A DNA stretch of 64,000 nucleotides from Bradyrhizobium erythrophlei (lineage in GTDB: Bacteria > Pseudomonadota > Alphaproteobacteria > Rhizobiales > Xanthobacteraceae): positions 5,117,001 through 5,181,000 of the forward strand of contig NZ_LT670818.1 in the NCBI RefSeq assembly GCF_900129505.1, written 5' to 3'. The notes under the pieces are model-generated. The model ran no database searches, had not been told where the DNA came from, and saw nothing but the letters and a program-made list of their open reading frames with translations. Positions 1 through 64,000 of the stretch are shown here, piece by piece (positions within the stretch are counted from its first letter, which is position 1; the number at the start of each line of letters is the position of its first letter). The position numbers and the translations under genes are program-made.

Positions 1-100
1 AGTGCCTCTAGGTTTCGCTAACGACTTCAAGATTCCGCAGCGGGTGACCCGCGCACCCTTGAGCCGCGCAGGACATGCCTGCGAACTCTTCTTGCCAAAT

Positions 101-116
101 TAGACCAAATGGTCTA
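101..116. promoter_or_regulatory. Probable TetR operator, TAGACC-N4-GGTCTA
   Basis: A perfect 6-bp inverted repeat, TAGACC and GGTCTA, separated by four bases. It ends ten bases before the preferred ATG of the TetR gene at 126. Its size, symmetry and position are typical of the self-binding site of an autorepressing TetR protein. The match to this regulator is inferred from position only. Confidence 0.6.
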
Positions 117-125
117 GTAAGCGGC

Positions 126-716
126 ATGAGAAGCAAAGAGTTTGATCCTGACGATGTTCTGCAGGAAGCGCTGAAGACATTCTGGCAGCAGGGCTTCGAA
201 GGGACCAACATGCCTGAATTGCTGAGTTCGATGGGTGTCGGACGCGCCAGTTTTTACAACGCGTTCGGCTCCAAACGAGAGGTGTTTCTGCGAATCCTCG
301 ATTTGTATTTCGAGACGGTGCGCGCTCATCTCGAAGGCTTGATCTCGGATGTAAGAGATCCCCGGGCCGCCGCCGCATTGCTGATCGACGGAATCCTTGC
401 CGTCGCGAAAAGCCCGCAAGCCAATGCGACGGGTTGGCGCGGCTGTCTGATCGGAAATACCGCGCTGGAGCTCGGCGCCAACGATGAGGAGATAGTCGCT
501 AGATTGAAAATCGGTGTCGAGATTCTTCGGGCGTTGTTCAGGAACGCAATCTCCTTGCCCTCGAGCGCCGGCGTTAGACGTTCGAAGCGCGAGATCGATC
601 AGCTTGCCCTGCAGCTTGTCGCCAATGTTCAGGGCCTGTTGGTTCTGGCGAAGTCCGGCCTATCGGATGCCGATATCAAGAGCGCGCGATCCGCGATGCT
701 TGCAATGATCAGGTAA
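126..716 (+). CDS. TetR/AcrR family transcriptional regulator
   Basis: One-component repressor of about 196 residues. The N-terminus holds the TetR helix-turn-helix (FDPDDVLQEALKTFW, then GVGRASFYNAFGSKREVF), and the all-helical C-terminal ligand domain carries the GCLIGNTALE motif of the NemR/AcuR-like branch. An in-frame ATG exists at 75, but that start would place the palindrome at 101-116 inside the gene, so the ATG at 126 is preferred. The small membrane protein at 777 follows in the same direction and may be a target. It resembles the second TetR protein at 2115-2747. The ligand is unknown. Confidence 0.85.
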   Translation: MRSKEFDPDDVLQEALKTFWQQGFEGTNMPELLSSMGVGRASFYNAFGSKREVFLRILDLYFETVRAHLEGLISDVRDPRAAAALLIDGILAVAKSPQANATGWRGCLIGNTALELGANDEEIVARLKIGVEILRALFRNAISLPSSAGVRRSKREIDQLALQLVANVQGLLVLAKSGLSDADIKSARSAMLAMIR

Positions 717-776
717 ATGCAGCCGTCACAAGGCTCACCGCTGCACTCAAACAGCTCGTCAAAGGGAGGGGAAAAC

Positions 777-1139
777 ATGAAAGTCATTTCCGATACGGCG
801 CATGGAATACTGGACTATTTGACTGTCGCGATTTTTGCCCTGGCGCCTAGCATTCTCGGCCTTACCGGTTTCGCTGCGCTCGTCTCATACGCGCTCGCTG
901 CCATTCATCTTGTCATGACCCTTTTTACGAACATGCCGCTTGGCGTTTTCAAGATCATTCCAATGCGGCTCCACGCGCTGGTGGAAATGCTTGTCGGACC
1001 TGTTCTTGTGGTAGCCGTGCTGGTGTTGCCGACCATTCTCGGAGATAAGCGAGAATTCTTTTTGGTTATGGGACTGGTGATCTTGGCGGTCTGGTTGCTG
1101 TCAAGCTACGGTCGTCCAGTCGCCGCTCAGTCGACCTGA
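777..1139 (+). CDS. Small four-helix integral membrane protein, function unknown
   Basis: A 120-residue hydrophobic protein with about four predicted membrane helices and short loops. The ATG at 777 is chosen because a strong ribosome binding site (AAGGGAGGGG) lies just upstream. It resembles SPW-repeat or DUF-type small membrane proteins, but I cannot assign a family firmly. It lies 60 bp after the TetR gene and is probably cotranscribed with it, which would make it a candidate regulated gene. No catalytic motif is visible. Confidence 0.7.
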   Translation: MKVISDTAHGILDYLTVAIFALAPSILGLTGFAALVSYALAAIHLVMTLFTNMPLGVFKIIPMRLHALVEMLVGPVLVVAVLVLPTILGDKREFFLVMGLVILAVWLLSSYGRPVAAQST

Positions 1140-1198
1140 CCGGCGGATCTCGCAACTTCGCTCGCAATACGACCTTCGCTGACCAGGATTGGGCGAAC

Positions 1199-2029
1199 TT
1201 AAGCACTACGGGTTCCGTCCGTGGCAGTGCGGATCAGCGAGCAGATTCCAGTCATGCGCGAAATCGGATGATCGACAAAGCGACGGCAGGAGGCCAGCGC
1301 CTGCTGGAGCGAGTCTGGAGGAGTGGATGGCCTGAGGTGTTGAGCGAGCCCGCTGCCGTACGACCGCGCCAGGTCGCGGATTGAACGGGTCAATGTGTGC
1401 AGTTGGCCATTGGTCTCCAAGGGCACGAGCATCGTTCGCACCAGCGAGAGGTATGTCGGCCAATAGCCGAGGTGCCGATACATGCTTGCGATCAATGATT
1501 TGTCCGTATCCTCGCCGAAGCCGTTAAGTTCTTCGATCAGACGCACCACTTCAGGCTTCAGTGATTGCATCGGTGGCAATTCTGGCAATTTTATTCCAAG
1601 CGGTCGCGGTGAACTGTCCAAGGGCCTAACCGTGTCCTGCTGAGCTGGTTCAAAATGCATGACCAGCGCGGAAAGCGCGACAAGAGCAAGGGCGTTGGTA
1701 TAGTGGTAACTGTCGAGGATATCCCTGATCCTCGCTGCATCGTCATTGCTCAATCCGGCAGCAGCAAGGGTGTCGCGGGAAAAGGGCGGCACCACGGGAA
1801 GGTCGATCGCGCGTCGTACGGCCTCAGCATAGCCAGGGGCGGGCCCTCGATAAAGCGGCTTTGCGGTAATCCACGTCCATTCGAGAGCGCCCGGTATCGT
1901 CGCGAGGTGGCGCCAGATCAGATTGACGATGCTTGTCCCGAGCACTTTGCGAATGTCGGCATAGATTTCAGCGACCTTGCCTGTCGCATCCGATTCCAGA
2001 ATCGACGGCACGCTTTCTTTCCCTTGCAT
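1199..2029 (-). CDS. DehI-family (group I haloacid dehalogenase-like) protein
   Basis: The 276-residue protein matches the pattern I recall for the halocarboxylic acid dehalogenase DehI family: an N-terminal YADIRKVLG-type segment, then LATIPGALEWTW, a DSYHYTNALALVALSAL segment holding the Asn equivalent to the DehI active-site Asn, and a second half built on the same pseudo-repeat. The catalytic Asp of true DehI sits seven residues before a Trp-Pro pair; here that position (before WP in GYWPTYL) is not Asp. Dehalogenase activity is therefore uncertain. A real L-2-haloacid dehalogenase at 6044 gives context. It is transcribed convergently with the small membrane gene at 777. Confidence 0.65.
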   Translation of the reverse strand: MQGKESVPSILESDATGKVAEIYADIRKVLGTSIVNLIWRHLATIPGALEWTWITAKPLYRGPAPGYAEAVRRAIDLPVVPPFSRDTLAAAGLSNDDAARIRDILDSYHYTNALALVALSALVMHFEPAQQDTVRPLDSSPRPLGIKLPELPPMQSLKPEVVRLIEELNGFGEDTDKSLIASMYRHLGYWPTYLSLVRTMLVPLETNGQLHTLTRSIRDLARSYGSGLAQHLRPSTPPDSLQQALASCRRFVDHPISRMTGICSLIRTATDGTRSA

Positions 2030-2114
2030 CGAGTCCTCTCAAGTTCATTCTGGCGGCGGCCACCTTATTTACTCCATCGATGGATCATCGATATGGACAG
2101 GCAATAGCTGTCTC

Positions 2115-2747
2115 TTAACTACCAGCCGGCCGTTTTCTTTTACGGGGACGTTTCGTTGGATCGGCATTATCGAGCAACGCAAACACCGGCCTCACCAGAC
2201 CCTCCAGAAGCTTGCGGTCAGGTCGAACACGCGCAAGCACCCGAATTCCAAGTAGAACATTCAGAAGGAGTCTTGCGAGGTCCTCCGCCGATTGTGCTTT
2301 CGGAATGGTCTTGTCACGCTGGCCCGAGGCGACGCATCGAAGAAAAAACGATTCCACCTCGCCCATGAACGTGGCCACGATCTGCCGGAGTTCTTCGTCA
2401 TGCGGCGCGCTTTCGAGCGCAGAGTTAACCAGCAAGCAACCCCGCCGCTGCCGGTCATTCAGGGATCGTTTGATGATTTCCTGCAGAAACGAGACGATCG
2501 CATCCCGCGGGGGAAGGCTGTGCTCGAGGCGGCGTGTGCGCTCGCGGAAGGTCTGGTCGAGATAGCGATTGAGCGAGCGCTCGTAGAGAGTCCGCTTGTC
2601 GCCGAACGTATTATACAAGCTAGCCCCGGCGATGCCCATCTCGTCGGCCAAGTCGCGCACGGAAGTGGCCTCATAACCGCGAAGCCAGAATTGCTGGATC
2701 GCCGCGTCCAGCACGGCTGCCTCATCAAACTCTCGCGGCCTAGCCAT
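2115..2747 (-). CDS. TetR/AcrR family transcriptional regulator
   Basis: About 210 residues. The HTH covers ARPREFDEAAVLDAAIQQFW through GIAGASLYNTFGDKRTLY, and the C-terminal domain has GCLLVNSALES. The very basic tail (PTKRPRKRKRP) is unusual. The start at 2747 (MARPREFDE) is preferred over the ATG at 2765 because it begins at the conserved family N-terminus. It is divergent from the GST gene at 2989, so the intervening spacer probably holds both promoters and a regulatory site. It probably represses itself and the GST/SDR/GST operon in response to an electrophile or similar ligand; this is inference. Confidence 0.85.
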   Translation of the reverse strand: MARPREFDEAAVLDAAIQQFWLRGYEATSVRDLADEMGIAGASLYNTFGDKRTLYERSLNRYLDQTFRERTRRLEHSLPPRDAIVSFLQEIIKRSLNDRQRRGCLLVNSALESAPHDEELRQIVATFMGEVESFFLRCVASGQRDKTIPKAQSAEDLARLLLNVLLGIRVLARVRPDRKLLEGLVRPVFALLDNADPTKRPRKRKRPAGS

Positions 2748-2893
2748 ATTATAGTGCCCTTCCATTCACCACGTCGGCTTACCGGGAATAGCAATACCTC
2801 CTGATGCGGCCGCTTTAAAATGCCAGTCTGCAACGTAGCCGCTTTTCCGATCACAAAAGCGTGCTGTTGCCAGAAGTTTCCTCTGATGCAATA

Positions 2894-2909
2894 TAGAACG
2901 TGTGATCTA
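2894..2909. promoter_or_regulatory. Possible TetR operator, TAGAAC-N4-GATCTA
   Basis: Imperfect inverted repeat with the same outer frame (TAGA and TCTA) and 4-bp spacer as the perfect site at 101-116, next to the other TetR gene. It lies in the spacer between the TetR gene at 2115-2747 and the divergent GST gene at 2989. One base per arm departs from TAGACC/GGTCTA. Confidence 0.4.
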
Positions 2910-2988
2910 AAACGCAAAGGGCAGGATCGTCCGATGTTGCCTATGACGCCTTCGCGAAAACCTCGCTGAGGGCGACGGGAGAAAGTGC

Positions 2989-3696
2989 ATGATACGGTTC
3001 TACTTCCATCCAACACCCAATCCCGCAAAAGTAGCCCTGATGCTCGAAGAGACCAGCTTGGCCTACCAGCTGGTCCCGATCGACACCAGCAAGGGCGAAC
3101 AGCACAAGCCGGCTTTTCGCGCCATCAATCCGAACGGCAAAGTCCCCGCCATCGTCGACACCGATGGGCCGGGCGGCAAGGAGGCGCGGGTGTTTGATTC
3201 GGGCGCGATCTTGCTTTATCTCGGTGAGAAGACAGGACGTCTGATCGGCTCACCGGCCGACAGGCCGGAATTGTTGTCATGGCTGTTTTTCATCGCGACC
3301 GGGATCGGACCGTTCTCGGGACAGGCCGTTCATTTCCAGCATGCAGCGCCGGAAAAGCTCGGCTATGCGGTGAACCGCTATCGCCGTGAAATCGAGCGTC
3401 ACTATGAGGTGCTCGACAAGCATCTCAAAGGACGAGACTTCATCGTGGGGAAGGAGTATTCGATCGCCGACATTTCGGCGTGGGGCTGGCTCGATCGGGC
3501 GCCCCGCGTATTGCCCGGCGACACCGATCCGCTGAATGTCTTTCCGAACCTGGAGCGCTGGTTCCGCGCGATCGATTCTCGGCCGGCAGTGGCGAAAGCC
3601 CGCGCGGTCGGAAAGGACCATGCGTTCAAGAAGGAGGTAGACGAAGAGACCCGGCGCGCGCTGTTCCCGTCGAATTACCCCAAGATAGTGAGTTGA
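2989..3696 (+). CDS. Glutathione S-transferase family protein (YfcG/YghU-like)
   Basis: The 235-residue protein has a thioredoxin-like N-terminal domain (residues about 1-85). It shows NPNGKVPAIVD with the cis-Pro needed for glutathione binding and VFDSGAILLYL, the gamma-glutamyl binding segment. An all-helical C-terminal domain contains YSIADISAWGW, the capping-box region. The length fits the disulfide-reductase-like YfcG/YghU group better than classical GSTs. GGGAGA sits just upstream of the ATG. It is the first gene of a GST-SDR-GST run and probably acts in the cytosol on electrophilic substrates or mixed disulfides. It is probably controlled by the divergent TetR. Confidence 0.85.
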   Translation: MIRFYFHPTPNPAKVALMLEETSLAYQLVPIDTSKGEQHKPAFRAINPNGKVPAIVDTDGPGGKEARVFDSGAILLYLGEKTGRLIGSPADRPELLSWLFFIATGIGPFSGQAVHFQHAAPEKLGYAVNRYRREIERHYEVLDKHLKGRDFIVGKEYSIADISAWGWLDRAPRVLPGDTDPLNVFPNLERWFRAIDSRPAVAKARAVGKDHAFKKEVDEETRRALFPSNYPKIVS

Positions 3697-3748
3697 TGTT
3701 TCGATCCCCGGTCTCTTCAAACGTCCACATTCTTAAGCGAACTCAACG

Positions 3749-4555
3749 ATGAATCTTCGAGCAAAACGGGCCCTCATCACGGGAGGCTCCAGCGGAATCG
3801 GTTTTGCGATTGCGGAAGCCATGTTGGCCAAAGGCGCGCACATTGTCATCACCGGCCGGCGGCCGGACATTTTGGGCAATGCGTCGGAAAAGCTTCGCGC
3901 AAGCGGCGGACACGTTGACTTTGTCGCCGCGGACGTCAGCACGGAAAAGGGCCGAGAAACGACACTCAAATTTGCCCTCGAAAAGCTCGGCGGTCTCGAC
4001 ATTCTGGTCAACAATGCGGGCGGTGTCAGGGCCGGCCGGCTGGAGGATACAAGCGAAGCCGAGATCCGAACCATGATCGAGGTTGACCTGATGGCACCGA
4101 TCCTGCTCACTCGCGCGGCGTTGCCAAATTTGCGGGCAAACACCGATGGTCTCGTCGTCAACATCACATCAGGTATCGCGCTCGTTGCCGCGCCATTCTA
4201 CGCGACCTATGCCGGTGTCAAGGGTGGCCTTGCGAAGTTCGGCGAATCGCTCCGCCGCGAACTGAAAGGCGAGGGCGTGCATGTCATGACAGTCTATCCG
4301 GGAGCGACGGATACACCCATGATGAGCTCATCAAAGGCCGGGCCTGAGTTGGGCTTCACCCGCGAACCGGCCGCCGCGGTCGCCGATGCGGTTATCGCAG
4401 GGATCGAGGAAGATGCCTTTGAGGTCATTCGCGGCGGCGAAGCGCGCGCCAAGATGATCGTCCTCAATCGCGAGGATCCCGCGGCGCTCGACAAGCGTTT
4501 CCTTGATCTCAAGGCCGCACTCAGCGAGGCGGTGCGCGATCATTCGGCGCTGTGA
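3749..4555 (+). CDS. Short-chain dehydrogenase/reductase (SDR)
   Basis: A 268-residue classical SDR. The NAD(P) loop TGGSSGIG is at residues 11-18, NNAG at about 89-92, the catalytic Ser lies in NITSG near 140, and the YxxxK dyad is in ATYAGVKGG near 153-157. The PGATDTPM segment follows. Arg in ITGRRPD after beta-2 suggests NADP preference. The stop codon is immediately followed by the ATG of the next GST gene, so the two are probably translationally coupled. The substrate is unknown; the GST neighbours suggest reduction of a reactive carbonyl. Confidence 0.9.
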   Translation: MNLRAKRALITGGSSGIGFAIAEAMLAKGAHIVITGRRPDILGNASEKLRASGGHVDFVAADVSTEKGRETTLKFALEKLGGLDILVNNAGGVRAGRLEDTSEAEIRTMIEVDLMAPILLTRAALPNLRANTDGLVVNITSGIALVAAPFYATYAGVKGGLAKFGESLRRELKGEGVHVMTVYPGATDTPMMSSSKAGPELGFTREPAAAVADAVIAGIEEDAFEVIRGGEARAKMIVLNREDPAALDKRFLDLKAALSEAVRDHSAL

Positions 4556-5176
4556 ATGCTCAGGATTTGGGGCCGGACTAACTCAATCAATGTTCAAAAG
4601 GTGCTCTGGTGTTGCCACGAACTCAGCCTGGATTACGAACGGATCGATGCAGGAAGTGACTTCGGGGTGACCGACACCCCGGAGTATATGGCGATGAATC
4701 CGAACCGCCTCGTCCCTACAATCGACGATGGTGACATCCGGCTTTGGGAATCGAATGTGATCGTTCGATATCTCGCACAAAAGCATAACTATGGCCGGCT
4801 CTGCCCGGCTGATATCGCAACGCGGTTCGACGCGGAGCGGTGGATGGATTGGCAAGCAACCGTGTTCTGGCCCGCACTGCGCCCTTTGTTCATCGCCTTG
4901 ATAAGGGCACCGCCGCGGCAACGTGACGCCACTGTTATTTCAAAGGGCGAAAGTCTCTCCCTGTCCGCTCTGCGGATACTCGATGCCAGGCTCTCCAGCC
5001 GTACCTTCCTTGCCGGTGATGTCTTTTGCATGGGCGATATTCCGGCTGCAGCGACCGTTCATCGTTGGTATGCGCTCGACATACACCATCCTGATCTGCC
5101 GAACGTATTGCGTTGGTATGATTTGATAAGAGCGCGACCGCCTTTTCAGCGGATCGTTATGACGCCGCTAAGCTGA
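4556..5176 (+). CDS. Glutathione S-transferase family protein
   Basis: A 206-residue canonical GST. The N-terminal thioredoxin fold begins MLRIWGRTNSINVQKVLW with the catalytic Ser region (TNSINV). NPNRLVPTIDDGD carries the cis-Pro, and LWESNVIVRYLAQK is the glutathione gamma-Glu binding segment. The C-terminal domain has RWMDWQATVFWPALRP and GDIPAAATVHRW, typical of the large proteobacterial GST branch that includes detoxifying and dehalogenating enzymes. It starts with no gap after the SDR stop. Its substrate cannot be told from sequence. Confidence 0.88.
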   Translation: MLRIWGRTNSINVQKVLWCCHELSLDYERIDAGSDFGVTDTPEYMAMNPNRLVPTIDDGDIRLWESNVIVRYLAQKHNYGRLCPADIATRFDAERWMDWQATVFWPALRPLFIALIRAPPRQRDATVISKGESLSLSALRILDARLSSRTFLAGDVFCMGDIPAAATVHRWYALDIHHPDLPNVLRWYDLIRARPPFQRIVMTPLS

Positions 5177-5256
5177 AAACGCGACCGGATCCATCTGTCA
5201 AATGGCTCGCGCGGTTGCCTCGCGACGGTACGATTGCGCGAAGCTGCAAGGCGGAA

Positions 5257-6018
5257 TCAAGAGATTCGGCACTCCACGTATTTGCGGTCATCGATCAGGA
5301 CCATCACGTGGTCACCAGGTTTTACCGGATTCAGCCCAAGCGGCGTTCCTGCCAACACGAGGTCTCCAGGTTTCAATGAGGCGCCAAAGCGGCCGAGGTC
5401 GTCGCGGAGCCATTCGATCGCTTCGGCAGCGCCACCTCTCATCGCCCACAACGCTCCGGCATCGATAGTTACGCCGTTGACGGCAACGGACAAGGTGCGG
5501 GCGGCCGTCCAATCCTCGAGCGTCAGAGCTGTGTGGCGGTTCGAGATCACCGCGCCGGCGTTGATCCCGTTGTTGGCGACGAGTTCTGCGAGCGTCTTCC
5601 GCGGCCCGCGAAAGACGAAGTGATGCAGTTCGATGACTGGGAAAGCCGCCTCTATTCCACCATTTGTGCCGATGCGAACAGCCATTTCGCCCTCGATCGC
5701 GAGATTGGTGTAGGCGTTGTATTGCAGCGTTTCTCCGGAATTCCTGATTTCACTGCGGAAAAGACGGGCGTGGATCGGACCGCTCATGCCGAATTGCTCT
5801 ACCACGCCGGACCCGATGCAGCCGACTTTATATCCCACGACGGCGTCGCCGGCCGCGCGGCGCAGACGCGCAACTTCCATCTGAACAGCGTAGGCCTCGT
5901 CCAGCGTCAGCGAATCCCGTGCCTCGGCAAAATAGGTTCCAGGCGTGCGCCTCTGGTACTCCTGCCATTGCCGCGCAGCCAAAGTCTCGAGTACGGAACG
6001 GGATTGTGCGTTCGCCAT
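5257..6018 (-). CDS. Fumarylacetoacetate hydrolase-family / 2-keto-4-pentenoate hydratase-like enzyme
   Basis: A 253-residue protein of the MhpD/FAH group. It shows the N-terminal DEAYAVQMEV helix, VGYKVGC, IEGEMAVRIG with the metal-ligand Glu residues, a FPVIELHHFVF segment, and the C-terminal PGDLVLAGTPLGLNPVKPGDHV signature. This family uses a divalent metal to hydrate or cleave 2-keto acids, acylpyruvates or related enols. It lies in the same direction and just downstream of the haloacid dehalogenase, suggesting one operon with the transporter genes at 6882-8721. Whether the substrate is a keto-enol from an aromatic or a small 2-oxo acid is open. Confidence 0.8.
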   Translation of the reverse strand: MANAQSRSVLETLAARQWQEYQRRTPGTYFAEARDSLTLDEAYAVQMEVARLRRAAGDAVVGYKVGCIGSGVVEQFGMSGPIHARLFRSEIRNSGETLQYNAYTNLAIEGEMAVRIGTNGGIEAAFPVIELHHFVFRGPRKTLAELVANNGINAGAVISNRHTALTLEDWTAARTLSVAVNGVTIDAGALWAMRGGAAEAIEWLRDDLGRFGASLKPGDLVLAGTPLGLNPVKPGDHVMVLIDDRKYVECRIS

Positions 6019-6043
6019 CGCCTAGACCATTCGATCCGATCCG

Positions 6044-6790
6044 CTAACTCGGGATCGACGCCAGGATTTCGACCAGCGCGGAGAGCCCGTTGACACGATA
6101 GTCCGGCTCAAAACCCAGCTCATCCATCTGCATCCGGAGTGCCCTGAACATAGTCAGCGGTGCGACGAGATCGCTTTTCCGGCAGGCCTCGGCGACGGCT
6201 AGGGGCGTCACCCGCTCGATCCACGCTACCTTTAGTCCGAAGGCCTTGGCGCCGCAGGCGTCGAACGGATTTGAGGACACGAACAGCACGTCGGCAGGCG
6301 CGACCCCGAGATTCGTTTCGATCAGCGTGTAGGCATCCGGGGCAGGCTTGAAGATTTTTTTGGAATCGACGCTGATCGTGGCATCAAGGATCCGGTCCAG
6401 CCCCGTATTGCCAACGAGCGAATTGAGCATATCGGTGCTGCCGTTCGACAGTATCGCGAGCTTGCGACCCTTCATTGCCGCGAGCGTTGCCTTCGCGTCG
6501 GGATAAAGATCGAGATGGGCGTATTTGCCCATGATACGCTCGAACACTCCAGGATCGTTCTTCAGCCCGAGGCATCGCAGCGTGTAGGCTAACGACTCGC
6601 GCGTGATGATCGAGAAGTCCTCATAGCGCTGCATCAGCGATCGCAGCCAGGTGTATTCCAGCTGCTTCAGACGCCAGATCTGGGTGATGATCTCGCCATA
6701 TCCGGGGAAGGCTTCATCAGTGATCGCGGCTGCCGATTGGATATCGTAGAGGGTGCCATAGGCATCGAAAACAACAGCTTTGATCGTCAC
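6044..6790 (-). CDS. L-2-haloacid dehalogenase, HAD superfamily type II
   Basis: A 248-residue enzyme that hydrolyses L-2-haloacids to D-2-hydroxyacids through an Asp ester. All key residues known from the family are in place: nucleophile Asp9 (FDAYGTLYD), Arg40 in WRLKQLEYTW, Ser115-Asn116 in LSNGS, Lys148 and Tyr154 in FKPAPDAY, and Ser172, Asn174 and Asp177 in VSSNPFDACG. A GTG start at 6790 is chosen because the domain begins there and AAAGGG lies upstream; an earlier in-frame ATG at 6898 would overlap the symporter gene. It sits directly after the ActP-like permease, so uptake and dehalogenation of haloacids is a coherent reading. Confidence 0.85.
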   Translation of the reverse strand: MTIKAVVFDAYGTLYDIQSAAAITDEAFPGYGEIITQIWRLKQLEYTWLRSLMQRYEDFSIITRESLAYTLRCLGLKNDPGVFERIMGKYAHLDLYPDAKATLAAMKGRKLAILSNGSTDMLNSLVGNTGLDRILDATISVDSKKIFKPAPDAYTLIETNLGVAPADVLFVSSNPFDACGAKAFGLKVAWIERVTPLAVAEACRKSDLVAPLTMFRALRMQMDELGFEPDYRVNGLSALVEILASIPS

Positions 6791-6881
6791 AGGCGCACCC
6801 TTTATCTCACGGGTTGTGGAGTAAAACCGATCGGCCGCGATGAACCGCGGCTGACTTCTTTCAGCAAGCGCAGCTGCCCAT

Positions 6882-8405
<1,524 letters not shown>

Positions 8406-8406
8406 C

Positions 8407-8721
8407 TCAATTTTCCCGCCCGGAGATCTCCATCGCAGCCCTCGCGGCGAGTGGATCGAACTTGCCGGCGGCGATGCGCCCGTAGACGATCGCGAGCGCC
8501 CATGACAGAAGATAGTTGAGCGCGATCAGCGCGAAGCCCAGATTGACCGAGCCGGCGATCTTCATGCCCATCAGGTCCTTGGCAAAACCGGCGAATACGG
8601 TCAGGCCGATATAACTGACTATGAATATGATCGTCATCGGCACCAGATACTTCAGCTTCTCGGCGATCAACTCCTTGACCGAGGCGTGCGCAGCCTCAAG
8701 CGATGTCCCGTTGCGAGCCAT
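8407..8721 (-). CDS. DUF485 membrane protein (YjcH-like), partner of acetate permease
   Basis: A 104-residue protein with two membrane helices (about residues 27-50 and 63-82) and the MTIIFIVSYIGLTVFAGF core of the DUF485 family. Members are nearly always encoded just upstream of ActP-type symporters and are thought to assist them. Its stop codon is separated by one base from the permease start. It is the first gene of the leftward operon reading toward the dehalogenase and hydrolase genes, with its promoter in the 8722-8951 spacer. Confidence 0.85.
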   Translation of the reverse strand: MARNGTSLEAAHASVKELIAEKLKYLVPMTIIFIVSYIGLTVFAGFAKDLMGMKIAGSVNLGFALIALNYLLSWALAIVYGRIAAGKFDPLAARAAMEISGREN

Positions 8722-8917
8722 GAGTTCCCTCCCGCGCTTTTGTCATCAAATCGCGTCCTTCACGCTTTCGGCATCGACCGTGGGATGCGCGGAAACGCGG
8801 GGCGATTTGCGTCCCGCGTTGCAGCGGGTTGGCCAGTCCCTGCGCGTCATCCTGCGCAAAGCGGGCACTACGCCTTTACGGGCGGTTTCTGAAGTGGCAA
8901 AATGAATAATAGCGATG

Positions 8918-8938
8918 ATCGATATCGTATCTATCGAT
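8918..8938. promoter_or_regulatory. Palindrome ATCGATA-N7-TATCGAT, probable LysR binding site
   Basis: A perfect 7-bp inverted repeat with a 7-base spacer lies just upstream of the LysR gene and inside the divergent spacer shared with the DUF485/ActP operon. Size and place fit a LysR recognition site that both autoregulates and controls the divergent operon. The assignment to this regulator is inference. Confidence 0.55.
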
Positions 8939-8951
8939 TATGGAGATCTCG

Positions 8952-9842
8952 ATGAACTTCGATATCGACTGCCTGCGCTCGTTTCTAGTCATCGCCGACA
9001 CCATGAGCTTTTCGCGCGCGGCGGAAACCGTCGGTCGCTCCCAATCGACGATCAGCCAGCAGATCGCGAAACTCGAAACACAGGTCGGCAAGGCGCTGCT
9101 GACGCGGCGCAAGGGCCGTGTGATCGAACTGACCTCGGAGGGCGGCAAGCTCGTGCAATATGCGCGGAAGATTCTGCTACTCAACGACGAGGCCTATGCT
9201 TCGATGTCCGATGATGTGCTGGCCGGTTTTGTTCGTCTCGGCGTGCCACTCGATTTCTTTGGACGCGATTTTACGACATGGCTGGCGCGCTTCAAGAACA
9301 AGCATCCGATGGTGGGACTGGAGGTCGAGGCCAATCAGTCCGAAAACCTGATGAAGCGGAGCATGCGCGGCGAGTTCGATCTCGCCTTCTTCAAACAGGA
9401 AACCGGGGCAGGGAACGGCATCGTGGCCTTGCGTGAACAACTGGTCTGGGTCAGCGGTCCGAATTACTCGGGCGACGACAACGAGTCAGTGCCGCTGATC
9501 CTATTTCCCGAAGGCTGCGCCTATCGCCGCTTCGCCATCGCCGCGCTGAAGGACCACGAGCGGTCCTGGCATCTCAGTTTCGTCAGCCCGAGCTTTGAAT
9601 GCCTCAAGTCAGCGGCGGTGGAGGGAATGGGGATTACCGTCCTCGCCCGAGCGCTGGTTGCGCCGCCACTGCGGATCGTCCGTCACCGCACGCGTCTGCC
9701 GCAGCTGCCAACGGTGGAATTGGTCTATTCTCAAGGCCGGCGCAGCAATTTGCGAGTCGTCAGCGAGCTGGCTCTTTATTTGGCGGATAGTTTGACCAAT
9801 GCGAGGCCTGGGAAAGCGGCGACCTTGGCTCTGCAGCAATAA
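8952..9842 (+). CDS. LysR-family transcriptional regulator
   Basis: About 296 residues. The winged HTH spans residues 1-60 (FDIDCLRSFLVIADTMSFSRAAETVGRSQSTISQQIAKLE), followed by a periplasmic-binding-protein-like effector domain from about residue 88. The ATG at 8952 is preferred over 8940 because GGAGA lies six bases before it and the palindrome ends at 8938. It is divergent from the DUF485/ActP/dehalogenase operon, which suggests it senses a carboxylate handled by that operon. A hairpin with GGCTACG/CGTAGCC arms follows the stop codon. Confidence 0.9.
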   Translation: MNFDIDCLRSFLVIADTMSFSRAAETVGRSQSTISQQIAKLETQVGKALLTRRKGRVIELTSEGGKLVQYARKILLLNDEAYASMSDDVLAGFVRLGVPLDFFGRDFTTWLARFKNKHPMVGLEVEANQSENLMKRSMRGEFDLAFFKQETGAGNGIVALREQLVWVSGPNYSGDDNESVPLILFPEGCAYRRFAIAALKDHERSWHLSFVSPSFECLKSAAVEGMGITVLARALVAPPLRIVRHRTRLPQLPTVELVYSQGRRSNLRVVSELALYLADSLTNARPGKAATLALQQ

Positions 9843-9850
9843 AGATGCTA

Positions 9851-9875
9851 GGCTACGAACGCAAGAACCGTAGCC
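9851..9875 (+). terminator. Hairpin after lysR gene, possible terminator
   Basis: Perfect 7-bp inverted repeat GGCTACG / CGTAGCC with an 11-base loop, starting eight bases after the LysR stop codon. No T-run follows, so it may be a weak terminator or an mRNA-stabilising stem. Confidence 0.4.
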
Positions 9876-9897
9876 CGATCAAACTATAGTGCATTGC

Positions 9898-10932
9898 ATG
9901 CGAACGAACGCAAACATTGAACTCGACGCCGGCACCAAGACGTTTGCTTCTGGCCTCCTGCCGGATTTGATAGCCACGTTGCGCCGCAGCCGTAAGGGCG
10001 ATCTCGTGGCCGTGATCAGCGGCGATCCAAGTATCGGCCCCGAGCTCGATGCATGGTGTCGCTTCACCCGCAACAGTTTGGTCGGCACAGCAGTCGAAGA
10101 CGGCCGCACCAGATGGGTGCTGCGGTACGGAGAGGCCCCTGAGAATGTGGGAGAAGATCGGCTCGTCGGCTCTCGCCTATGGCTTTACACCAACTTCGAC
10201 TGCAACTTGAGCTGCGACTATTGCTGCGTGCGCTCGTCACCCAAAGCTCCGCGGCGGGCGCTTGGTATCGAGCGGGTTCGACGGATCGCTGTCGAGGCGG
10301 TGGAGCTCGGCGTGAGCGAGATTTTTGTCACCGGCGGTGAGCCGTTCCTGCTGCCGGATATTGGCGAGATCCTTGCCGCCTGCGCTGCGGCTGCGCCGAC
10401 CACGGTCCTCACCAACGGCATGCTGTTTGCCGGACGTCGGCTCGAAACGCTGCGCGCGCTGCCGCGCGAGCGCGTGACTTTGCAGATTAGCCTCGACAGT
10501 CCAACGCCGGGGCGCCACGAGAGCCATCGTGGAATGGGGACATGGGCCCGCGCCTGGAAGGGGATCGAGCGGGCCGGCGCCGAGGGATTCCGGGTGCGAC
10601 TGGCGGCGACAGTGTCGACTGACACGGAGGCCGAAGAATTCCGCGGCTTTCTTGACGCCCATCACGTGAGCGAGGAGAACCGTGTGATCAGGCGAATTGC
10701 CCTGCGGGGCTCCGCCGCACAAGGCCTCGCCTTGGCAAAGGCAGACTTGATTCCTGAGGTGACGATTACGGCGGAAGGCGTGTTTTGGCATCCGGTCGGA
10801 GCTGAGGATGACGATCTGCTGGTCAGCCGCGAAATCTTTCCACTTGCCGAATCCTTCGCGGCCGTGCGCCGCGCCTTCGAGCGCGAACATGAGCATCAGC
10901 GCCGGTTGGCGATGATTTTCAATTGCGCCTGA
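9898..10932 (+). CDS. Radical SAM protein with N-terminal TusA-like domain
   Basis: A 344-residue fusion. Residues about 5-78 fit the TusA/SirA fold (GDLVAVISGDPSIGPELDAWCRFTRNSLVG, then a VLRYG end strand), but the catalytic CP motif of TusA is replaced (FASGLLPD). From about residue 92 it is a radical SAM enzyme: LWLYTNFDCNLSCDYCC gives the 4Fe-4S cysteines Cys102, Cys106 and Cys109, followed by the SAM-binding TGGEPFL and an LQISLDSP strand. No SPASM cluster is visible. GTG 9889 or ATG 9898 are both possible starts; neither has a clear binding site. It converges on the PhnD-like gene and lies next to the phosphorylase/glycosyltransferase operon, perhaps the same pathway. Reaction unknown. 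Confidence 0.8.
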   Translation: MRTNANIELDAGTKTFASGLLPDLIATLRRSRKGDLVAVISGDPSIGPELDAWCRFTRNSLVGTAVEDGRTRWVLRYGEAPENVGEDRLVGSRLWLYTNFDCNLSCDYCCVRSSPKAPRRALGIERVRRIAVEAVELGVSEIFVTGGEPFLLPDIGEILAACAAAAPTTVLTNGMLFAGRRLETLRALPRERVTLQISLDSPTPGRHESHRGMGTWARAWKGIERAGAEGFRVRLAATVSTDTEAEEFRGFLDAHHVSEENRVIRRIALRGSAAQGLALAKADLIPEVTITAEGVFWHPVGAEDDDLLVSREIFPLAESFAAVRRAFEREHEHQRRLAMIFNCA

Positions 10933-10962
10933 TAAAGGGCGGCCGGGTTTTGGCGCGTTAAT

Positions 10963-11808
10963 CTAGGCCGAAGGCTGCGTCAAAAAGCCTTGGTGTGCCG
11001 ATGCCTTTCGCAACTCGGCATACGCCGCAAGCTGCGGCGCAATCCATTGATGCAGCCCTTCTGCCTCGAGCACAGGCCGATGCGCGGGGTTGTCGTAACT
11101 CATCCCAAACAGTGCTTTGGCAAACTGCTGCTCCAACGAGGGGTCGAGATCCGAACGAGCAGTAAACATGCAGTGATTAAAAGGCGGCGAGGTCCAGATC
11201 TCCGTCAGCGCGCCTTCCGGCACCAGACGCTCGGTACGCACGGCATTCCAGAAGGGGCTGCCGATTGTGCCGGCATCGGCGCGGCCGTCGAGCACCGCGC
11301 GAACGACGTCGGACTCGCTTGTGCCCGTGTCACCATGCTTGCCGAGGTCGGTATCGAAGCGCAGCGTCCGGTAGTCTTTCCCCTCAACCAGTCCCTCGTG
11401 CTGCAGAAAATAAACCGGAAGGATTGCCGCATGGCCGCTGTCGCGGCTGCCGAGGGCCAGGGTGCGGTTTTTGAGATCGGCAAGCGTAGCGACAGGCCCC
11501 CCGGTGACCGCGACGATCTTGCTGGTCCAGCCCACATCAGTATCGCGCATCGCGATTGGTCGGCAACGGTGGTCGCTCCAGGCATCGGCCTGGATATAGG
11601 CGAGGTTCGTATTCCATCCGATGTCGATGCGCGGCAGCGGCTCACCGGGCATCGCGAGGAGGGCAGCGACCTGCGCCTCATAGCTCTGAAACAGCACTAC
11701 CTCGACGGGTAGACGCGCCTCCTCGTGAAAGTAGCGTCGCATGCCCTCCCAGATACTGACCACCTTCGGATGGTATGCGACGGCACCTAACCAAATCGTT
11801 CGGCTCAT
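10963..11808 (-). CDS. PhnD-like substrate-binding protein without signal peptide
   Basis: A protein of about 281 residues with the periplasmic-binding fold of the phosphate/phosphite/phosphonate (PhnD) group: WLGAVAYHPKVVSIWEGMRRYF at the N-terminus, IDIGWNTNLAYIQ, TLADLKNRTLALGSRDSGHAAILPVYFL, and a SYDNPAHRPVLEAEGLHQW C-terminal helix. The ATG at 11808, with GAGAAG upstream, begins the fold at once, so there is no leader; the ATG at 11841 adds only charged residues. Such proteins normally work outside the membrane, so this one may act in the cytosol or have another role. It is probably cotranscribed with the upstream acyl-CoA dehydrogenase-like gene. No ABC permease or ATPase is nearby. 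Confidence 0.75.
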   Translation of the reverse strand: MSRTIWLGAVAYHPKVVSIWEGMRRYFHEEARLPVEVVLFQSYEAQVAALLAMPGEPLPRIDIGWNTNLAYIQADAWSDHRCRPIAMRDTDVGWTSKIVAVTGGPVATLADLKNRTLALGSRDSGHAAILPVYFLQHEGLVEGKDYRTLRFDTDLGKHGDTGTSESDVVRAVLDGRADAGTIGSPFWNAVRTERLVPEGALTEIWTSPPFNHCMFTARSDLDPSLEQQFAKALFGMSYDNPAHRPVLEAEGLHQWIAPQLAAYAELRKASAHQGFLTQPSA

Positions 11809-11891
11809 GATTGCTTCTCGCCTATCAAGCTCTACGTCCAATTGTAATCAATCGCGATCCGAGCGCTGCCAGCGGCGCAGCGCTTCCTCAC

Positions 11892-13037
11892 TCAGAACAG
11901 CGGCATTCCCAAAAGTGCCTTGCCGATGAACTCGCGCAGCACATCGCCCGTCGGCGCCATAACGGCGCCCGCATGGGCATCGCGGAACAATCGCTCGATG
12001 GCCATATGCTTGGAAAACGCTGCGCCTCCGCACACCCGCATTGCCGCCGAGGTGACAGCGATTGCAACATCACCTGCCGACGCCTTAGTCTCAAGCACGC
12101 GCAGCATGGTGGTATCTCGGGGACGCTCGAGGTGATCGACGAGATCGTCGATCCGCGCCGCGAGCCCATCAGTTTCGATCTGCATCGTAGCAAGCTGCGC
12201 GCGGAGCGTTGGCAGGCTCTCTCCAAGGCTCTGACCCAAATGCTCGAAGCGAGCACTCTTGAGATGAGACACGGTCCCCGCCACCGCCGCCCGGCAAAGG
12301 CCCAGCGCGACTGCCGACGTTCCGAGGCTGAACAACGGAAGCACGATCTCCAGCATCGCCTTGAAGCCGGCGCCGTCATCGGTCAGCTGCAGACCGGGCG
12401 CCACCTCGCAATCATCGAGCATCATCGGCGCGGAAGCGTTGGCGCGCATCCCAAGACCATCCCATGGGCCCGCGACCGATAGTCCGGCCGTGCCGCCGGC
12501 GACGAGATAAAGGGTCGAATCCGTGGGAGTCTCACCTTCAGGAGCCAGCGCAGAGACAACATAGCTTTGCGCATAACCGGCGCTCGTTACCCATGATTTT
12601 TTGGCCGTGAGGTGCACATTTACAGCGTTGCGCTTTGCTCGCGATACGGGCGCCCAGAAGTGGCTGCGCGATCCGGCTTCGCTGAATGCCAGGGTGGTCA
12701 GGTGCTGTCCGGCCGAAATGTCCTTTAGCGTCTGCGCGACCGTGGCACCCGGACGGGCCGCCGCAATTGTTGCGGTAGCGCTCACATGCATCAGGTAAAC
12801 CATCGCGGCGGACGCGTCCGCCTCCGCGAGTGTCGCGATGACGGCCGCCAAGGTTCGCGGTCCCAGGGCCGAGCCACCCACCTCCGGGGGCAGCATGATC
12901 CCCAGCAATCCGGCCGGACCAAGGGCCGCGATTGCCTCGGACGAAAATCGACCTTCCTTGTCGTTTTGCCTGGCCGCTGGCGCGAGAATGCGATCGGCGA
13001 TTCCTTTGGCATTCGAAACTGCGATCTCGTGATTCAT
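11892..13037 (-). CDS. Acyl-CoA dehydrogenase-family flavoprotein
   Basis: The 381-residue protein has the family layout: a helical N-terminal domain (IAALGPAGLLGIMLPPEVGG), a beta domain with LAFSEAGSRSHFWAP and KKSWVTSAGYAQSYVV (flavin contact strand), and a C-terminal helical domain ending ITSAAMRVCGGAAFSKHMAIERLFRDAHAGAVMAPTGDVLREFIG. The GG-F/S-K...RDA region matches FAD-dependent acyl-CoA dehydrogenases and the related DszC/hydroxylase-like branch. The usual catalytic Glu cannot be placed with confidence, so it may be a monooxygenase-type relative. It is divergent from the phosphorylase operon and upstream of the PhnD-like gene. Confidence 0.75.
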   Translation of the reverse strand: MNHEIAVSNAKGIADRILAPAARQNDKEGRFSSEAIAALGPAGLLGIMLPPEVGGSALGPRTLAAVIATLAEADASAAMVYLMHVSATATIAAARPGATVAQTLKDISAGQHLTTLAFSEAGSRSHFWAPVSRAKRNAVNVHLTAKKSWVTSAGYAQSYVVSALAPEGETPTDSTLYLVAGGTAGLSVAGPWDGLGMRANASAPMMLDDCEVAPGLQLTDDGAGFKAMLEIVLPLFSLGTSAVALGLCRAAVAGTVSHLKSARFEHLGQSLGESLPTLRAQLATMQIETDGLAARIDDLVDHLERPRDTTMLRVLETKASAGDVAIAVTSAAMRVCGGAAFSKHMAIERLFRDAHAGAVMAPTGDVLREFIGKALLGMPLF

Positions 13038-13335
13038 GACGACCTCGATAACTAAGCGCTGCCTACCTCGTTCGAAATTGCCGAACCCGCCTGCTCTTGA
13101 TGCTCCGGGACCCGCACCATCGGATCAACCTAGCCAGCTTCGGGCACGGCAAACGATGGCCGCTCCGGTGGCGGGTGCGGGCACTGGGTCGTCGATATTT
13201 TTAGCTACTACGGCCTTCAAAGTCATCTTGTTACATCACTCGAAGTTTATTTTTTCATGACGCCGACCAGAGCTTTTCTCGTCCGAGCCGCAGCAAGCGG
13301 CCAGTGCTTGCTCGCTGTCGAGGAGGACGCTACCA
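13038..13335. promoter_or_regulatory. Divergent promoter region
   Basis: This 298-bp spacer separates the leftward dehydrogenase/PhnD-like genes from the rightward five-gene operon. It contains an AT-rich stretch near 13200-13258 suited to a promoter, and AGGAGG just before the ATG at 13336. No strong palindrome was found. Confidence 0.4.
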
Positions 13336-14184
13336 ATGGCCGGGGACTGCAAAAACGAGGCTTGTCTGGTGATGGCGGTCAATGACGGCGGGGTCCCGCC
13401 CATCCTCGCGCAGAAACATTACGCCCTCCCGTCGGCATTTACGCCGGAAAATCTGCTGCGCGAAGCGCGCAGGCAAAAGCAGATCGCACGCTCCGGCATC
13501 CCCGATATCTGCGTCCTCGACCCTGACGGCGACATATTGCGCAGCCTCCTTGCTCGTGGCGAGGCCCGGCTTGAAGCGGGATGGGCCTGCTATCATACCC
13601 AGCTCTACTCCTTCAGCCGCGGTGGCTTGGATTTCGGAATTGTCGGCTGCGCCGTCGGCGCCTCATTCGCGGTGCTGATCGCCGAGGAGATGTTCGCATC
13701 AGGCTGCAAGCTACTGATCAGCGTCACCTCCTCCGGACAGATCGTGCCGATACGGCCGCCGCCATATTTCATCACCATCGAACGCGCGCTGCGCGATGAG
13801 GGCACCAGCTATCACTATATGGCGGCGTCCGACTACTCCCACGCCGATGCCGGATTGATCTCGGCGCTCAAGGGCGCATTCGAGGAATTTCCCGTCCCGG
13901 TCCTCGCGGGCGCGACGTGGACAACAGATGCGCCGTTCCGTGAAACCCAGCTGGCGATCGATGCGATGGTCAAAAGGAATCTTATGGCGGTCGAAATGGA
14001 AGCCGCCGCGCTCTATGCGTTTGCGCAGGTCCGACAAAAGCCTGTGCTGTGTTTTGCACATGTGACAAATCAAATGGGACGGATCGACGGCGATTTTGAA
14101 AAGGGCGAGGCGGACGGTAGCCGTGACGCGCTGCAATTGATTGCGATCGCCGCCAAACGCCTGCGGTCCCGGTTCCTGCGATGA
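13336..14184 (+). CDS. Nucleoside phosphorylase (uridine phosphorylase-like)
   Basis: A 282-residue member of the PNP/UDP phosphorylase superfamily. It shows FGIVGCAVGASFAVLIAEEMFASGCKLLISVTSSGQI (phosphate-binding and core strands) and the VEMEAAALYAFA motif, whose Glu-Met-Glu contacts the ribose. These enzymes cleave the N-glycosidic bond of a nucleoside with phosphate, giving a base and sugar 1-phosphate. AGGAGG lies ahead of the ATG. Its stop overlaps the next start as ATGA. Being first in an operon with a transferase and a radical SAM enzyme, it may act on a radical-SAM-derived 5'-deoxyadenosyl adduct, as HpnG does in hopanoid synthesis; this is analogy only. Confidence 0.8.
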   Translation: MAGDCKNEACLVMAVNDGGVPPILAQKHYALPSAFTPENLLREARRQKQIARSGIPDICVLDPDGDILRSLLARGEARLEAGWACYHTQLYSFSRGGLDFGIVGCAVGASFAVLIAEEMFASGCKLLISVTSSGQIVPIRPPPYFITIERALRDEGTSYHYMAASDYSHADAGLISALKGAFEEFPVPVLAGATWTTDAPFRETQLAIDAMVKRNLMAVEMEAAALYAFAQVRQKPVLCFAHVTNQMGRIDGDFEKGEADGSRDALQLIAIAAKRLRSRFLR

Positions 14185-14885
14185 GCGTCGCGGCGATCGG
14201 GATCATTTGCAAGGCGCCGCAGCCCGGCCTCTCAAAGACACGGCTTGCGACGGCCATTGGCGCCGAGGCCGCTTCCGAACTGTCCGCGTGCTTTCTGCGC
14301 GACGTCGCCGTAGCAATCGAGGGGGTACCGGAGGCGCTCGGCAGGCGCGGCTACGGCGTTTATGCTCCGGCGGGAGCGGAACACAACATGCGGCAGCTGC
14401 TTCCAGCTGGGTTCGAGCTGCTGTTACAGGCTGGCGACGATCTCGGGCATGTGCTGCTTGGCGCGGCGCGTACGCTTCTCTCCTCCGGGCACGACTGTAT
14501 CCTGCTGGTCAATGGCGACAGCCCGACCCTGCCTCCCCGTTTTCTGGTCCAGGCTATTGAAACCCTGCGCGAGCCCGGCGACCGGATGGTGCTCGGGCCA
14601 GCGAGCGACGGCGGCTACTACCTCATCGGGCTGAAACATCCGCACCGGCAACTATTTACGCAAATCGCATGGGGAACGGACACCGTAGCTCGCAGCACCT
14701 GCGAGCGCGCTGCCGAAATCGGGCTTGCCACGACGCTGCTTCCGGAATGGTACGATGTCGACGACCTCAAAACGTTGCGTTGGCTGCAGGACGAATTGGC
14801 GGGCCATTCGACCCGCTTTCGTGCTGGCGGATTTGCTCCGGCGAGCCGTGCCTTTCTCAGGGCCGCGCCCGAGATAAACCCATGA
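14181..14885 (+). CDS. TIGR04282-type glycosyl/nucleotidyltransferase (DUF2064)
   Basis: A 234-residue GT-A-like enzyme. Visible motifs are KAPQPGLSKTRL near the N-terminus (nucleotide-binding loop), LVNGDSPTLPP near the middle, GPASDGGYYLIGL, and WYDVDDLKTL near the C-terminus. These are the marks of the DUF2064 family, whose members are annotated as rSAM-associated or arsenosugar-biosynthesis transferases. The true activity of most members is unproven, and the fold also resembles guanylyltransferases such as CofC. ATGA overlaps at both ends couple it to the phosphorylase and to the membrane glycosyltransferase. A sugar 1-phosphate from the phosphorylase could be its substrate. Confidence 0.82.
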   Translation: MSVAAIGIICKAPQPGLSKTRLATAIGAEAASELSACFLRDVAVAIEGVPEALGRRGYGVYAPAGAEHNMRQLLPAGFELLLQAGDDLGHVLLGAARTLLSSGHDCILLVNGDSPTLPPRFLVQAIETLREPGDRMVLGPASDGGYYLIGLKHPHRQLFTQIAWGTDTVARSTCERAAEIGLATTLLPEWYDVDDLKTLRWLQDELAGHSTRFRAGGFAPASRAFLRAAPEINP

Positions 14886-16255
14886 CGCCAACGCCGGGGA
14901 CTGTTGCGAGGCACTTTGGCCGACTGGCGCGCTTCGCCGACAACGCGTCTCCGCAGCTGCGGTTGGCCGGCATCGGTGCCGTCCTTGCCGCCCTGACCCT
15001 TGTAACCCCCTTCGCCTTCGAGACCGCCGGTGACAATGCCTACATTGCTCTGACCATCTCCGCAGGTCTGCTGACGATCGCGGCAACTCGCGTGGTCGAG
15101 CGCGTACCGCCGTATCGCGCGCTATGGCTGATCTTTGGACTTGGAATCCTGCTCAGAGCCTATCTGCTGCTATTCAACCCTCTACTTTCCAGTGACATCT
15201 ATCGCTACGTCTGGGACGGCAGGGTTCAGGCTGCCGGCATCAATCCCTACCGCTATTTCCCTGCCGACCAGGCACTGGCGTTTCTGCGCGACGCGGCGAT
15301 CTTTCCTCACATCAACCGGGCCGATACTGCCGTCACCATCTATCCTCCGGTGGCGCAATTTTTCTTCTTCATGGTCACGCGGATCGGTGAAAACGTGACC
15401 ACGATGCGTCTCGCGATGCTGGGCTGCGAGTTCGTCACCGTTGCACTGATCATGCTCCTGCTCCGGCGCATGAGCCGCCCGGTGACGCGCGTGATCGCCT
15501 ATCTCTGGCATCCGCTGCCCTTGTGGGAGATCGCCAACGGCGGTCACGTCGATGCGCTCATGGTTGCGCTGATGCTGCTCGGCATATGGATTGCCCTGAC
15601 CGGCCATGCGCTGCGCGGCGCCGCCTTGATCGCGTTTTCGGTGCTGGTAAAGCCATTTGCGGCGCCGGTGCTCGCCGGGATCTGGCGCCCGTGGGATTTC
15701 AAAATGCCGCTCGTTGTGATCGCCGCCATCGCGCTTTGCTATCTTCCCTATTTATCGGTCGGTTGGGGCGTTCTCGGATTCCTGACCAAAGGCTATCTCA
15801 CGGAAGAGGGGATCAGTGCCGGCTACGAGCTCTGGCCATTGTTGCTCTGGCGGCTTGTGTTTGGCGAGCATCGGGGGGATGTTGTCGGCTACGCCGTGCT
15901 GGCCGCGCTGGTCCTCCTGTTCGTGGGGCTCTCGGTGGCCCGCCGCTCTGATCGCACCATCGCCTCCAGCCTTGCCGACATCAACTTGCTGTTACTCATC
16001 ACCCTCCTGTTCCTGTCGCCCAACTATCCCTGGTATTTTCTCCTGGTTACGCCGTTTGTTTCCCTGGGTGGCTCCCCGCCAACATGGGTCGTTTCGATCG
16101 GAGCACTTCTGCTGTCCGAACAACTCGATTGGGATTTCTACATCCCAAGAATGGTGACCAAATCAGTTCTGTTCGGGGGCCTCTTGCTGGCCTGGGCCTG
16201 GATGGCCTGGAGGAGCCGCATGCAGCGGGTCGCAGACGCGGGGGCATCGCCATGA
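14882..16255 (+). CDS. GT-C type membrane glycosyltransferase (DUF2029/mannosyltransferase-like)
   Basis: About 457 residues with ten or more predicted membrane helices. After the first helices comes LLSSDIYRYVWDGRVQAAGINPYRYFP, which carries the acidic first-loop motif of GT-C enzymes, and AVTIYPPVAQFFF. Such proteins use a polyprenyl-phosphate sugar and act on the outer face of the membrane. The ATG at 14882 overlaps the previous TGA, and its own TGA overlaps the next ATG. The GT2 enzyme at the end of the operon could make the lipid-linked donor. Acceptor and sugar are unknown. Confidence 0.75.
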   Translation: MTPTPGTVARHFGRLARFADNASPQLRLAGIGAVLAALTLVTPFAFETAGDNAYIALTISAGLLTIAATRVVERVPPYRALWLIFGLGILLRAYLLLFNPLLSSDIYRYVWDGRVQAAGINPYRYFPADQALAFLRDAAIFPHINRADTAVTIYPPVAQFFFFMVTRIGENVTTMRLAMLGCEFVTVALIMLLLRRMSRPVTRVIAYLWHPLPLWEIANGGHVDALMVALMLLGIWIALTGHALRGAALIAFSVLVKPFAAPVLAGIWRPWDFKMPLVVIAAIALCYLPYLSVGWGVLGFLTKGYLTEEGISAGYELWPLLLWRLVFGEHRGDVVGYAVLAALVLLFVGLSVARRSDRTIASSLADINLLLLITLLFLSPNYPWYFLLVTPFVSLGGSPPTWVVSIGALLLSEQLDWDFYIPRMVTKSVLFGGLLLAWAWMAWRSRMQRVADAGASP

Positions 16256-17325
16256 GCTCTTCCGGGGAAGCACCGGGCTCGCACATCGATCCGCGCCGCT
16301 ATCACGAGTCGGTCACGGGCGAGCGCACGGAGGTCGCCCAACGTCCGCCGGTCTGCCTTTATCTGGAAGTGACCAACCGCTGTAACCTGCTGTGCACGAC
16401 CTGTCCCCGCACTTACGAGGAGCTGGAACCGCCGGCAGACATGAGCTGGGAGCTGTTCGCGTCGATTGTCGACCAGGTTCCCGATCTCGCGCGGGCGGTT
16501 CTGCACGGCGTTGGCGAGCCGATGCTGGTCGCAAATCTGCCGCGGATGGTTAGATACCTGAAAGACCGCAGCGCTTACGTCCTGTTCAACACCAATGGAA
16601 CGGTCCTCAGTGAGCGCAACGGCCGTGCGCTGATCGACGCTGGACTTGACGAACTGCGGGTGTCGCTCGACGCGTCAACCCGCGAGAGCTTCAAGGCGAT
16701 CCGCGGCAGGGATTATTTCGGCCGCATCCTCCGCAACGTGCGTGCGTTTCGCGAGCTGCAGGAGCGCGAGGGACACACTGCGCCGCGGGTTTCGGTTTGG
16801 CTTACTGGCCTCAGAGAGACCGTCGAGCAACTTCCTGCATTTGTCCAAGTTGCGGCCGAGATCGGTGTCAAAGAGGTCTACCTGCAACGGCTGGTGTTTT
16901 TCGCCGAATCCGCCATTGGCAAGGCACAGCCGGATCAGGCCCTGTTCGCGCGCCTGACGCAGGAAGAGGCGGTCTATCTGAAGCAGGCCGAGGATCTGGC
17001 GCGCTCCCTTGGCGTGACCTTCAGCGCGTCGGGCGCAGCGAGCGAGCCGGGCTTAAGCCTGAAAGGCAGCGGTGACGGTTCGCCGTGGTCACTTTGCCGG
17101 CGGCCGTGGTCGTTGATGTATTTCACAGCCAATGGCCGGGCCTTGCCGTGCTGTATCGCGCCGTTTTCGCAACACGGTTACGACAACTACACGCTCGGCC
17201 ATGCCGGGCACCAGTCCCTGCACGACATCTGGAACGGGAGCGCGTATCGGGACTTTCGTACGGCGCTGCTTTCAGAGAAGCCACCAGAAAGCTGCGCCAA
17301 TTGCGGCTTGCGCTGGAGCCTGTGA
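16252..17325 (+). CDS. Radical SAM/SPASM domain protein
   Basis: A 357-residue enzyme. CLYLEVTNRCNLLCTTCPRTY supplies the radical SAM cysteines Cys44, Cys48 and Cys51. GVGEPML is the SAM-binding turn and ELRVSLDAS the following strand. The C-terminal SPASM region has PWSLCRRPW...GRALPCCIAPF and ends ESCANCGLRW, enough cysteines for at least one auxiliary cluster. SPASM enzymes modify peptides, enzymes or small molecules such as sugars. No precursor peptide is seen nearby, so a small-molecule or carbohydrate substrate is more likely. It is coupled by ATGA overlap to the membrane transferase and by GTGA to the GT2 gene. Confidence 0.85.
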   Translation: MSSSGEAPGSHIDPRRYHESVTGERTEVAQRPPVCLYLEVTNRCNLLCTTCPRTYEELEPPADMSWELFASIVDQVPDLARAVLHGVGEPMLVANLPRMVRYLKDRSAYVLFNTNGTVLSERNGRALIDAGLDELRVSLDASTRESFKAIRGRDYFGRILRNVRAFRELQEREGHTAPRVSVWLTGLRETVEQLPAFVQVAAEIGVKEVYLQRLVFFAESAIGKAQPDQALFARLTQEEAVYLKQAEDLARSLGVTFSASGAASEPGLSLKGSGDGSPWSLCRRPWSLMYFTANGRALPCCIAPFSQHGYDNYTLGHAGHQSLHDIWNGSAYRDFRTALLSEKPPESCANCGLRWSL

Positions 17326-18044
17326 GCGAAGTGCCCGTCGTCTCGGCGGTAATTCCGTGCCTCGACGAGGAAACAGCTATCGGTAAGGTCGTGACTGCGG
17401 TGCTGGCACAGAATGTGAGCGAAGTCATCGTTGTCGACGGGGGCTCGCGAGACCGTACCGCCGAGCGGGCAGGGGCCGCCGGAGCTCGCGTCATTGTCGA
17501 GCCGCGCCGCGGCTACGGTCGTGCCATCCAGGCGGGCATTGCCGCTGTGCGGGACGATGCCGACATTCTCGTCTTCCTCGATGGCGACGGCAGTGATTCT
17601 GCGGAGTTCATCTCTGATCTGGTGTCGCCGATCACAGCCGGACAAGCCATCTTCGTTCTCGGCTCGCGGGTACGTGGTCCACGAGAGCCCGGCAGCCTGG
17701 CGCCACAGCAACTCGTCGCGGCCCATATCGGCGGGCTCCTCCTGCGCCTCGTCTATGGTGCAAGCTTCACTGACCTGTCGCCGTTTCGCGCTATCCGGCG
17801 GGATGAATTCATACGCCTCGGCATGAAGGAGCAGACCTATGGCTGGAACCTGGAAATGCTGATGCGGGTCGCGGCCGCCCGCTTGCCGGCACTGGAGATC
17901 GCGGTCGGGCAGCGGTGCCGGATCGGCGGGGTATCCAAGGTCTCCGGCAATCTCGCCGCCGGCATCAAGGCGGCCTGGTCCATCGCGGCGACGTTTGTTC
18001 GCCTCGCGCTCGAGCTGCGACGCCAGCCACCCTCCACCATGTGA
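17322..18044 (+). CDS. Glycosyltransferase family 2 (DPM1/GtrB-like)
   Basis: A 240-residue soluble GT-A enzyme beginning at GTG 17322, which overlaps the previous TGA. VSAVIPCLDEETAIGKVV is the nucleotide-sugar binding start, VIVVDGGSRDRT the first acidic motif, and VFLDGDGSD the DxD metal site. LSPFRAIRRDEF and YGWNLEMLMRVAA are typical of polyprenyl-phosphate mannosyl/glucosyltransferases. There is no C-terminal membrane pair, so it would work at the inner membrane surface or on a soluble acceptor. It ends at the tail of the convergent methyltransferase gene with no gap. Confidence 0.85.
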   Translation: MSEVPVVSAVIPCLDEETAIGKVVTAVLAQNVSEVIVVDGGSRDRTAERAGAAGARVIVEPRRGYGRAIQAGIAAVRDDADILVFLDGDGSDSAEFISDLVSPITAGQAIFVLGSRVRGPREPGSLAPQQLVAAHIGGLLLRLVYGASFTDLSPFRAIRRDEFIRLGMKEQTYGWNLEMLMRVAAARLPALEIAVGQRCRIGGVSKVSGNLAAGIKAAWSIAATFVRLALELRRQPPSTM

Positions 18045-18803
18045 TCAGCGCGTGCCGGCACGATCTCCACAAGCAACGATGTCGCGGGGAGATTTTCGAC
18101 CAGCTTCCTCCGGTGGAGAGAACACCGCCAGGTATCCGCCATCGCCTGCGAGCTGATGTGTGGCGATCTCGCGATAGCCAACCGCAGACAGTTCGCAACG
18201 CAGGAGCTCAATTGGCGTGCCATGCTCCGACGTCGGACGCTCGAGGTCGACAATTCCGACCCACGCGCCTGGTTTCAAGGCGGGCGCGAGATTATAGAGG
18301 AAGGCGTAAGGCTGGGCTATCTCGTGATACATGTGCACGAGGATAGCGGCATCGAGCGAGGAAGCGGGCAGACGCGGATCGTGTGGTTCGCCGAGCGCGA
18401 ATTTGACGTTAGTGAGCTTCAGACGCTCCGTTCGCTTGGCGAGTTCGATGAGGTAATTCCGCGTGACGTCCTCGGCGACGACGGAGCCGGTGGAGCCGAC
18501 GAGAGGCGAGAGCCGGACCGTGTGGTAGCCGCTGCCCGCACCAATGTCGCCGACCGTCATGCCTGGCTTCAGTTCAAGAAGACGGGCGATCTCACCGGCC
18601 TCATTCAAGGAGTCGCGGTGCTCCTCAGCGGAGCGGCTTGGGCTGACGATCTGCGCAACCGGGCGCTGGGGTGAGGGGAATTCCTTTGCCGGGGCCCCGG
18701 GCGGAGCCAGGTAGCCGATGTCGGCGGCGTATGCCTGAGTTGCGCCCAGCGCCACAATTAGCGCCGCTGCGCGGGCCGGTGCCATCATGTGCCTGCCAAG
18801 CAT
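18045..18803 (-). CDS. Exported class I SAM-dependent methyltransferase-like protein
   Basis: About 252 residues. A signal peptide covers roughly the first 30 (MAPARAAALIVALGATQAYAAD), followed by a Rossmann methyltransferase core: LKPGMTVGDIGAGSGYHTVRLSPLV (motif I), VVAEDV (motif II acidic end), and SLDAAILVHMYHEI (motif IV). An exported SAM-dependent enzyme is odd because SAM is not expected in the periplasm, yet this family is common in alphaproteobacteria. It lacks the cysteine pattern of arsenite methyltransferase. The stop codon abuts that of the GT2 gene, so the two are convergent. Confidence 0.78.
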   Translation of the reverse strand: MLGRHMMAPARAAALIVALGATQAYAADIGYLAPPGAPAKEFPSPQRPVAQIVSPSRSAEEHRDSLNEAGEIARLLELKPGMTVGDIGAGSGYHTVRLSPLVGSTGSVVAEDVTRNYLIELAKRTERLKLTNVKFALGEPHDPRLPASSLDAAILVHMYHEIAQPYAFLYNLAPALKPGAWVGIVDLERPTSEHGTPIELLRCELSAVGYREIATHQLAGDGGYLAVFSPPEEAGRKSPRDIVACGDRAGTR

Positions 18804-18836
18804 GGGGGCGGAGTCCGGTTTTACGACCGATGACCA

Positions 18837-18942
18837 CTAGAGCGCGGTGAGACTAGGCTGAATCGCCATCGCGCTCTAGATTCTTGATCGAGCATGATCT
18901 CTTCGGAAAACCGGTATCCACTTTTTCCGGATCATACTCTAA
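18837..18942. repeat. Mosaic palindromic intergenic repeat
   Basis: Two adjacent inverted repeats. The first has perfect 10-bp arms, CTAGAGCGCG at 18837-18846 and CGCGCTCTAG at 18870-18879. The second runs from about 18891 to 18940, with arms AGCATGAT...CGGAAAA and TTTTTCCGG...ATCATACT around a CCGGTATCCAC loop. I recall elements of this shape as dispersed repeats in Bradyrhizobium spacers. It ends just inside the stop end of the DoxD-like gene and may serve as a transcription end signal. Confidence 0.6.
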
Positions 18943-19595
18943 CCCGAGATGTGGAAGAACCAGCCGATCAGGCCTTTCCCGTCGCGCACAGCGGGGACTT
19001 TGCGGCGCAACCAGGCATCAAGGCCGAGACTGCGGCCGGTACCCTCGACCACGAACAAGAACATCAGCAAAGCCAGGAACATGTAGGTCCAAGGCCACTC
19101 GGACGGATTGCCATAGAGGCCGATCCAGAGTTGCAGCGTATAGGCGAGGGCCAGCACGCCCACGAACCGCACCGCAAGCCCAAGCATCATCGATCCAGCG
19201 AACACCAGCTCGGCAAGAAAGACGATCGGCCCAAAGATCCTCATGTGAGGCAACACGACGTCCTTCATGAAGGTGCGATGAAACTCGAAAGCCGCGTTGG
19301 TCGATTCCTGTTCGGTCCAGTATTGCAGACCGTCAGACACCGGCAGCGGCAGTTTCCACAACATGCCCTGGAACCACATGCAGCCGATCAGGACTCGGAC
19401 CAGCCAGACTCCAAGGTGCCGGCCTGTGCGTTGCGCCGAATCCTCCTGCCAATTCCGGAACGCCACGGCAGTGCCGGCGAGCAGCAGCGCCCAGAACAGC
19501 ACCAGGATCAGATAGCGCCAGTTTCCCTGATGGAGATAATCAGTCGTCGTCGCGGTCAGGAAATGCCAGACATCGGTGAAGGGATTGGTGGGCAT
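18939..19595 (-). CDS. DoxD-like / TQO small-subunit-family membrane protein
   Basis: A 218-residue membrane protein with about five helices. Its core fits the DoxD (thiosulfate:quinone oxidoreductase small subunit)/DoxX family: LVRVLIGCMWFQGMLWKLPLPVSDGL near residues 65-90, EFHRTFMKDVVLPH, FLAELVFAGSMMLGLAVR and WPWTYMFLALLMFLFVVEGTGRSLGLD at the end. No DoxA partner is present, so a redox or quinone-related role is possible but unproven. The gene is alone between the exported methyltransferase and an exported hypothetical, all on the minus strand. Confidence 0.72.
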   Translation of the reverse strand: MPTNPFTDVWHFLTATTTDYLHQGNWRYLILVLFWALLLAGTAVAFRNWQEDSAQRTGRHLGVWLVRVLIGCMWFQGMLWKLPLPVSDGLQYWTEQESTNAAFEFHRTFMKDVVLPHMRIFGPIVFLAELVFAGSMMLGLAVRFVGVLALAYTLQLWIGLYGNPSEWPWTYMFLALLMFLFVVEGTGRSLGLDAWLRRKVPAVRDGKGLIGWFFHISG

Positions 19596-19811
19596 GTGCG
19601 GGTGCTCCCAAGAATTGAATAGTTAACGTACCCAGCGGCCAGCGGACAGGGCGCATCGCCGCGCGAGCGATCGAAGGGGGCGCCGGCCTGGTAGAGCTGA
19701 TTTGACGTTCACGACCCTCTTTCCGCAATTCCTGCGCCGCGAACGTCCAATCCAAAACTCCACCGGCCTACTACGGCGTAGAGCGTACAGTTGTTACGCC
19801 AAGCACCGGCA

Positions 19812-20570
19812 TCACTGCGCGTTGATCCAGTTTTTTGATCCCGTCAGTTTGACCGACACATCCGAAAACCAAAGCCGAAAGGGCTTTCCGTCCAGCGTTC
19901 CGTGATGATCCATCGAGATCAGGAGCGGCCCAGCCTTCTTGTAATCCGTATAGTTTGCCATCACGAGCTTGGGTGGCGGGGTCGGAGCGCCACGGTGGTA
20001 GACGATCTCCTGGATTCGCTTGTCGGTGCCAATGTAGAGGTCCCAGGTGTCGCCGGGTTGGTAGCCACCGTCCGAAGGGTATTTCGCCACGACCCGCTCA
20101 GCGGAACCGTCGCCGACGGGCAGTTTCTGCATGCCCTCATCAGTCACCGGCACCCCGTCCCATAGGACGTGGAACGCGAGCAGCAGCCAATACTGATCGT
20201 TGGAGAATGCCGGATCGACTTCTTTCTTGGTGTCATCGCTTTGGCTGCTGAGCTGCGAGCGCTGATAGTTAGCCTTTGCCAGTTTGCCTTCCTTATCCTT
20301 TCCCTCGTAAGAGATCGTGTCGGTCTTCGGGCTCCATTCCCAAGAGCGAGAAAGCTTGGCACCAGGAAATTCTGCATTGAATTTGTAGCGGATTGACTCG
20401 ATTTTCCCGAAGGAATCAAGGCCGTAGGTCTTGGCGATTTGTTTGGCAATCGGTAGGCTCTGCTGTGCCTCCGATATTTCAGGGAGGATCAACAGCATGC
20501 TGGCGGCGACAAGGCCGATCATATTGAGCCGGCTCATTTCACGGAGAGTCTGAGTACGAACACCGCTCAT
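19812..20570 (-). CDS. Exported protein of unknown function
   Basis: A 252-residue protein. A signal peptide (MIGLVAASMLLILPEISEAQ) ends near residue 36, and a soluble beta-rich domain follows, with KIESIRYKFNAEFPGAKLSRSWEWSPKTD and VVAKYPSDGGYQPGDTWDLYIGTDKRIQEIVYHRG. The latter resembles periplasmic proteins related to outer-membrane lipoprotein sorting, but I cannot name a family. The start at 20570 is favoured by AAGGAG upstream; the ATG at 20654 lacks this. No partner gene is apparent. Confidence 0.7.
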   Translation of the reverse strand: MSGVRTQTLREMSRLNMIGLVAASMLLILPEISEAQQSLPIAKQIAKTYGLDSFGKIESIRYKFNAEFPGAKLSRSWEWSPKTDTISYEGKDKEGKLAKANYQRSQLSSQSDDTKKEVDPAFSNDQYWLLLAFHVLWDGVPVTDEGMQKLPVGDGSAERVVAKYPSDGGYQPGDTWDLYIGTDKRIQEIVYHRGAPTPPPKLVMANYTDYKKAGPLLISMDHHGTLDGKPFRLWFSDVSVKLTGSKNWINAQ

Positions 20571-20966
20571 ATCGAACTCCTTAGGCTTGGGTACACTTGC
20601 GTTGACTGAGCTAACGCTCGGTTTTCTAGATAACGTTCGCACAGAAAGCTGCAAATTGTCCGTTGTGTTTTGTTAGAGGTTTTTGATGCTGTGGCACAGC
20701 CGAATGAGGGAACACCGACTAAGTGATTGATTCACTGGTGGGACTCGAACCTGCAATCAGACCGTTTTGAGCGGCGGGATAACGATCGGCTTCGTTGATT
20801 TAGCTGTCTTTTTGTTTCAATCCGATCGCGTTCATTGCGCTTCGGTTGGGTCGTTTCTGGTGCGAAACTGGTGCGGTCACGCCTGCTCGAGCAGACGAGC
20901 CGGGATTGACATCCGTAGGTCTCCTTCGCCGAACTCTCTTCACGATGATCATCAAGCGGATCGACT
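20571..20966. other. Spacer with tRNA-like debris
   Basis: This spacer has no convincing gene. On the minus strand, 20735-20750 reads GGTTCGAGTCCCACCA, which looks like the T-loop and 3' end of a tRNA, but the T-stem does not pair and no body is present. At 20859-20880 the words TGGTGCG-AAAC-TGGTGCG form a direct repeat. The whole looks like debris from past integration. Confidence 0.35.
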
Positions 20967-21015
20967 TGGCCCTCTCAAGGCTGAAACAGGGGTTCAATTC
21001 CCCTAGGGAGCGCCA
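20967..21015 (+). other. 3' segment of a tRNA-Glu(CTC) gene, probable attachment-site scar
   Basis: The run reads as the second half of a tRNA: an anticodon stem-loop with CTCTCAA (anticodon CTC), a variable loop, a perfect T-arm (AGGGG-TTCAATT-CCCCT), the 3' acceptor strand AGGGAGC, discriminator G and an encoded CCA. The 26 bases upstream cannot pair with the acceptor strand or form a good D-arm, so the 5' half is missing or replaced. Tyrosine integrases commonly insert in tRNA 3' ends and leave such a copy. Confidence 0.6.
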
Positions 21016-21159
21016 ATGATTTCAATAACTTAATCACTTCGTCGCCTCTCTTCTGCCTCTAGGTAGAGGACGATTGTATTCCCCGGGCAAAAGAGCGCCT
21101 GCCTACAATTACCGATCTTTTGGCTTTCTTGCCGTTTTAGTGCGCCTCGGCGAGCCCGC

Positions 21160-21499
21160 CAGCGATTCAGGGAGATCGCGTCCAGCTACAACAAAGTGAT
21201 TCTCAATTTTCTCCTCAACGCCATCGAGGCGATGAGCGGAATGAGCGAGCGATCTCGGGAATTGCTGATCAGCACCGCAAAAAGCGACGTTGGGGTTGTC
21301 GGCTCGGTGTGGGATTCAGGTCCGGGGGTTTGACAGCCCAAAGTGTCGAACGGTTGCCAAAGTCTCTTTACACTACCAGGCTCGGCGGCTTGGGGTTGGG
21401 GTTGTCGATCTGCCCCTCGAGCACAGAAGCGCATGGCGGAAGCTTGTGGACGAGCGCCGATGAACCGGAGCCGAATTGCAATTCACATTGGCAGCGTAG
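21160..21499 (+). pseudogene. Histidine kinase C-terminal fragment
   Basis: Read across frames, the stretch encodes AIQGDRVQLQ, then VILNFLLNAIEAMSGMSERSRELL, DSGPG, VERL...YTTRLGGLGLGLSIC, EAHGGSLW and AELQFTLAA. These are the N-, G1- and G2-boxes of a HATPase domain, very like the C-terminus of the giant kinase at 31223-36742. At least two frameshifts, and no HisKA or sensor part, show that it is dead. Confidence 0.75.
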
Positions 21500-21792
21500 C
21501 AGATGCATACGGTCCACGAAAGAAACACCGCATTTTGGCTAAAGCTATGTCACGAACCAAAAAGACGACCAAAAGACGCATCGCTATGCTCCGAGTTGTC
21601 AGATGAGGAGCACGATACGGTGGTCAGAACCCTTGAAGAAGAACTCCTGAAGAAATAGCGCGGGCGATGATCACCGGCGAAGGGCCCATGTCCGCGCGGG
21701 TTGTGACTTGTAGCGGACGCGCGGTCGGAAGCGGCGGGTTTGTTCGAGAAGTAAATCTCCGATCGAAAAGCAGTGCGAAAATGAGCGCGCTT

Positions 21793-22284
21793 ATGAACAC
21801 CGAACTCAATTCATTTGTGGGCAAATTACGTCAGTCTAGTCTACTCATGACGGACCTCGATTACCATGTCGTACGCGCCGCGATGATAATCATGTATTTC
21901 TTCTTCGGTTACCAGAAATGGTGGCCGTACGAGGCCGAGCGCCCTGTTCCCTTCATCGGCAACAGTCCGCTGATCTCGTGGCTGTACCTTGTGTTCAGCC
22001 ACCAGCAGGCCAGCTGGCTTCTCGGGGTATCCGAATGGACCTTCGGCGCGCTACTGCTCGCTGGTTTCTGGGACAAGCGGCTGGGCATCCTCGGCGCAGC
22101 CGGTTCGACTGTGATTTTCATAGTAACGGTCTCGACCATTCCCTTTACGCCCGACGGTTGGGATCCCGTAGCCGGATTCCCGGCCATGACTGGCAATGTT
22201 CCATTCCTGATGAAGGATATCGTGCTGCTTGCAGCGTCGCTCTATCTCTTGAAGCAGGATCTTTTTCGCGTGACGCAACGATGA
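21793..22284 (+). CDS. DUF417 (YkgB/RclC-like) membrane protein
   Basis: About 163 residues and four membrane helices. AAMIIMYFFFGYQKWWPYEAE starts the family core. Next come PFIGNSPLISWLY, LLAGFWDKRLGILGAAGSTVIFIVTVSTI and an FPAMTGNVPFLMKDIVLLAASLYLLKQDL end, all characteristic of DUF417. The E. coli member RclC belongs to a reactive-chlorine response. The start at 21793 is chosen by alignment to the paralogue at 25728; ATG 21781 is possible. It lies upstream of the cyclase gene and may share its transcript. Confidence 0.78.
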   Translation: MNTELNSFVGKLRQSSLLMTDLDYHVVRAAMIIMYFFFGYQKWWPYEAERPVPFIGNSPLISWLYLVFSHQQASWLLGVSEWTFGALLLAGFWDKRLGILGAAGSTVIFIVTVSTIPFTPDGWDPVAGFPAMTGNVPFLMKDIVLLAASLYLLKQDLFRVTQR

Positions 22285-22378
22285 ACAGGAGTCTCGCGGC
22301 TCTCGCGCTTTTCGCCAAGGGCACGGCCGGCCCTAACCAAACCGGCCGGGCGAACGAGTTAACAGAGATAGAGTGGCT

Positions 22379-24331
22379 ATGGTGACCCAGGAGGTTCAAC
22401 TCAAAGAGCTCGTGCGGCCAAGTGGTCGGTTGACGTTGACATTTCGGGCCTCAATCACCCTCGCGGTGATGGCGTTCATCATTGCTTTGGCAGCCCTGCT
22501 AATTGCTATTCAGGTCCGGGCTCTTCATTGGGCAACGAAGGAGGCTGCATCCGCCTATATGGACGCGACGAGCACGAAGGCATCGGGACGCCTTCAGACG
22601 GAGATAACCGCCATAGCGTCGTTGGTGCGTGTGCTGGCGACTAGTCCCAGCGTAGCCGGATTAAAAGAGAGTGCCGAGACCGGCCCGGCGATCGCCCTAT
22701 TGAAGGCCTCATTGCAGGAACTACCCCAAATTGACAGCATCTGTGTCGGCTTTGAGAATGGCGCTTGGTTGCAGGTCCAGCGCATTAGTGACCTGAACGA
22801 GGAGCAGCGCGAGAGGTTACGCGCGACACCTCACGCTGACATTGCCATCAGTTCGATCCGCCCCGGCCCTCGGGGCGAACTGCCCATGCGACGCATTTTT
22901 GAGGACCAGCAGGGCAACGATGTCGGACAACTGGATCTATGGAAATATGGATACGACGCCCGTAAGCGGCCTTGGTATCACGACACGATCGAAGCCGACC
23001 AGTCGCTCGTCTCCTTGCCCTATCTTTCGCCTAGCATCGGCTCACCGGTGATTCCGATTAGCGCCCCACTGCGGGGGAAGGTGCCGGGCGTCGTTGCAGT
23101 CAATCTCAAGCTCGATACTTTCAGCGATTTCGTGCAAACGCAGCGGCCCGGAAAGCATGGCATCGTCTTGATCTTCGACTCTGCCGGTTCGCTCATCGCT
23201 CACCCCGATTTTGCACGACTCGTTGCCGGCGCGATGACACATCCGTCCCAACCGCAATTGCCCAACATCAAGGAGATCAACTCGGGGGTCGCAGCGGCTG
23301 CGTTGCGGGGAGCGCACGGCCGCGAGTATTACGATGGAGATATCCGTGACGACGACGGCAATGATTACCTGTTCAGGTTGGCAAATTTCCCTCTGGGCGA
23401 GCCGCACAGCGCGAGCATATTGTTGCTAGGAGCCCAAAGGGACTTTGCCCAGGATATTCGCAGGCTCCAGTTCACGGGACTAATACTTGCAACTATTGCT
23501 GCCGCTGCCTTTATTCCCGCCGTTTGGATATTTGGCAGCCGAATGTCTTTATCCCTGAAAGCTTTAACGGCTGAGGCCGTCAAGCTCCAAAATCTGGCTG
23601 AGCCTGCATCCAAACCGGTAGTATCACGTATCAGGGAAATTCACGAGCTAGGAAGTGCAATGAGCCTCGCGCAGCGCGCGGTATGGTCGTTCGCCCACTT
23701 TGTTCCCAAAAAACTCGTCCAGCGTGTCATCGATAACTCTATCGCTGTGGAGCTTGGCGGAGTCCGAGAGGAGATTACAATCCTGTTCAGCGACGTTCGG
23801 GATTTTACGGCCATCGCCGAGTCCGCCGATCCCGATGCTCTTATGCACCAAATGTCGCGCTATTTCTCGGCACTTGCGGAAGCGTTCCTCGCCGAAGGTG
23901 GAACAATCGACAAGTTCATCGGCGACGCGATGATGGTGTTCTGGAACGCACCCAATCCTCAGCCCGACCATGTTGAGCGAGCCTGCCGGGCGGCTGTTGC
24001 GGCCAGATTGGCTTGCGAAAAGCTCAATTCTCAGTTCGAAACTGAGGGTCTTAAGCCATTCTTCACACGGTTTGGCATTCACGCCGGGGATGCCGTGGTT
24101 GGAAACCTCGGCTCGACGGAGCGCATGAATTACACGGCTCTCGGGAATACGGTAAATCTCGCAGCGCGCCTCGAAGGTCTAAACAAGCAGTTTGGCACTA
24201 CCATCCTCGTGAGTGAAGGCGTCTACCTGCGGGTTTGCCATTGCTTCCAGTTCAGATCCATCGAGTCAGTCGTCGCGAAGGGCATGACAAAGGCAACCCG
24301 CATTTTCGAGCTGATCGGGGCGTCGACGTGA
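22379..24331 (+). CDS. Membrane adenylate/guanylate cyclase with periplasmic Cache-like sensor
   Basis: A 650-residue receptor cyclase. One membrane helix (residues ~24-46) is followed by a periplasmic double-Cache-like region (about 50-360, with LWKYGYDARKRPWYHDTIEAD and VVAVNLKLDTFSDFV). A second helix (~365-385) and a HAMP-like linker lead to a class III catalytic domain from about residue 466. That domain has ITILFSDVRDFTAI with the metal-binding Asp residues, GGTIDKFIGDAMMVFWNAP, and YTALGNTVNLAARLE. The Lys in TIDKF and the Thr in YTAL suggest ATP as substrate. A GTG start at 22373 is also possible. Its stop overlaps the next gene as GTGA, tying it to the UrtA-like binding protein. Confidence 0.87.
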   Translation: MVTQEVQLKELVRPSGRLTLTFRASITLAVMAFIIALAALLIAIQVRALHWATKEAASAYMDATSTKASGRLQTEITAIASLVRVLATSPSVAGLKESAETGPAIALLKASLQELPQIDSICVGFENGAWLQVQRISDLNEEQRERLRATPHADIAISSIRPGPRGELPMRRIFEDQQGNDVGQLDLWKYGYDARKRPWYHDTIEADQSLVSLPYLSPSIGSPVIPISAPLRGKVPGVVAVNLKLDTFSDFVQTQRPGKHGIVLIFDSAGSLIAHPDFARLVAGAMTHPSQPQLPNIKEINSGVAAAALRGAHGREYYDGDIRDDDGNDYLFRLANFPLGEPHSASILLLGAQRDFAQDIRRLQFTGLILATIAAAAFIPAVWIFGSRMSLSLKALTAEAVKLQNLAEPASKPVVSRIREIHELGSAMSLAQRAVWSFAHFVPKKLVQRVIDNSIAVELGGVREEITILFSDVRDFTAIAESADPDALMHQMSRYFSALAEAFLAEGGTIDKFIGDAMMVFWNAPNPQPDHVERACRAAVAARLACEKLNSQFETEGLKPFFTRFGIHAGDAVVGNLGSTERMNYTALGNTVNLAARLEGLNKQFGTTILVSEGVYLRVCHCFQFRSIESVVAKGMTKATRIFELIGAST

Positions 24332-25617
24332 AATCAACTTCAATGCTACGAGGTGTCTTGCCAAGATTGTTCGGTTTGTGGCTGGCGTCCGTCGTTTCAG
24401 CAGGTCACGCAAGCGAAGACACCATCGAGGTCGGAATTCTGCATTCTTTGTCGGGTACCATGGCGATTAGCGAGTCGGTACTTGAGAAAACCGTTCTCAT
24501 GTTGCTCCAAGATCAGAACAAAAAGGGCGGCCTGCTCGCACGGAAGTTGGAGCCGGTAATAGTTGACCCCGCGTCCGATCCGGACATGTTTGCAAAAGAC
24601 GCGAGGGAATTGCTTTCGAAGAAAAAAGTCGCGGTTGTGTTCGGCTGCTGGACATCTACGTCCCGCAAAGCTGTTCTGCCGATCTTCGAACGGCTGAACG
24701 GCTTACTCTTCTACCCGGTGCAATACGAAGGCGAAGAGAGCTCACGAAACATTTTCTATACGGGAGCGGCGCCAAATCAGCAGGCAATTCCGGCTGTTCG
24801 ATATCTAATGAGCAGGGAAGGAGGCCAGGTCCGCAGATGGGTTCTGCTTGGCACCGATTACGTCTATCCGCGCACGACCAACCGAATTCTGAGCGCGTAT
24901 CTCGCCGAAAAGGGCGTATCGCCAGACGATATTATGACTATTTATACGCCATTCGGCAATTCCGATTGGCGGGGGATCGTCGACAGGATCAAAGCCTTTG
25001 GTTCGGAGGGAAAAAAGACCGCGGTGATATCAACCATTAACGGAGACGCTAATACGTACTTCTATAGGGAGCTCGTAGCCCAACATGTGGACGCCAATGA
25101 GATTCCAGTCATGGCGTTCTCCATTGGAGAGCGCGAATTGCGCAGCGTAGGCATTGCTCCCGTCGGGCATTTGGCGGCCTGGAACTACTTCCACGCGGTC
25201 AACTCACCAGAAAACAAACTGTTCGTGAAAATGTGGGCTGACTTCAACGAGCAAGGAGACGTAATCACAAATGACCCGATGGAAGCCACCTTTATTGGCT
25301 TCAGAATGTGGGCGCAAGCAGTTGTTCAAGCGGGCACTACCGATGTGGATGCGGTCCGGCAGGCCATGTACGGTCAGAGAATCAAGGCGCCGAGCGGCTT
25401 CGATGTTGTGATGAATTCCAATCATCATCTTTCCAAGCCGGTCATGATAGGCAAAATAAATTCTTCCGCGACTCTTGATGTCATTTGGCAGTCAATCAAT
25501 CCGGTCCGGGCCGAGCCTTGGAGCAGGTATCTCCCCGACAGTGCAAAGCGTACGGCCGATTGGACCTTTCCTTGGGTCTGTGGGGGCTGCATTGAACCAG
25601 CATTCCATGACTGGTGA
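24328..25617 (+). CDS. UrtA/AmiC-like periplasmic substrate-binding protein
   Basis: About 429 residues from GTG 24328, overlapping the cyclase stop. A signal peptide (LFGLWLASVVSAGHASED) precedes IEVGILHSLSGTMAISESVLEKTVLML and VVFGCWTSTSRKAVLPIFERLNGLLFYPVQYEGEESS, the hallmark of the urea/short-amide binding (UrtA, AmiC, FmdC) group. No permease or ATPase follows. Coupling to a sensor cyclase suggests it binds a ligand for the cyclase's periplasmic domain; that is inference. It is clearly different from the second UrtA at 38444. Confidence 0.82.
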   Translation: MKSTSMLRGVLPRLFGLWLASVVSAGHASEDTIEVGILHSLSGTMAISESVLEKTVLMLLQDQNKKGGLLARKLEPVIVDPASDPDMFAKDARELLSKKKVAVVFGCWTSTSRKAVLPIFERLNGLLFYPVQYEGEESSRNIFYTGAAPNQQAIPAVRYLMSREGGQVRRWVLLGTDYVYPRTTNRILSAYLAEKGVSPDDIMTIYTPFGNSDWRGIVDRIKAFGSEGKKTAVISTINGDANTYFYRELVAQHVDANEIPVMAFSIGERELRSVGIAPVGHLAAWNYFHAVNSPENKLFVKMWADFNEQGDVITNDPMEATFIGFRMWAQAVVQAGTTDVDAVRQAMYGQRIKAPSGFDVVMNSNHHLSKPVMIGKINSSATLDVIWQSINPVRAEPWSRYLPDSAKRTADWTFPWVCGGCIEPAFHDW

Positions 25618-25727
25618 CGGTCCGATCTTTGGTGAGCTACGGAGCGAGCCTCGCCGTTGGATATTGTCAAGTAGAGGTCTGCAAAGGTGATCCAGTCGTG
25701 GGGAATAGGATGAGGAGGAACGACATT

Positions 25728-26228
25728 ATGAAACAGTTGAACCAGCTTATTCTTTATGTTTCGAAAACCGCCCCGTTTCGGAGCGGTCTTGACCGTCATT
25801 TGATTCGTGCTGCAATGGTTTTTACGTTCTTTGCCTTCAGCATCCAAAAGTGGAGTCAGTACACCGCGGAGATGCTAGTTCCCTTGATCGGCCATAGCCC
25901 CGTCGTCTTCTGGCTGCTCCCAGCCTTCGGTGTTCGCGGCGCGGGCTTCTTCCTCGGGACGACCGAAACGATCTTCGGCTCTCTCATTTTTCTTGGCTAT
26001 TGGAGCCCGAGGCTTGGCATCCTGGGCGCACTTGGGTCGATCGCAACCTTCATCGGTACCACGAGCATTATTCCTTTTCTACCCGATGGCTGGGCCAATG
26101 AGGCGGGTGGATTTCCGATCATGACCTTGCCACTCGGCTTCTTGATGAAGGACGTTCTGTTCCTCGCCGCTTCATTTTATCTGCTCAAGCAGGATCTGAC
26201 ACGTGCGGCGGAGTTAACACGCAGTTGA
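25728..26228 (+). CDS. DUF417 (YkgB/RclC-like) membrane protein, second copy
   Basis: A 166-residue paralogue of the protein at 21793, with the same four helices: AAMVFTFFAFSIQKWSQYTAE, PLIGHSPVVFWLLPAFGVRGAGFFLGTTETIFG, YWSPRLGILGALGSIATFIGTTSIIPF and FLMKDVLFLAASFYLLKQDL. ATG 25728 is preferred because AGGAGGAA lies upstream. The two copies bracket the cyclase and binding-protein genes, and all four read in the same direction. Confidence 0.8.
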   Translation: MKQLNQLILYVSKTAPFRSGLDRHLIRAAMVFTFFAFSIQKWSQYTAEMLVPLIGHSPVVFWLLPAFGVRGAGFFLGTTETIFGSLIFLGYWSPRLGILGALGSIATFIGTTSIIPFLPDGWANEAGGFPIMTLPLGFLMKDVLFLAASFYLLKQDLTRAAELTRS

Positions 26229-26856
26229 TCGCGAGATCCAAGAAAAGAGCCCGTTTACCGAGCGAATCAGTAGAGTTTTCGATCCAACCATGCCTCGAAC
26301 ATCGGTAAGTTGGTTCTACCCGCCATACCTCGACGCCAACCGTGGAAGTGGCATGGGCCCTGATAGTCAAAAGCCGGAAACTGAGCCATCCCGGCAAGAT
26401 CGGGCTGATCGACGTCGTGCACAACGTCCAGCCCACCGTGCCTGAAGGGCAAAGAGCCGGCGCAGCGCCGACGGTCAGCGTAGTTAGCCAAGCAGCGAGC
26501 TCTTCGATCGAGAGTTTCACGTCATCGCCAGGAAAGCCGAACTGTTAGCAGATAACCACTGTGGTCCAGCCTAATGGTGAGGAATGTTTGAATATTCCCT
26601 TTGCTGGGAAACTCCGTAATTGCAAAGGACGAGGCTGGGATCAATCTCGACGTAAAGCTGACGCCGGCTCCTTGAAGTCGAACAGGACTGATCTGCTCCG
26701 CTGAAATCGTTCGCCGACATCTCGGCAATGCTCCTTTCAGGGCTTGATGATCTGCGCTTCCGCGAACCTGCCTTTCAGTTACGGAGCCTTACCCGGTCGC
26801 ATTGACCAACGAACACTCAACGATGAAGTCAATTCGCGACCGACGAAGAAATAGGC
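26229..26856. other. Non-coding or decayed stretch
   Basis: No intact gene is recognised. On the minus strand at about 26267-26560, two overlapping frames carry plausible protein-like stretches (for example AQFPAFDYQGPCHFHGWRR) that switch frame, suggesting the remains of an old gene, but I could not assign a family. Confidence 0.3.
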
Positions 26857-27104
26857 AAACGGATCAGTCGCTAACTGATTAGAGAATTGCACAAACGGAA
26901 TCGGTTAGCTTACTGATAAGCGAATATGCAAAACGGAGTCAGTGATCGACCAATAAGCAAATCATACAAATGGAGTCAGTCGAATCGCTGATAAGCTTTC
27001 ATACGAAACGGAGTCAGTCGGTGCACTGATAAGCAAAGTCGCGAAATGGAGTCAGTCGCAGACTGCTAAGCAAATACGTCAAAGCTTATCAGTTGTTGAA
27101 TGAG
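26857..27104. repeat. Degenerate tandem array with ~37-bp period
   Basis: Seven unit starts at 26857, 26893, 26931, 26968, 27006, 27044 and 27081, spaced 36-38 bp. Each unit has a conserved head, AAA(C/T)GGAGTCAGTCG or close to it, a variable 3-6 bp, a second block, CTGATAAGC(A/G)AA, then about six variable bases. The final partial unit carries GCTTATCAG, the inverse of the second block. The period is about 3.5 helical turns and not a multiple of three. It may be a protein-binding array. Confidence 0.75.
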
Positions 27105-27485
27105 CGCTTCTGGGCGCAAGGCGGCCTCAACTGCATCGCTATGCTCGCCCAACTCCGATACCATCAGCTTAGGCATCCGCGTCCTGGCGGCTCGTCGGGA
27201 AACTGTCCAATGATGGGCTCCTAGCGTTTTCCGATCGAGTCTAAATTGTGGCGCCACCGGCCGGTTTGAGGACAGCGCATGAAAAGCATCGTCGTAATCG
27301 GAACGGTTCTAGCTTAGTATGCTGCAATCAATGCCCAGGAGCAGCCATCGCGATAACCTTCACGTCGATGGCTGTCGCATTGGAGAACTAGGGCGGCAAA
27401 TATCCAGACAAACCCGACGGCTCAGTCGACGTCGTCGAGGCGATGTATTAGAATTGTTGCTCCTGCTCATTTGAAGACGCCGAAA
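27105..27485. other. Spacer with a decayed leader-like ORF
   Basis: No intact gene. At 27278 an ATG opens MKSIVVIGTVLA and then stops; the following sequence reads on in broken frames. This looks like the signal-peptide start of a lost exported protein. Confidence 0.3.
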
Positions 27486-28925
27486 ATGGCTCCCTCGCGC
27501 GCCCGTGTCCGTTTTGCGGTTGCAGCACTTTCGGCTGTCGGCGCGTTTCATGCCGTCGGGCATGCCGCGTCGCCGGTGCCCGACAGAGTGTCTCTCAGCG
27601 ACTCGACGATTACGTGGAGTACCGTCAAGTACGCGACCAATGCGGAGAACGGATTCGTCAACGGGTCGCTCGACAAGAAGACCATCGTCGATCGCACGTT
27701 CAAGGCCCACGTGCTTGAGAACCGTTATCTGAAGGTAACGCTCCTGCCCGAATTTGGCGGGCGCATTCTTTCCATTATTTACAAGCCGACCGGCCACGAA
27801 CAGCTTTATCGCACAGAAGTAGGCGTGCCTTACGGGATCAAGGGCGGCACTTTTTATTACGACTGGCTGATGGTGTATGGCGGCATCTTCCCGACGTTCC
27901 CGGATGCCGAGCACGGCAAGACGTGGTTAAAGCCGTGGGAGTTTAAGGTGGTAAAGGAGACCGGCGGTGAAGTGACGGTATCGATGTCCCTTAAGGACGA
28001 TTTCGAGTATTCCGCGGCACCGGGGAAGTTTAGGAGGGGCTCAACGGGCATCGAGGCGACTTACTATGTCACGCTGAAAGCCGATCGCGCCGCGCTTGAT
28101 ACGCGTGTGGTGCTGAAAAATCCGCAACCCAAGACGATCACATACGAGTACTGGACGTGCGCGACGCTCGCGCCGGGATCGGACCCGAAAAATCCCAAAG
28201 CCACCGGCGGCGCCGAGATCATCGCGCCGATCCAAGCCTATAGCACGCCCGACTGGTCGGCCAGTCTGTCCGACGGCGACAAGAAGGAGGGCATAGGCAA
28301 GAGCCGTTTCGAAAAACTGCGCTACTTCAAGAATTGGCCGACGATGGGTATCGCCTACGCGGCGCCCAATATGCAGGCCGGCAATTTCTGGGGCGTGATC
28401 AATCACGACAACGAAGAGGGGATCATCCGCATCGCCGACAATACGGTCACACCGGGCCTGAAAATGTGGACGTGGGGATTTCCGTCGTTTACGAACGAAA
28501 CCGACGCACGCAAAGACCCGAACCCACAGCGGCCTTACGTCGAATTATGGGCGGGCGTGTCGGACGAGTTTTTCCACAGCGCTAAATTTCCCGCACTGGG
28601 CGAAGTATCGATTCCGGAAACCTACAGCCCGACAGTCGGCATGAGCAACGTGACGCATGCAAACGAGAACATCCTGATCAATCTTTCGGCCGAGGCGTCC
28701 GGCGTGAATCTTCAGTTATTCAGTAGCGAACCGGCCACGCCGTTGCGCGTAATGTTGAAACGCGGCGACACCATATTGTTTAATGAAGGCGTGAAAGCCG
28801 ACCCAAAAAACGGAAATCGCATTTCCGCGATAATTCCTGCCGGCGGCAACGGCGAACAGGTACAGCTGATAATCACGACTGCGGAAGGTAAGGAGCTGAT
28901 CGCGGCCGAGACAAAAGTAAAATAA
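27486..28925 (+). CDS. Exported DUF5107-domain protein
   Basis: About 479 residues. A signal peptide (FAVAALSAVGAFHAVGHAAS) precedes a domain with YLKVTLLPEFGGRILSIIYKPTGHEQLYR, the DUF5107 signature, which resembles the aldose-epimerase/beta-sandwich fold seen in carbohydrate-active proteins. Later segments include FYYDWLMVYGGIFPTFPDAEHGK, EYWTCATLAPGSD and PQRPYVELWAGVSDEFF. A small C-terminal beta domain closes the protein. The ATG at 27486 is chosen; an in-frame TTG at 27471 is possible. Homologues I know of are mainly in Bacteroidetes and Acidobacteria-like genomes, so acquisition by transfer is plausible. Confidence 0.75.
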   Translation: MAPSRARVRFAVAALSAVGAFHAVGHAASPVPDRVSLSDSTITWSTVKYATNAENGFVNGSLDKKTIVDRTFKAHVLENRYLKVTLLPEFGGRILSIIYKPTGHEQLYRTEVGVPYGIKGGTFYYDWLMVYGGIFPTFPDAEHGKTWLKPWEFKVVKETGGEVTVSMSLKDDFEYSAAPGKFRRGSTGIEATYYVTLKADRAALDTRVVLKNPQPKTITYEYWTCATLAPGSDPKNPKATGGAEIIAPIQAYSTPDWSASLSDGDKKEGIGKSRFEKLRYFKNWPTMGIAYAAPNMQAGNFWGVINHDNEEGIIRIADNTVTPGLKMWTWGFPSFTNETDARKDPNPQRPYVELWAGVSDEFFHSAKFPALGEVSIPETYSPTVGMSNVTHANENILINLSAEASGVNLQLFSSEPATPLRVMLKRGDTILFNEGVKADPKNGNRISAIIPAGGNGEQVQLIITTAEGKELIAAETKVK

Positions 28926-28999
28926 ACTCCTGCCGGCACCCGTTTGCGGTGAACCGACGAATGAAAAGCAGCGCTGATCTGCAAAAAACAGGAAACTCA

Positions 29000-29108
29000 A
29001 GTGCTGTGCATCTGCTACTTGGCCACACCAAGCTGGAGAACTCTGTTCGCTATCTCGGGGATCGAAGTGGATGATACTCTGTCGATCTCAGGACAGCTCG
29101 AACCGTGA
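29000..29108 (+). pseudogene. Tyrosine recombinase C-terminal stub
   Basis: The reading SAVHLLLGHTKLENSVRYLG continues, after one extra base, as IEVDDTLSISGQLEP and a stop. This is the end of a phage/island-type integrase, with the HxxLxH-like LLLGHTKL region and the catalytic Tyr in VRYLG. The rest of the gene is absent. It is a trace of an old integrative element. Confidence 0.75.
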
Positions 29109-29211
29109 GCACAGCACGAGGGTCACTCTTGCGCGTGTGAGCTTGCGATGGATACGAACGGCCGCTTCCGCGCAAAGCGGCCGTTCATCAACGAACTGGC
29201 TGAAGCGCTGA

Positions 29212-29826
29212 TCATCGTGTTCCGGACCGACAATGGTTCTGGTTGTCATGAGAGCGCCTGCCGTGATCCGATACCGATCCGGCGCGCCGTCCAAAGACTG
29301 GAATCATTCTGGCCAGCATGGTGTCCCGAAGCACAAAATGGTGGAAAAGCGCCGCCGTCACGTGGAGAGAAATCAGCGCTAGAAGCGACCAAACAAAGAA
29401 AACATGAACGTGGTATGTCATCGCGCTGACCGGATGTCCGATGGAAAAGCTAGAGCCGAGACGATCGATGTTCGGCAGCCTAGGAACGGCAGTGCATCCC
29501 ACCTCTGACGCGACGATCCAGCCGGTCAGTGGCGTCAGCAACATCAAGGCGTAGAGCGTCCAATGCATGGACTCTGCGACGACCGTAGAAATGCGAGAGC
29601 CGCCGCTCTCCACCTCGGGCCATGGCAACAGCGTCCGCAGGAAGAGCCTGACAACCACAAGACCCAGCACGGTGAGGCCGGCGTAGGCGTGCGCGACGAA
29701 TGCCTCCTGGCGCGGACCATTCCCATAGCCGAAATACAGCGCTAGGATCATTGCCAAGGCTGCGGCCCAATGAGCGATGACCGAGGCGATATTGGGCCGT
29801 TTGAAGGGTTGGATCATCGGTATCAA
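29212..29826 (-). CDS. Cytochrome b561 family protein
   Basis: A 204-residue four-helix membrane protein. Haem-ligand candidates are the histidines in VIAHWAAAL (helix 1), FVAHAYAGL (helix 2), ESMHWTLYAL (helix 3) and ISLHVTAALFHHF (helix 4), the standard pattern of bacterial cytochrome b561. PLTGWIVAS follows helix 3. The C-terminus (from about residue 180) is Arg- and Ser-rich and may be new coding sequence read into a spacer. It is probably a superoxide- or quinone-linked electron carrier. No partner oxidase is adjacent. Confidence 0.82.
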   Translation of the reverse strand: MIPMIQPFKRPNIASVIAHWAAALAMILALYFGYGNGPRQEAFVAHAYAGLTVLGLVVVRLFLRTLLPWPEVESGGSRISTVVAESMHWTLYALMLLTPLTGWIVASEVGCTAVPRLPNIDRLGSSFSIGHPVSAMTYHVHVFFVWSLLALISLHVTAALFHHFVLRDTMLARMIPVFGRRAGSVSDHGRRSHDNQNHCRSGTR

Positions 29827-30357
29827 TGGGTATTTGGGGAGTGAATTGTGCAGCGATTATCGCGTGCGATTTGACAAAAGCGGCCTGCCATCGATCGCGC
29901 TGCCCCGCCCCAACCGAGACCCGGCCGCGACGGGTTAGTCCCGTACGCAGGCGGTCTTGTGGTCGAGATCGAACGGCTCTGGCGAATGTGCCGAGCGGCC
30001 GTCGCCTCACACTAGGTTGCCTCTTTTCCTTCAAGCTTCTGGGCGAGCCATCGACAGTCAGCAATATAGTGCGGCTTATCGATCGGAGTTTGCTTGAATT
30101 TGCTTGAATTTGCGCAAAAATTGCATGATTGAACTTCTCATTGGTCACGAGTTGACTAGGAGCCTCGCGACGGCGCAACGGAAGATTGCGGCCCGCCGAC
30201 GTAGTGCCAGGCGGATTCTTTCACTAAAGACAAGGCCCACGAACACCGCGCCAAGGTCCGTTCCTGGCACTTTTCGGACCTGACAGGCTCACCTGATCCG
30301 TTCTTGAGGGGCAAAGCAGACATCCCCGTTCCGTTACTGGCGATTCGAAGTCCGTGT
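29827..30357. other. Intergenic region
   Basis: No gene recognised. A direct repeat of TTTGCTTGAA occurs near 30088-30108, followed by TTTGCGCAAAAATTGC. The stretch probably contains the promoter of the cytochrome b561 gene. Confidence 0.3.
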
Positions 30358-30612
30358 TCAGTAGCGCTTGACGCCGGCGGTGTGATTTCGGCGATGCGGC
30401 CGTACCGACACACGTACTCCCCACGCGTCGCCGAGCGGTGCCTGCGAGGCCATTGTACCCGAAAATCCGCGGCCATCGTTCGAATAGATGGAGAAGGTCG
30501 GGTCCTGGGCTGCGGCCGCGGCGGGCTCTGAGATCGCGTCCCATGCCGAGGCGGGCGTCGCAAGGAGCGCGGAAAGAACGAGCGTCGCGCCCAAAAATTT
30601 GAAGCTGGTCAT
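30358..30612 (-). CDS. Small exported protein, function unknown
   Basis: 84 residues. A clear signal peptide (SFKFLGATLVLSALLATPASA) is followed by a short mature part of about 60 residues with no cysteine and an Arg-rich end. The start at 30612 gives the best leader. It looks like the short alphaproteobacterial exported proteins of the 'FLGATLVLSALLATPASAW' kind, for which no function is known. Confidence 0.55.
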   Translation of the reverse strand: MTSFKFLGATLVLSALLATPASAWDAISEPAAAAAQDPTFSIYSNDGRGFSGTMASQAPLGDAWGVRVSVRPHRRNHTAGVKRY

Positions 30613-31222
30613 GCCATCCGCCTTGTTACTGGCGCGCAACCCATGCGCGTGCTGTCCATTGACATGACTGACAGTTGGGCGTTGGCATTCCCCTCGCGCA
30701 GGGGTGGCGCAATCACGCTTCGGCGATCGGCGCGTGATGTCACACAGGATCGGAAGGTTTGCGCGACCCTTCAGGGGCCCCAGGAAGACCGCGCCATCGA
30801 CGAAGCGCAGCTCCGGCGTCGCAGGAGTAAGCCATGATTGGAAAACCGTCCGCGATGGTTACGATCATTTTGGTAGAGCTTGCTGCCTTGGGCGGCCTAG
30901 CGCCTTGCGGCGCAGGATAGGTACACGCTGAAATTGGGCGAGCTCGCGTTTTCTGATTTCAGAGGATCGTCGGCTCCCATGTCCATCGTCGCAACGCCAT
31001 CTGCCGAACCGTCATCCCATCAATTGATTAGACTGGGGCACTATTCCCCATCCCCATCTCCGCATGGTGCACCTGCGGAAAGAGACTAAGATCTTTATCG
31101 CCAAATCCACATTTCAACTTGGACCTTGGCGGTCGACCCGGTATGAACGGGCTACGTTTTCACCCGCACGCCCGGGTGAGGGCAATCGGGGAAGCCAATT
31201 CGCTAAACGAAGTAAGTATCTG
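30613..31222. other. Intergenic region
   Basis: No gene supported. A 25-30 codon reading at 30835 (MIGKPSAMVTIILVELAALGG) resembles a truncated lipoprotein-type leader and soon stops. Otherwise nothing was seen. Confidence 0.3.
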
Positions 31223-34200
31223 CTACGCCGTCACCGTGAATTGAAATACGGCCCCCCGCGGTTCATTGGCGCTCGCCCACAATCGTCCGCCGTGCGCTTC
31301 AATGATCGAGCGGCAGATCGACAAGCCCATCCCCAAGCCGCCGGGTTTGGTGGTGTAAAAGGACTCGAACAACCGTTCGACGCTCTCGGGTGTCAACCCC
31401 GGACCTGAATCCCGCACGGAGACGAGAACCCCAGGGTCGGCCTTTGCGGTGCAGATCTGCAATTCCCGCGGTCCCTCGCTCATTTCGCTTATCGCCTCGA
31501 TGGCGTTGATGAGCAAATTGAGAATCACTTGTTGCAGTTGAACACGATCTCCTTGAATCGCCGGCAGGCTCTCCGCAAGCTGAGTTTGAGCTGAAATCCC
31601 GTTCTTCTCAATTTCCCGGCTGGTCAATGCGATAACCTCCAGGATCACTTCGTTGATCTCCAAGCTATCCTTGTGCGGGGGCGCCTTTTTGACGAGGGCG
31701 CGGGTCCGGTCCATAACTTCACCGGCCCGAATGCCGCTCTCCATGATGAGTCCGAGCGCCTCCCGGACCTCCTCTAGATTTGGCGGATGGGCGCCGAGCC
31801 ACCGCATAGCGGCATCGGCGTAGGTGACTGCCGCCGCGATCGGTTGATTGATTTCGTGCGCAATCGAAGCCGATAATAGCCCCATCGTTGCGACGCGGTT
31901 CGCGTGCGCGAGCTCCATTTGCACTTCGCGGTATCGCCGCTCGCTCTCACGGGCTTCTGCTTCCGCCCGCTTACGCTCGGTCAGGTCGAGTACGAAACCG
32001 ACACCCTCATTCGGCCTTCCGTCGAACAGGGTTGCACCGACCAGCACCGGCACGCGACTCCCATCTTTCCGGAAATATTCTTTCTCATATGGTTGCGCAG
32101 TTCCACTCATCTCTAGCTGTGCTGCCCGAAGGTCGTCTGCGCCGCGCCATTCGGGAGGCGTCAAGTCCCTCCAGCTCAAACGGCCAGCGATAAGATCGCC
32201 GCGGTCATATCCTATGATGCGCAGATAAGCGTTGTTGGCATCAATGATCCGACCGTCGGCACACCACTTAAAGATGCCTATGATATCGATGTCGACCAGC
32301 CGTCTTATCTTCGCCTCGCGGTCCTGCAGATCATCATAGAGACGGATGTTCTCCAATGAGATCGCCGCCTCGGATGCTAAAAGTTTGAGGACGACGATCC
32401 GGTCGGGCGTGAAGACGTGCGGGGCCAAGTTGTTCTCAAGGTAAAGCACCCCAACCAGTCTGGTTTCCTTGAGCAGCGGCACGCAGAGAATTGAACGTGC
32501 GTGATGCCCTTGAATGTAATCGTCGGCGGAAAACTGTTTATCGCCTGCGGCATCGTGCAGAAGAACGCTCTCTTTCTTCCGAACGACGTAGTGGAGCACC
32601 GACAGTGGAAGATCCGCAGCGGTTACGCTCCCTTGCCGCGGACCGACTGCCACCGTATCGCTGCTTGTCGTGGCTTCCGCCTGTATTCGATGCTCGTCGT
32701 CTCGCGCAAGGATCAAGAGACCTCGCTCAGCACCCGCGTGCTCAACTGCTGTACGCATGAGCGTGTCGATCAGCTTCTCTAGGACGATCTCGCCCGATAT
32801 GGCTTGTGAGAGTTTTATTACGGTAGCAAGGTCCAAATGCTCGGCGGGTGTCAGGATCGTGCTCGTCGAATCGGGCAGGGGCTTCTTATCTCTGAGGTGC
32901 GGATACAGCATGTCGAGTTGCCGTACCTTGCCATCGGCCCCCCATTGCAGATAGCAGTCGCGGGCGTCCCGCAAATACGTGTCTGCAATTTTGTCGAAGC
33001 CACGTGCCTTGTAGAAGCGGGACGCGAGTTCGTTGGCGAGCGCCTCATTGTGGACAAAGCCGTTTGCTCGCGCCGAACGGATGGCCTGCTCGTAGAGCCG
33101 CTCGGCATCGAGCTCGCGGCCTTCGATCCGAGCGATCTCCGCACCCACCAATGCGGCACGGTTTTCGAAATTCTCCGGACAATTCTCCTCCCACACCTGG
33201 AGCTGCCTATAGTGATTTGCCAGAGCTTCAAAATGCTGCTGTCTCCGGTCGAAAGATGCGGGATCCCAGCATGCCGCGTGAGAAAGCGCGCTATAGAAGT
33301 GAAATTCTGCCGTTTCGAATTGTGATGGTGATGTCCAAAGCAGCCGTTTCGCCCTCAATGAGGCATCGAGGGCCGAAGCATAATCTCCGGCAAAGAAGCG
33401 GGCTTGTAGTTTTCGGATCAAATACCAGCACTCAGCCTCCGCCACAACCAGACCACTTGAAAGATGTTGTTCAAAATGAAACTCATCGAATTGCTCATCG
33501 TTGAAAACGCCGAATTTCGCGGTCAACCCGCGGAGGCTCAGGATTAGTCTGAGCTGGGCCGTGATGTCGTCGACAATGAGACCGAAGCCAAGCTTCCGGG
33601 CAAACTCGAGTCCCTTCTCGGCTTCATATTGCACCTCCGCGAGCTGATCTCCGGCCGCCAAAAGATTTGTGACTAGGTGGTTGCAGCTATAGGCCGCGAA
33701 GGTAAGGTCACCGATTTCGTTTGCGGCATCGAATGCGCGACGCACCAGATTACGGCCGGCCTGGACATGTCTCGCCCAGGGGATGACCATATTTCCAAAA
33801 CACATATAGGTTCGAGCCTGAAAGCGCTTCAATCCATGTTTTTCGACCAACTCATAGCCGAGTCGGCCGAAACGGAAGCCATCCTGATAGTTGTTGAATC
33901 GCGGTCCAGCAATGACGGCAAGCCATACATATGCAAAACATGACCCGTCGCTATTGCCGTGCTCGAGGCTGAGATTGACCATATGGCAAATGACAAGCGA
34001 AGATAGGTTTTCGTCGGTAAAATATGCCGCCGACATGACCTTTGTCAGAACATCCATCGTCGAGAGAGAGGCGGTGTCGCTCATTAAAGGGAGCTCGGTA
34101 AGGGCATCGATCGCGCGCCTTCCGAGCAGCGACCAGATCCGATCGTATTCCTGTAGCACGTCCTCGTATGTTGGGTGCGGCGACCATTCGACGCCTACAT

Positions 34201-36742
34201 GTCGCAGATAGTTAAGGCAGACTGCAACTGCGCGATCGCTCTGATCAAGTATCGTATACAGATCAACCTGCAGACACGTGATGATCGCTAGTTCGATCGT
34301 GTTTGCGGCGCGTGATGAAAGCATCGTCAAGCGATCCGCTGCCGCCGCCGACTGGCCAGAGAGAACCTCGCATTCGGCTCGGTCCAATTCCAAAGTGAAA
34401 ATGAGCTCGCGCCTGCGCTCCCAGGCATCGTGGGCCAACAATGCTCTGCCGGCAATGAGATATCCAAGCGCTGAGGTGTAGGCCGTGGATGCCTTGGCAC
34501 GCTTGCCTGCGATCAGGTTGAGCTCGGCCACATGCTCGCGTTCGTCTCGCGAAGTGATCATTGTTGCGCCGCGGTTGAGCTGATTGACAATATCGAAGAT
34601 CGCTTTCTCTCTCTGCTCTGGAGGGATATGCGTCACTAGCAGCCGCCCTATTTGAAGATGAGCTTCCGTGCGCGACGGTTTCGAGATTAGGGAATATGCT
34701 GCTTCCTGAACACGGTCATGTAGAAACTTGTAGGAAACTGTCGAGCGAAAGATGAGGCCCGCTTGGACCGCTTCCCAAAGCTTGTGGTGCATTTCCTCCT
34801 GCGTCTCCTGGTAAACCATCATAAGCAGGGCGAATTCCGCGTTGTTGCCCAAACAAGCGAGTTGCTGCAAGGCGTTCTGGGTTTCGACGGCTAGCCGGCT
34901 CAACTTTTCTACCATAAGGTCCACCACATTATGGGTGTAGCCCTTAGCGTGAATCTGAGCCAACTCCCAGGACCATCGAGAATCGCCATGATCGAAGTTG
35001 AGTAACCCCTCGTCGGCAAGCGAAGAAATAAACTGAATAGCGAAAAATGGATTGCCGTTAGTTTTTTCGTGGACCAATTGTGCCAACGGAGCCGCGCGCT
35101 CAGGCTCGCAGCGGAGAGTATCCCCAATGAGCTGTTCCAGGTCCTCACGGACCAGCGGTGTGAGGACGATCTCCTGCACTGCCGCTCCAGTTTTTCGAAT
35201 CGTTTCGAGCTTGCGCATCAGCGGATGGGTGGAATCGACTTCGTTGTCTCGATAGGCGCCAATTAACATCAGGTGCTGCACATCCGGCTGAGTCAGCAGG
35301 TCCTCGAGCAAATCGAGCGTTGCCGCGTCGAGCCACTGCAAGTCGTCGAGGAAGAGAGCAAGCGGATGCTCCGGTCGTGCGAATACGCTGATGAATCGCC
35401 GGAACACCACCTGGAAGCGGCGCTGCGCGTCCTGTGGCGGAAGAATAGGGACCGGCGGCTGTTCTCCTACGATGAGGTTCAGTTCAGGGACGAGACCGAC
35501 AATGAGCAGTGCGTTCGGGCCGAGTGCCTCTTGAAAAGCGTCGCGCCAGACGCGCAGCTCGGGTTCGCTCTTGCTTAGGAGGGAACGGACAAGGCTCTGA
35601 AACGCTTGGGCCAACGTGGCATATGGGATGTCACGCTTATACTGCTCGAACTTACCCGAGGCAAAAAGGCCGCGCGACGGAACAAGCACCTTGTGCAGCT
35701 CATTGACGACAGAGGACTTACCGATTCCGGAATAACCAGAGACGAGCACCAATTCCGGCCTGCCACTCGCTACGACGCGGTCGAAGGAGGCAAGCAGAGT
35801 CTCGGTTTCGGATGCTCGCCCATACAGTTTCTCGGGAATCAGTAGCCGGTCTGGCGTGTCGTGCTCGCCAAGCGGAAATTCGCCGATGTGGCACCGAGTT
35901 TCCCATTCGGCAAGGCAGCGTCGCAGATCACTCTCGACGCCGGCCGCCGTCTGGTAGCGTTCCTCAGCCGTCTTGGCGAGCAACTTCATGATGATTGCGG
36001 AGACGGGAGTCGGAACATTCTCTAACCGCTCGCTTGGCGGTGTCGGCTTTCTCGCGATATGGCAGTGAACCCATTCCATGGGATCGGAAGCCGTAAACGG
36101 AAGACCCCCAGTCAGCATTTGGTAAAGCGTGACTCCAAGTGAGTAGAGATCGCTCCGAGAATCGATCGAACGGTTCATCCGCCCGGTCTGTTCTGGCGCC
36201 ATGTAAGCGAGGGTTCCGGCGAGGAATTCGGGGAGATCGGCTGACTGGCGCTCGCGCGGAAGGCGCGAAGCGATACCAAACCCGGTCAGCCAAGTTTGGC
36301 CGGTCACGGAATTGACAAGGACATTGGTCGGCTTGATGTCCTTGTGAACGAGACCACCTTTATGTAATCGGCCAAGCGCGGCCGCTAAGGCGACCGCGAG
36401 GCGCAGGAATGTTTTAATCTCCATGCGCGGACCGATAAGGCGGTCAAGCGGCTCGCCCCCCGGGTCCTTAAGCATGAGTATAGTCTGCCCGCGCTCGCGC
36501 ACGAGCTCCAACGGTCGCGCCGCCCATGCATCGTCCAAATCGTCCTTAACCTCATATTCATGCGTGAGACGATTGAGGCTGCCGGGCGTCGGGTGCTCCG
36601 CGACCGGAAGCATTACCAGGACAGATTGCCGATCGCCATTGGCACAGGGGCGCCATCTTCTGCAGAAGAGGCGTTCGCCGTCCTCCCACAACACCTCGGA
36701 GCCAATATCGCCATTCCCGCTGAACCAAGAGGAAGGGTCCAT
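31223..36742 (-). CDS. Giant hybrid protein: kinase-like domain, AAA ATPase, GAF, PAS, histidine kinase
   Basis: An 1839-residue soluble signalling protein. Residues 1-285 form a Ser/Thr-kinase-like domain (HKDIKPTN at 133-140), but the VAIK Lys is not visible (SVLVMLP) and DFG is GFG at 154-156. From about 305 comes an AAA_16-type ATPase with P-loop GYSGIGKSS at 336-344 and Walker B LALFLDDLQWLD. A long helical TPR-like region follows, then GAF (~1330-1480) and PAS (~1500-1610). The histidine kinase has His1629 in SIAHEINQP, Asn1742/Asn1746 in the N-box, and DSGPG and GLGMGLS. No membrane helix is seen. A cognate regulator may be one of the FixJ-type proteins at 42-49 kb. Confidence 0.88.
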   Translation of the reverse strand: MDPSSWFSGNGDIGSEVLWEDGERLFCRRWRPCANGDRQSVLVMLPVAEHPTPGSLNRLTHEYEVKDDLDDAWAARPLELVRERGQTILMLKDPGGEPLDRLIGPRMEIKTFLRLAVALAAALGRLHKGGLVHKDIKPTNVLVNSVTGQTWLTGFGIASRLPRERQSADLPEFLAGTLAYMAPEQTGRMNRSIDSRSDLYSLGVTLYQMLTGGLPFTASDPMEWVHCHIARKPTPPSERLENVPTPVSAIIMKLLAKTAEERYQTAAGVESDLRRCLAEWETRCHIGEFPLGEHDTPDRLLIPEKLYGRASETETLLASFDRVVASGRPELVLVSGYSGIGKSSVVNELHKVLVPSRGLFASGKFEQYKRDIPYATLAQAFQSLVRSLLSKSEPELRVWRDAFQEALGPNALLIVGLVPELNLIVGEQPPVPILPPQDAQRRFQVVFRRFISVFARPEHPLALFLDDLQWLDAATLDLLEDLLTQPDVQHLMLIGAYRDNEVDSTHPLMRKLETIRKTGAAVQEIVLTPLVREDLEQLIGDTLRCEPERAAPLAQLVHEKTNGNPFFAIQFISSLADEGLLNFDHGDSRWSWELAQIHAKGYTHNVVDLMVEKLSRLAVETQNALQQLACLGNNAEFALLMMVYQETQEEMHHKLWEAVQAGLIFRSTVSYKFLHDRVQEAAYSLISKPSRTEAHLQIGRLLVTHIPPEQREKAIFDIVNQLNRGATMITSRDEREHVAELNLIAGKRAKASTAYTSALGYLIAGRALLAHDAWERRRELIFTLELDRAECEVLSGQSAAAADRLTMLSSRAANTIELAIITCLQVDLYTILDQSDRAVAVCLNYLRHVGVEWSPHPTYEDVLQEYDRIWSLLGRRAIDALTELPLMSDTASLSTMDVLTKVMSAAYFTDENLSSLVICHMVNLSLEHGNSDGSCFAYVWLAVIAGPRFNNYQDGFRFGRLGYELVEKHGLKRFQARTYMCFGNMVIPWARHVQAGRNLVRRAFDAANEIGDLTFAAYSCNHLVTNLLAAGDQLAEVQYEAEKGLEFARKLGFGLIVDDITAQLRLILSLRGLTAKFGVFNDEQFDEFHFEQHLSSGLVVAEAECWYLIRKLQARFFAGDYASALDASLRAKRLLWTSPSQFETAEFHFYSALSHAACWDPASFDRRQQHFEALANHYRQLQVWEENCPENFENRAALVGAEIARIEGRELDAERLYEQAIRSARANGFVHNEALANELASRFYKARGFDKIADTYLRDARDCYLQWGADGKVRQLDMLYPHLRDKKPLPDSTSTILTPAEHLDLATVIKLSQAISGEIVLEKLIDTLMRTAVEHAGAERGLLILARDDEHRIQAEATTSSDTVAVGPRQGSVTAADLPLSVLHYVVRKKESVLLHDAAGDKQFSADDYIQGHHARSILCVPLLKETRLVGVLYLENNLAPHVFTPDRIVVLKLLASEAAISLENIRLYDDLQDREAKIRRLVDIDIIGIFKWCADGRIIDANNAYLRIIGYDRGDLIAGRLSWRDLTPPEWRGADDLRAAQLEMSGTAQPYEKEYFRKDGSRVPVLVGATLFDGRPNEGVGFVLDLTERKRAEAEARESERRYREVQMELAHANRVATMGLLSASIAHEINQPIAAAVTYADAAMRWLGAHPPNLEEVREALGLIMESGIRAGEVMDRTRALVKKAPPHKDSLEINEVILEVIALTSREIEKNGISAQTQLAESLPAIQGDRVQLQQVILNLLINAIEAISEMSEGPRELQICTAKADPGVLVSVRDSGPGLTPESVERLFESFYTTKPGGLGMGLSICRSIIEAHGGRLWASANEPRGAVFQFTVTA

Positions 36743-37599
36743 CTGTCAACTCCGCGGACAGGCCAAGCCGGCGCCGGCCCGCCGTATATTCGGCGTGGCT
36801 CGTGTCCGCGCTCGTGATGACCGCCAGAATAACGCCACGTCACGCTCAACGCTTGCGTGTCAATTAATCTCCCTGCTCGATGCCGTCTGTGCGCGCAAGG
36901 CAACTTGAATTGAAAGGCCGCGCCTTTTGACTGTGTTCCCGGTGGCCCACTGCGCCCGATGACGTCGCTCCCTCACTTGCCATCCGCATCACTGGCGTTA
37001 AGAATTCAATCTTCGAGCTCCCAAATCAAGATCGGAATGATGTTGTCGTCAACTAGGCGCTAGATCTTTGATCATTCCAGTTCAATATCAGGGTTCGATT
37101 TCCACTCGTCGTGCTGAACAGTGATCTCATATGTCCTGCGAAAGCTAGAAACGCGGTTGCGCCGTTCTGTCATGAAATATCAAGGTCTCGCTGCCTTCGT
37201 TCTTGCCAAGAGCGGTCGGGTAGGGCCCTGAAATCCATCCGGGCGTGGTGAGCAAACTAACGGGTAACATCGCACCTCCCTCGTCAAAAACGCCGGGCGC
37301 ATCGAATTTTTGCTCGGCCAGCTCATACGAACTGAAGCGAAATCCTCCTCTTCGACCTAATCCATCCGAACGTCCATCTTATTAGAAAACGCCGGCGGTC
37401 GCCCAAATTTGAACCTGCATCGGCGTCCAATTTTACCTCTTTGAGCGACGAGTCTGAGTGGTAGCGCTCGCGCGTCGGCAGGTTCGTCTGTATACCTAAG
37501 GCGCTATCGCCGCGAGCGACAAGCAAGAACACTCGGCGGCGCGAGCCACTGCGGTCGGTTCACAGGCTCCTCTCCGATTTCCCAACAGGTGACGGGGGT
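36743..37599. other. Long spacer without recognised genes
   Basis: 857 bp with stop codons scattered in all frames. It should hold the promoter of the giant kinase (minus) and of the urt operon (plus). I saw no strong palindrome or tRNA. Confidence 0.4.
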
Positions 37600-38447
37600 A
37601 TGGAAAGCGCGCTGAACGCCACCTTCGAAGTCCTGACCTTTGGGGCCGTCGTCGTCCTCGTGGTATTGGGACTCGGCATCATCGCCGGAATGATGGGCAT
37701 CTTCAACTTCGCCCATGGCGAGTTTGTTTTGCTCGGCGCCTACACCACATATCTCGTTTATAGCTTTGGGGCGCCGGTTTGGCTCAGCATGCTCGCGGCG
37801 CCCCTTGTGGTGGCGGCCATTGGCTTTGTTCTCGAGCGCCTTGTTATCCGACGCTTTTATGCCGCTCCCGTTGCCGCCATGCTCGGAACCTACGCGCTCG
37901 GCCTTATCATTCGGGAGGGCGTGCGCAGCCTCATCGGCTCGGTGCCGGAGCCGATCGTCGGCTCGCTCGCTGTCGGGGACGTCCAACGCTCGCGTTGGCG
38001 GTGCGCCATCGTCGTTATCACCGCCCGTGGTGACGATCGCCAGCTACCTGCCGCTAACCCGGACCTCCTTTGGGCTGCGCGTCCGCGCGGCACTCGAGAA
38101 TCCGTCTCTCGCCCGCGCGTCCGGCATCTCAACCAACGTTCCTCTATGCCGTCACTTTTACGTTCGGCGCGGCCCTCGCCGGCCTCGCTGGCGCACTGGT
38201 AGTTCCGATGTTCTCGCTTTTTGCCGATCTCGGCATCCGCTTCCTCATCCTAGGCTTTTTCGCGATTATGCTGGGAGGCATCGACACGTTCGAAGGATAG
38301 CTGGCGGGCGCCGCTGTAGTCGGCGCGCTGAGCGCGGCGCTACCCTGGGTAGTAGCGCCGGTGCTGGCCGATATCTTGATCCTCGTCATCGTTATCGTTT
38401 TCGTCAAACTTAAGCCGGGAGGACTGATTGCGAAAAGGAGAATATGA
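37600..38447 (+). pseudogene. urtB: urtB, urea ABC transporter permease (frameshifted)
   Basis: The first 130 codons read as a normal UrtB (VVVLVVLGLGIIAGMMGIFNFAHGEFVLLGAYTTYLVY; YALGLIIREGVRSLIGSVPEP). After about 37970 the frame is lost. The rest continues in other frames as TIASYLPLTRTSFGLRVRAALENPSLARASGIST, then TFGAALAGLAGALVVPMFSLFADLGIRF, with an in-frame TAG at 38298 and a final LILVIVIVFVKLKPGGLIAKRR ending at 38447. At least two frameshifts plus a stop make it non-functional. The end overlaps urtA as ATGA, showing the old operon. Confidence 0.88.
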
Positions 38448-39688
38448 ACCATTGCAAGCAAATTAACGTCAGCGGCATCTCTTCCTTGACGGGCCGGCGG
38501 CGGTTTCTACAGAACACCGCCTGGATGAGCGGGGTGCTCGCGACGGGCATCAGCAGCTGGGCCATTCGACCTAGCTCAGTGAATGCGGCGGCGGCACCGA
38601 TCAAGGTCGGTATCGCTACCGACCTCACTGGCGCCATTGCCTATGAAGGCATAGCCAATGCCAACGTCGCCAAGATGGTGGTGAAGGACATCAACAATGC
38701 CGGCGGCATTCTGGGTCGCCCGATTGAACTCTTTATCGTAGACACGGCCTCCAACGAATCGGTCGCCGTCGCCAATGTTCGGAGACTCATCCAGCGCGAC
38801 AAGGTTGACGTCGTGCTGGGTGGCATCACCAGTTCGATGCGCAACGCCATCAAGGATGTTATCGTCACGCACGGGAAGACGCTCTATATTTATCCAGAGC
38901 AATACGAGGGCAAGGAATGCACGCCCCACATCTTTTGCACTGGACCGACCCCGGCGCAGCAATGCGACCAATTCATCCCCTGGCTAATAAAGAACGGCGG
39001 CAACCGCTTTGCGCTCCCGTCCGCAAATTACGTGTGGCCGCACGTCCTCAATGAATATGCCCGCAAGGTCATCGAAAACAACGACGGTGAGGTGATTTTC
39101 GAGGAGTATTATCCGCTCGACCAAATAGAATACGGCGCTACCGTCAACAAAATAATGACCAACAACGTCGAAGTGGTGTTCAACACCATTATCGCGCCTG
39201 GCGTAGGACCTTTCTTCAAGCAGCTCTACCAAGCCGGCTTCAGCAGGCGCGGTGGCCGTCTTGCCTGCGTCTTTTTCGACGAGAATGCCCTCAACATTAA
39301 CGAACCCAACGAAATCGAAGGGCTGGCCAGTTGCCTCGACTATTTCCACGCAGTGACAGCCGAAGATCCGGCCAGTGCAAGGATCCAGGCGCAATACGAC
39401 AAGGAATTCCCCGGCAAAATCTTTTTTGCGGCAGGAAGCGCTGCGACGGGCATGTATCGGGGCCTGAAGCTGTGGGAATTGGCGGTGAAGGAGGCGGGCA
39501 ATCTCGACCGCGAGAGTGTCGCCGCGGCGCTCGACCATGCAAAAATCAGCGAGGGACCCGGCGGACCTGCCGAAATGGTGCCGGGTAAGCGTCACTGCAA
39601 GATGAACATGTATACGGCCGTTGCCAAAAACGGAAATTTCGAGATTGTCGCGCGCAGCGAGGGTCTCGTCGATCCGAGGGAGTGCTGA
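38444..39688 (+). CDS. urtA: UrtA, urea/short-amide ABC transporter substrate-binding protein
   Basis: A 414-residue protein, intact. It has a twin-arginine-like leader (GRRRFLQNTAWMSGVLATGISSWAIRPSSVNAAA), then IKVGIATDLTGAIAYEGIANANVAKMVVKDINNAGGILGRPIELFIVDTASN and LYIYPEQYEGKECTPHIFCTGPTPAQQ, as in UrtA. AAAAGGAG lies ahead of the ATG. It is flanked by ruined urtB and urtC/D/E, so it can no longer serve a transporter encoded here; it may still bind ligand for another system or be only recently orphaned. The order B-A-C-D-E is unusual. Confidence 0.85.
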   Translation: MNHCKQINVSGISSLTGRRRFLQNTAWMSGVLATGISSWAIRPSSVNAAAAPIKVGIATDLTGAIAYEGIANANVAKMVVKDINNAGGILGRPIELFIVDTASNESVAVANVRRLIQRDKVDVVLGGITSSMRNAIKDVIVTHGKTLYIYPEQYEGKECTPHIFCTGPTPAQQCDQFIPWLIKNGGNRFALPSANYVWPHVLNEYARKVIENNDGEVIFEEYYPLDQIEYGATVNKIMTNNVEVVFNTIIAPGVGPFFKQLYQAGFSRRGGRLACVFFDENALNINEPNEIEGLASCLDYFHAVTAEDPASARIQAQYDKEFPGKIFFAAGSAATGMYRGLKLWELAVKEAGNLDRESVAAALDHAKISEGPGGPAEMVPGKRHCKMNMYTAVAKNGNFEIVARSEGLVDPREC

Positions 39689-39691
39689 ACG

Positions 39692-40290
39692 CTGGCTGAC
39701 AACACGGCAGCAGCGCCGTCGAGTATCACCGGCTCGCGCCGCAATCGCCGGCGGCAAGTGATTCCCATACTCGAGATCGTGCTCCTTGTCGTGTTTGCGG
39801 CGGCCCCAATTATGCTTGAGGACTATCTCACTGTCTTCGTTACGCGCGTCTTCATCCTCGCGCTGCTAGCGCTTAGCTTCGATCTCGCGTGGGGGTACTC
39901 CGGCATCATGAGCTTCGGGCAGGCTCTGTTCTTCGGGGCGGGGGGATACGGCGTGGCCCTTCTGGCTCGCGACCTCGAAATTGCGTCAAGTCTTGCCCGC
40001 TGCGCTTGCCGTCGGCCTGATTTCTTCGTTTGCCGTCGGCGCGCTCCTGCTGCTCGGGCGCAATCCGCGGACAACGATCTTCGTCGCGTTGGGCACCCTC
40101 ACCGGCTCCTATATGGCCGAGCGGTTGGCGCGCGGCTGGTACTATATCGGCGGGGCAGAATGGCATCCCTTCCATCCCACCGATGACAGCCGGTGGCTAC
40201 GAATTTTGCCGAGGGCGCTGCTATTATTATCTCGCCTTCGGCGTGCTTGTGATCGTCTATCTGGCGGCCACACCGGTCGGGCGAGCATGC
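39692..40290 (+). pseudogene. urtC: urtC, urea ABC transporter permease (frameshifted, truncated)
   Basis: Reads LEIVLLVVFAAAPIMLEDYLTVFVTRVFILALLALSFDLAWGYSGIMSFGQALFFGAGGYGVALLARD in one frame, then LAVGLISSFAVGALLLLGRNPRTTIFVALGTLTGSYMAERLARGWYYIGGA in a second, and YYYLAFGVLVIVYLA in a third. It then breaks off and runs straight into UrtD-like sequence, so the last third of UrtC and the start of UrtD are deleted. Confidence 0.82.
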
Positions 40291-40793
40291 GGCGGCCTCA
40301 GCCTCAAATTCCAGATCACCAGCGTGCTCCCGGCGCTTACAGTGTACGACAACGTGCTTCTTGCGCTGCAGGCGCAAAGCTCGATTGCCAGCCTAATCTT
40401 TTCGCGTACGCGTGAATCGCTTCATGAGCATGTTATGCACCTGCTCGCACAGTTTCACCTGGCTCAGCGGTGCGCGGAGCGAGCAGCCGCCCTAATCCAT
40501 GGCCAGCAGCGATGGCTCGAAATCGCTATGCCTCTCGCGTGCACGCCGCACCTGCTCTTGCTCGACGAGCCGACTGCCGGGATAAGCCTAGAGGAGCGAC
40601 GCATCACGGCGAGTTGCTAATGCCGATCAAACGTCACAGCTCGCTGGGGATCGTCGAGCACGACCTCGATTTTATCCGCAATATTTGCGATGTTCTCACT
40701 GTCCTCGACCAAGGCAAGGTCATCGAAAGCGGAACAGTCAGACATATACAGAGCGGCCGGAACGTGCAGGAGGTCTATCTTATTCCTGTCTGA
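40291..40793 (+). pseudogene. urtD: urtD, ABC transporter ATPase (5'-truncated, frameshifted)
   Basis: Begins inside the ATPase: LKFQITSVLPALTVYDNVLLALQAQ. It continues to HGQQRWLEIAMPLACTPHLLLLDEPTAGIS, then shifts frame to GIVEHDLDFIRNICDVLTVLDQGKVIESGTVRHIQ and a stop. The Walker A segment is missing because of the deletion that joined it to urtC. The ABC signature LSHGQQ is changed to LIHGQQ. Confidence 0.8.
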
Positions 40794-40794
40794 G

Positions 40795-41474
40795 TTGGCG
40801 TTTCTCCAAGTCCGCGACCTGTGCGTCTCATACGGCGTTAGTCAGGTGCTGTTCGATGTAAGTCTGGCGACGCCAAGACATGGCGCCATAGCGGTACTTG
40901 GTCGGAACGGCGCCGGCAAATCGACGTTGGCAAAGACAATTGTCGGCGAACTCGCCCCCCGCCGGTAGCATCGCCCTGAATCGTCAGGACATCACGCGGC
41001 TGCCGACCGAACGTCGAATTCATACAGGCCTAGGCTACGTGCCGCAGGAGCATTCGGTCTTTAACCGACTGAGTGTGCGCGAGCACCTTGAGGTGGGTGC
41101 GCTCACGAACCGAGACCGGTCAGCGATCGATCAGGTGCTCGCCTGGTTCCCCAAGCTCGACGGCTCGATCAGCCACACTTTCTGGTGGGGAGCGCAAAAT
41201 GCTGGCGATCGGCCGTGCCATCTCGTCTAGTCCCAAGCTCCTACTGCTCGACGAGCCGACTGAGGGCTTGTGGATCGGTGTTGTGGAGGAGATCGCCGAG
41301 TGTTTGCGAAATCTTGTCAAAGATATCGCTGTCGTTATTGTCGCGCAGCATCTCGAGCTCGCGCTGGGCGTAGCGGACTACGCTTATGTCCTCGATCGAG
41401 GTCGAGTCGCTCCTGAGGATCGATCGGCTGCCGTGCGCAAAGATCCAATGCTTCTACAGCTTCTCGCGCCCTAA
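40795..41474 (+). pseudogene. urtE: urtE, ABC transporter ATPase (frameshifted)
   Basis: Reads LAFLQVRDLCVSYGVSQVLFDVSLATPRHGAIAVLGRNGAGKSTLAKTIVGEL (Walker A) in frame one and SIALNRQDITRLPTERRIHTGLGYVPQEHSVFNRLSVREHLEVGAL in frame two. It returns to SGGERKMLAIGRAISSSPKLLLLDEPTEGLW (signature and Walker B) in another, ending at 41474. Two frameshifts are present. It is the last gene of the ruined operon. Confidence 0.82.
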
Positions 41475-41790
41475 GCGAACGTCGCGTTGCAGCAAGTTAT
41501 GACAGCGTCAATGTCCTGCAGCGCAAGCCCAGCAATATAGCGAAAGCTTCCAGCGATCTGGGTGAGCTCTGAGATAGCGAGTTAGTTCAACGTCGGGCGG
41601 ATCAAGCGCGAGGTGATCGAGCCCTGCTTGGCTCGATACAAGGGGCCGCCTCATCAAAACGACGGGCGATGGCGTGCTCGCAGACCCCGCCAACCATAGG
41701 CGAGCATCGAAAAGGCTCGATGCTAAAATTTACCAGTCCGGTCGCGGCTAGCGTGTTTGATACCCGCAAGTCCGTGTGGGCGAGACTGCT
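41475..41790. other. Intergenic region
   Basis: No gene seen between the urtE remnant and the cyclase stub. Confidence 0.35.
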
Positions 41791-41919
41791 ATGGCTCAGA
41801 AGCGCATTCAACGAAGGTTAGCCGCCATCTTGGCCGCCGACGTCGTGGGCTACTCCGCGCTCATGGAGCGAGCGGAGGAAGCCACCTACGCCGAGGATGA
41901 GCATGGACGCAGCACTTGA
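41791..41919 (+). pseudogene. N-terminal stub of an adenylate cyclase-type protein
   Basis: Forty-two codons read MAQKRIQRRLAAILAADVVGYSALMERAEEATYAEDE and then stop. RLAAILAADVVGYS-LM is the start of the class III cyclase domain in the rhizobial cyclase/TPR family. The rest of the gene is gone. Confidence 0.7.
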
Positions 41920-42256
41920 GCGTCAAAGCAGCGGAAAGCGGCGACTCGAATTCTCAACGGGGGCTATGGAAAGTCGCGGCTGGACACTGGTGGAAAACGA
42001 AAATCGCAAGTTGATAAAGCGTGCCAGGCGCGTCGATGCTCTGCGGCGGCTGACGAGCTTGAGGTTGCGGTCGCTTGCAATAACTGGGACCTACAACTCA
42101 CTAAATCGAGGAATTGCCGACCTCGCATGAATAGGACCAGCTATAGCGGCCGCCCGACCACGTGGTGCAGTGTTTCAATTGACGCTGCGCTCGCTCGTGT
42201 CCGGCAGGGGAAATAGGGTGTGACATTCACGTCGCGATGTATGACCGTATCATCTG
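41920..42256. other. Intergenic region
   Basis: A 77-codon open frame at 41897-42130 has no recognisable similarity or binding site and is not called. Nothing else was seen. Confidence 0.3.
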
Positions 42257-42655
42257 CTACGTGGCCTTAGAAGGTCCCTTGGGCCTGCTCAGTGCCGCTT
42301 GCAGACAGTCAGCCACACGGCTCCCCTGCAGGTCGAGCGGTTTATGCAGGAAACAGACGGCCCCCGCGTTCATTGCTTTCGTTCGAACGACGTCGTTCGG
42401 GTAGGCAGTTATGAAAATAATGGGTATGTCGAAACCCAACTGAGATAAACGTTCCTGAAGCTCGAGGCCGCCCATATTCGGCATTTGTACGTCCGCAATC
42501 AGACAGCGAGTTTCTTTCACCCACGACGATCGCAAATACGACTCAGCGGAGGCAAATGCACGGCCTGTGAGCCCGAGTGATTTCACGAGCTTCTCTATAG
42601 CCCCGCGAAACAAATCGTCGTCATCCACGATCGATATGATGGGAACCTCTGCCAA
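42257..42655 (-). CDS. Single-domain response regulator (FixJ-type receiver only)
   Basis: About 132 residues with only a receiver domain: IISIVDDDDLFRGAI, phospho-acceptor Asp55 in CLIADVQMP, Thr in IIFITAYP and Lys in FLHKPL. There is no output domain, so it probably acts as a phosphate shuttle or sink in a relay, or binds another protein. The TTG at 42655 begins the domain; the ATG at 42718 would add an odd Trp-rich leader. It lies 93 bp downstream of the FixJ-like regulator at 42749 and may be cotranscribed. Confidence 0.75.
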   Translation of the reverse strand: MAEVPIISIVDDDDLFRGAIEKLVKSLGLTGRAFASAESYLRSSWVKETRCLIADVQMPNMGGLELQERLSQLGFDIPIIFITAYPNDVVRTKAMNAGAVCFLHKPLDLQGSRVADCLQAALSRPKGPSKAT

Positions 42656-42748
42656 CCGTTCGTTCCGCCATCGGTAGAGAAGCACACTGCCCACCACAGG
42701 GTGCCACGACCCGGTCATTCGGGATATACTACCTGGGTTTTAGTTTTC

Positions 42749-43408
42749 CTATTGTTCTTGCCCCCGAATTCCGAGGTTCTCGGCAATGAGCACCAGGTCG
42801 GCCAGTGATTTCGTGCCCATCTTTCGCATCACATGACCACGGTGAATCTTAACGGTCATTTCGGTTATGCCGATTCTGAAAGCCACCTCCTTGTTCATAA
42901 GGCCGGCTGTCACCAGCGCCATAATTTGACGCTCACGAGGTGTCAGCGACTGAAACCGGGCTTGGATATCCAAATTGGACTGCTCTTCTCTACGATGCTT
43001 CAGATCGCGTTCAAGAGCCCGGGTCACGGCGTCAAGCATCTCCTGGTCACGAAACGGCTTTGTTAGGAAGTCGACTGCGCCGGCCTTCATTGCCTTGACC
43101 GACATTGGAATATCCCCATGACCGGTAATGAAGATGATGGGTATCTTCAGCCCTAATCGACTTAGTTCTGCTTGCAGGTCGAAGCCGCTCAGCCGAGGTA
43201 GTCTGACATCTAAGACCAAGCAGCTGGGGACGGTAGGTAGTGGATGTTCCAGTAGTTCCGTTGCGGATGCGAACGTTCGTACGCTCAGTCCGACCGAACG
43301 AAACAAACTGCTGAGTGCGCCGCGGGCGAGCGGATCATCGTCGATCACAAGTACAGTTGGCTCGTCCGCAGCTGGGACGGTTGAAGCAGTAGGCTCGCCT
43401 TTTTTCAT
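42749..43408 (-). CDS. FixJ/NarL-type response regulator, receiver plus LuxR HTH
   Basis: 219 residues. The receiver runs over residues 17-130 with VLVIDDDPLARGAL, Asp67 in [38 protein letters not shown] and Lys117. A LuxR-type HTH spans about 150-210 ([60 protein letters not shown]). Length and layout match FixJ/FixJ-like TtrR regulators. No histidine kinase is adjacent on this strand; the giant kinase at 31223 or the PAS kinase at 44706 are possible partners. Confidence 0.88.
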   Translation of the reverse strand: MKKGEPTASTVPAADEPTVLVIDDDPLARGALSSLFRSVGLSVRTFASATELLEHPLPTVPSCLVLDVRLPRLSGFDLQAELSRLGLKIPIIFITGHGDIPMSVKAMKAGAVDFLTKPFRDQEMLDAVTRALERDLKHRREEQSNLDIQARFQSLTPRERQIMALVTAGLMNKEVAFRIGITEMTVKIHRGHVMRKMGTKSLADLVLIAENLGIRGQEQ

Positions 43409-43513
43409 AGCGCGAGTTTCCGTTTCACATAGGGAAAGTTCCGTTTTGACCGAAGTTCATGGTCATTGTACCAAGACCGTGTGCTAGTCTATGGACGCGT
43501 AAGTCGCTCGCGC

Positions 43514-43811
43514 CCTTCGTTTCAAGCGAGAAGCAATTGACAGGGCGTAGTAACTCGCAAGCGCCGGCAAATAAGCCTGCAACTGCCTCCGAATAGGAGA
43601 GGGCCATGTAGTGGACAACAATCGCGACCGTAGCTGCGAAGGTCCATGCTGCGAACGCGGTTCGGCCGAAGCTCGGCAGTTTTTCGATACTAGAATTGTG
43701 CCGGACAACCAATCGGTCTCTGATCATCACAGCGCCGATCGGTGTAACGAGGGCCCCCAGCAAGTTTAGCCAGTCGAGAAACAAGCTCCAGACTCCCGCA
43801 ATGCCTGCGAT
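43514..43811 (-). pseudogene. NCS1-family permease C-terminal fragment
   Basis: On the minus strand the reading WSLFLDWLNLLGALVTPIGAVMIRDRLVVR, then LPSFGRTAFAAWTFAATVAIVVHYMA and EAVAGLFAGACELL, fits the last membrane helices of cytosine/allantoin/hydantoin (NCS1) permeases. It lies inside a longer open frame of 272 codons, but the N-terminal 140 codons of that frame look like random low-complexity sequence. I judge this a remnant. Confidence 0.6.
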
Positions 43812-44705
43812 ACGCCTTTTCTCACAGAGGCGTGACCGATTATAATGCTGTCGGAAATCCGAGGGCAACGTATTTAGCGGACAGTTCCGATCCGCACGGC
43901 TCCAATTTACTACGCGTTGCGAGAAACTTCTTGGGTCCAATCGATGAGTGGACCCGTGGGCCCAAGGCCCCCGGTGCAAAGGATTTGTGCAGGCCGTCAC
44001 GTTGACCTCGGGAACTCCGATCCACTCCAGGTTATTTCCGTTTCGATTGTTTTGTTGATTCTGTTCAGATTTTTTTTCAGCACCTCCGGGAGGAATGGGT
44101 TGCCCGCCAGGTAAGATAGCGGCCAGTTTGGGGAAGATCGCAAAAGCCAGCTTCTCGAACAGGCCGCTCGATAGCGTGCCTGAATGTTCTCTCTGAATTG
44201 TGAGGGCAGCGAGGTCCTGAAGGATGCGGCAATCTGTGGGCACGTCTGCGCTTTAGGGGTGCGTCCACATCTGACCCCGCACAGCCAAGTCCCAGTTCGA
44301 ATGGGTTCTGGCATGCCACGGCGGGCTAAAAAGAGACTTTAACAAATTATCAACGACCGTGCCAGCCCCTCCAAGCGGCTCCACGAAGGATAGTAGCAGG
44401 CCTTCAATGGTGCATCCAGTGTCGACTTTCCGGTAGTAAGATGTACGCTATCGCGAAAGTTGGATCGGAACGCTTCGATTCATTGGTTGGGCGGTTCTGT
44501 TATGATCAATCGCTGCCGTTCAAGGGAGACGCCCGCAACAAGGCCCTTCGGACCCGAGTAGGATATGCGCCTGCTCTGTGCTAGATTCATGCTACGTCGC
44601 ACGGGCAGAACCGACGCGCGTCGAAAGGAGATTGGCATGTACTTGAGGACAAGCGTGAAGGTAAAATAGTCTCTGCGCGGATACTGGACACGAGATCAGC
44701 TACAA
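43812..44705. other. Spacer, with a possible short leader ORF
   Basis: No full gene seen. At 44638 an ATG preceded by AAAGGAGA opens a 10-codon peptide (MYLRTSVKVK) that ends just upstream of the histidine kinase gene at 44706; it could be a leader or chance. The rest probably contains the promoter of the kinase operon. Confidence 0.35.
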
Positions 44706-46910
44706 ATGACTCGTTTGAAGTCCAAGTCGAAGAAGAAAACGCGGACGGTAATCGGACGCTCAAATGCAGCGCGCCAAAGAGAGCGATATTCCAAGACTAA
44801 GATTGTGGTCGATGATCGCCACGTAGATTCCTCTAAACTAAGCGGAATTCGGCAGGGCCAAGGGGAGTCCTGGGACCAAGGCAGCCTGACGCCCGAGCGG
44901 ATCCACAGCGTAAAGAAAAACATTGTGGCTCAACGACGAGCCCAACGTCGTCGCATGGGCGAGGTTAGAACCGCTTCGGAAGCCCTTTCGCACGAAATAG
45001 ACCAGTATAAACAAGTCCTGGACCGATCGCGGTTGCACCTCGAGGTCCTGCATAAATTGCCCGCGGTCGCATGGACAGTTACGCGGCATGGCAGCTGCGA
45101 CTTTGTGAATCAATTCTATGTGGATGCGACCGGCCTGTCGGCGGATTATTGCACGGCGCCGCTCAAAACGTGGAGAAAGACTCCCAGCGATCTTCCGCCT
45201 TTTCTTTCCGTTTTGCATCCGGACCATAAGGAACGTGTGTCCCATATATTTTGGGACGGCGTCCGATCAGGCGGAGGCTGGACGTTTGAGGCACCATTTC
45301 TTCATGCAGACGGCTCCTATCATTGGCACTTTGACCGTGCGGTCCCGGTGCGAGACGCCCAGGGCAAGGTTCTCCGGTTCGTCGGCTCTAGTTCCGATAT
45401 CCAGGAGTTGAGGTCGGAGAGGGACTCGCTGGTGGACAGGGAGAGGCGCCTTCTCGCAATCATCGATGGTAGCCCCAACCCGATCTTTCTTAAGGACCCT
45501 GATGGTCGCTTTTTGCTGGTCAACAGAGAATTTGAAAGGATCACCGGCGTCTCCCGCGATCAGATTATTGGTAAAACTGAGGATGACCTATCTAAATTGC
45601 GCGAAGCGGGCGCGCTTCGAACGAACGATCGAGATGTGCCCCGGTCGGGCGAGGTGATGCTCGAGGAGCTTGCTACAACCGATATAGGTCCACGCTGGGG
45701 CGCAGTTCGGAAGTTCTCAATCGTCGATGGGGACGGTCGAATCTATGCGACCGCCCACATCACGACGGATGTCACAGCACGCAAAAAGGCGGAGGAACAC
45801 CTCCGCCTGGCCGAGGACCAAACGCGGTTGATCTTGGATTCCTCCCTCGACGCTGTCATCACGATTGACGCGCGTGATACAATTACCGGCTGGAGCAAAA
45901 GCGCCGAAGACATATTTGGATGGTCCTGCGAGGAAGCGGTCGGCAAGCGCATCGTGGATACGATCATCCCCATGCAGTATCGCGAGGCTCATTTGCGAGG
46001 GTGTGAGCATTTTCTCGCTACCGGCGAAGGCGCGATACTAAACAGACGCGTCGAGATAGCGGCGCTCCATAGGGCTGGACATGAATTCCCCGTCGAGCTG
46101 ACTGTCACTGCTATCCGGCTGGAATCTTGGCACTTCACCGCCTTCGTGCGCGACTTGACGGATAAGCGACGAGTAGAGGAGGCGCTCCGCGAAGCGCGGG
46201 AAGAGCTGACCCGGGTGACCCGTCTTACCGCGATGGGGCAACTGTCTGCGTCCATCGCTCACGAGATCAACCAACCTCTGACCGCCGTTGCGGCCAATAG
46301 CGATACGTGCCTCTACTGGTTGAGCACGAAGGAGCCGGATCTCGCCAAAGCGAGGGCAGCTGCCCAGCGGTTGGCTAAGGACGCGCGGCGCGCGAGCGAG
46401 ATAATCGCCCGCATTAAGGCGTTGATGAACAAAACCCCGGTTGAAAAGGCCCCGCTCGATATTATGGACGCGATTCGTGATGTCATGAAGCTAACGCAAG
46501 GGGAATTTCGCAAGCATCGCATTACGACGCTTGCGGATCTGCACGACTCGGTTCCGCGGATCAACGGCGACCGTGTCCAATTGGAGCAAGTCATTCTGAA
46601 TCTCGTATTGAACAGTATCGACTCAATGATGCTTGTGGAGGATCGTCCAAGGACCCTTTCGATAAGATCTCGGGTGCTGGATGACAGAATGGTTGAGATC
46701 TCATTCCACGACACTGGCGTTGGACTCGATTCGACCGTGGTCGATCGACTCTTCAATGCGTTCTTCACAACGAAACACAATGGAACGGGTATGGGCTTGG
46801 CAATTTGTCGTTCGATAATCGAAGCCCACGACGGACAGATTTCGGCGACCCCGGGCGCTCCATTTGGAGCAGTTTTCCAGTTCAGCTTGCCCACTGCAGA
46901 TGGACCATGA
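44706..46910 (+). CDS. Soluble PAS-domain sensor histidine kinase
   Basis: 734 residues. A Lys/Arg-rich N-terminus (KSKSKKKTRT) and coiled stretch precede three PAS domains, starting near residues 112, 250 and 375 (LPAVAWTVTRHG; IDGSPNPIFLKDPDGRF; SSLDAVITIDARDTITGWSKSAEDIFGW). HisKA follows with His519 in SASIAHEINQPL. HATPase has VILNLVLNSID (N-box), DTGVGL (G1) and GTGMGLAIC (G2). There are no membrane helices. This is the FixL-like layout, but no PAS haem-pocket His is obvious. Its stop overlaps the start of the FixJ-type regulator at 46907. Confidence 0.88.
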   Translation: MTRLKSKSKKKTRTVIGRSNAARQRERYSKTKIVVDDRHVDSSKLSGIRQGQGESWDQGSLTPERIHSVKKNIVAQRRAQRRRMGEVRTASEALSHEIDQYKQVLDRSRLHLEVLHKLPAVAWTVTRHGSCDFVNQFYVDATGLSADYCTAPLKTWRKTPSDLPPFLSVLHPDHKERVSHIFWDGVRSGGGWTFEAPFLHADGSYHWHFDRAVPVRDAQGKVLRFVGSSSDIQELRSERDSLVDRERRLLAIIDGSPNPIFLKDPDGRFLLVNREFERITGVSRDQIIGKTEDDLSKLREAGALRTNDRDVPRSGEVMLEELATTDIGPRWGAVRKFSIVDGDGRIYATAHITTDVTARKKAEEHLRLAEDQTRLILDSSLDAVITIDARDTITGWSKSAEDIFGWSCEEAVGKRIVDTIIPMQYREAHLRGCEHFLATGEGAILNRRVEIAALHRAGHEFPVELTVTAIRLESWHFTAFVRDLTDKRRVEEALREAREELTRVTRLTAMGQLSASIAHEINQPLTAVAANSDTCLYWLSTKEPDLAKARAAAQRLAKDARRASEIIARIKALMNKTPVEKAPLDIMDAIRDVMKLTQGEFRKHRITTLADLHDSVPRINGDRVQLEQVILNLVLNSIDSMMLVEDRPRTLSIRSRVLDDRMVEISFHDTGVGLDSTVVDRLFNAFFTTKHNGTGMGLAICRSIIEAHDGQISATPGAPFGAVFQFSLPTADGP

Positions 46911-47638
46911 ATGAAAGTGACCAGCCCATCGTTGCCGTCATAGACGACGACGAATCCGTCCGCGAAAGTTTGCGTGGGCTTCTGGAAACGATCTCCTTGC
47001 AGGTCGCGCTCTTCAGGTCAGTTGAGGCGTTTTTGGGCGCCAACCCTCCGGTACTACCGAGCTGTATCGTTCTGGATGTTAGACTTCCAGGAGCAAGCGG
47101 GTTCGAGCTGCAAAAACAGCTAGTCGCGGCTCACGTCGATACGCCGATTGTATTCATCACTGGCCATGGCGATATCCCGATGTCGGTGCGAGCCATGAAA
47201 GCAGGCGCAATAGAGTTCTTGTCAAAACCTTTCCGGGAGCAAGAGCTACTCGATGCGGTACGCCAAGGGATCGAACGCCACCGTGCGCGCGCCGCGCAAC
47301 GACGCGCTTGGGCGCAAATCCACGAGCGATTTGCGGTCTTGACCGATCGCGAAAAGGAAATCATGGCCTTGCTTGCAGGGGGACGCGTAAGCAAGCAGAT
47401 TGCCGGCCAACTTGGCGTCAGCGAAGTGACTGTCCGCGTTCATCGTAGCCAAATCATGCAAAAAATGGGCGCGCGCTCGCTGACGGATTTGGTACGAATT
47501 GCGGACCGGCTCAAGACGGATGACGAAAACCCCTTGGACCCGGTCGCTGAAGGCCCCTACGATGGGCCGCCTCGCACGAGCCGCACGGTGAAGCGCGTCA
47601 CAAGGAAACAGAAAGGTCGCGGCAATCTCGCGAAGTAA
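46907..47638 (+). CDS. FixJ-type response regulator, cognate of the PAS kinase
   Basis: 243 residues. Receiver with VAVIDDDESVRESL, Asp57 in [39 protein letters not shown] and Lys107. LuxR HTH at about 138-200 (LTDREKEIMALLAGGRVSKQIAGQLGVSEVTVRVHRSQIMQKMGARSLTDLVRIA). A basic tail (RTSRTVKRVTRKQKGRG) of about 40 residues is unusual for FixJ. Start ATGAATG overlaps the kinase TGA, so the pair is translationally coupled and very probably a cognate two-component system. Confidence 0.9.
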   Translation: MNESDQPIVAVIDDDESVRESLRGLLETISLQVALFRSVEAFLGANPPVLPSCIVLDVRLPGASGFELQKQLVAAHVDTPIVFITGHGDIPMSVRAMKAGAIEFLSKPFREQELLDAVRQGIERHRARAAQRRAWAQIHERFAVLTDREKEIMALLAGGRVSKQIAGQLGVSEVTVRVHRSQIMQKMGARSLTDLVRIADRLKTDDENPLDPVAEGPYDGPPRTSRTVKRVTRKQKGRGNLAK

Positions 47639-48017
47639 CTTTCTGACTATCCCCGGGTAACCCATTGATGTGATTGTGGTGCGTTCCTCTCCGAGCCCAT
47701 CACAAGACTTAGATGGCTCCTCCATCTGGCGACACATTTTGCCCGGATTGCCTCAGCTTCGCATCGCGCTCCCAATGAGTCCGCTGCCAGGCCCATGGGT
47801 CCGCGCCAGCTGTGGATGAACTGAGGCCGGCGTTTTGCTTATGGCCGGATAAGCGAAGAGGCGCAGCCTCTGAACTCGATCGTAGTTTGCCTAAACGATA
47901 CGAAAGGACTTCCCTTTCATTGTTTATTTGCGACTACAAAATGGTAGGGGCCGAAAGCCGGCTGTGCGAGTTAAGCTACGCCAATTAAGTCAACAGCCGC
48001 GAACATGGAGAACTCCG
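47639..48017. other. Intergenic region
   Basis: 379 bp, no gene recognised. Presumably holds the promoter for the regulators at 48018 and 48403. Confidence 0.35.
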
Positions 48018-48446
48018 TTGAATACACTGGAGCTAGTGGCAATCGTAGATGACGACGAGAACGTTTTGATAGCGATGCAGGGACTCGTCGAAACATTCGG
48101 TTACCGAACTGCTGCCTTCGGATCAGCGAACGAATTTCTGACGTCGGATGCGATAAATGAAGCCGGCTGTCTGATTGTCGATGTGCAAATGCCTCAAATG
48201 AGCGGGATCGAGCTTTTTCATACGCTCATGGCGACCAGATATCCGATGCCTGCGATATTCATCGCGGCCAATCCGAATCCCAAGGCTGAAAAGCGACTGC
48301 TCGAAGAAGGAGCAATCGCCTATTTGGCCAAACCTGTTCGAACGGAGGCCCTGCGTGCAAGCCTCCGTATGACATTGTATCGACTACCAGGGAGTGACAG
48401 TCATGACAACGATTGGCGAAACTGCCCGCCGCATCAGCACCGCTGA
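48018..48446 (+). CDS. Single-domain response regulator
   Basis: About 142 residues. Receiver only: [14 protein letters not shown], Asp55 in [41 protein letters not shown]. The usual Thr of ITxH is replaced by Ala (IFIAAN), which may alter phosphorylation. A TTG start at 48018 is preferred, with GGAG upstream; the open frame extends further left without domain similarity. The 3' end overlaps the next regulator by 44 bases, indicating co-expression. Confidence 0.75.
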
Positions 48447-49080
48447 AGTCATTGTTGAGCCCATCGTCTACGTAGTTGACGATGATTGCCTCATCCGTGG
48501 GATGCTCAGCAGCCTGTTTCGATCGGTTGGCTTGCAGGTTCGGTTATTTGAGTCCGCTCGAGAATTGTTGCAATCTGAACTGGACGATGCTCCCAGTTGT
48601 CTGGTTCTCGATATCAGAATGCCTGGTCTGAGTGGCTTTGATCTTCAAGCTGAATTAGCTAAATCCAATATTAGGATCCCAATTATCTTTCTGACCGGGC
48701 ACGGGGATGTTTCAACGTCGGTAAGGGCGATGAAGGCTGGCGCGGTCGACTTTCTGACCAAGCCTTTCCGCGAGCAGGACATGCTTGATGCGGTTGCTAC
48801 GGCGCTCGAGCGCGATCAGAAACGGTCCAATGAAGAGAGATCCCACTCGGACCTCCAAGATCGGTTCGCCTTATTAAGCGACCGCGAGCGCCAGGTTATG
48901 GCATTGGTGACGGGCGGCCTTATGAACAAGCAGGTCGCGAGCAAGATCGGTATAGCCCAGCAGACAGTGAAGCTCCATCGGGGCAACCTGACGCGAAAAA
49001 TGCGCGCCAAATCGCTGGCCGATCTGGTTCTGATGGCGGAAAATCTCGGGATCCGTGGACGGGAGAAAGAGCAGAACTAG
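48403..49080 (+). CDS. FixJ-type response regulator, receiver plus LuxR HTH
   Basis: 225 residues. [14 protein letters not shown], Asp70 in [39 protein letters not shown], then a LuxR HTH ([60 protein letters not shown]). It is strikingly like the protein at 42749-43408, with which it shares length and most HTH positions, so the two are likely paralogues. AGGGAG lies before the ATG at 48403; GTG 48394 is an alternative. Partner kinase unknown. Confidence 0.86.
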
Positions 49081-49397
49081 ACGGTAGCTGATGGGCCAGG
49101 GCGGTCTGCCCAGGTAACGATAAGATAACCTGTTATGGCGCAAGCAGCAAAGACATCGTTGTCATTCCTGGAGCAGCACCTGTCTGGTGCGCGGGGCAAG
49201 GGTAACCCTTGCTCATCAGGGCTCCAATCTGTCACGGTAGACAGTTCGACCAAATCCCTTGCACTACTAAATGGATCGTGCCACCGACCGCTAGTTTCCA
49301 GGAGCGCTGATCCAGGGAAAAATGAGCCGCATGCTGAGATGCGGCCATTTTCGGGCGTTCCTCCTTATCACTTGGGTCGCACCATTGCTTAACCTAG
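49081..49397. other. Intergenic region
   Basis: Spacer between the FixJ-like gene and the IS. No gene recognised. Confidence 0.35.
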
Positions 49398-50233
49398 GGT
49401 CGGGACTCATTAAATCCACCATACAAGAGCGGCGATCAGACAGACAGAGGCCAAGTAGTTTCGAGCCAGTCTGTCATAGCGTGTTGCGATACGGCGGAAG
49501 TCCTTTAGCCTGTTGAATGCAGCTTCGATGCGCCAGCGAAGCTTGTACAGGCGTTTGCTGAAGCGGAACGGTTGCTTCCTGTTGCTGCGGTTTGGAATGA
49601 CCGGCCTGGTTCCGCGTTCATCCAGTTCTTCGCGCAATTCGGCGCTGTCGTAAAGCCTTGTCGCCAAGCATACGCTTCGCCGACTTTACCCTGCGGATCA
49701 GGCGTTCTGCGACCGGGCAGTCGTGGGCTTCACCTCCGGTCAACAGAATGGCGATGAGGCGTCCTTTAGCATCTGCGAGTGCGTGGATCTTCGTGTTGCG
49801 CCCTCCGCGCGAGCGGCCAACAGCCTGCTTCTGCTCCCCCCTTTTCCGCCCGATGCCGAGCGGTGCGCTTTGACGTGTGTGGAGTCGATCATCTGCGTGT
49901 CTGTGGATCGTCCGTTCCCAGCAAGGTCCCGGAACAGGTTTTCCCAGATGCCACGCCGCGCCCAGCGTACGAAGCGGTTATAGATCGTCGTCGGTGGACC
50001 ATAAGCTTCCGGGCAATCGCACCAGCGGCAGCCGCACCTGAGCACGTGCACGATCCCGCTGATCACGCGTCGGTCATCGGCGCGCTCGACGCCACGCACA
50101 TCCTTCGGCAAATGCGGCTCAATCCGTGCCCATTGCTCGTCGCTCAGCCAGAACAGATTTCGGCTCATCAATTCTTCCCCCAATACGAATCAATATCGTA
50201 TTGTTCAAACAGAAAAATTAATGAGTTCTGACC
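49398..50233 (-). mobile_element. IS5-family (IS427-like) insertion sequence, 836 bp
   Basis: Inverted ends read GGTCGGGACTCATTAA on the left and, inverted, GGTCAGAACTCATTAA on the right, with two mismatches. CTAG flanks both sides (49394-49397 and 50234-50237), probably the target duplication. Length and a two-frame transposase on the minus strand fit the IS427 subgroup of IS5. The transposase carries an extra mutation, so the copy is probably immobile by itself. Confidence 0.85.
49410..50168 (-). pseudogene. IS5/IS427 transposase with programmed slip site and added frameshift
   Basis: The first frame gives MSRNLFWLSDEQWARIEPHLP, DRRVISGIVHVLRCGCRW and DTQMIDSTHVKAHRSASGGKGG, containing the first catalytic Asp. 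An AAAAGGGGGG run near 49833 is a normal -1 slip site leading to EQKQAVGRSRGGRNTKIHALAD and GDKA. A further inserted T around 49655 breaks the second frame before YDSAELREELDERGTRPVIPNRSNRKQPF and RWRIEAAFNRLKDFRRIATRYD, the DDE Glu region. That second break is not expected and should abolish activity. Confidence 0.82.
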
Positions 50234-50456
50234 CTAGTACGTGCACGCTGATGATGCTTGTGCGGCGTTGCTTCACCTAGTTCAGTTTTGTGTTGATCTG
50301 TGCACTTGGCCCAGTTCAAAACTGTTGATGGTCGAGAACCACAAGGTCGAAAAAATTAGAGCAATCCAGGTCAATTCATCTGCGCAAGAAATCGTTAGGC
50401 TTGCGCGCAGACTTGGCCGCCCATCTAAAAAAGTTGAAACAGGATGGATTTTCACC

Positions 50457-51215
50457 ATGTCCCGCTTAGAAGCTTATCGCGACGGATTCCCGAATGCTCG
50501 CCTGAACCGTTCGAAAACAGGCGTGCTTGAAGTGGCGCTGCACACTGATGGCGGCACGGTGGTGTTCAATGGGTATACCCATGAACAGTTCGTCGATCTG
50601 TTTCACGCGATCGCCTCCGATCCAGATAACCGCGTCGTCATCCTGACCGGCAGCGGCGCAGCGTTTATGGAGTCCATCAGCCCTGAGGGCTTCGACTTCT
50701 TCACTCCGCAAGGCTACGATAAGATCTATCGCGAGGGCAAAAAAGTTCTCATGAACATCCTTGACATCGAAGTGCCGCTCATTGCTGCGGTGAATGGCCC
50801 GGTACGGCTGCACTCGGAATACATCCTGCTCTCCGATATTGTCCTGGCCACTCCGTCGACCGTTTTTCAGGATAAGCCACACTTCGAATTTGGCATCGTT
50901 CCCGGGGATGGCGTCCATCTGCTGTGGCCGGAAGTGATTGGCACGGTACGGGGCCGCTACTTCATATTGACCTGCCAGGAGCTCGATGCGCAGACGGCCA
51001 AGGAATGGGGCGCGGTCAATGAAGTTGTGCCCGCCGACAAGCTGCTTGCCCGCGCCCGCGAGATTGGAGAAGAGCTCGCAAAGCTGCCGCCGCTCACCAC
51101 GAGGTACACACGCATCGCACTGACCCAGAAACTGCGACGCATCATCGACGAGGGCGTCGGATACGGGCTCGCCCTGGAGGGCATTAGCGCTGCCGATGTG
51201 GCGAGGGCCAAATGA
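50457..51215 (+). CDS. Crotonase-family beta-diketone hydrolase (6-oxocamphor hydrolase-like)
   Basis: About 252 residues from ATG 50457. It keeps all the residues I recall as catalytic in 6-oxocamphor hydrolase, shifted by three: His42 (YTHEQF), His119 (NGPVRLHSE), His142 (DKPHFEFG), Asp151 (GIVPGDG) and Glu241. Length and segments such as EVPLIAAVNGPV and GRYFILTCQELDAQTAKEWGAVNEV match that branch rather than enoyl-CoA hydratases. Likely reaction: retro-Claisen cleavage of a cyclic or linear beta-diketone. The stop overlaps the start of a ruined molybdenum hydroxylase, so it once belonged to a terpene or cyclic-ketone pathway operon. Confidence 0.8.
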   Translation: MSRLEAYRDGFPNARLNRSKTGVLEVALHTDGGTVVFNGYTHEQFVDLFHAIASDPDNRVVILTGSGAAFMESISPEGFDFFTPQGYDKIYREGKKVLMNILDIEVPLIAAVNGPVRLHSEYILLSDIVLATPSTVFQDKPHFEFGIVPGDGVHLLWPEVIGTVRGRYFILTCQELDAQTAKEWGAVNEVVPADKLLARAREIGEELAKLPPLTTRYTRIALTQKLRRIIDEGVGYGLALEGISAADVARAK

Positions 51216-51620
51216 GCAAGACACCGAAACCCGGGTCCGACGACGCTGCGACCGGAAAAACGTCCAGTGGGAATACAGGCATCGAGTGTGCCTGTGAATC
51301 TGACGGTCAACGGCCTAGCTCACGCGATTACGGTTGGGCCGCGCATGACGCCCTGGCGGATGAAGGCATTATGCCGGTTTGAGCTTCGCCCCGCAATGCT
51401 CCACTCGCTCCAATTGGCGTTCATCGAGCACGACGGATTCCAATGCGGTCTCTGCACCGCGGGCCAGATCATGTGCGGGGTCGCCATGATCGAAGAGGCG
51501 AGGGCCGGTTGGCCAAGTGCCGCGACGGCGGATCGCTGGCGAAAAGATCTGAACAACACCTACGCTGAACTCCTCGCCCGCAACGGGGCTCTCATGCCTT
51601 GCAGCCGAAGGTGGCTGTGA
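51212..51620 (+). pseudogene. Aldehyde/isoquinoline oxidoreductase small [2Fe-2S] subunit remnant
   Basis: Begins at ATG 51212 and reads in broken frames: VNLTVNGLAHAITVGPR (N-terminus of the ferredoxin domain). A gap where the first Cys cluster should be leads to LHSLQLAFIEHDGFQCGLCTAGQIMCGVAMIEEARAGWPS, the second [2Fe-2S] motif region. About 60 codons containing the plant-type cluster are lost. Confidence 0.8.
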
Positions 51621-51624
51621 TCCG

Positions 51625-52077
51625 GTGGAGGAGGTGACCGGCCCTAAAGCAATCTGCAGCTTCTCCACCGTGTTTGCAGAGGTGCGCGTCAACCCTGACC
51701 TTGGGCTCGTGCGCCTGAACCGCTTCGTCGGCGCCTATGACGCCTGGATCATCAATCGCAAGACGGCGCGCAGCCAGGCGATTGGCGGCATCATCTGGGG
51801 GGTAGGTCAGGCCCTGCTGGAACAGTCCGAGACTGATCCGGCATCGGGCCAATTCAGAAACCGCAACTACACCGGCTACCTCGTGCCGACCATGCGGATA
51901 TTGCGGAGCTCGATGTCTTATTCGTCGGCGGTTTCGAAAGAGGCGAGCCCACTGGGCGTTAAAGGTCTTGGCGAGCTGACGGCTGTATCGGTAGCGCCGG
52001 CCATTACCAATGCGGTCTTTCACGCGACCGGCAAACGTATTCGAGACCTGCCGGTCACCGTGGAGAAGCTGCTGTGA
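51625..52077 (+). pseudogene. Molybdopterin-binding large subunit, C-terminal remnant
   Basis: Reads CSFSTVFAEVRVNPDLGLVRLNRFVGAYDAW, then ARSQAIGGIIWGVGQALLEQSETDP and NYTGYLVPTMRI. Next is SPLGVKGLGELTAVSVAPAITNAVFHATGKRIRDLPVTVEKLL, the end of a xanthine-dehydrogenase-type MoCo subunit, including the catalytic Glu in GVKGLGE. Only about the last 150 of over 700 residues survive. Confidence 0.82.
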
Positions 52078-52202
52078 GAGATACGGTGCCACGAAGTGAA
52101 CACATGCGACCGTGATCGACGAGGAGGTCAAGGCAGGATCAGTAGCTTAGGAAAGTGCCGACGCGGCGACTATCTCAGCCACCGATGCGAAATGGTAAGC
52201 TC

Positions 52203-52436
52203 TCAATTCGGCTTGCCGAGTACGAACGCGAACGGAACCACGAAGATTTCGACGCCAACATCGTCGCTGACGTGCAGGACCCAATCCCGGCAATGCTTTG
52301 CGCTATGCGCCATGATGAGGGACCGCACAACTCCTGCAGCGTGGTCACGCGCCTCAACGAGATTGTCTACAGCGGCGCCGTATTGATCAATCAATATCCC
52401 TCGGTCACAGGAACAATGGAAATAGACGTGGGTCAC
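52203..52436 (-). CDS. DUF6894 family protein
   Basis: A 77-residue protein, HVYFHCSCDRGILIDQYGAAVDNLVEARDHAAGVVRSLIM...DWVLHVSDDVGVEIFVVPFA. The pattern (YFH, D-G, A-R-A, VHV-D--G-E-F-VPF) is that of DUF6894, small proteins common in rhizobia with many paralogues per genome and no known role. A GTG start at 52436 is preceded by GAGGGAGG. The other open frames here (for example 52155-52562 on the plus strand) are shadows. Confidence 0.75.
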   Translation of the reverse strand: MTHVYFHCSCDRGILIDQYGAAVDNLVEARDHAAGVVRSLIMAHSAKHCRDWVLHVSDDVGVEIFVVPFAFVLGKPN

Positions 52437-52957
52437 ATTCTGCCTCCCTCGATTGCATTCGGCATGAGGTTCAAGATCGAAGACCTCCTTTCAACGTTGG
52501 CAATCCACAAGGCCGGTCCGGCTGTAAGACAAGGCCGTCGTAGGGTATTGGCCAAGACCTAACCTGACTTGTCCATTTCTCTCGCAGGTGTGTCGATCGT
52601 GCTATTTCTGGTGTTTTTGACGTGTTGGCTAGTCACTATCGCATTAGCGGGCCGGCAATCCTTGGCCCTCCGCGGGCCGCTGCCGTCGTTTTGTTATCGC
52701 CTCGGTGGCCGTCGCGCGACGCGAGCTGCGTCCTGCTTCAGCAAGTAGAGCGACACGGCAAACTGAACGACCGCAGACGATCCGCTCGCCCCGTGGATCA
52801 GTAATGCGAATTTCGTCGTTGAAAGCGCCTACGATGCCCGGTGACCTGCCGCATTTGATTCACGACAGCTGATCAGCCGGACAAGTTTTTGCGGATGGAT
52901 ATCATGGCCGTGGCGGTCGGCGGTATCTTGCTCCGACATCGGGAAATCATCGCCTGC
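52437..52957. other. Intergenic region
   Basis: 521 bp between the DUF6894 gene and ccmH. No supported gene or clear signal. Confidence 0.35.
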
Positions 52958-53440
52958 CTACGCGCCGTCCAATTGCGAGTCGATAGCCTTCAGCTTCAGT
53001 TTCTCGCCTTCCGTCAGCGCCGCAGTCTCGGGAAGCCCCGGGTGCGCGGACCGGCGCAGGACCGGGAAGACGATCGCAAACAGGCCGATGATCAATATCG
53101 CGAGCGGCGCGGCCCACAGGATCGCCGTATGCCAGCTCATCCGGGGCCTCAGCAGCACGAACTCGCCATAGCGCGCTACCATGTAGTCGACCACCTGGGT
53201 GTCGCTGTCGCCGGCCTTGAGGCGCTCGCGCACCAGCAGACGCAGATCGCGCGCCAGCGGCGCTTCGGAATCGTCGATCGACTGGTTCTGGCAAACCATG
53301 CAGCGCAGATCGTGCGAGATCGCGCGGGCGCGCGCCTCGAGCTTCGCATCGGGGAGAATTTCGTCCACCTGGACGGCATAGAGCGGCGGCGCACTGAACA
53401 GCGCCAGCGCCACCAGAAGAAACCGAACGCTCCGGACCAT
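52958..53440 (-). CDS. ccmH: CcmH/CycL, cytochrome c maturation thioreductase
   Basis: 160 residues. A signal peptide (FLLVALALFSAPPLYA) precedes the redox motif LRCMVCQNQSI with Cys47 and Cys50. A membrane helix (ILWAAPLAILIIGLFAIVF) lies near residues 107-128, with a short cytoplasmic tail. CcmH holds apocytochrome c CXXCH thiols reduced for haem ligation, acting with CcmG and CcmF in the periplasm. Last gene of the ccmI-ccmE-ccmF-ccmH operon, 75 bp after ccmF. Confidence 0.93.
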   Translation of the reverse strand: MVRSVRFLLVALALFSAPPLYAVQVDEILPDAKLEARARAISHDLRCMVCQNQSIDDSEAPLARDLRLLVRERLKAGDSDTQVVDYMVARYGEFVLLRPRMSWHTAILWAAPLAILIIGLFAIVFPVLRRSAHPGLPETAALTEGEKLKLKAIDSQLDGA

Positions 53441-53515
53441 TCGACGTCCTTTAACCCGGGCCCAAGATCCTGTCCGAACTGGCCGCGGCGCGACCGCCCC
53501 GCGAGATGAAGAAAT

Positions 53516-55498
53516 TCATTCCGCGGGCTGCGCCACGATCTTCGCCGCCGGCTTCGGCGCGCCGATCCGCAACCTGCGGTCCGACAATGACAGCGCGCCG
53601 CCGAAGGCCATCACCAGCGCCCCGAGCCAGATCAGCAGCACAAACGGCTTGTGATAGAGGCGCAGCGCGATCGAGCCGTCGGCATTGCTGTCGCCGAGCG
53701 AGAGATACAGCTGGCTGACACCGCGCGTCAGCAGCGCGGCCTCGGTGGTCGACATGCCATCGCGCGACGGGAACACCCGCTTCGACGGCTCCATGATTCC
53801 GATCACACTGTCTGCCTTGCGCACCGTGAAGTGCGCGGCGGTCTCGCGGTAATTCGAGCCGTCGCGGCTGACCATGCCGTCGAAAGTCAAATCGTAACCA
53901 CTGATGGAAACGCTCTGCGTCGGTTTCAGCGCGATGATGCGTTCGCTTCCCCAGGTGCTTGCGCAGACAATTCCGATCATCGTGACGCCGAGTGCAAAAT
54001 GCGCCACCGCCGTGCCCCAGGCCGAGCGCGGCAGACCGGCCGCGCGCCGTCCGATCTTTTCGATCGACAGGCTGCGCAGATCGACGCGTTCCGCGACGTC
54101 CGTCAGAGCGCCGGCCATCACGAACAAGGCAAGGCCAATACCGAACGGCGCCAGCACGGCTTTGGTGCCCGCGACGGCGAAGGTCGCGGCGAGCCCGACC
54201 ATCGCGACCGCGCATGCCGCGAGCAGGCGCTGCGCGACCCCATAGAGATCGCCGCGCTTCCATGCCAGCAAGGGCCCGAACGGCACCGCGATCAGGAGCG
54301 GGATGAACAGCGGCCCGAAGGTGAGGTTGAAGAACGGCGCGCCGACCGAGATCTTGTCCCCGGTGAGCGCCTCGAGCACCAGCGGGTAGAGCGTGCCGAC
54401 GAACACGGTGGCGCAAGCGGTCGCCAGAAACAGGTTATTGAACACCAGCGCGCTTTCGCGCGAGATCGGCGCGAACAGGCCGCCCTGCTTGAGCAGCGGC
54501 GCGCGCCAGGCGAACAGCGCGAGGCTGCCGCCGATGAACACCATCAGGATCACCAGGATGAAAAGGCCGCGCGCCGGATCGTTCGAGAAGGTATGGACCG
54601 AGGTCAACACCCCCGAGCGCACCAGGAAGGTGCCGATCAGCGACAGCGAGAAGGTGAGGATCGCCAGCAGGATGGTCCACACCTTGAGCGAATTTCGCTT
54701 TTCCATCACCACGGCCGAATGCAACAGCGCGGTGCCGGCGATCCACGGCATCAGCGACGCGTTCTCCACCGGGTCCCAGAACCACCAGCCGCCCCAGCCG
54801 AGTTCGTAATAGGCCCAGTAAGAGCCCATCGCGATGCCGAGCGTCAGGCACATCCAGGCGAGCAGCGTCCACGGCCGCACCCAGCGCGCCCACGCCGCAT
54901 CGATACGGCCTTCAATCAGGGCCGCGACCGCAAAGGAGAAGGCGATGGAGAAGCCGACATAGCCGAGATAGAGCATCGGCGGATGCACCGCGAGACCGAA
55001 ATCCTGCAGGATCGGGTTGAGATCGCGGCCCTCGACCGGCACCTCGGCCAGCCGCCGGAACGGATTCGAGGTGAAGAGGATGAACAGATAGAAGGCGCAC
55101 GCAATCCAGGACTGCACCGCCAGCACGTTGGCCTTGAGCGTGGACGGCAAATTGGTTCCGAACCACGCGACCAGCGCGCCGAACAGGGACAGGATCAACA
55201 CCCACAGCAGCATCGAGCCTTCATGGTTGCCCCAGACGCTGGTGAACTTGTAGATCAGCGGCATCTGCGAATGCGAATTCTCGAACACATTGGCGACGGA
55301 AAAATCCGAGATCACGTAGCAGTAAGTGAGCGCGCCGAAGGCGATGGCCACGAAGGCGAATTGCGCCAGCGCGGTCGAGTCGGCGAGCTTCATCAGCGCC
55401 ACGTCGCCGTTGCGGGCGCCGACGACCGGCGACCACGACTGGATCAGCGCCAGCGCCAGCGCCAGTACCAGCGCGTAGTGACCGAATTCAGCGATCAT
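53516..55498 (-). CDS. ccmF: CcmF/CycK, haem lyase subunit
   Basis: 660 residues, about 15 membrane helices. The WWD motif GWGGWWFWDPVENASLMPW is seen near residue 230. HSAVVMEKRNSLKVWTILLAILTFSLSLIGTFLVRSGVLTSVHTF follows and is diagnostic of CcmF. A large periplasmic segment near the C-terminus (SERIIALKPTQSVSISGYDLTF) and a final helix complete the protein. It attaches haem from holo-CcmE to apocytochrome c. It follows ccmE by 16 bp. Confidence 0.95.
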   Translation of the reverse strand: MIAEFGHYALVLALALALIQSWSPVVGARNGDVALMKLADSTALAQFAFVAIAFGALTYCYVISDFSVANVFENSHSQMPLIYKFTSVWGNHEGSMLLWVLILSLFGALVAWFGTNLPSTLKANVLAVQSWIACAFYLFILFTSNPFRRLAEVPVEGRDLNPILQDFGLAVHPPMLYLGYVGFSIAFSFAVAALIEGRIDAAWARWVRPWTLLAWMCLTLGIAMGSYWAYYELGWGGWWFWDPVENASLMPWIAGTALLHSAVVMEKRNSLKVWTILLAILTFSLSLIGTFLVRSGVLTSVHTFSNDPARGLFILVILMVFIGGSLALFAWRAPLLKQGGLFAPISRESALVFNNLFLATACATVFVGTLYPLVLEALTGDKISVGAPFFNLTFGPLFIPLLIAVPFGPLLAWKRGDLYGVAQRLLAACAVAMVGLAATFAVAGTKAVLAPFGIGLALFVMAGALTDVAERVDLRSLSIEKIGRRAAGLPRSAWGTAVAHFALGVTMIGIVCASTWGSERIIALKPTQSVSISGYDLTFDGMVSRDGSNYRETAAHFTVRKADSVIGIMEPSKRVFPSRDGMSTTEAALLTRGVSQLYLSLGDSNADGSIALRLYHKPFVLLIWLGALVMAFGGALSLSDRRLRIGAPKPAAKIVAQPAE

Positions 55499-55514
55499 GA
55501 CGAAGACTCCCGGT

Positions 55515-55979
55515 TCATCTCGCGCTCTGCTTGACGGGCGCCGCGGTTTCCTGCCAGTGCCCCTGCTTCTTCAGGGTATCGACGACTTCGCGCGGCATGT
55601 AATTCTCGTCGTGCTTGGCGAGCACCGTATCGGCGGTGAAGGTGCCGCCCGGCTCGACATGACCCTCGGCGACGACGCCCTGTCCTTCGCGGAACAGGTC
55701 CGGCACGATGCCGCGGTAGCTGACCGGGATATCCTTGTTGCCGTCGGTCACCTGAAAGCGGATCTGCAGATTGTCGCCACGCTCGAGGCTGCCCATCTTC
55801 ACCATGCCGCCGAGGCGGACGCGCTTGCCCGGAGCGGCCTTGTTGTCGGCGATGTCGGTCGGCGAATTGAAGAACACGATCGAGTCGCGCAGCGAGTTCA
55901 GCACCAGTCCCACCGCGATGGCGAGGACGCCGAGGCTCGAGCCGATCAAAATCAGGCGCCGCTGTTTCCGTGTCATCAA
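55515..55979 (-). CDS. ccmE: CcmE/CycJ, periplasmic haem chaperone
   Basis: 154 residues. An N-terminal membrane anchor ([19 protein letters not shown]), then a beta-barrel OB-fold with [14 protein letters not shown]. His123 and Tyr127 lie in KHDENYMP, the covalent haem-binding site HxxxY. Overlaps ccmI by four bases (ATGA). Receives haem from CcmC. Confidence 0.95.
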
Positions 55980-57430
55980 CCTTCCAGTCCGAGCTCTTTG
56001 GTCAGTTCGCCGATACGGCGCAGATTATCACTGTTTCCGGCAAGCGCATTGCGGGCATTGGCGGCCGCGGTCAGCGCCTTGTCACGCTCCCCTAGCACAG
56101 AATAGGCCTTGATCAGGCGGAGCCAGCCATCGACATCGGAACCGTTTTCGGCCATGCGCTGGGCAAGCCGCGCAACCATACCCTCTATCATGATGTTGCG
56201 CTCGGTCGGCGCCATCTGCGCGGCGGCGGCGACCTGGTTCGCGTCCGGCCCCACCGGCGCGACGGCGATCGCCGACGGCGCCGGGCCGGCGCCGGCCGGA
56301 CCGGCCGCGCCCGGACCGGAAGCGACCTCGGCCTCGAGCCCCTGAAGACCCTGGTCGAGCCGCTGCAGCGCCTCCTGGTCGCTGGCCAGCGCCGCATGCG
56401 CATCGGCAATGGCCGCCTTGACCTTTTCGGTCCTTCCCAGCACCCGATAGGAGCGCACGAGCTGGATCCAGCCCGGCACGTCGGATCCGTCGTTCTTCAG
56501 GCGTTCGGCCAGACGCGCGACCATCGCCTCGATGGCGTCGCCATTGTGCTCGGGTGGCGCGACCGCCGCCGCTGCGGCCGGCGCCGCGAACGACGGCCCC
56601 TTCTCGTCCACCCGCGCCAGCGCAGCCCTGACCATCGGCAGCCACTCCGCGCCCTCACGGGCGCTCGAGATCAGGGCGGTCCATCGCTTCGCCGCCTCGT
56701 CGCGGCGGCCTTCCTGCTTGGCGCTGAGCCCGAGATAATACTGCGCCATCACATCTTCGGGATCGGCGGCGTTGGCGCGCTCGAACAGGCCCTTGGCCTC
56801 CGGGGTGACCGCGCCATTGGAGGCCACGACGATGGCTTCGCCGAGATCCCCAAGCCGCGCAGCATCCGGGCCGAAGATCTCCAGCGCGTTGCGCCCCGCC
56901 CTGACGCCGTCGTCGAAGCGTCCGAGACGGAGATAGACCGGCGCCAGCAACTCCCAGCCGCGCCCGTTCTCGGGATTGGCTTCAAGATACTTCTCGACCT
57001 CGGCGACGGTCTGCTCGATCCCTTCGGGAAGCTGCTTTCCGCTGGCCTCCGCATTCATCGAGACGGGCACCAGGTTCGGCGATCCCAGCGAAAGATAGAC
57101 AAGGCCTGCGCCGAGCGGCAGCACAATGATCGCGGCGGCGAGCGTCGCCCAGCGGTTGCGGAGGGCCGGAGCAGGCGCAGCGACGGTGCTTACGACCTTG
57201 GCGGCCTCCGCGGCGACGATCAGGCGGCGCGAGACCTCGATCCGCGCAGCTTCGGCCTCCACGCCGCCGATCAGGCTGGCGGCCTCGTCGCGATCGATCT
57301 CGTCGAGCTGGTCGCGATAGACCGCGACATCGCTTCCCGAACGGACGGACTTCTGACGGCGTGCGAGCGGCCACCAGACAGCGGCCACCGCGCCAAGCGT
57401 CATCACTGCAAGGATCGGCCAGAGGATCAT
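55976..57430 (-). CDS. ccmI: CcmI/CycH, apocytochrome c chaperone with TPRs
   Basis: 484 residues. Two N-terminal membrane helices ([41 protein letters not shown]) flank a cytoplasmic loop with [13 protein letters not shown], followed by TPR units ([39 protein letters not shown]). The C-terminal domain from about 285 contains two near-repeat blocks ([34 protein letters not shown] and [34 protein letters not shown]) that bind apocytochrome. First gene of the leftward ccm operon. Confidence 0.93.
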
Positions 57431-57593
57431 CTAGTCACTTTACCCAGTGCTGCCCAAGCAGCCTTGTTTGCCAACGCGGATACCAACCAGATGATTTATT
57501 CCAGCTAGGAATAGCGAGGAGCTAGTCAATGCAGCGAATTCGTTACGCATCTGTTGCGCAACTCATTTCTGTTCACAGCACCTAAGCTCACCT

Positions 57594-57627
57594 TAAAAAA
57601 CGGGCCGCGGACGGGCCTTGCGGCCCG
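57594..57627 (-). terminator. Rho-independent terminator (minus strand)
   Basis: Perfect 8-bp stem CGGGCCGC / GCGGCCCG (57601-57608 and 57620-57627), with an A6 run at 57595-57600 that becomes a U-run on minus-strand RNA. The sequence to its right on that strand looks like the decayed end of a small protein (QSKLAQELVKSDKAAQARKAYAD). It would stop leftward transcription short of ccmI. Confidence 0.7.
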
Positions 57628-57799
57628 AGTCAACAGGGAGCAATTGCCCGATGTCGGGCATCTTCTTTCTAATCCGCGTACGCCTTGCGTGCTTGTGCTG
57701 CCTTGTCGCTCTTAACCAGTTCTTGCGCCAATTTACTCTGCCAAAGCCGAAATAGCACCTTCCCGCAGATCGTTGCAGGATTAGATCCAGGCCCGTGGC

Positions 57800-58104
57800 A
57801 ATTGCGCCACTTATGCCGCCACCAAGGCGGCGATACGCTCCTTCGCTCGGGCTTGGGCTATGGAGCTCAAGGATCGAGGTATCCGTGTTAACGCTCTTTC
57901 GCCGGGAACTGTCGACACGCCGATCCAGTTCGGGAGCAAGGAAAAGGCAGACGACGCCAAGGCATTCTTCTCTGGATAACGCCCCTCGGTCGTATCGGCA
58001 GGTCCGAAGAGACGGCATCGGCCATTTTATTCCTCGCTTCGGACGCGAGTAGTTATTCTGCTGGGTTCGATTGGGTGGCGGTTGGCGGCATCGCGCAGGT
58101 TTGA
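57800..58104 (+). pseudogene. SDR-family oxidoreductase C-terminal remnant
   Basis: Reads TYAATKAAIRSFARAWAMELKDRGIRVNALSPGTVDTPIQ, with the catalytic YxxxK, then a stop at 57977. After a frame change it gives GRIGRSEETASAILFLASDASSYSAGFDWVAVGGIAQV. The N-terminal cofactor half is missing. Confidence 0.8.
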
Positions 58105-58300
58105 GTTAGGAGGTTCGGCCCGCCGGCATTGCGCAATCTCCGCGAAGTCCGAGCAATACAGCAACAGACGGCATCCTCTAGCTCGATTACCGTGCCGGTT
58201 GGGTAGCTTCGCTCCTACCGTTGGCCCGAATAGCATGGCGGGGAGTATGCGCGAGTATTAGCGAGGTTGAACCTGCATCGATTCCAGCTCCAGGTGCACC
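58105..58300. promoter_or_regulatory. Upstream region of hemA
   Basis: 196 bp between the SDR remnant and hemA. No FNR/FixK-type TTGAT-N4-ATCAA box was found, nor any strong ribosome binding site, only CAGGTG close to the start. Confidence 0.35.
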
Positions 58301-59587
58301 ATGAATTATGACGCGTATTTCTGCCAGCGACTCGATGAACTGCGTAAGGAAGGTCGGTACAGAGTCTTCGCCGATCTGGAACGCAAGGTAGGCAGGTTTC
58401 CTCGCGCAACACTCCGTTCCGCCTTCGGGAAAAAGGAGGTGACGGTCTGGTGTTCTAACGACTATCTCGGAATGGGACAGCATCCAGTCGTGCTGGCAGC
58501 TATGCACAAAGCACTCGACAGCTGCGGGGCGGGTGCCGGCGGTACACGCAATATATCGGGCACCAATCACTACCATGTCCTCCTCGAACGCGATCTGGCC
58601 GACCTTCACCAGAAAGAGGCAGCACTTCTGTTTACTTCAGGCTATGTCTCGAACTGGGCTGCGCTTGGCACGCTCGCGTCGTGCATCCCGGGTTGCGTCG
58701 TGTTTTCTGACCAACTGAATCATGCTTCTATGATCGAAGGCATTCGAGGTAGCCGTGCTTCGGTTAGGATCTTCGCACATAATGATCTCTCGGATCTTGC
58801 GCGTAAACTCGCTGAGGTCGACGCTGATGCGCCCAAGCTGGTAGCGTTTGAATCGGTCTATTCCATGGACGGGGATATCGCACCGATCGCGGAGCTATGT
58901 GATGTTGCCGAAGCATATGGGGCCATGACCTATTTAGACGAGGTGCATGCTGTAGGTCTTTATGGATCGCATGGTGGTGGCGTGGCTGCGCAACAGGGTT
59001 TGAGCAATCGGCTGACTGTGATTGAAGGCACGCTGGCTAAGGGCTTTGGGGTCGTCGGCGGCTATATCGCAGGTTCGGCAGCATTGTGCGACTTTGTGCG
59101 TAGCTATTCGTCGGGCTTCATTTTTACGACGGCTCTGCCGCCACACGTCGCGGCTGGCGCGCTGGCGAGCGTGCGCTATCTCAAATCAAGTTCGACGGAG
59201 CGGGAAGCCATGCACAGCCGAGTCGCCTCGCTCAGGAATCGACTCGATGACGTTGGCGTGCCGCATCTGCGAAATCCCAGTCACATTGTGCCGGTAATGG
59301 TAGGAAACTCCGACCTCTGCAGGCAGATCAGCGATGTCCTGCTGAATGAATATGATATCTACATTCAACCCATAAACTACCCAACGGTCCCGCGCGGAAC
59401 AGAGCGACTTCGTATCACCGCGTCACCTTTTCACTCCGAGGCGGATATCGAACACCTAACTACTGCGCTCGCCGAAATCTGGTCGAACCCTTGGTCGAGT
59501 ATTTCTCGTTTCGCGACGTTCCTGGCACAGGGTCGTGTAGAGAGAGGGCAGCGTTTCGCAGCGTCGGCCTTCCAACGCCTCAGGTAG
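58301..59587 (+). CDS. hemA: HemA, 5-aminolevulinate synthase
   Basis: 428 residues. It condenses glycine and succinyl-CoA to 5-aminolevulinate, the first step of haem synthesis in alphaproteobacteria. [28 protein letters not shown] and [12 protein letters not shown] are typical ALAS starts. [52 protein letters not shown] and the PLP-lysine Lys247 in [12 protein letters not shown] are all present. It lies upstream of ccmC in the same direction, so haem supply and haem export to cytochrome c are linked. The proteobacterial genome probably has another copy. Confidence 0.95.
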
Positions 59588-59727
59588 CGGAAACAATCGA
59601 TGTCAGTTGAACCATGGGCGGCTTGTTGGAAAGTTTTCTCCAACATTGTTTCGAGTCTATCAACGCTATCCAGCAAGAGCGGGAGGCAGCGAAGGTCCGT
59701 GGCGGTTGCGACTGGTGTTGGGGAGCC

Positions 59728-60495
59728 ATGACGCTAATCGACTTTGCCAATCCGACTAGGTTCCTGTCGCTGACGGCGCGGCTGTTGCCCTTTCTCGCGG
59801 CGGCAACCACTATCCTACTCATGGTCGGCCTCTATCTGTCGGCGGCCGCACCGGACGATTACCAGCAGGGCGCGACTGTCAAAATCATGTTCGTCCACGT
59901 GCCGAACGCATGGCTGTCGATGTTCGTCTGGGCTGTGATGAGCACATCCGCACTCGGCACCCTGGTGTGGCGGCATCCGCTCGCTGACGTCGCCGCCAAG
60001 GCCGCAGCGCCCATCGGCGCCAGTTTCACCTTTATCGCGCTCGTTACCGGCTCTCTGTGGGGCCGGCCAATGTGGGGCACCTATTGGGAATGGGATGCGC
60101 GGCTGACCTCTGTGCCGATCCTGCTCCTGATGTATCTGGGCCTGATGGCGCTGTGGCGAGCGGTGGAAAGTCCCTCGCGCGCCGCACGTGCTGCCGCGGT
60201 GCTGACCCTGGCCGGCGCGATCAATCTTCCCATCATCAAATTCTCGGTCGACTGGTGGAACACGTTGCATCAGCCGGCCTCGGTGCTTCGGATGGGTGGA
60301 CCGACACTCGATCGCACCTTCCTGATCCCGTTGTTGGTGATGGCCAGCGGCTTCACGCTGCTGTTCGTCACGCTGCACGTGGCCGCGATGCGCAACGAAA
60401 TCCTGCGGCGGCGTGTGCGCACCCTTCAAATGATGCAGGCATGCTCCTCGTCAAGCGACGTGAGCGCGGCTTCGCCTGCCTCGCAACCGGCATAA
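59728..60495 (+). CDS. ccmC: CcmC/CycZ, haem handling protein
   Basis: 255 residues with six membrane helices. The WWD-type motif WGRPMWGTYWEWDARLTS, and haem-ligand histidines in FVHVPNAWLSM and NTLHQPASVL, are as in CcmC. It loads haem on CcmE. The start at 59728 with GGGAG upstream is preferred; the open frame begins at 59614 with non-homologous sequence. No ccmA or ccmB precedes it; hemA occupies that position. Confidence 0.93.
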   Translation: MTLIDFANPTRFLSLTARLLPFLAAATTILLMVGLYLSAAAPDDYQQGATVKIMFVHVPNAWLSMFVWAVMSTSALGTLVWRHPLADVAAKAAAPIGASFTFIALVTGSLWGRPMWGTYWEWDARLTSVPILLLMYLGLMALWRAVESPSRAARAAAVLTLAGAINLPIIKFSVDWWNTLHQPASVLRMGGPTLDRTFLIPLLVMASGFTLLFVTLHVAAMRNEILRRRVRTLQMMQACSSSSDVSAASPASQPA

Positions 60496-60501
60496 CGCTC
60501 C

Positions 60502-60678
60502 ATGTCGCTCGGACCCTACGCCTCCTTTATCGTGACCTCCTACCTAGCGGCTGCATTGGTAGTGGCGGTGCTGACCGCCTGGATTGCGATCGACTACCTC
60601 AACCAGAAGCGTCGCCTGCGTGAGCTCGAGGACAGCGGGGTAGTCCGGCGCTGCGGGCGCCGCGCGACGGAGCCGTAG
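60502..60678 (+). CDS. ccmD: CcmD/CycX, small haem exporter subunit
   Basis: 58 residues: [21 protein letters not shown], one membrane helix, then [19 protein letters not shown] and a short basic tail. Classic CcmD layout. It helps release holo-CcmE from CcmABC. It lies six bases after ccmC, and its TAG is followed directly by the ccmG ATG. Confidence 0.9.
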
Positions 60679-61302
60679 ATGACCGGACAGGTGACATCCA
60701 AAGCAAGCCCGCAGCGCCGCTCATGGCTGATGGTGCTGCCGGTGATCGTTTTTCTCGCGCTGGCCGCTTTGTTTTGGCTCCGGCTTGGCGATGGCGATCC
60801 CTCGCGGATTCCCTCCGCCTTGATCGGACATCCCGCGCCTCAGACGTCGTTGCCGCCACTGCAGGGCTTGCTCAGCGACGGCGCCCAAGTGCCGGGGCTG
60901 GATCCGGCAAAATTCGAGGGCAAGGTCAGCGTCGTCAATGTCTGGGCGTCCTGGTGCGTGCCCTGCCATGACGAGGCGCCCCTACTGACCGAGCTTGCCA
61001 AGGACAACCGACTACAGTTGATCGGCATCAACTACAAGGACGCTCCCGACAACGCTCGGCGCTTCCTCAGCCGCTATGGCAACCCGTTTGCCTCGGTCGG
61101 CGTCGACGGCAACGGCCGCGCGGCGATCGAATGGGGTGTCTATGGCGTGCCGGAAACGTTTATCGTCGGCCGCAATGGCGAGATCACCTACAAACTGGTC
61201 GGCCCAATCACGCCGGACAACATAGACAGTGCGCTCATGGCCGAGATCGACAAAGCGGTCAATGCAGCTTCGATCTCGCGAAAACTCTGGTCAGCTGATT
61301 AG
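60679..61302 (+). CDS. ccmG: CcmG/CycY, thiol:disulfide oxidoreductase (DsbE)
   Basis: 207 residues. An N-terminal membrane anchor (LMVLPVIVFLALAALFWLRL), a periplasmic thioredoxin fold with WASWCVPCHDEAP (Cys93, Cys96) and the cis-Pro segment VYGVPETFIVGRNGEITYK. Reduces CcmH or apocytochrome c. No gap from ccmD. Confidence 0.93.
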   Translation: MTGQVTSKASPQRRSWLMVLPVIVFLALAALFWLRLGDGDPSRIPSALIGHPAPQTSLPPLQGLLSDGAQVPGLDPAKFEGKVSVVNVWASWCVPCHDEAPLLTELAKDNRLQLIGINYKDAPDNARRFLSRYGNPFASVGVDGNGRAAIEWGVYGVPETFIVGRNGEITYKLVGPITPDNIDSALMAEIDKAVNAASISRKLWSAD

Positions 61303-61461
61303 GCGCCAGGTTCTGTCCTAATTAGGACACTCGCTCTGACACATTAGGACGCTCCATTAGAGTGTACGCCTTTGGTCGCTGGCCTCGTGGCATCGTTGGC
61401 GCAAACTCCCGCTAGGTGGTAAGCTGAAGCCTCACGATGTGATCGCCAGGAGGGCCTAGCT
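61303..61461. other. Spacer with ATTAGGAC direct repeats
   Basis: ATTAGGAC(A/G)CTC occurs at 61321 and 61343, and ATTAGGACGCTAA again at 61662, after the small exported gene. The repeats are close together but too few for a function to be proposed. An AGGAGGGCC ribosome binding site precedes 61462. Confidence 0.4.
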
Positions 61462-61674
61462 ATGAATCACTTTGCAATCCCATCCATCGCCCTCGTACTC
61501 CTACTCTGGGTCGCACCAGCTTCCGCCCATGGCTGTCATCACGGTCGGCAATATACCGCTAAAGAGGGCTGGCATAGACATGGAACGCAGTGCGAGCTGC
61601 GCCACGGAATCGGGGTCAAGCACAAGGCGGCGCGGCAAGCCGCCGACACTCGTGACAGGGAATTAGGACGCTAA
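61462..61674 (+). CDS. Small exported His/Cys-containing protein
   Basis: 70 residues. Signal peptide (IALVLLLWVAPASAHG) and a mature part of about 47 residues rich in His (GCHHGRQYTAKEGWHRHGTQCELRHG) with two Cys. This matches small periplasmic proteins widespread in Bradyrhizobium, with no known function; metal binding is possible. AGGAGG is upstream. Confidence 0.65.
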   Translation: MNHFAIPSIALVLLLWVAPASAHGCHHGRQYTAKEGWHRHGTQCELRHGIGVKHKAARQAADTRDRELGR

Positions 61675-61771
61675 TCTGTTCAGGGGCTCTTTGTGGAGAG
61701 ATTCATAAACCTGAATGACATCCTCTCGCTCCTCCGGTTTCAGATATTCCGCCTCTCGCACCTCAAGTTTG

Positions 61772-62026
61772 TTAGGTTGGCTCCCCCGATTTTTCCTCCT
61801 CGAAGGTAACAGCGGTGGCCGCGACCGCCGACAGCCTCACCGTCCGGCCCTCGATATCAGCGACCAGTCCTAGGTCAATATGGTGATGATGCCCCTTGTG
61901 CCGTCCTTCGCCGCTGTCGGCCTTGGCCAGCCTGATCCTGCCCGCTATTATGCGATCCACAATTCCGATGTGAACACCATCGGCTCCGACCACCTCCATA
62001 TTCTTCTTGATCCGACTTTTCGTCAT
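61772..62026 (-). CDS. DUF2171 domain protein
   Basis: 84 residues from ATG 62026. KKNMEVVGADGVHIGIVDRIIAGRIRLAKADSGEGRHKGHHHHIDLGLVADIEGRTVRLSA is the DUF2171 pattern, a PRC-barrel-like small protein with a conserved HKGHHH metal-like motif. AGAAGAG upstream supports the start. Functions of DUF2171 proteins are not established. The open frame extends to 62086 without similarity. Confidence 0.8.
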   Translation of the reverse strand: MTKSRIKKNMEVVGADGVHIGIVDRIIAGRIRLAKADSGEGRHKGHHHHIDLGLVADIEGRTVRLSAVAATAVTFEEEKSGEPT

Positions 62027-62082
62027 GTCTCTTCTCTTCGTCTCAGAGTTTGTGCTTTGCAGAACTTCCTCGAGCCGTTTTA

Positions 62083-62245
62083 TCATAGTTCAATCCGCGC
62101 TTCCTGATCGGCAATACGCTGCGCCACCAGATCATCGTCTGCAGCACCGGAGTAGGCGGCCGGCTGCCCGATCAGCTCGACGGTTTTCCCTTGCGACAGC
62201 GATCTGGTCGTCGATGTCGGCAGTATCGGCGATGATGTCGGGCAT
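62083..62245 (-). pseudogene. Small coiled-coil protein gene with frameshift
   Basis: ATG 62245 (AGAGGAG upstream) reads MPDIIADTADIDDQIAVARENR in one frame. After a single-base loss near 62180 the other frame gives ELIGQPAAYSGAADDDLVAQRIADQEARIEL, stopping at 62083. The two halves join into a 53-residue heptad-like protein of a type common in rhizobia (LMEQAAAYSGAADEELAAQR). Its good binding site suggests recent loss or a sequencing slip. Confidence 0.55.
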
Positions 62246-62505
62246 GAACACTCCTCTTTGAGCTCGACCGGCGGTGCAAAGATAAATGCGGCCGGCCGAA
62301 TATCGACCGGCCGCAGCGAACCGGTCTGGGGGCGGGAGGAAACACCGGGCGCCCGTAAAACTACTCGGCGAGCCCGATCGACGCTTTCTCGATATTGCCG
62401 CAACTAGAGTTCATTTGCGGCAATTCGGAGAGGTGCATTCGCCCTTGCGCTCTCCATATATGTATACTTGTGCCGGCGGCGACATCAGCCGGTTTTGCAC
62501 TACCA
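62246..62505. other. Intergenic region
   Basis: 260 bp, no gene supported. Confidence 0.3.
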
Positions 62506-62772
62506 CTAGAATCGCAGGTATCGCGCGCCGGTCATCTCGAGCCACAGACCGCGCGGCGTATCAACCGCTCTCATCAGGTCGCTCTCGCAGTCTGCACACT
62601 TCAAGACCGCACCCATCGGAGATGCATGCAAGGTCAGGGATCCCACGCCGCTCACGCAATCGCATGAATCGCATCGAATCTTCGCGAGTGTGATATCGGG
62701 AATGAAGATCCGCTGCAGGAGACTTGCCGCGACATTGCCCTCGAGCAAAAGATCGGAGACGTTATTAGCCAT
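62506..62772 (-). CDS. DUF6510 zinc-ribbon-like protein
   Basis: 88 residues. IRCDSCDCVSGVGS and LKCADCESDLMRAV provide two Cys-x-x-Cys pairs, a zinc-ribbon arrangement, and GLWLEMTGARYLRF closes the family pattern of DUF6510. Members accompany FAD-dependent reductases and molybdopterin oxidoreductases, as here. Five bases separate its start from the reductase stop, so the three genes form one operon. Confidence 0.8.
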   Translation of the reverse strand: MANNVSDLLLEGNVAASLLQRIFIPDITLAKIRCDSCDCVSGVGSLTLHASPMGAVLKCADCESDLMRAVDTPRGLWLEMTGARYLRF

Positions 62773-62777
62773 GGTAT

Positions 62778-63539
62778 CTATCCTCCTGATGGACCGAATC
62801 GCTCTGTCTTGATGCTGAGAGGGTCAAATCCTATTTCTACAAGAAGACTGGCAGCGGTCTCGACGAAGGTGGTGGGACCGCAAACATAGATCGTCGGGTT
62901 ATCTGCGGGTGGAAACCAGTTTGCTGCAAGCAAGCCTTTATTGATTCTTCCCCGGTGGCCCCTCCAGTCCTTGGGTTGCTGGCGGGTAAGCGCGTAAACA
63001 AGGCGAAAGCTGGAATCACGGCTTATCATCGCCTCGAGCTCGTCTCGGTAGACTATATCTTCCCAACTTCTAGCCGAGTAAATCAGTAAGGCCGGAGGGC
63101 GGCTTGGCAACCTGTCGCGGTGACGAAGCATCGACATCAACGGCGTAATACCCGTTCCACCAGCGAGAAGATAAACCGGCCTCCTTGCGGCGCCGGTCCA
63201 GACGAAATATCCACCGATAGGTCCCCGAAGCTCAAGTTGGTCGCCGACGCGTAGCTCATCAAGAAGATAGGGAGAAACCTCGCCATCTTTCATTCGCTCG
63301 ACGGTCAACGCAAGCAATTCGTCTTCAGGTGGAGAGGCGATGGAATAGCTGCGCTGCGCTTGATAGCCGTCCTCGGCTGTGAGCCTGATGTCGACGTGCT
63401 GGCCCGACAGGTGTCCTGGCCAGTTGGCTGGCTGCAGCATGAGACTCTTTACGCGGCTCGTTTCCGCCACGACGTCGCGCACCTGAGCCAATTGCCACTC
63501 AAGCCGTTTAGGTGGAGAAGCGGGATTAATCTCCGTCAT
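62778..63539 (-). CDS. FAD-binding ferredoxin reductase-type oxidoreductase
   Basis: About 253 residues from ATG 63539. FAD domain with AQRSYSIASPPED (RxYS motif) and GPIGGYFVW, then an NAD-binding domain with YLLAGGTGITPLMSMLR, LIYSARSWEDIVYRDEL and IYVCGPTTFVETAASLL. No [2Fe-2S] C-terminus. It resembles the reductases that pass electrons to molybdopterin partners. It overlaps the molybdopterin gene by 14 bases. The N-terminal extension in the open frame is not homologous. Confidence 0.87.
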   Translation of the reverse strand: MTEINPASPPKRLEWQLAQVRDVVAETSRVKSLMLQPANWPGHLSGQHVDIRLTAEDGYQAQRSYSIASPPEDELLALTVERMKDGEVSPYLLDELRVGDQLELRGPIGGYFVWTGAARRPVYLLAGGTGITPLMSMLRHRDRLPSRPPALLIYSARSWEDIVYRDELEAMISRDSSFRLVYALTRQQPKDWRGHRGRINKGLLAANWFPPADNPTIYVCGPTTFVETAASLLVEIGFDPLSIKTERFGPSGG

Positions 63540-64000
63540 ATCTCTGCTCTTTCCAGGGGTCGCCGTAGTTGTGATATCCCAGTGACTCCCAAAAGCCGCG
63601 CTCGTCCTTCGGCATAAATCGGATCCTGCGCACCCATTTCGCGCTCTTCCAGAAGTAAAGATGCGGCACCAACAGGCGAGCTGGCCCGCCGTGAGCGGGC
63701 GGGATCGGTAGGCAGTCATAACGCGTAACGATCATACCCTTGCCCCCGATCAGATCAGCAACAGGGACGTTCGTTGAATAGCCACCGTCGCAATGAGCCA
63801 TGACATAAGGTTCGGGAGGCTCCGAAAGTCCGGCTGCTTTGAACAGATCATCGAAGGTGACGCCCTGCCAAATCGTATCGAGCTTCGACCATTTCGTGAC
63901 GCAATGAATATCAGTCTTGACGGTAGTCTGCGGCAGCGCTTCGAATTCGGCCCAATTCCACACCCGGAGAAGAGAACCGCCAAGTTGAAGAGCCAAATTC
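63526..64000 (-). CDS. Sulfite oxidase-type molybdopterin oxidoreductase, partial (C-terminal portion)
   Basis: At least 156 residues are in the window and the gene continues past 64000. FEALPQTTVKTDIHCVTKWSKLDTIWQGVTFDDLFKAAGL carries the Cys ligand to molybdenum (HCVTKW). AHCDGGYSTNVPVADL, IPPAHGGPARLLVPHLYFWKSAKWVRRIRF is the Moco-binding core of the sulfite oxidase/YedY family. The start is outside the window. Its overlapping FAD reductase and DUF6510 protein suggest a cytosolic NAD(P)H-linked oxidoreductase. Confidence 0.85.
   Translation of the reverse strand, partial: NLALQLGGSLLRVWNWAEFEALPQTTVKTDIHCVTKWSKLDTIWQGVTFDDLFKAAGLSEPPEPYVMAHCDGGYSTNVPVADLIGGKGMIVTRYDCLPIPPAHGGPARLLVPHLYFWKSAKWVRRIRFMPKDERGFWESLGYHNYGDPWKEQRYDGD

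What the first reader, a model, noticed from the sequence alone, without database searches (positions are those of the whole stretch)
13336..18044. Five-gene, fully overlapping phosphorylase / transferase / GT-C / radical SAM-SPASM / GT2 operon
Every junction shares a 4-nt stop/start (ATGA at 14182, 14883 and 16253; GTGA at 17322). A nucleoside phosphorylase, a TIGR04282-type transferase, a membrane GT-C, a SPASM radical SAM and a GT2 form a full chemistry set: make a modified nucleoside or sugar, release the base, then transfer the sugar to a lipid-linked acceptor. No precursor peptide or polyketide genes are present, so the product is probably a sugar or lipid, not a RiPP. The mix matches no pathway I recognise exactly; it resembles both arsenosugar and hopanoid ribosylation logic.
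Basis: partly seen in the sequence, partly recalled or inferred. Interest (0 to 1): 0.85.

Follow-up and report, generated by a model that had tools for sequence, protein, structure and literature searches.

The report
Probable methylthio-sugar transfer operon in Bradyrhizobium
Five tightly packed bacterial genes, part of a larger conserved set, look like a pathway that turns a cellular by-product into an unusual sulfur-containing sugar, loads it on a membrane lipid and attaches it to a cell-surface molecule, a kind of reaction described in mycobacteria; here a radical enzyme sits where related clusters carry a sugar epimerase.

Summary
In detail: five genes at 13336-18044 (+) overlap by 4 nt at every junction. 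They are not an orphan mix. TIGR04282, SPASM and GT2 recur together in 54 of 54 relatives' loci of 14 kb or more; the window-type GT-C is in 41 and another membrane protein in 10 more; the phosphorylase in 21. Seven actinomycete stretches carry GT2, DUF2064, a methyltransferase and a membrane protein (window-type GT-C in 3), with MTA phosphorylase in 3, a Mo oxidoreductase in 6, a GalE-like epimerase in 6, and no SPASM. In six Xanthobacter genomes the phosphorylase-like gene is followed by the only methylthioribose kinase, while MtnA and MTAP are absent. Best reading: a methylthioxylose (MTX)-like pathway: MTA to methylthioribose-1-P, activation by TIGR04282, editing (probably epimerisation) by SPASM, polyprenyl-phosphate sugar by GT2, transfer outside the membrane by GT-C. 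Arsenosugar, hopanoid and general selenium readings fail. A 2024 paper calls it unclear whether MTX transfer exists outside lipoarabinomannan. No biochemistry exists; SPASM reaction, phosphorylase substrate, exact sugar and acceptor are inferred, and no M. tuberculosis protein was compared.

The parts
13320..13326 (+). Shine-Dalgarno-like GAGGAGG before the first gene
   Evidence: read from the sequence
13336..14184 (+). nucleoside phosphorylase/nucleosidase-fold protein (NP): proposed to cleave MTA (or 5'-deoxyadenosine) to the free or 1-phosphorylated 5-modified ribose
   Evidence: PF01048 81 bits; model pLDDT 85.7, Foldseek's first eight hits are S. solfataricus MTAP but VIA ties PNP, UP, MTAP and MTAN; a Ser invariant in 21 of 21 stands where DeoD/UP carry an Arg, whose phosphate-binding role is recalled; followed by MTR kinase in 6 Xanthobacter genomes
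14181..14885 (+). TIGR04282/DUF2064 nucleotidyltransferase-like protein: proposed to make NDP-sugar from the sugar 1-phosphate
   Evidence: TIGR04282 157.4 bits, cut-off 134; DUF2064 91.7; PDB relative 3cgx 'putative nucleotide-diphospho-sugar transferase' 3e-19; conserved K..PG..KTRL and N.DSPTLP
14882..16255 (+). membrane GT-C glycosyltransferase (GT87-like): proposed transfer from polyprenyl-phosphate sugar to an extracytoplasmic acceptor
   Evidence: in 10 of 54 loci a 671-aa-type membrane protein stands instead
16252..17325 (+). SPASM/twitch radical SAM enzyme: proposed sugar-editing step (epimerase) on the activated 5-methylthio-pentose
   Evidence: CxxxCxxC at 44/48/51 and C282, C300, C301, C348, C351 invariant in 46 of 46; Foldseek first hits DesII and BlsE; PDB sequence and profile hit BtrN
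17322..18044 (+). GT2, proposed polyprenyl-phosphate sugar synthase (MtxS-like role)
   Evidence: Glycos_transf_2 83.3 bits; below-cut-off similarity to AglJ 107.7 and PpgS 57.2; DPM synthase 5mlz 4e-4, with GpgS glucosyl-3-phosphoglycerate synthases scoring better, 1e-11; 36% to the GT2 of the MTAP-bearing Arthrobacter cluster
18045..18803 (-). class I SAM methyltransferase; possible member, role unassigned
   Evidence: Methyltransf_25 and PCMT hits; in 16 of 54 loci of 14 kb or more, all from the window's own group; no counterpart in Miltoncostaea
18939..19595 (-). DoxD/DoxX-like membrane protein, probable member of the set
   Evidence: DoxD 24.2 bits, cut-off 22.7; DoxD in 28 of 54 loci of 14 kb or more; DoxX in the Miltoncostaea cluster, 25% over 110 aa, 1e-5
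9889..10932 (+). second radical SAM protein, Rv1681 family, accessory module
   Evidence: NF049973 491.8 bits, cut-off 380; 41% to the radical SAM gene in the Miltoncostaea cluster
10963..11841 (-). PhnD-type binding-protein-like gene, Rv1680-like, accessory module
   Evidence: NF049985 299.6 bits (below cut-off 400), Phosphonate-bd 118.6; 37% to the Miltoncostaea counterpart
11892..13037 (-). acyl-CoA-dehydrogenase-like gene, Rv1679/FadE16-like, accessory module
   Evidence: NF049984 436.8 bits (below cut-off 600); 47% to the Miltoncostaea counterpart

Best explanation
The operon is the donor-synthesis and transfer machinery for a 5-deoxy-5-methylthio-pentofuranose, working like the mycobacterial methylthioxylose (MTX) cap pathway but with a radical SAM enzyme where related actinomycete clusters have an SDR epimerase. 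Steps, all inferred: (1) MTA is split by the NP gene product or by the housekeeping MTAP, giving 5-methylthioribose or its 1-phosphate (with MTR kinase where needed); (2) the TIGR04282 protein converts the 1-phosphate to an NDP-sugar; (3) the SPASM radical SAM enzyme edits the sugar ring, most likely ribo to xylo epimerisation at C3; (4) the GT2 moves it to polyprenyl phosphate; (5) the GT-C transfers it to an envelope glycan or lipid outside the membrane. In many relatives a molybdopterin enzyme with cytochrome b561 may set the thioether/sulfoxide state of the exported sugar. Shown here: gene content, conservation, family assignments, co-occurrence and replacement patterns. Not shown: any activity.
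For: TIGR04282, SPASM (by construction) and GT2 in 54 of 54 loci of 14 kb or more; window-type GT-C in 41 and a different membrane protein in 10, never both, neither in 3, as expected if the acceptor transferase is the changing part. Seven actinomycete stretches: GT2, DUF2064 and a methyltransferase in 7 of 7 (the first two partly by selection), window-type GT-C in 3 and another membrane-protein family in 4, GalE-like epimerase in 6, Mo oxidoreductase in 6, MTAP in 3, SPASM and NP in 0; MTAP over the NCBIfam cut-off in Rhodococcus and Kitasatospora, just under it in Arthrobacter. Window GT-C, GT2 and TIGR04282 match the MTAP-bearing Arthrobacter cluster at 30%, 36% and 26% (E 3e-27, 1e-26, 2e-9). 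Six of 6 Xanthobacter genomes searched lack mtnA and MTAP, and their only MTR kinase match lies in this cluster after NP; mtnA is present in the 16 other genomes and all 13, MTAP in the 20 others (kinase). SPASM model: Foldseek rank 1 DesII, rank 2 BlsE, enzymes that edit a sugar nucleotide or nucleoside (recalled); BtrN 1.6e-15 by profile. Mo enzyme and cytochrome b561 in the same 24 of 54 loci; MTX occurs also as its sulfoxide (PMC9912281, passages). MtxS/MtxT roles: PMC8780516, figure legend. MTA as origin of MTX: PMC11127046, passage.
Confidence: 0.55

Rival explanations
1. The SPASM enzyme forms a 5'-deoxyadenosyl adduct on a lipid or small molecule, NP removes adenine and the adduct sugar is activated and transferred.
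For: Same gene types as that logic; NP-fold protein present in 21 of 54 loci of 14 kb or more.
Against: SPASM scores HpnH 35 bits against a cut-off of 225; the closest solved relatives by Foldseek and sequence are DesII, BlsE and BtrN, which abstract H from their substrates rather than add adenosine (recalled). NP is missing from 33 of 54 loci. The MTAP-bearing actinomycete stretches L105, L107 and L114 list no radical SAM gene.
Confidence: 0.12
2. The operon modifies an ordinary activated sugar (for example a hexose); NP, and MTR kinase where present, only clear the 5'-deoxyadenosine by-product of the radical SAM enzyme.
For: 5'-deoxyadenosine inhibits radical SAM enzymes, and the MTR-kinase relative DrdK accepts 5-deoxyribose and 5-methylthioribose about equally (PMC6079011, passages). 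The Ser at the recalled phosphate-Arg position would suit a nucleosidase. NP and kinase presence is uneven.
Against: Six Xanthobacter genomes have no mtnA-type isomerase match to take 5-deoxyribose-1-P or MTR-1-P further. MTAP sits in three actinomycete stretches that list no radical SAM gene, so no 5'-deoxyadenosine is made there by such a partner. No sugar-nucleotide synthesis gene other than TIGR04282 is in the five-gene operon.
Confidence: 0.22
3. A selenium analogue: SelD and a putative selenate importer feed a seleno-sugar.
For: A TIGR04553-type binding protein (one member tested: 351.5 bits, cut-off 250) lies in 12 of 80 loci and the SelD-fusion profile scores above 500 bits in 8 of 80; selA, selB and selD flank the Miltoncostaea cluster.
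Against: SelD over cut-off is absent from the window's own genome and 7 other cassette-bearing genomes; it is present in 18 of 26.
Confidence: 0.06
4. Arsenosugar synthesis, as the NCBI family name of the TIGR04282 protein suggests.
For: TIGR04282 over cut-off; the chemistry is analogous.
Against: GT2 fails TIGR04283 (55.5 of 182); TIGR04167 (ArsS, cut-off 300) is not among the 25 of 46 families listed for the SPASM protein, the last of which scores 35 bits, and reaches 34.3 for the other radical SAM gene; the methyltransferase reaches 33.9 of 263 for arsenite methyltransferase.
Confidence: 0.03

Closest known systems
Methylthioxylose (MTX) cap synthesis on M. tuberculosis lipoarabinomannan (MtxS Rv0539, MtxT Rv0541c; PMC8780516 legend, PMC11127046 passage)
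   Same: By role: a GT2 making a polyprenyl-phosphate sugar, an extracytoplasmic GT-C, a pentose derived from MTA
   Different: Radical SAM/SPASM gene instead of an SDR epimerase gene (as seen in actinomycete clusters here), UP/PNP-fold NP instead of MTAP, different hosts, acceptor unknown; sequence identity to the M. tuberculosis proteins not tested
Actinomycete plasmid clusters found here (Rhodococcus AQ5-07, Arthrobacter U41, Kitasatospora NBC_00039 and four more)
   Same: GT2 and DUF2064 in 7 of 7, window-type GT-C in 3 of 7, molybdopterin enzyme in 6 of 7 (as in many SPASM loci)
   Different: MTAP (3 of 7) and GalE-like epimerase (6 of 7) present, SPASM and NP absent; other membrane-protein family in 4 of 7
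DesII / BlsE / BtrN radical SAM sugar-editing enzymes
   Same: Fold match over most of the protein; BtrN aligned over both the core and the C-terminal Cys region
   Different: One further invariant Cys (301) aligned to a gap in BtrN; no reaction known; peptide maturases SkfB and SuiB fit as well by VIA
Arsenosugar pathway (ArsM, ArsS, TIGR04282, TIGR04283)
   Same: TIGR04282 member
   Different: No TIGR04283, ArsS or ArsM match over cut-off among the genes scanned
Three-component pentofuranose side-chain systems (PMC11127046)
   Same: Extracytoplasmic pentofuranose transfer by a GT-C
   Different: Those start from PRPP; that paper contrasts them with MTX (passage); their genes were not searched for here

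Membership tests
Methylthioxylose (MTX) pathway | GT2 that makes the polyprenyl-phosphate sugar (MtxS type) | tested here: inconclusive
   GT2 fold and similarity to polyprenyl-phosphate sugar synthases below cut-offs; 36% to the GT2 of an MTAP-bearing actinomycete cluster; Rv0539 itself not available
Methylthioxylose (MTX) pathway | GT-C transferase using the lipid-linked donor (MtxT type) | tested here: inconclusive
   30-38% to the membrane protein of the MTAP-bearing Arthrobacter and Kitasatospora clusters; no match at E 1e-6 to those of Rhodococcus, Mycobacteroides and two Streptomyces; Rv0541c not available
Methylthioxylose (MTX) pathway | MTA as the origin of the sugar | tested here: inconclusive
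   NP-MTR kinase with no MTAP and no mtnA in 6 of 6 Xanthobacter genomes; NP substrate not known; 8 of 16 NP-bearing genomes lack the kinase
Methylthioxylose (MTX) pathway | SDR epimerase in the cluster, as in the actinomycete clusters (for M. tuberculosis recalled only) | tested here: not met
   No Arthrobacter- or Rhodococcus-type epimerase hit in any of 80 SPASM loci; one weak Kitasatospora-type hit in L101 (38.6% over 88 aa); other epimerase types not searched for
Methylthioxylose (MTX) pathway | 5-deoxy-5-methylthio-xylofuranose on the product | not testable with these tools
   needs glycan chemistry
Arsenosugar biosynthesis | ArsS radical SAM protein (TIGR04167) | tested here: not met
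   not among the 25 of 46 families listed for the SPASM protein (last listed 35 bits; cut-off 300); the other radical SAM gene reaches 34.3
Arsenosugar biosynthesis | TIGR04283 glycosyltransferase | tested here: not met
   GT2 55.5 bits, cut-off 182
Arsenosugar biosynthesis | TIGR04282 protein | tested here: met
   157.4 bits, cut-off 134
Hopanoid ribosylation (HpnH/HpnG) | HpnH adenosyl-hopene transferase | tested here: not met
   SPASM 35 bits, cut-off 225; Rv1681-type protein 52 bits
Seleno-sugar pathway | selenophosphate synthetase SelD in the genome | tested here: not met
   no match over cut-off in G000; over cut-off in 18 of 26 cassette genomes
Radical SAM epimerases | Cys hydrogen donor (NeoN Cys249, PMC10991966 passage) | tested here: inconclusive
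MTA phosphorylase / nucleosidase (NP gene) | UP/PNP-superfamily fold with MTA activity | tested here: inconclusive

The most novel reading that the evidence does not exclude
A radical SAM/SPASM enzyme epimerises (or otherwise edits at a ring carbon) an NDP-activated 5-methylthioribose, and with the TIGR04282, GT2 and GT-C proteins it builds a methylthio-pentofuranose glycan cap in plant-associated and soil Alphaproteobacteria: a methylthio-sugar pathway outside mycobacteria that branches off methionine salvage, with a Mo/cytochrome b561 pair toggling thioether and sulfoxide at the cell surface.
Probability: 0.35. Interest if true: 0.85.

Novelty: new variant of a known kind. Interest (0 to 1): 0.7.

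Why it matters
If true, a sugar that the papers seen here report from mycobacterial lipoarabinomannan would be made by soil and plant bacteria that are easy to grow. (The literature lists were capped, 25 of 40 hits listed and 30 of 113, and judged by title or passage, so wider reports may exist.) It would give these TIGR04282 proteins, named 'arsenosugar' by NCBI, a different job, show a branch of methionine salvage used for building, and offer a radical SAM enzyme in the place of an SDR epimerase. PMC11127046 says it is unclear whether MTX transfer exists outside lipoarabinomannan; these loci make that directly testable.

Tried and rejected
Arsenosugar, hopanoid and general selenium readings: rejected for the reasons given in the rivals. 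RiPP reading: no precursor gene was recognised in annotated clusters; short ORFs were not searched systematically. The neighbouring Rv1679/Rv1680/Rv1681-like genes were first taken for unrelated neighbours; the Miltoncostaea cluster changed that. A search of print for Rv1679-Rv1681 found no paper holding two of the terms. NP as a clear nucleosidase: weakened because 8 of 16 NP-bearing genomes have no MTR kinase over cut-off. Foldseek's MTAP-first ranking for NP was not kept as evidence of substrate once VIA showed ties. A first count of a GT-C in 7 of 7 actinomycete stretches was corrected to 3 of 7 of the window's type plus 4 of 7 of another family, because two of those queries had matched themselves. 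Consensus promoter scan: none found, 1.7 expected; terminator-like sites 7 against 6.0 expected: uninformative. Distribution: 3 of 398 Pseudomonadota genomes at E 1e-40, all in the window's genus; 10 of the 60 same-genus genomes (own included) carry a close copy, so it is an accessory trait. Paper searches (arsenosugar, TIGR04282) gave nothing of use. Angala 2017 (PMC5357196), the primary MTX paper, is not held; Rv0535, Rv0536 and Rv0540 as further MTX-locus genes are recalled only. Papers PMC8780516, PMC11127046, PMC8081860, PMC3229680, PMC10675199, PMC10991966, PMC9912281 and PMC6079011 were seen as passages only.

Full report
What is there. Five genes on the + strand between 13336 and 18044 overlap by four bases at each junction. 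They are a nucleoside phosphorylase-fold protein (NP), a TIGR04282/DUF2064 protein, a polytopic GT-C, a radical SAM protein with a SPASM/twitch C terminus, and a GT2. The genome G000 is one 9.18-Mb contig; its nearest named relatives in the scan are Bradyrhizobium and Bradyrhizobiaceae, so I take it to be a Bradyrhizobium, by inference.

How conserved it is. One scan of genome contigs matched 218 stretches, 180 of which encode relatives of the SPASM protein; the best 80 loci (L023-L102) were kept, from Bradyrhizobium, Xanthobacteraceae, Methylobacterium, Beijerinckiaceae, Hyphomicrobiaceae, Sphingomonas, Acetobacteraceae and others. With profiles built from the loci themselves (hmmsearch E 1e-6), the 54 loci of at least 14 kb hold SPASM in 54 (by construction), TIGR04282 in 54, GT2 in 54, the window-type GT-C in 41, a 671-aa-type membrane protein without Pfam match in 10, never both, and neither in 3 (L035, L057, L089). 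Zero overlap would have a chance of about 1e-8 if loci were independent, which they are not. Two of the TIGR04282 hits are weak (L035 and L069, 90 and 70 bits). NP is in 21 of 54. In the window's genus 10 of 60 genomes (own included) have a close copy and in a sample of the phylum 3 of 398.

Accessory modules. Three kinds appear beside the core. (A) cytochrome b561 plus a molybdopterin-domain (Oxidored_molyb) enzyme, in the same 24 of 54 loci; the enzyme's nearest NCBIfam is the methionine-sulfoxide reductase MsrP, 77.9 bits under a cut-off of 207. (B) a phosphonate-type ABC transporter whose tested binding protein passes TIGR04553, an oxidoreductase-SelD fusion, a methyltransferase and another radical SAM gene; the binding protein is in 10 of 54 loci, never with A. 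(C) in the window's own group, an Rv1681-family radical SAM gene, an Rv1680-like binding protein, an Rv1679/FadE16-like dehydrogenase, a methyltransferase and DoxD. The actinobacterium Miltoncostaea oceani has much of this in one stretch: DoxX, an Rv1681-type radical SAM gene (225.5 bits of 380), a GT-C/GT2 fusion, DUF2064, the dehydrogenase, the binding protein and a SPASM protein 47% identical to the window's; no NP and no counterpart of the window's methyltransferase were found there. So the window's genes at 9889-13037 and 18939-19595 probably belong to the same system, although modules B and C are not explained.

The link to methylthio-sugars. Searches of plasmid records with window and Arthrobacter proteins led to seven actinomycete stretches without SPASM (L105-L107, L113-L116). 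tblastn over them finds GT2, DUF2064 and a methyltransferase in 7 of 7 (the first two partly by selection), the window-type GT-C in 3 (L105-L107), another membrane-protein family in 4 (L113-L116), a GalE-like epimerase in 6, a molybdopterin enzyme in 6 and an S-methyl-5'-thioadenosine phosphorylase in 3 (L105, L107, L114); NP in none. In Rhodococcus the order is Mo enzyme, hypothetical, methyltransferase, membrane protein, MTAP, epimerase, GT2, DUF2064. The MTAPs pass the family cut-off in Rhodococcus and Kitasatospora and fall just short in Arthrobacter (265.1 of 274.85). Conversely the 80 SPASM loci contain no MTAP hit and no epimerase hit of these types, apart from one weak one in L101. The two kinds of cluster thus share a core and exchange SPASM for epimerase and NP for MTAP; the membrane transferase changes within both kinds. 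The split follows phylum except for Miltoncostaea. In Rhodococcus the Mo enzyme carries a weak cytochrome b561-like N-terminal match (21.6 bits, under its cut-off of 30.1), hinting at a fused form of module A.

Mycobacteria cap lipoarabinomannan with 5-deoxy-5-methylthio-xylofuranose: Rv0539 (MtxS) forms the C50-phosphate-linked sugar and Rv0541c (MtxT) transfers it (PMC8780516, figure legend). The enzyme is a GT-C, the donor is lipid-linked, the sugar starts from MTA and, says PMC11127046 (passage), it is unclear whether the reaction exists outside lipoarabinomannan. The sugar occurs also as the sulfoxide in M. tuberculosis and M. kansasii (PMC9912281, passages), which would suit module A. 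No M. tuberculosis sequence could be fetched, so kinship with MtxS and MtxT themselves is untested; the parallel rests on role and on the actinomycete clusters.

Metabolic evidence. In Xanthobacter, NP is followed by a methylthioribose kinase (TIGR01767, 449 bits in L068). In the six Xanthobacter genomes searched (of seven Xanthobacter loci; L056 was not searched) this is the only kinase match (its coordinates fall inside the loci), and mtnA and MTAP have no match; one of the six is a complete chromosome (L068). The other 16 genomes and all 13 have mtnA, and all 20 others have MTAP. MTR-1-phosphate made in Xanthobacter has no salvage isomerase, so this cluster is its natural outlet. Limits: the six are one genus; the kinase relative DrdK also takes 5-deoxyribose (PMC6079011, passages); and of 16 NP-bearing genomes, eight lack a kinase over cut-off (the six Xanthobacter, G000 and G122 have one). 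Where MTAP exists, NP may be dispensable, which fits its patchy presence.

Verdict. Best reading: a methylthio-pentose donor and transfer pathway, a variant of the MTX kind, confidence 0.55. It is not filed as a member of the MTX pathway, because the epimerase feature is not met and the product is unknown.

Noticed in passing
L053, L055, L058, L063, L067, L068: These Xanthobacter genomes give no match for MTAP or MtnA, i.e. for ordinary methionine salvage, and their single MTR kinase match lies inside this cluster.
   Followed up: partly
L045, L047, L054, L070, L079, L081, L082, L085: A recurring block next to the cassette: phosphonate-type ABC transporter with TIGR04553-like binding protein, methyltransferase, and in part a SelD fusion and a second radical SAM gene; function unknown.
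   Followed up: partly
L104:4681-19004: The Miltoncostaea oceani plasmid carries selA, selB and selD next to the cluster; its TIGR04282 protein has a C-terminal NudE-like match (73 bits, below cut-off), and the 295-aa gene before SPASM matches DUF2515.
   Followed up: no
L058:14117-16132: A 671-aa membrane-type protein without any Pfam match stands in place of the GT-C in 10 loci, mostly Xanthobacteraceae; possibly a new GT-C family.
   Followed up: no
L113:11413-12762 and L114:4683-6044: A second membrane-protein family (59% identical to each other, PMT_2 21.8 bits below cut-off in L113) takes the GT-C place in four actinomycete clusters.
   Followed up: partly
L108, L109: Methylobacterium plasmids carry the cassette with cytochrome b, Mo enzyme and a PLP aminotransferase directly after GT2, so it is plasmid-borne there.
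   Followed up: no
window 31223-36742: A 1839-aa protein with Ser/Thr kinase, AAA, GAF, PAS and histidine kinase domains on the - strand.
   Followed up: no
window 12001-20000: GC is 0.62 here against 0.54-0.63 elsewhere in the window; no island border was sought.
   Followed up: no
L035 and L036: B. cenepequi has two copies of the cassette; in L035 the TIGR04282 and GT2 matches fall into pieces and no GT-C was found.
   Followed up: no
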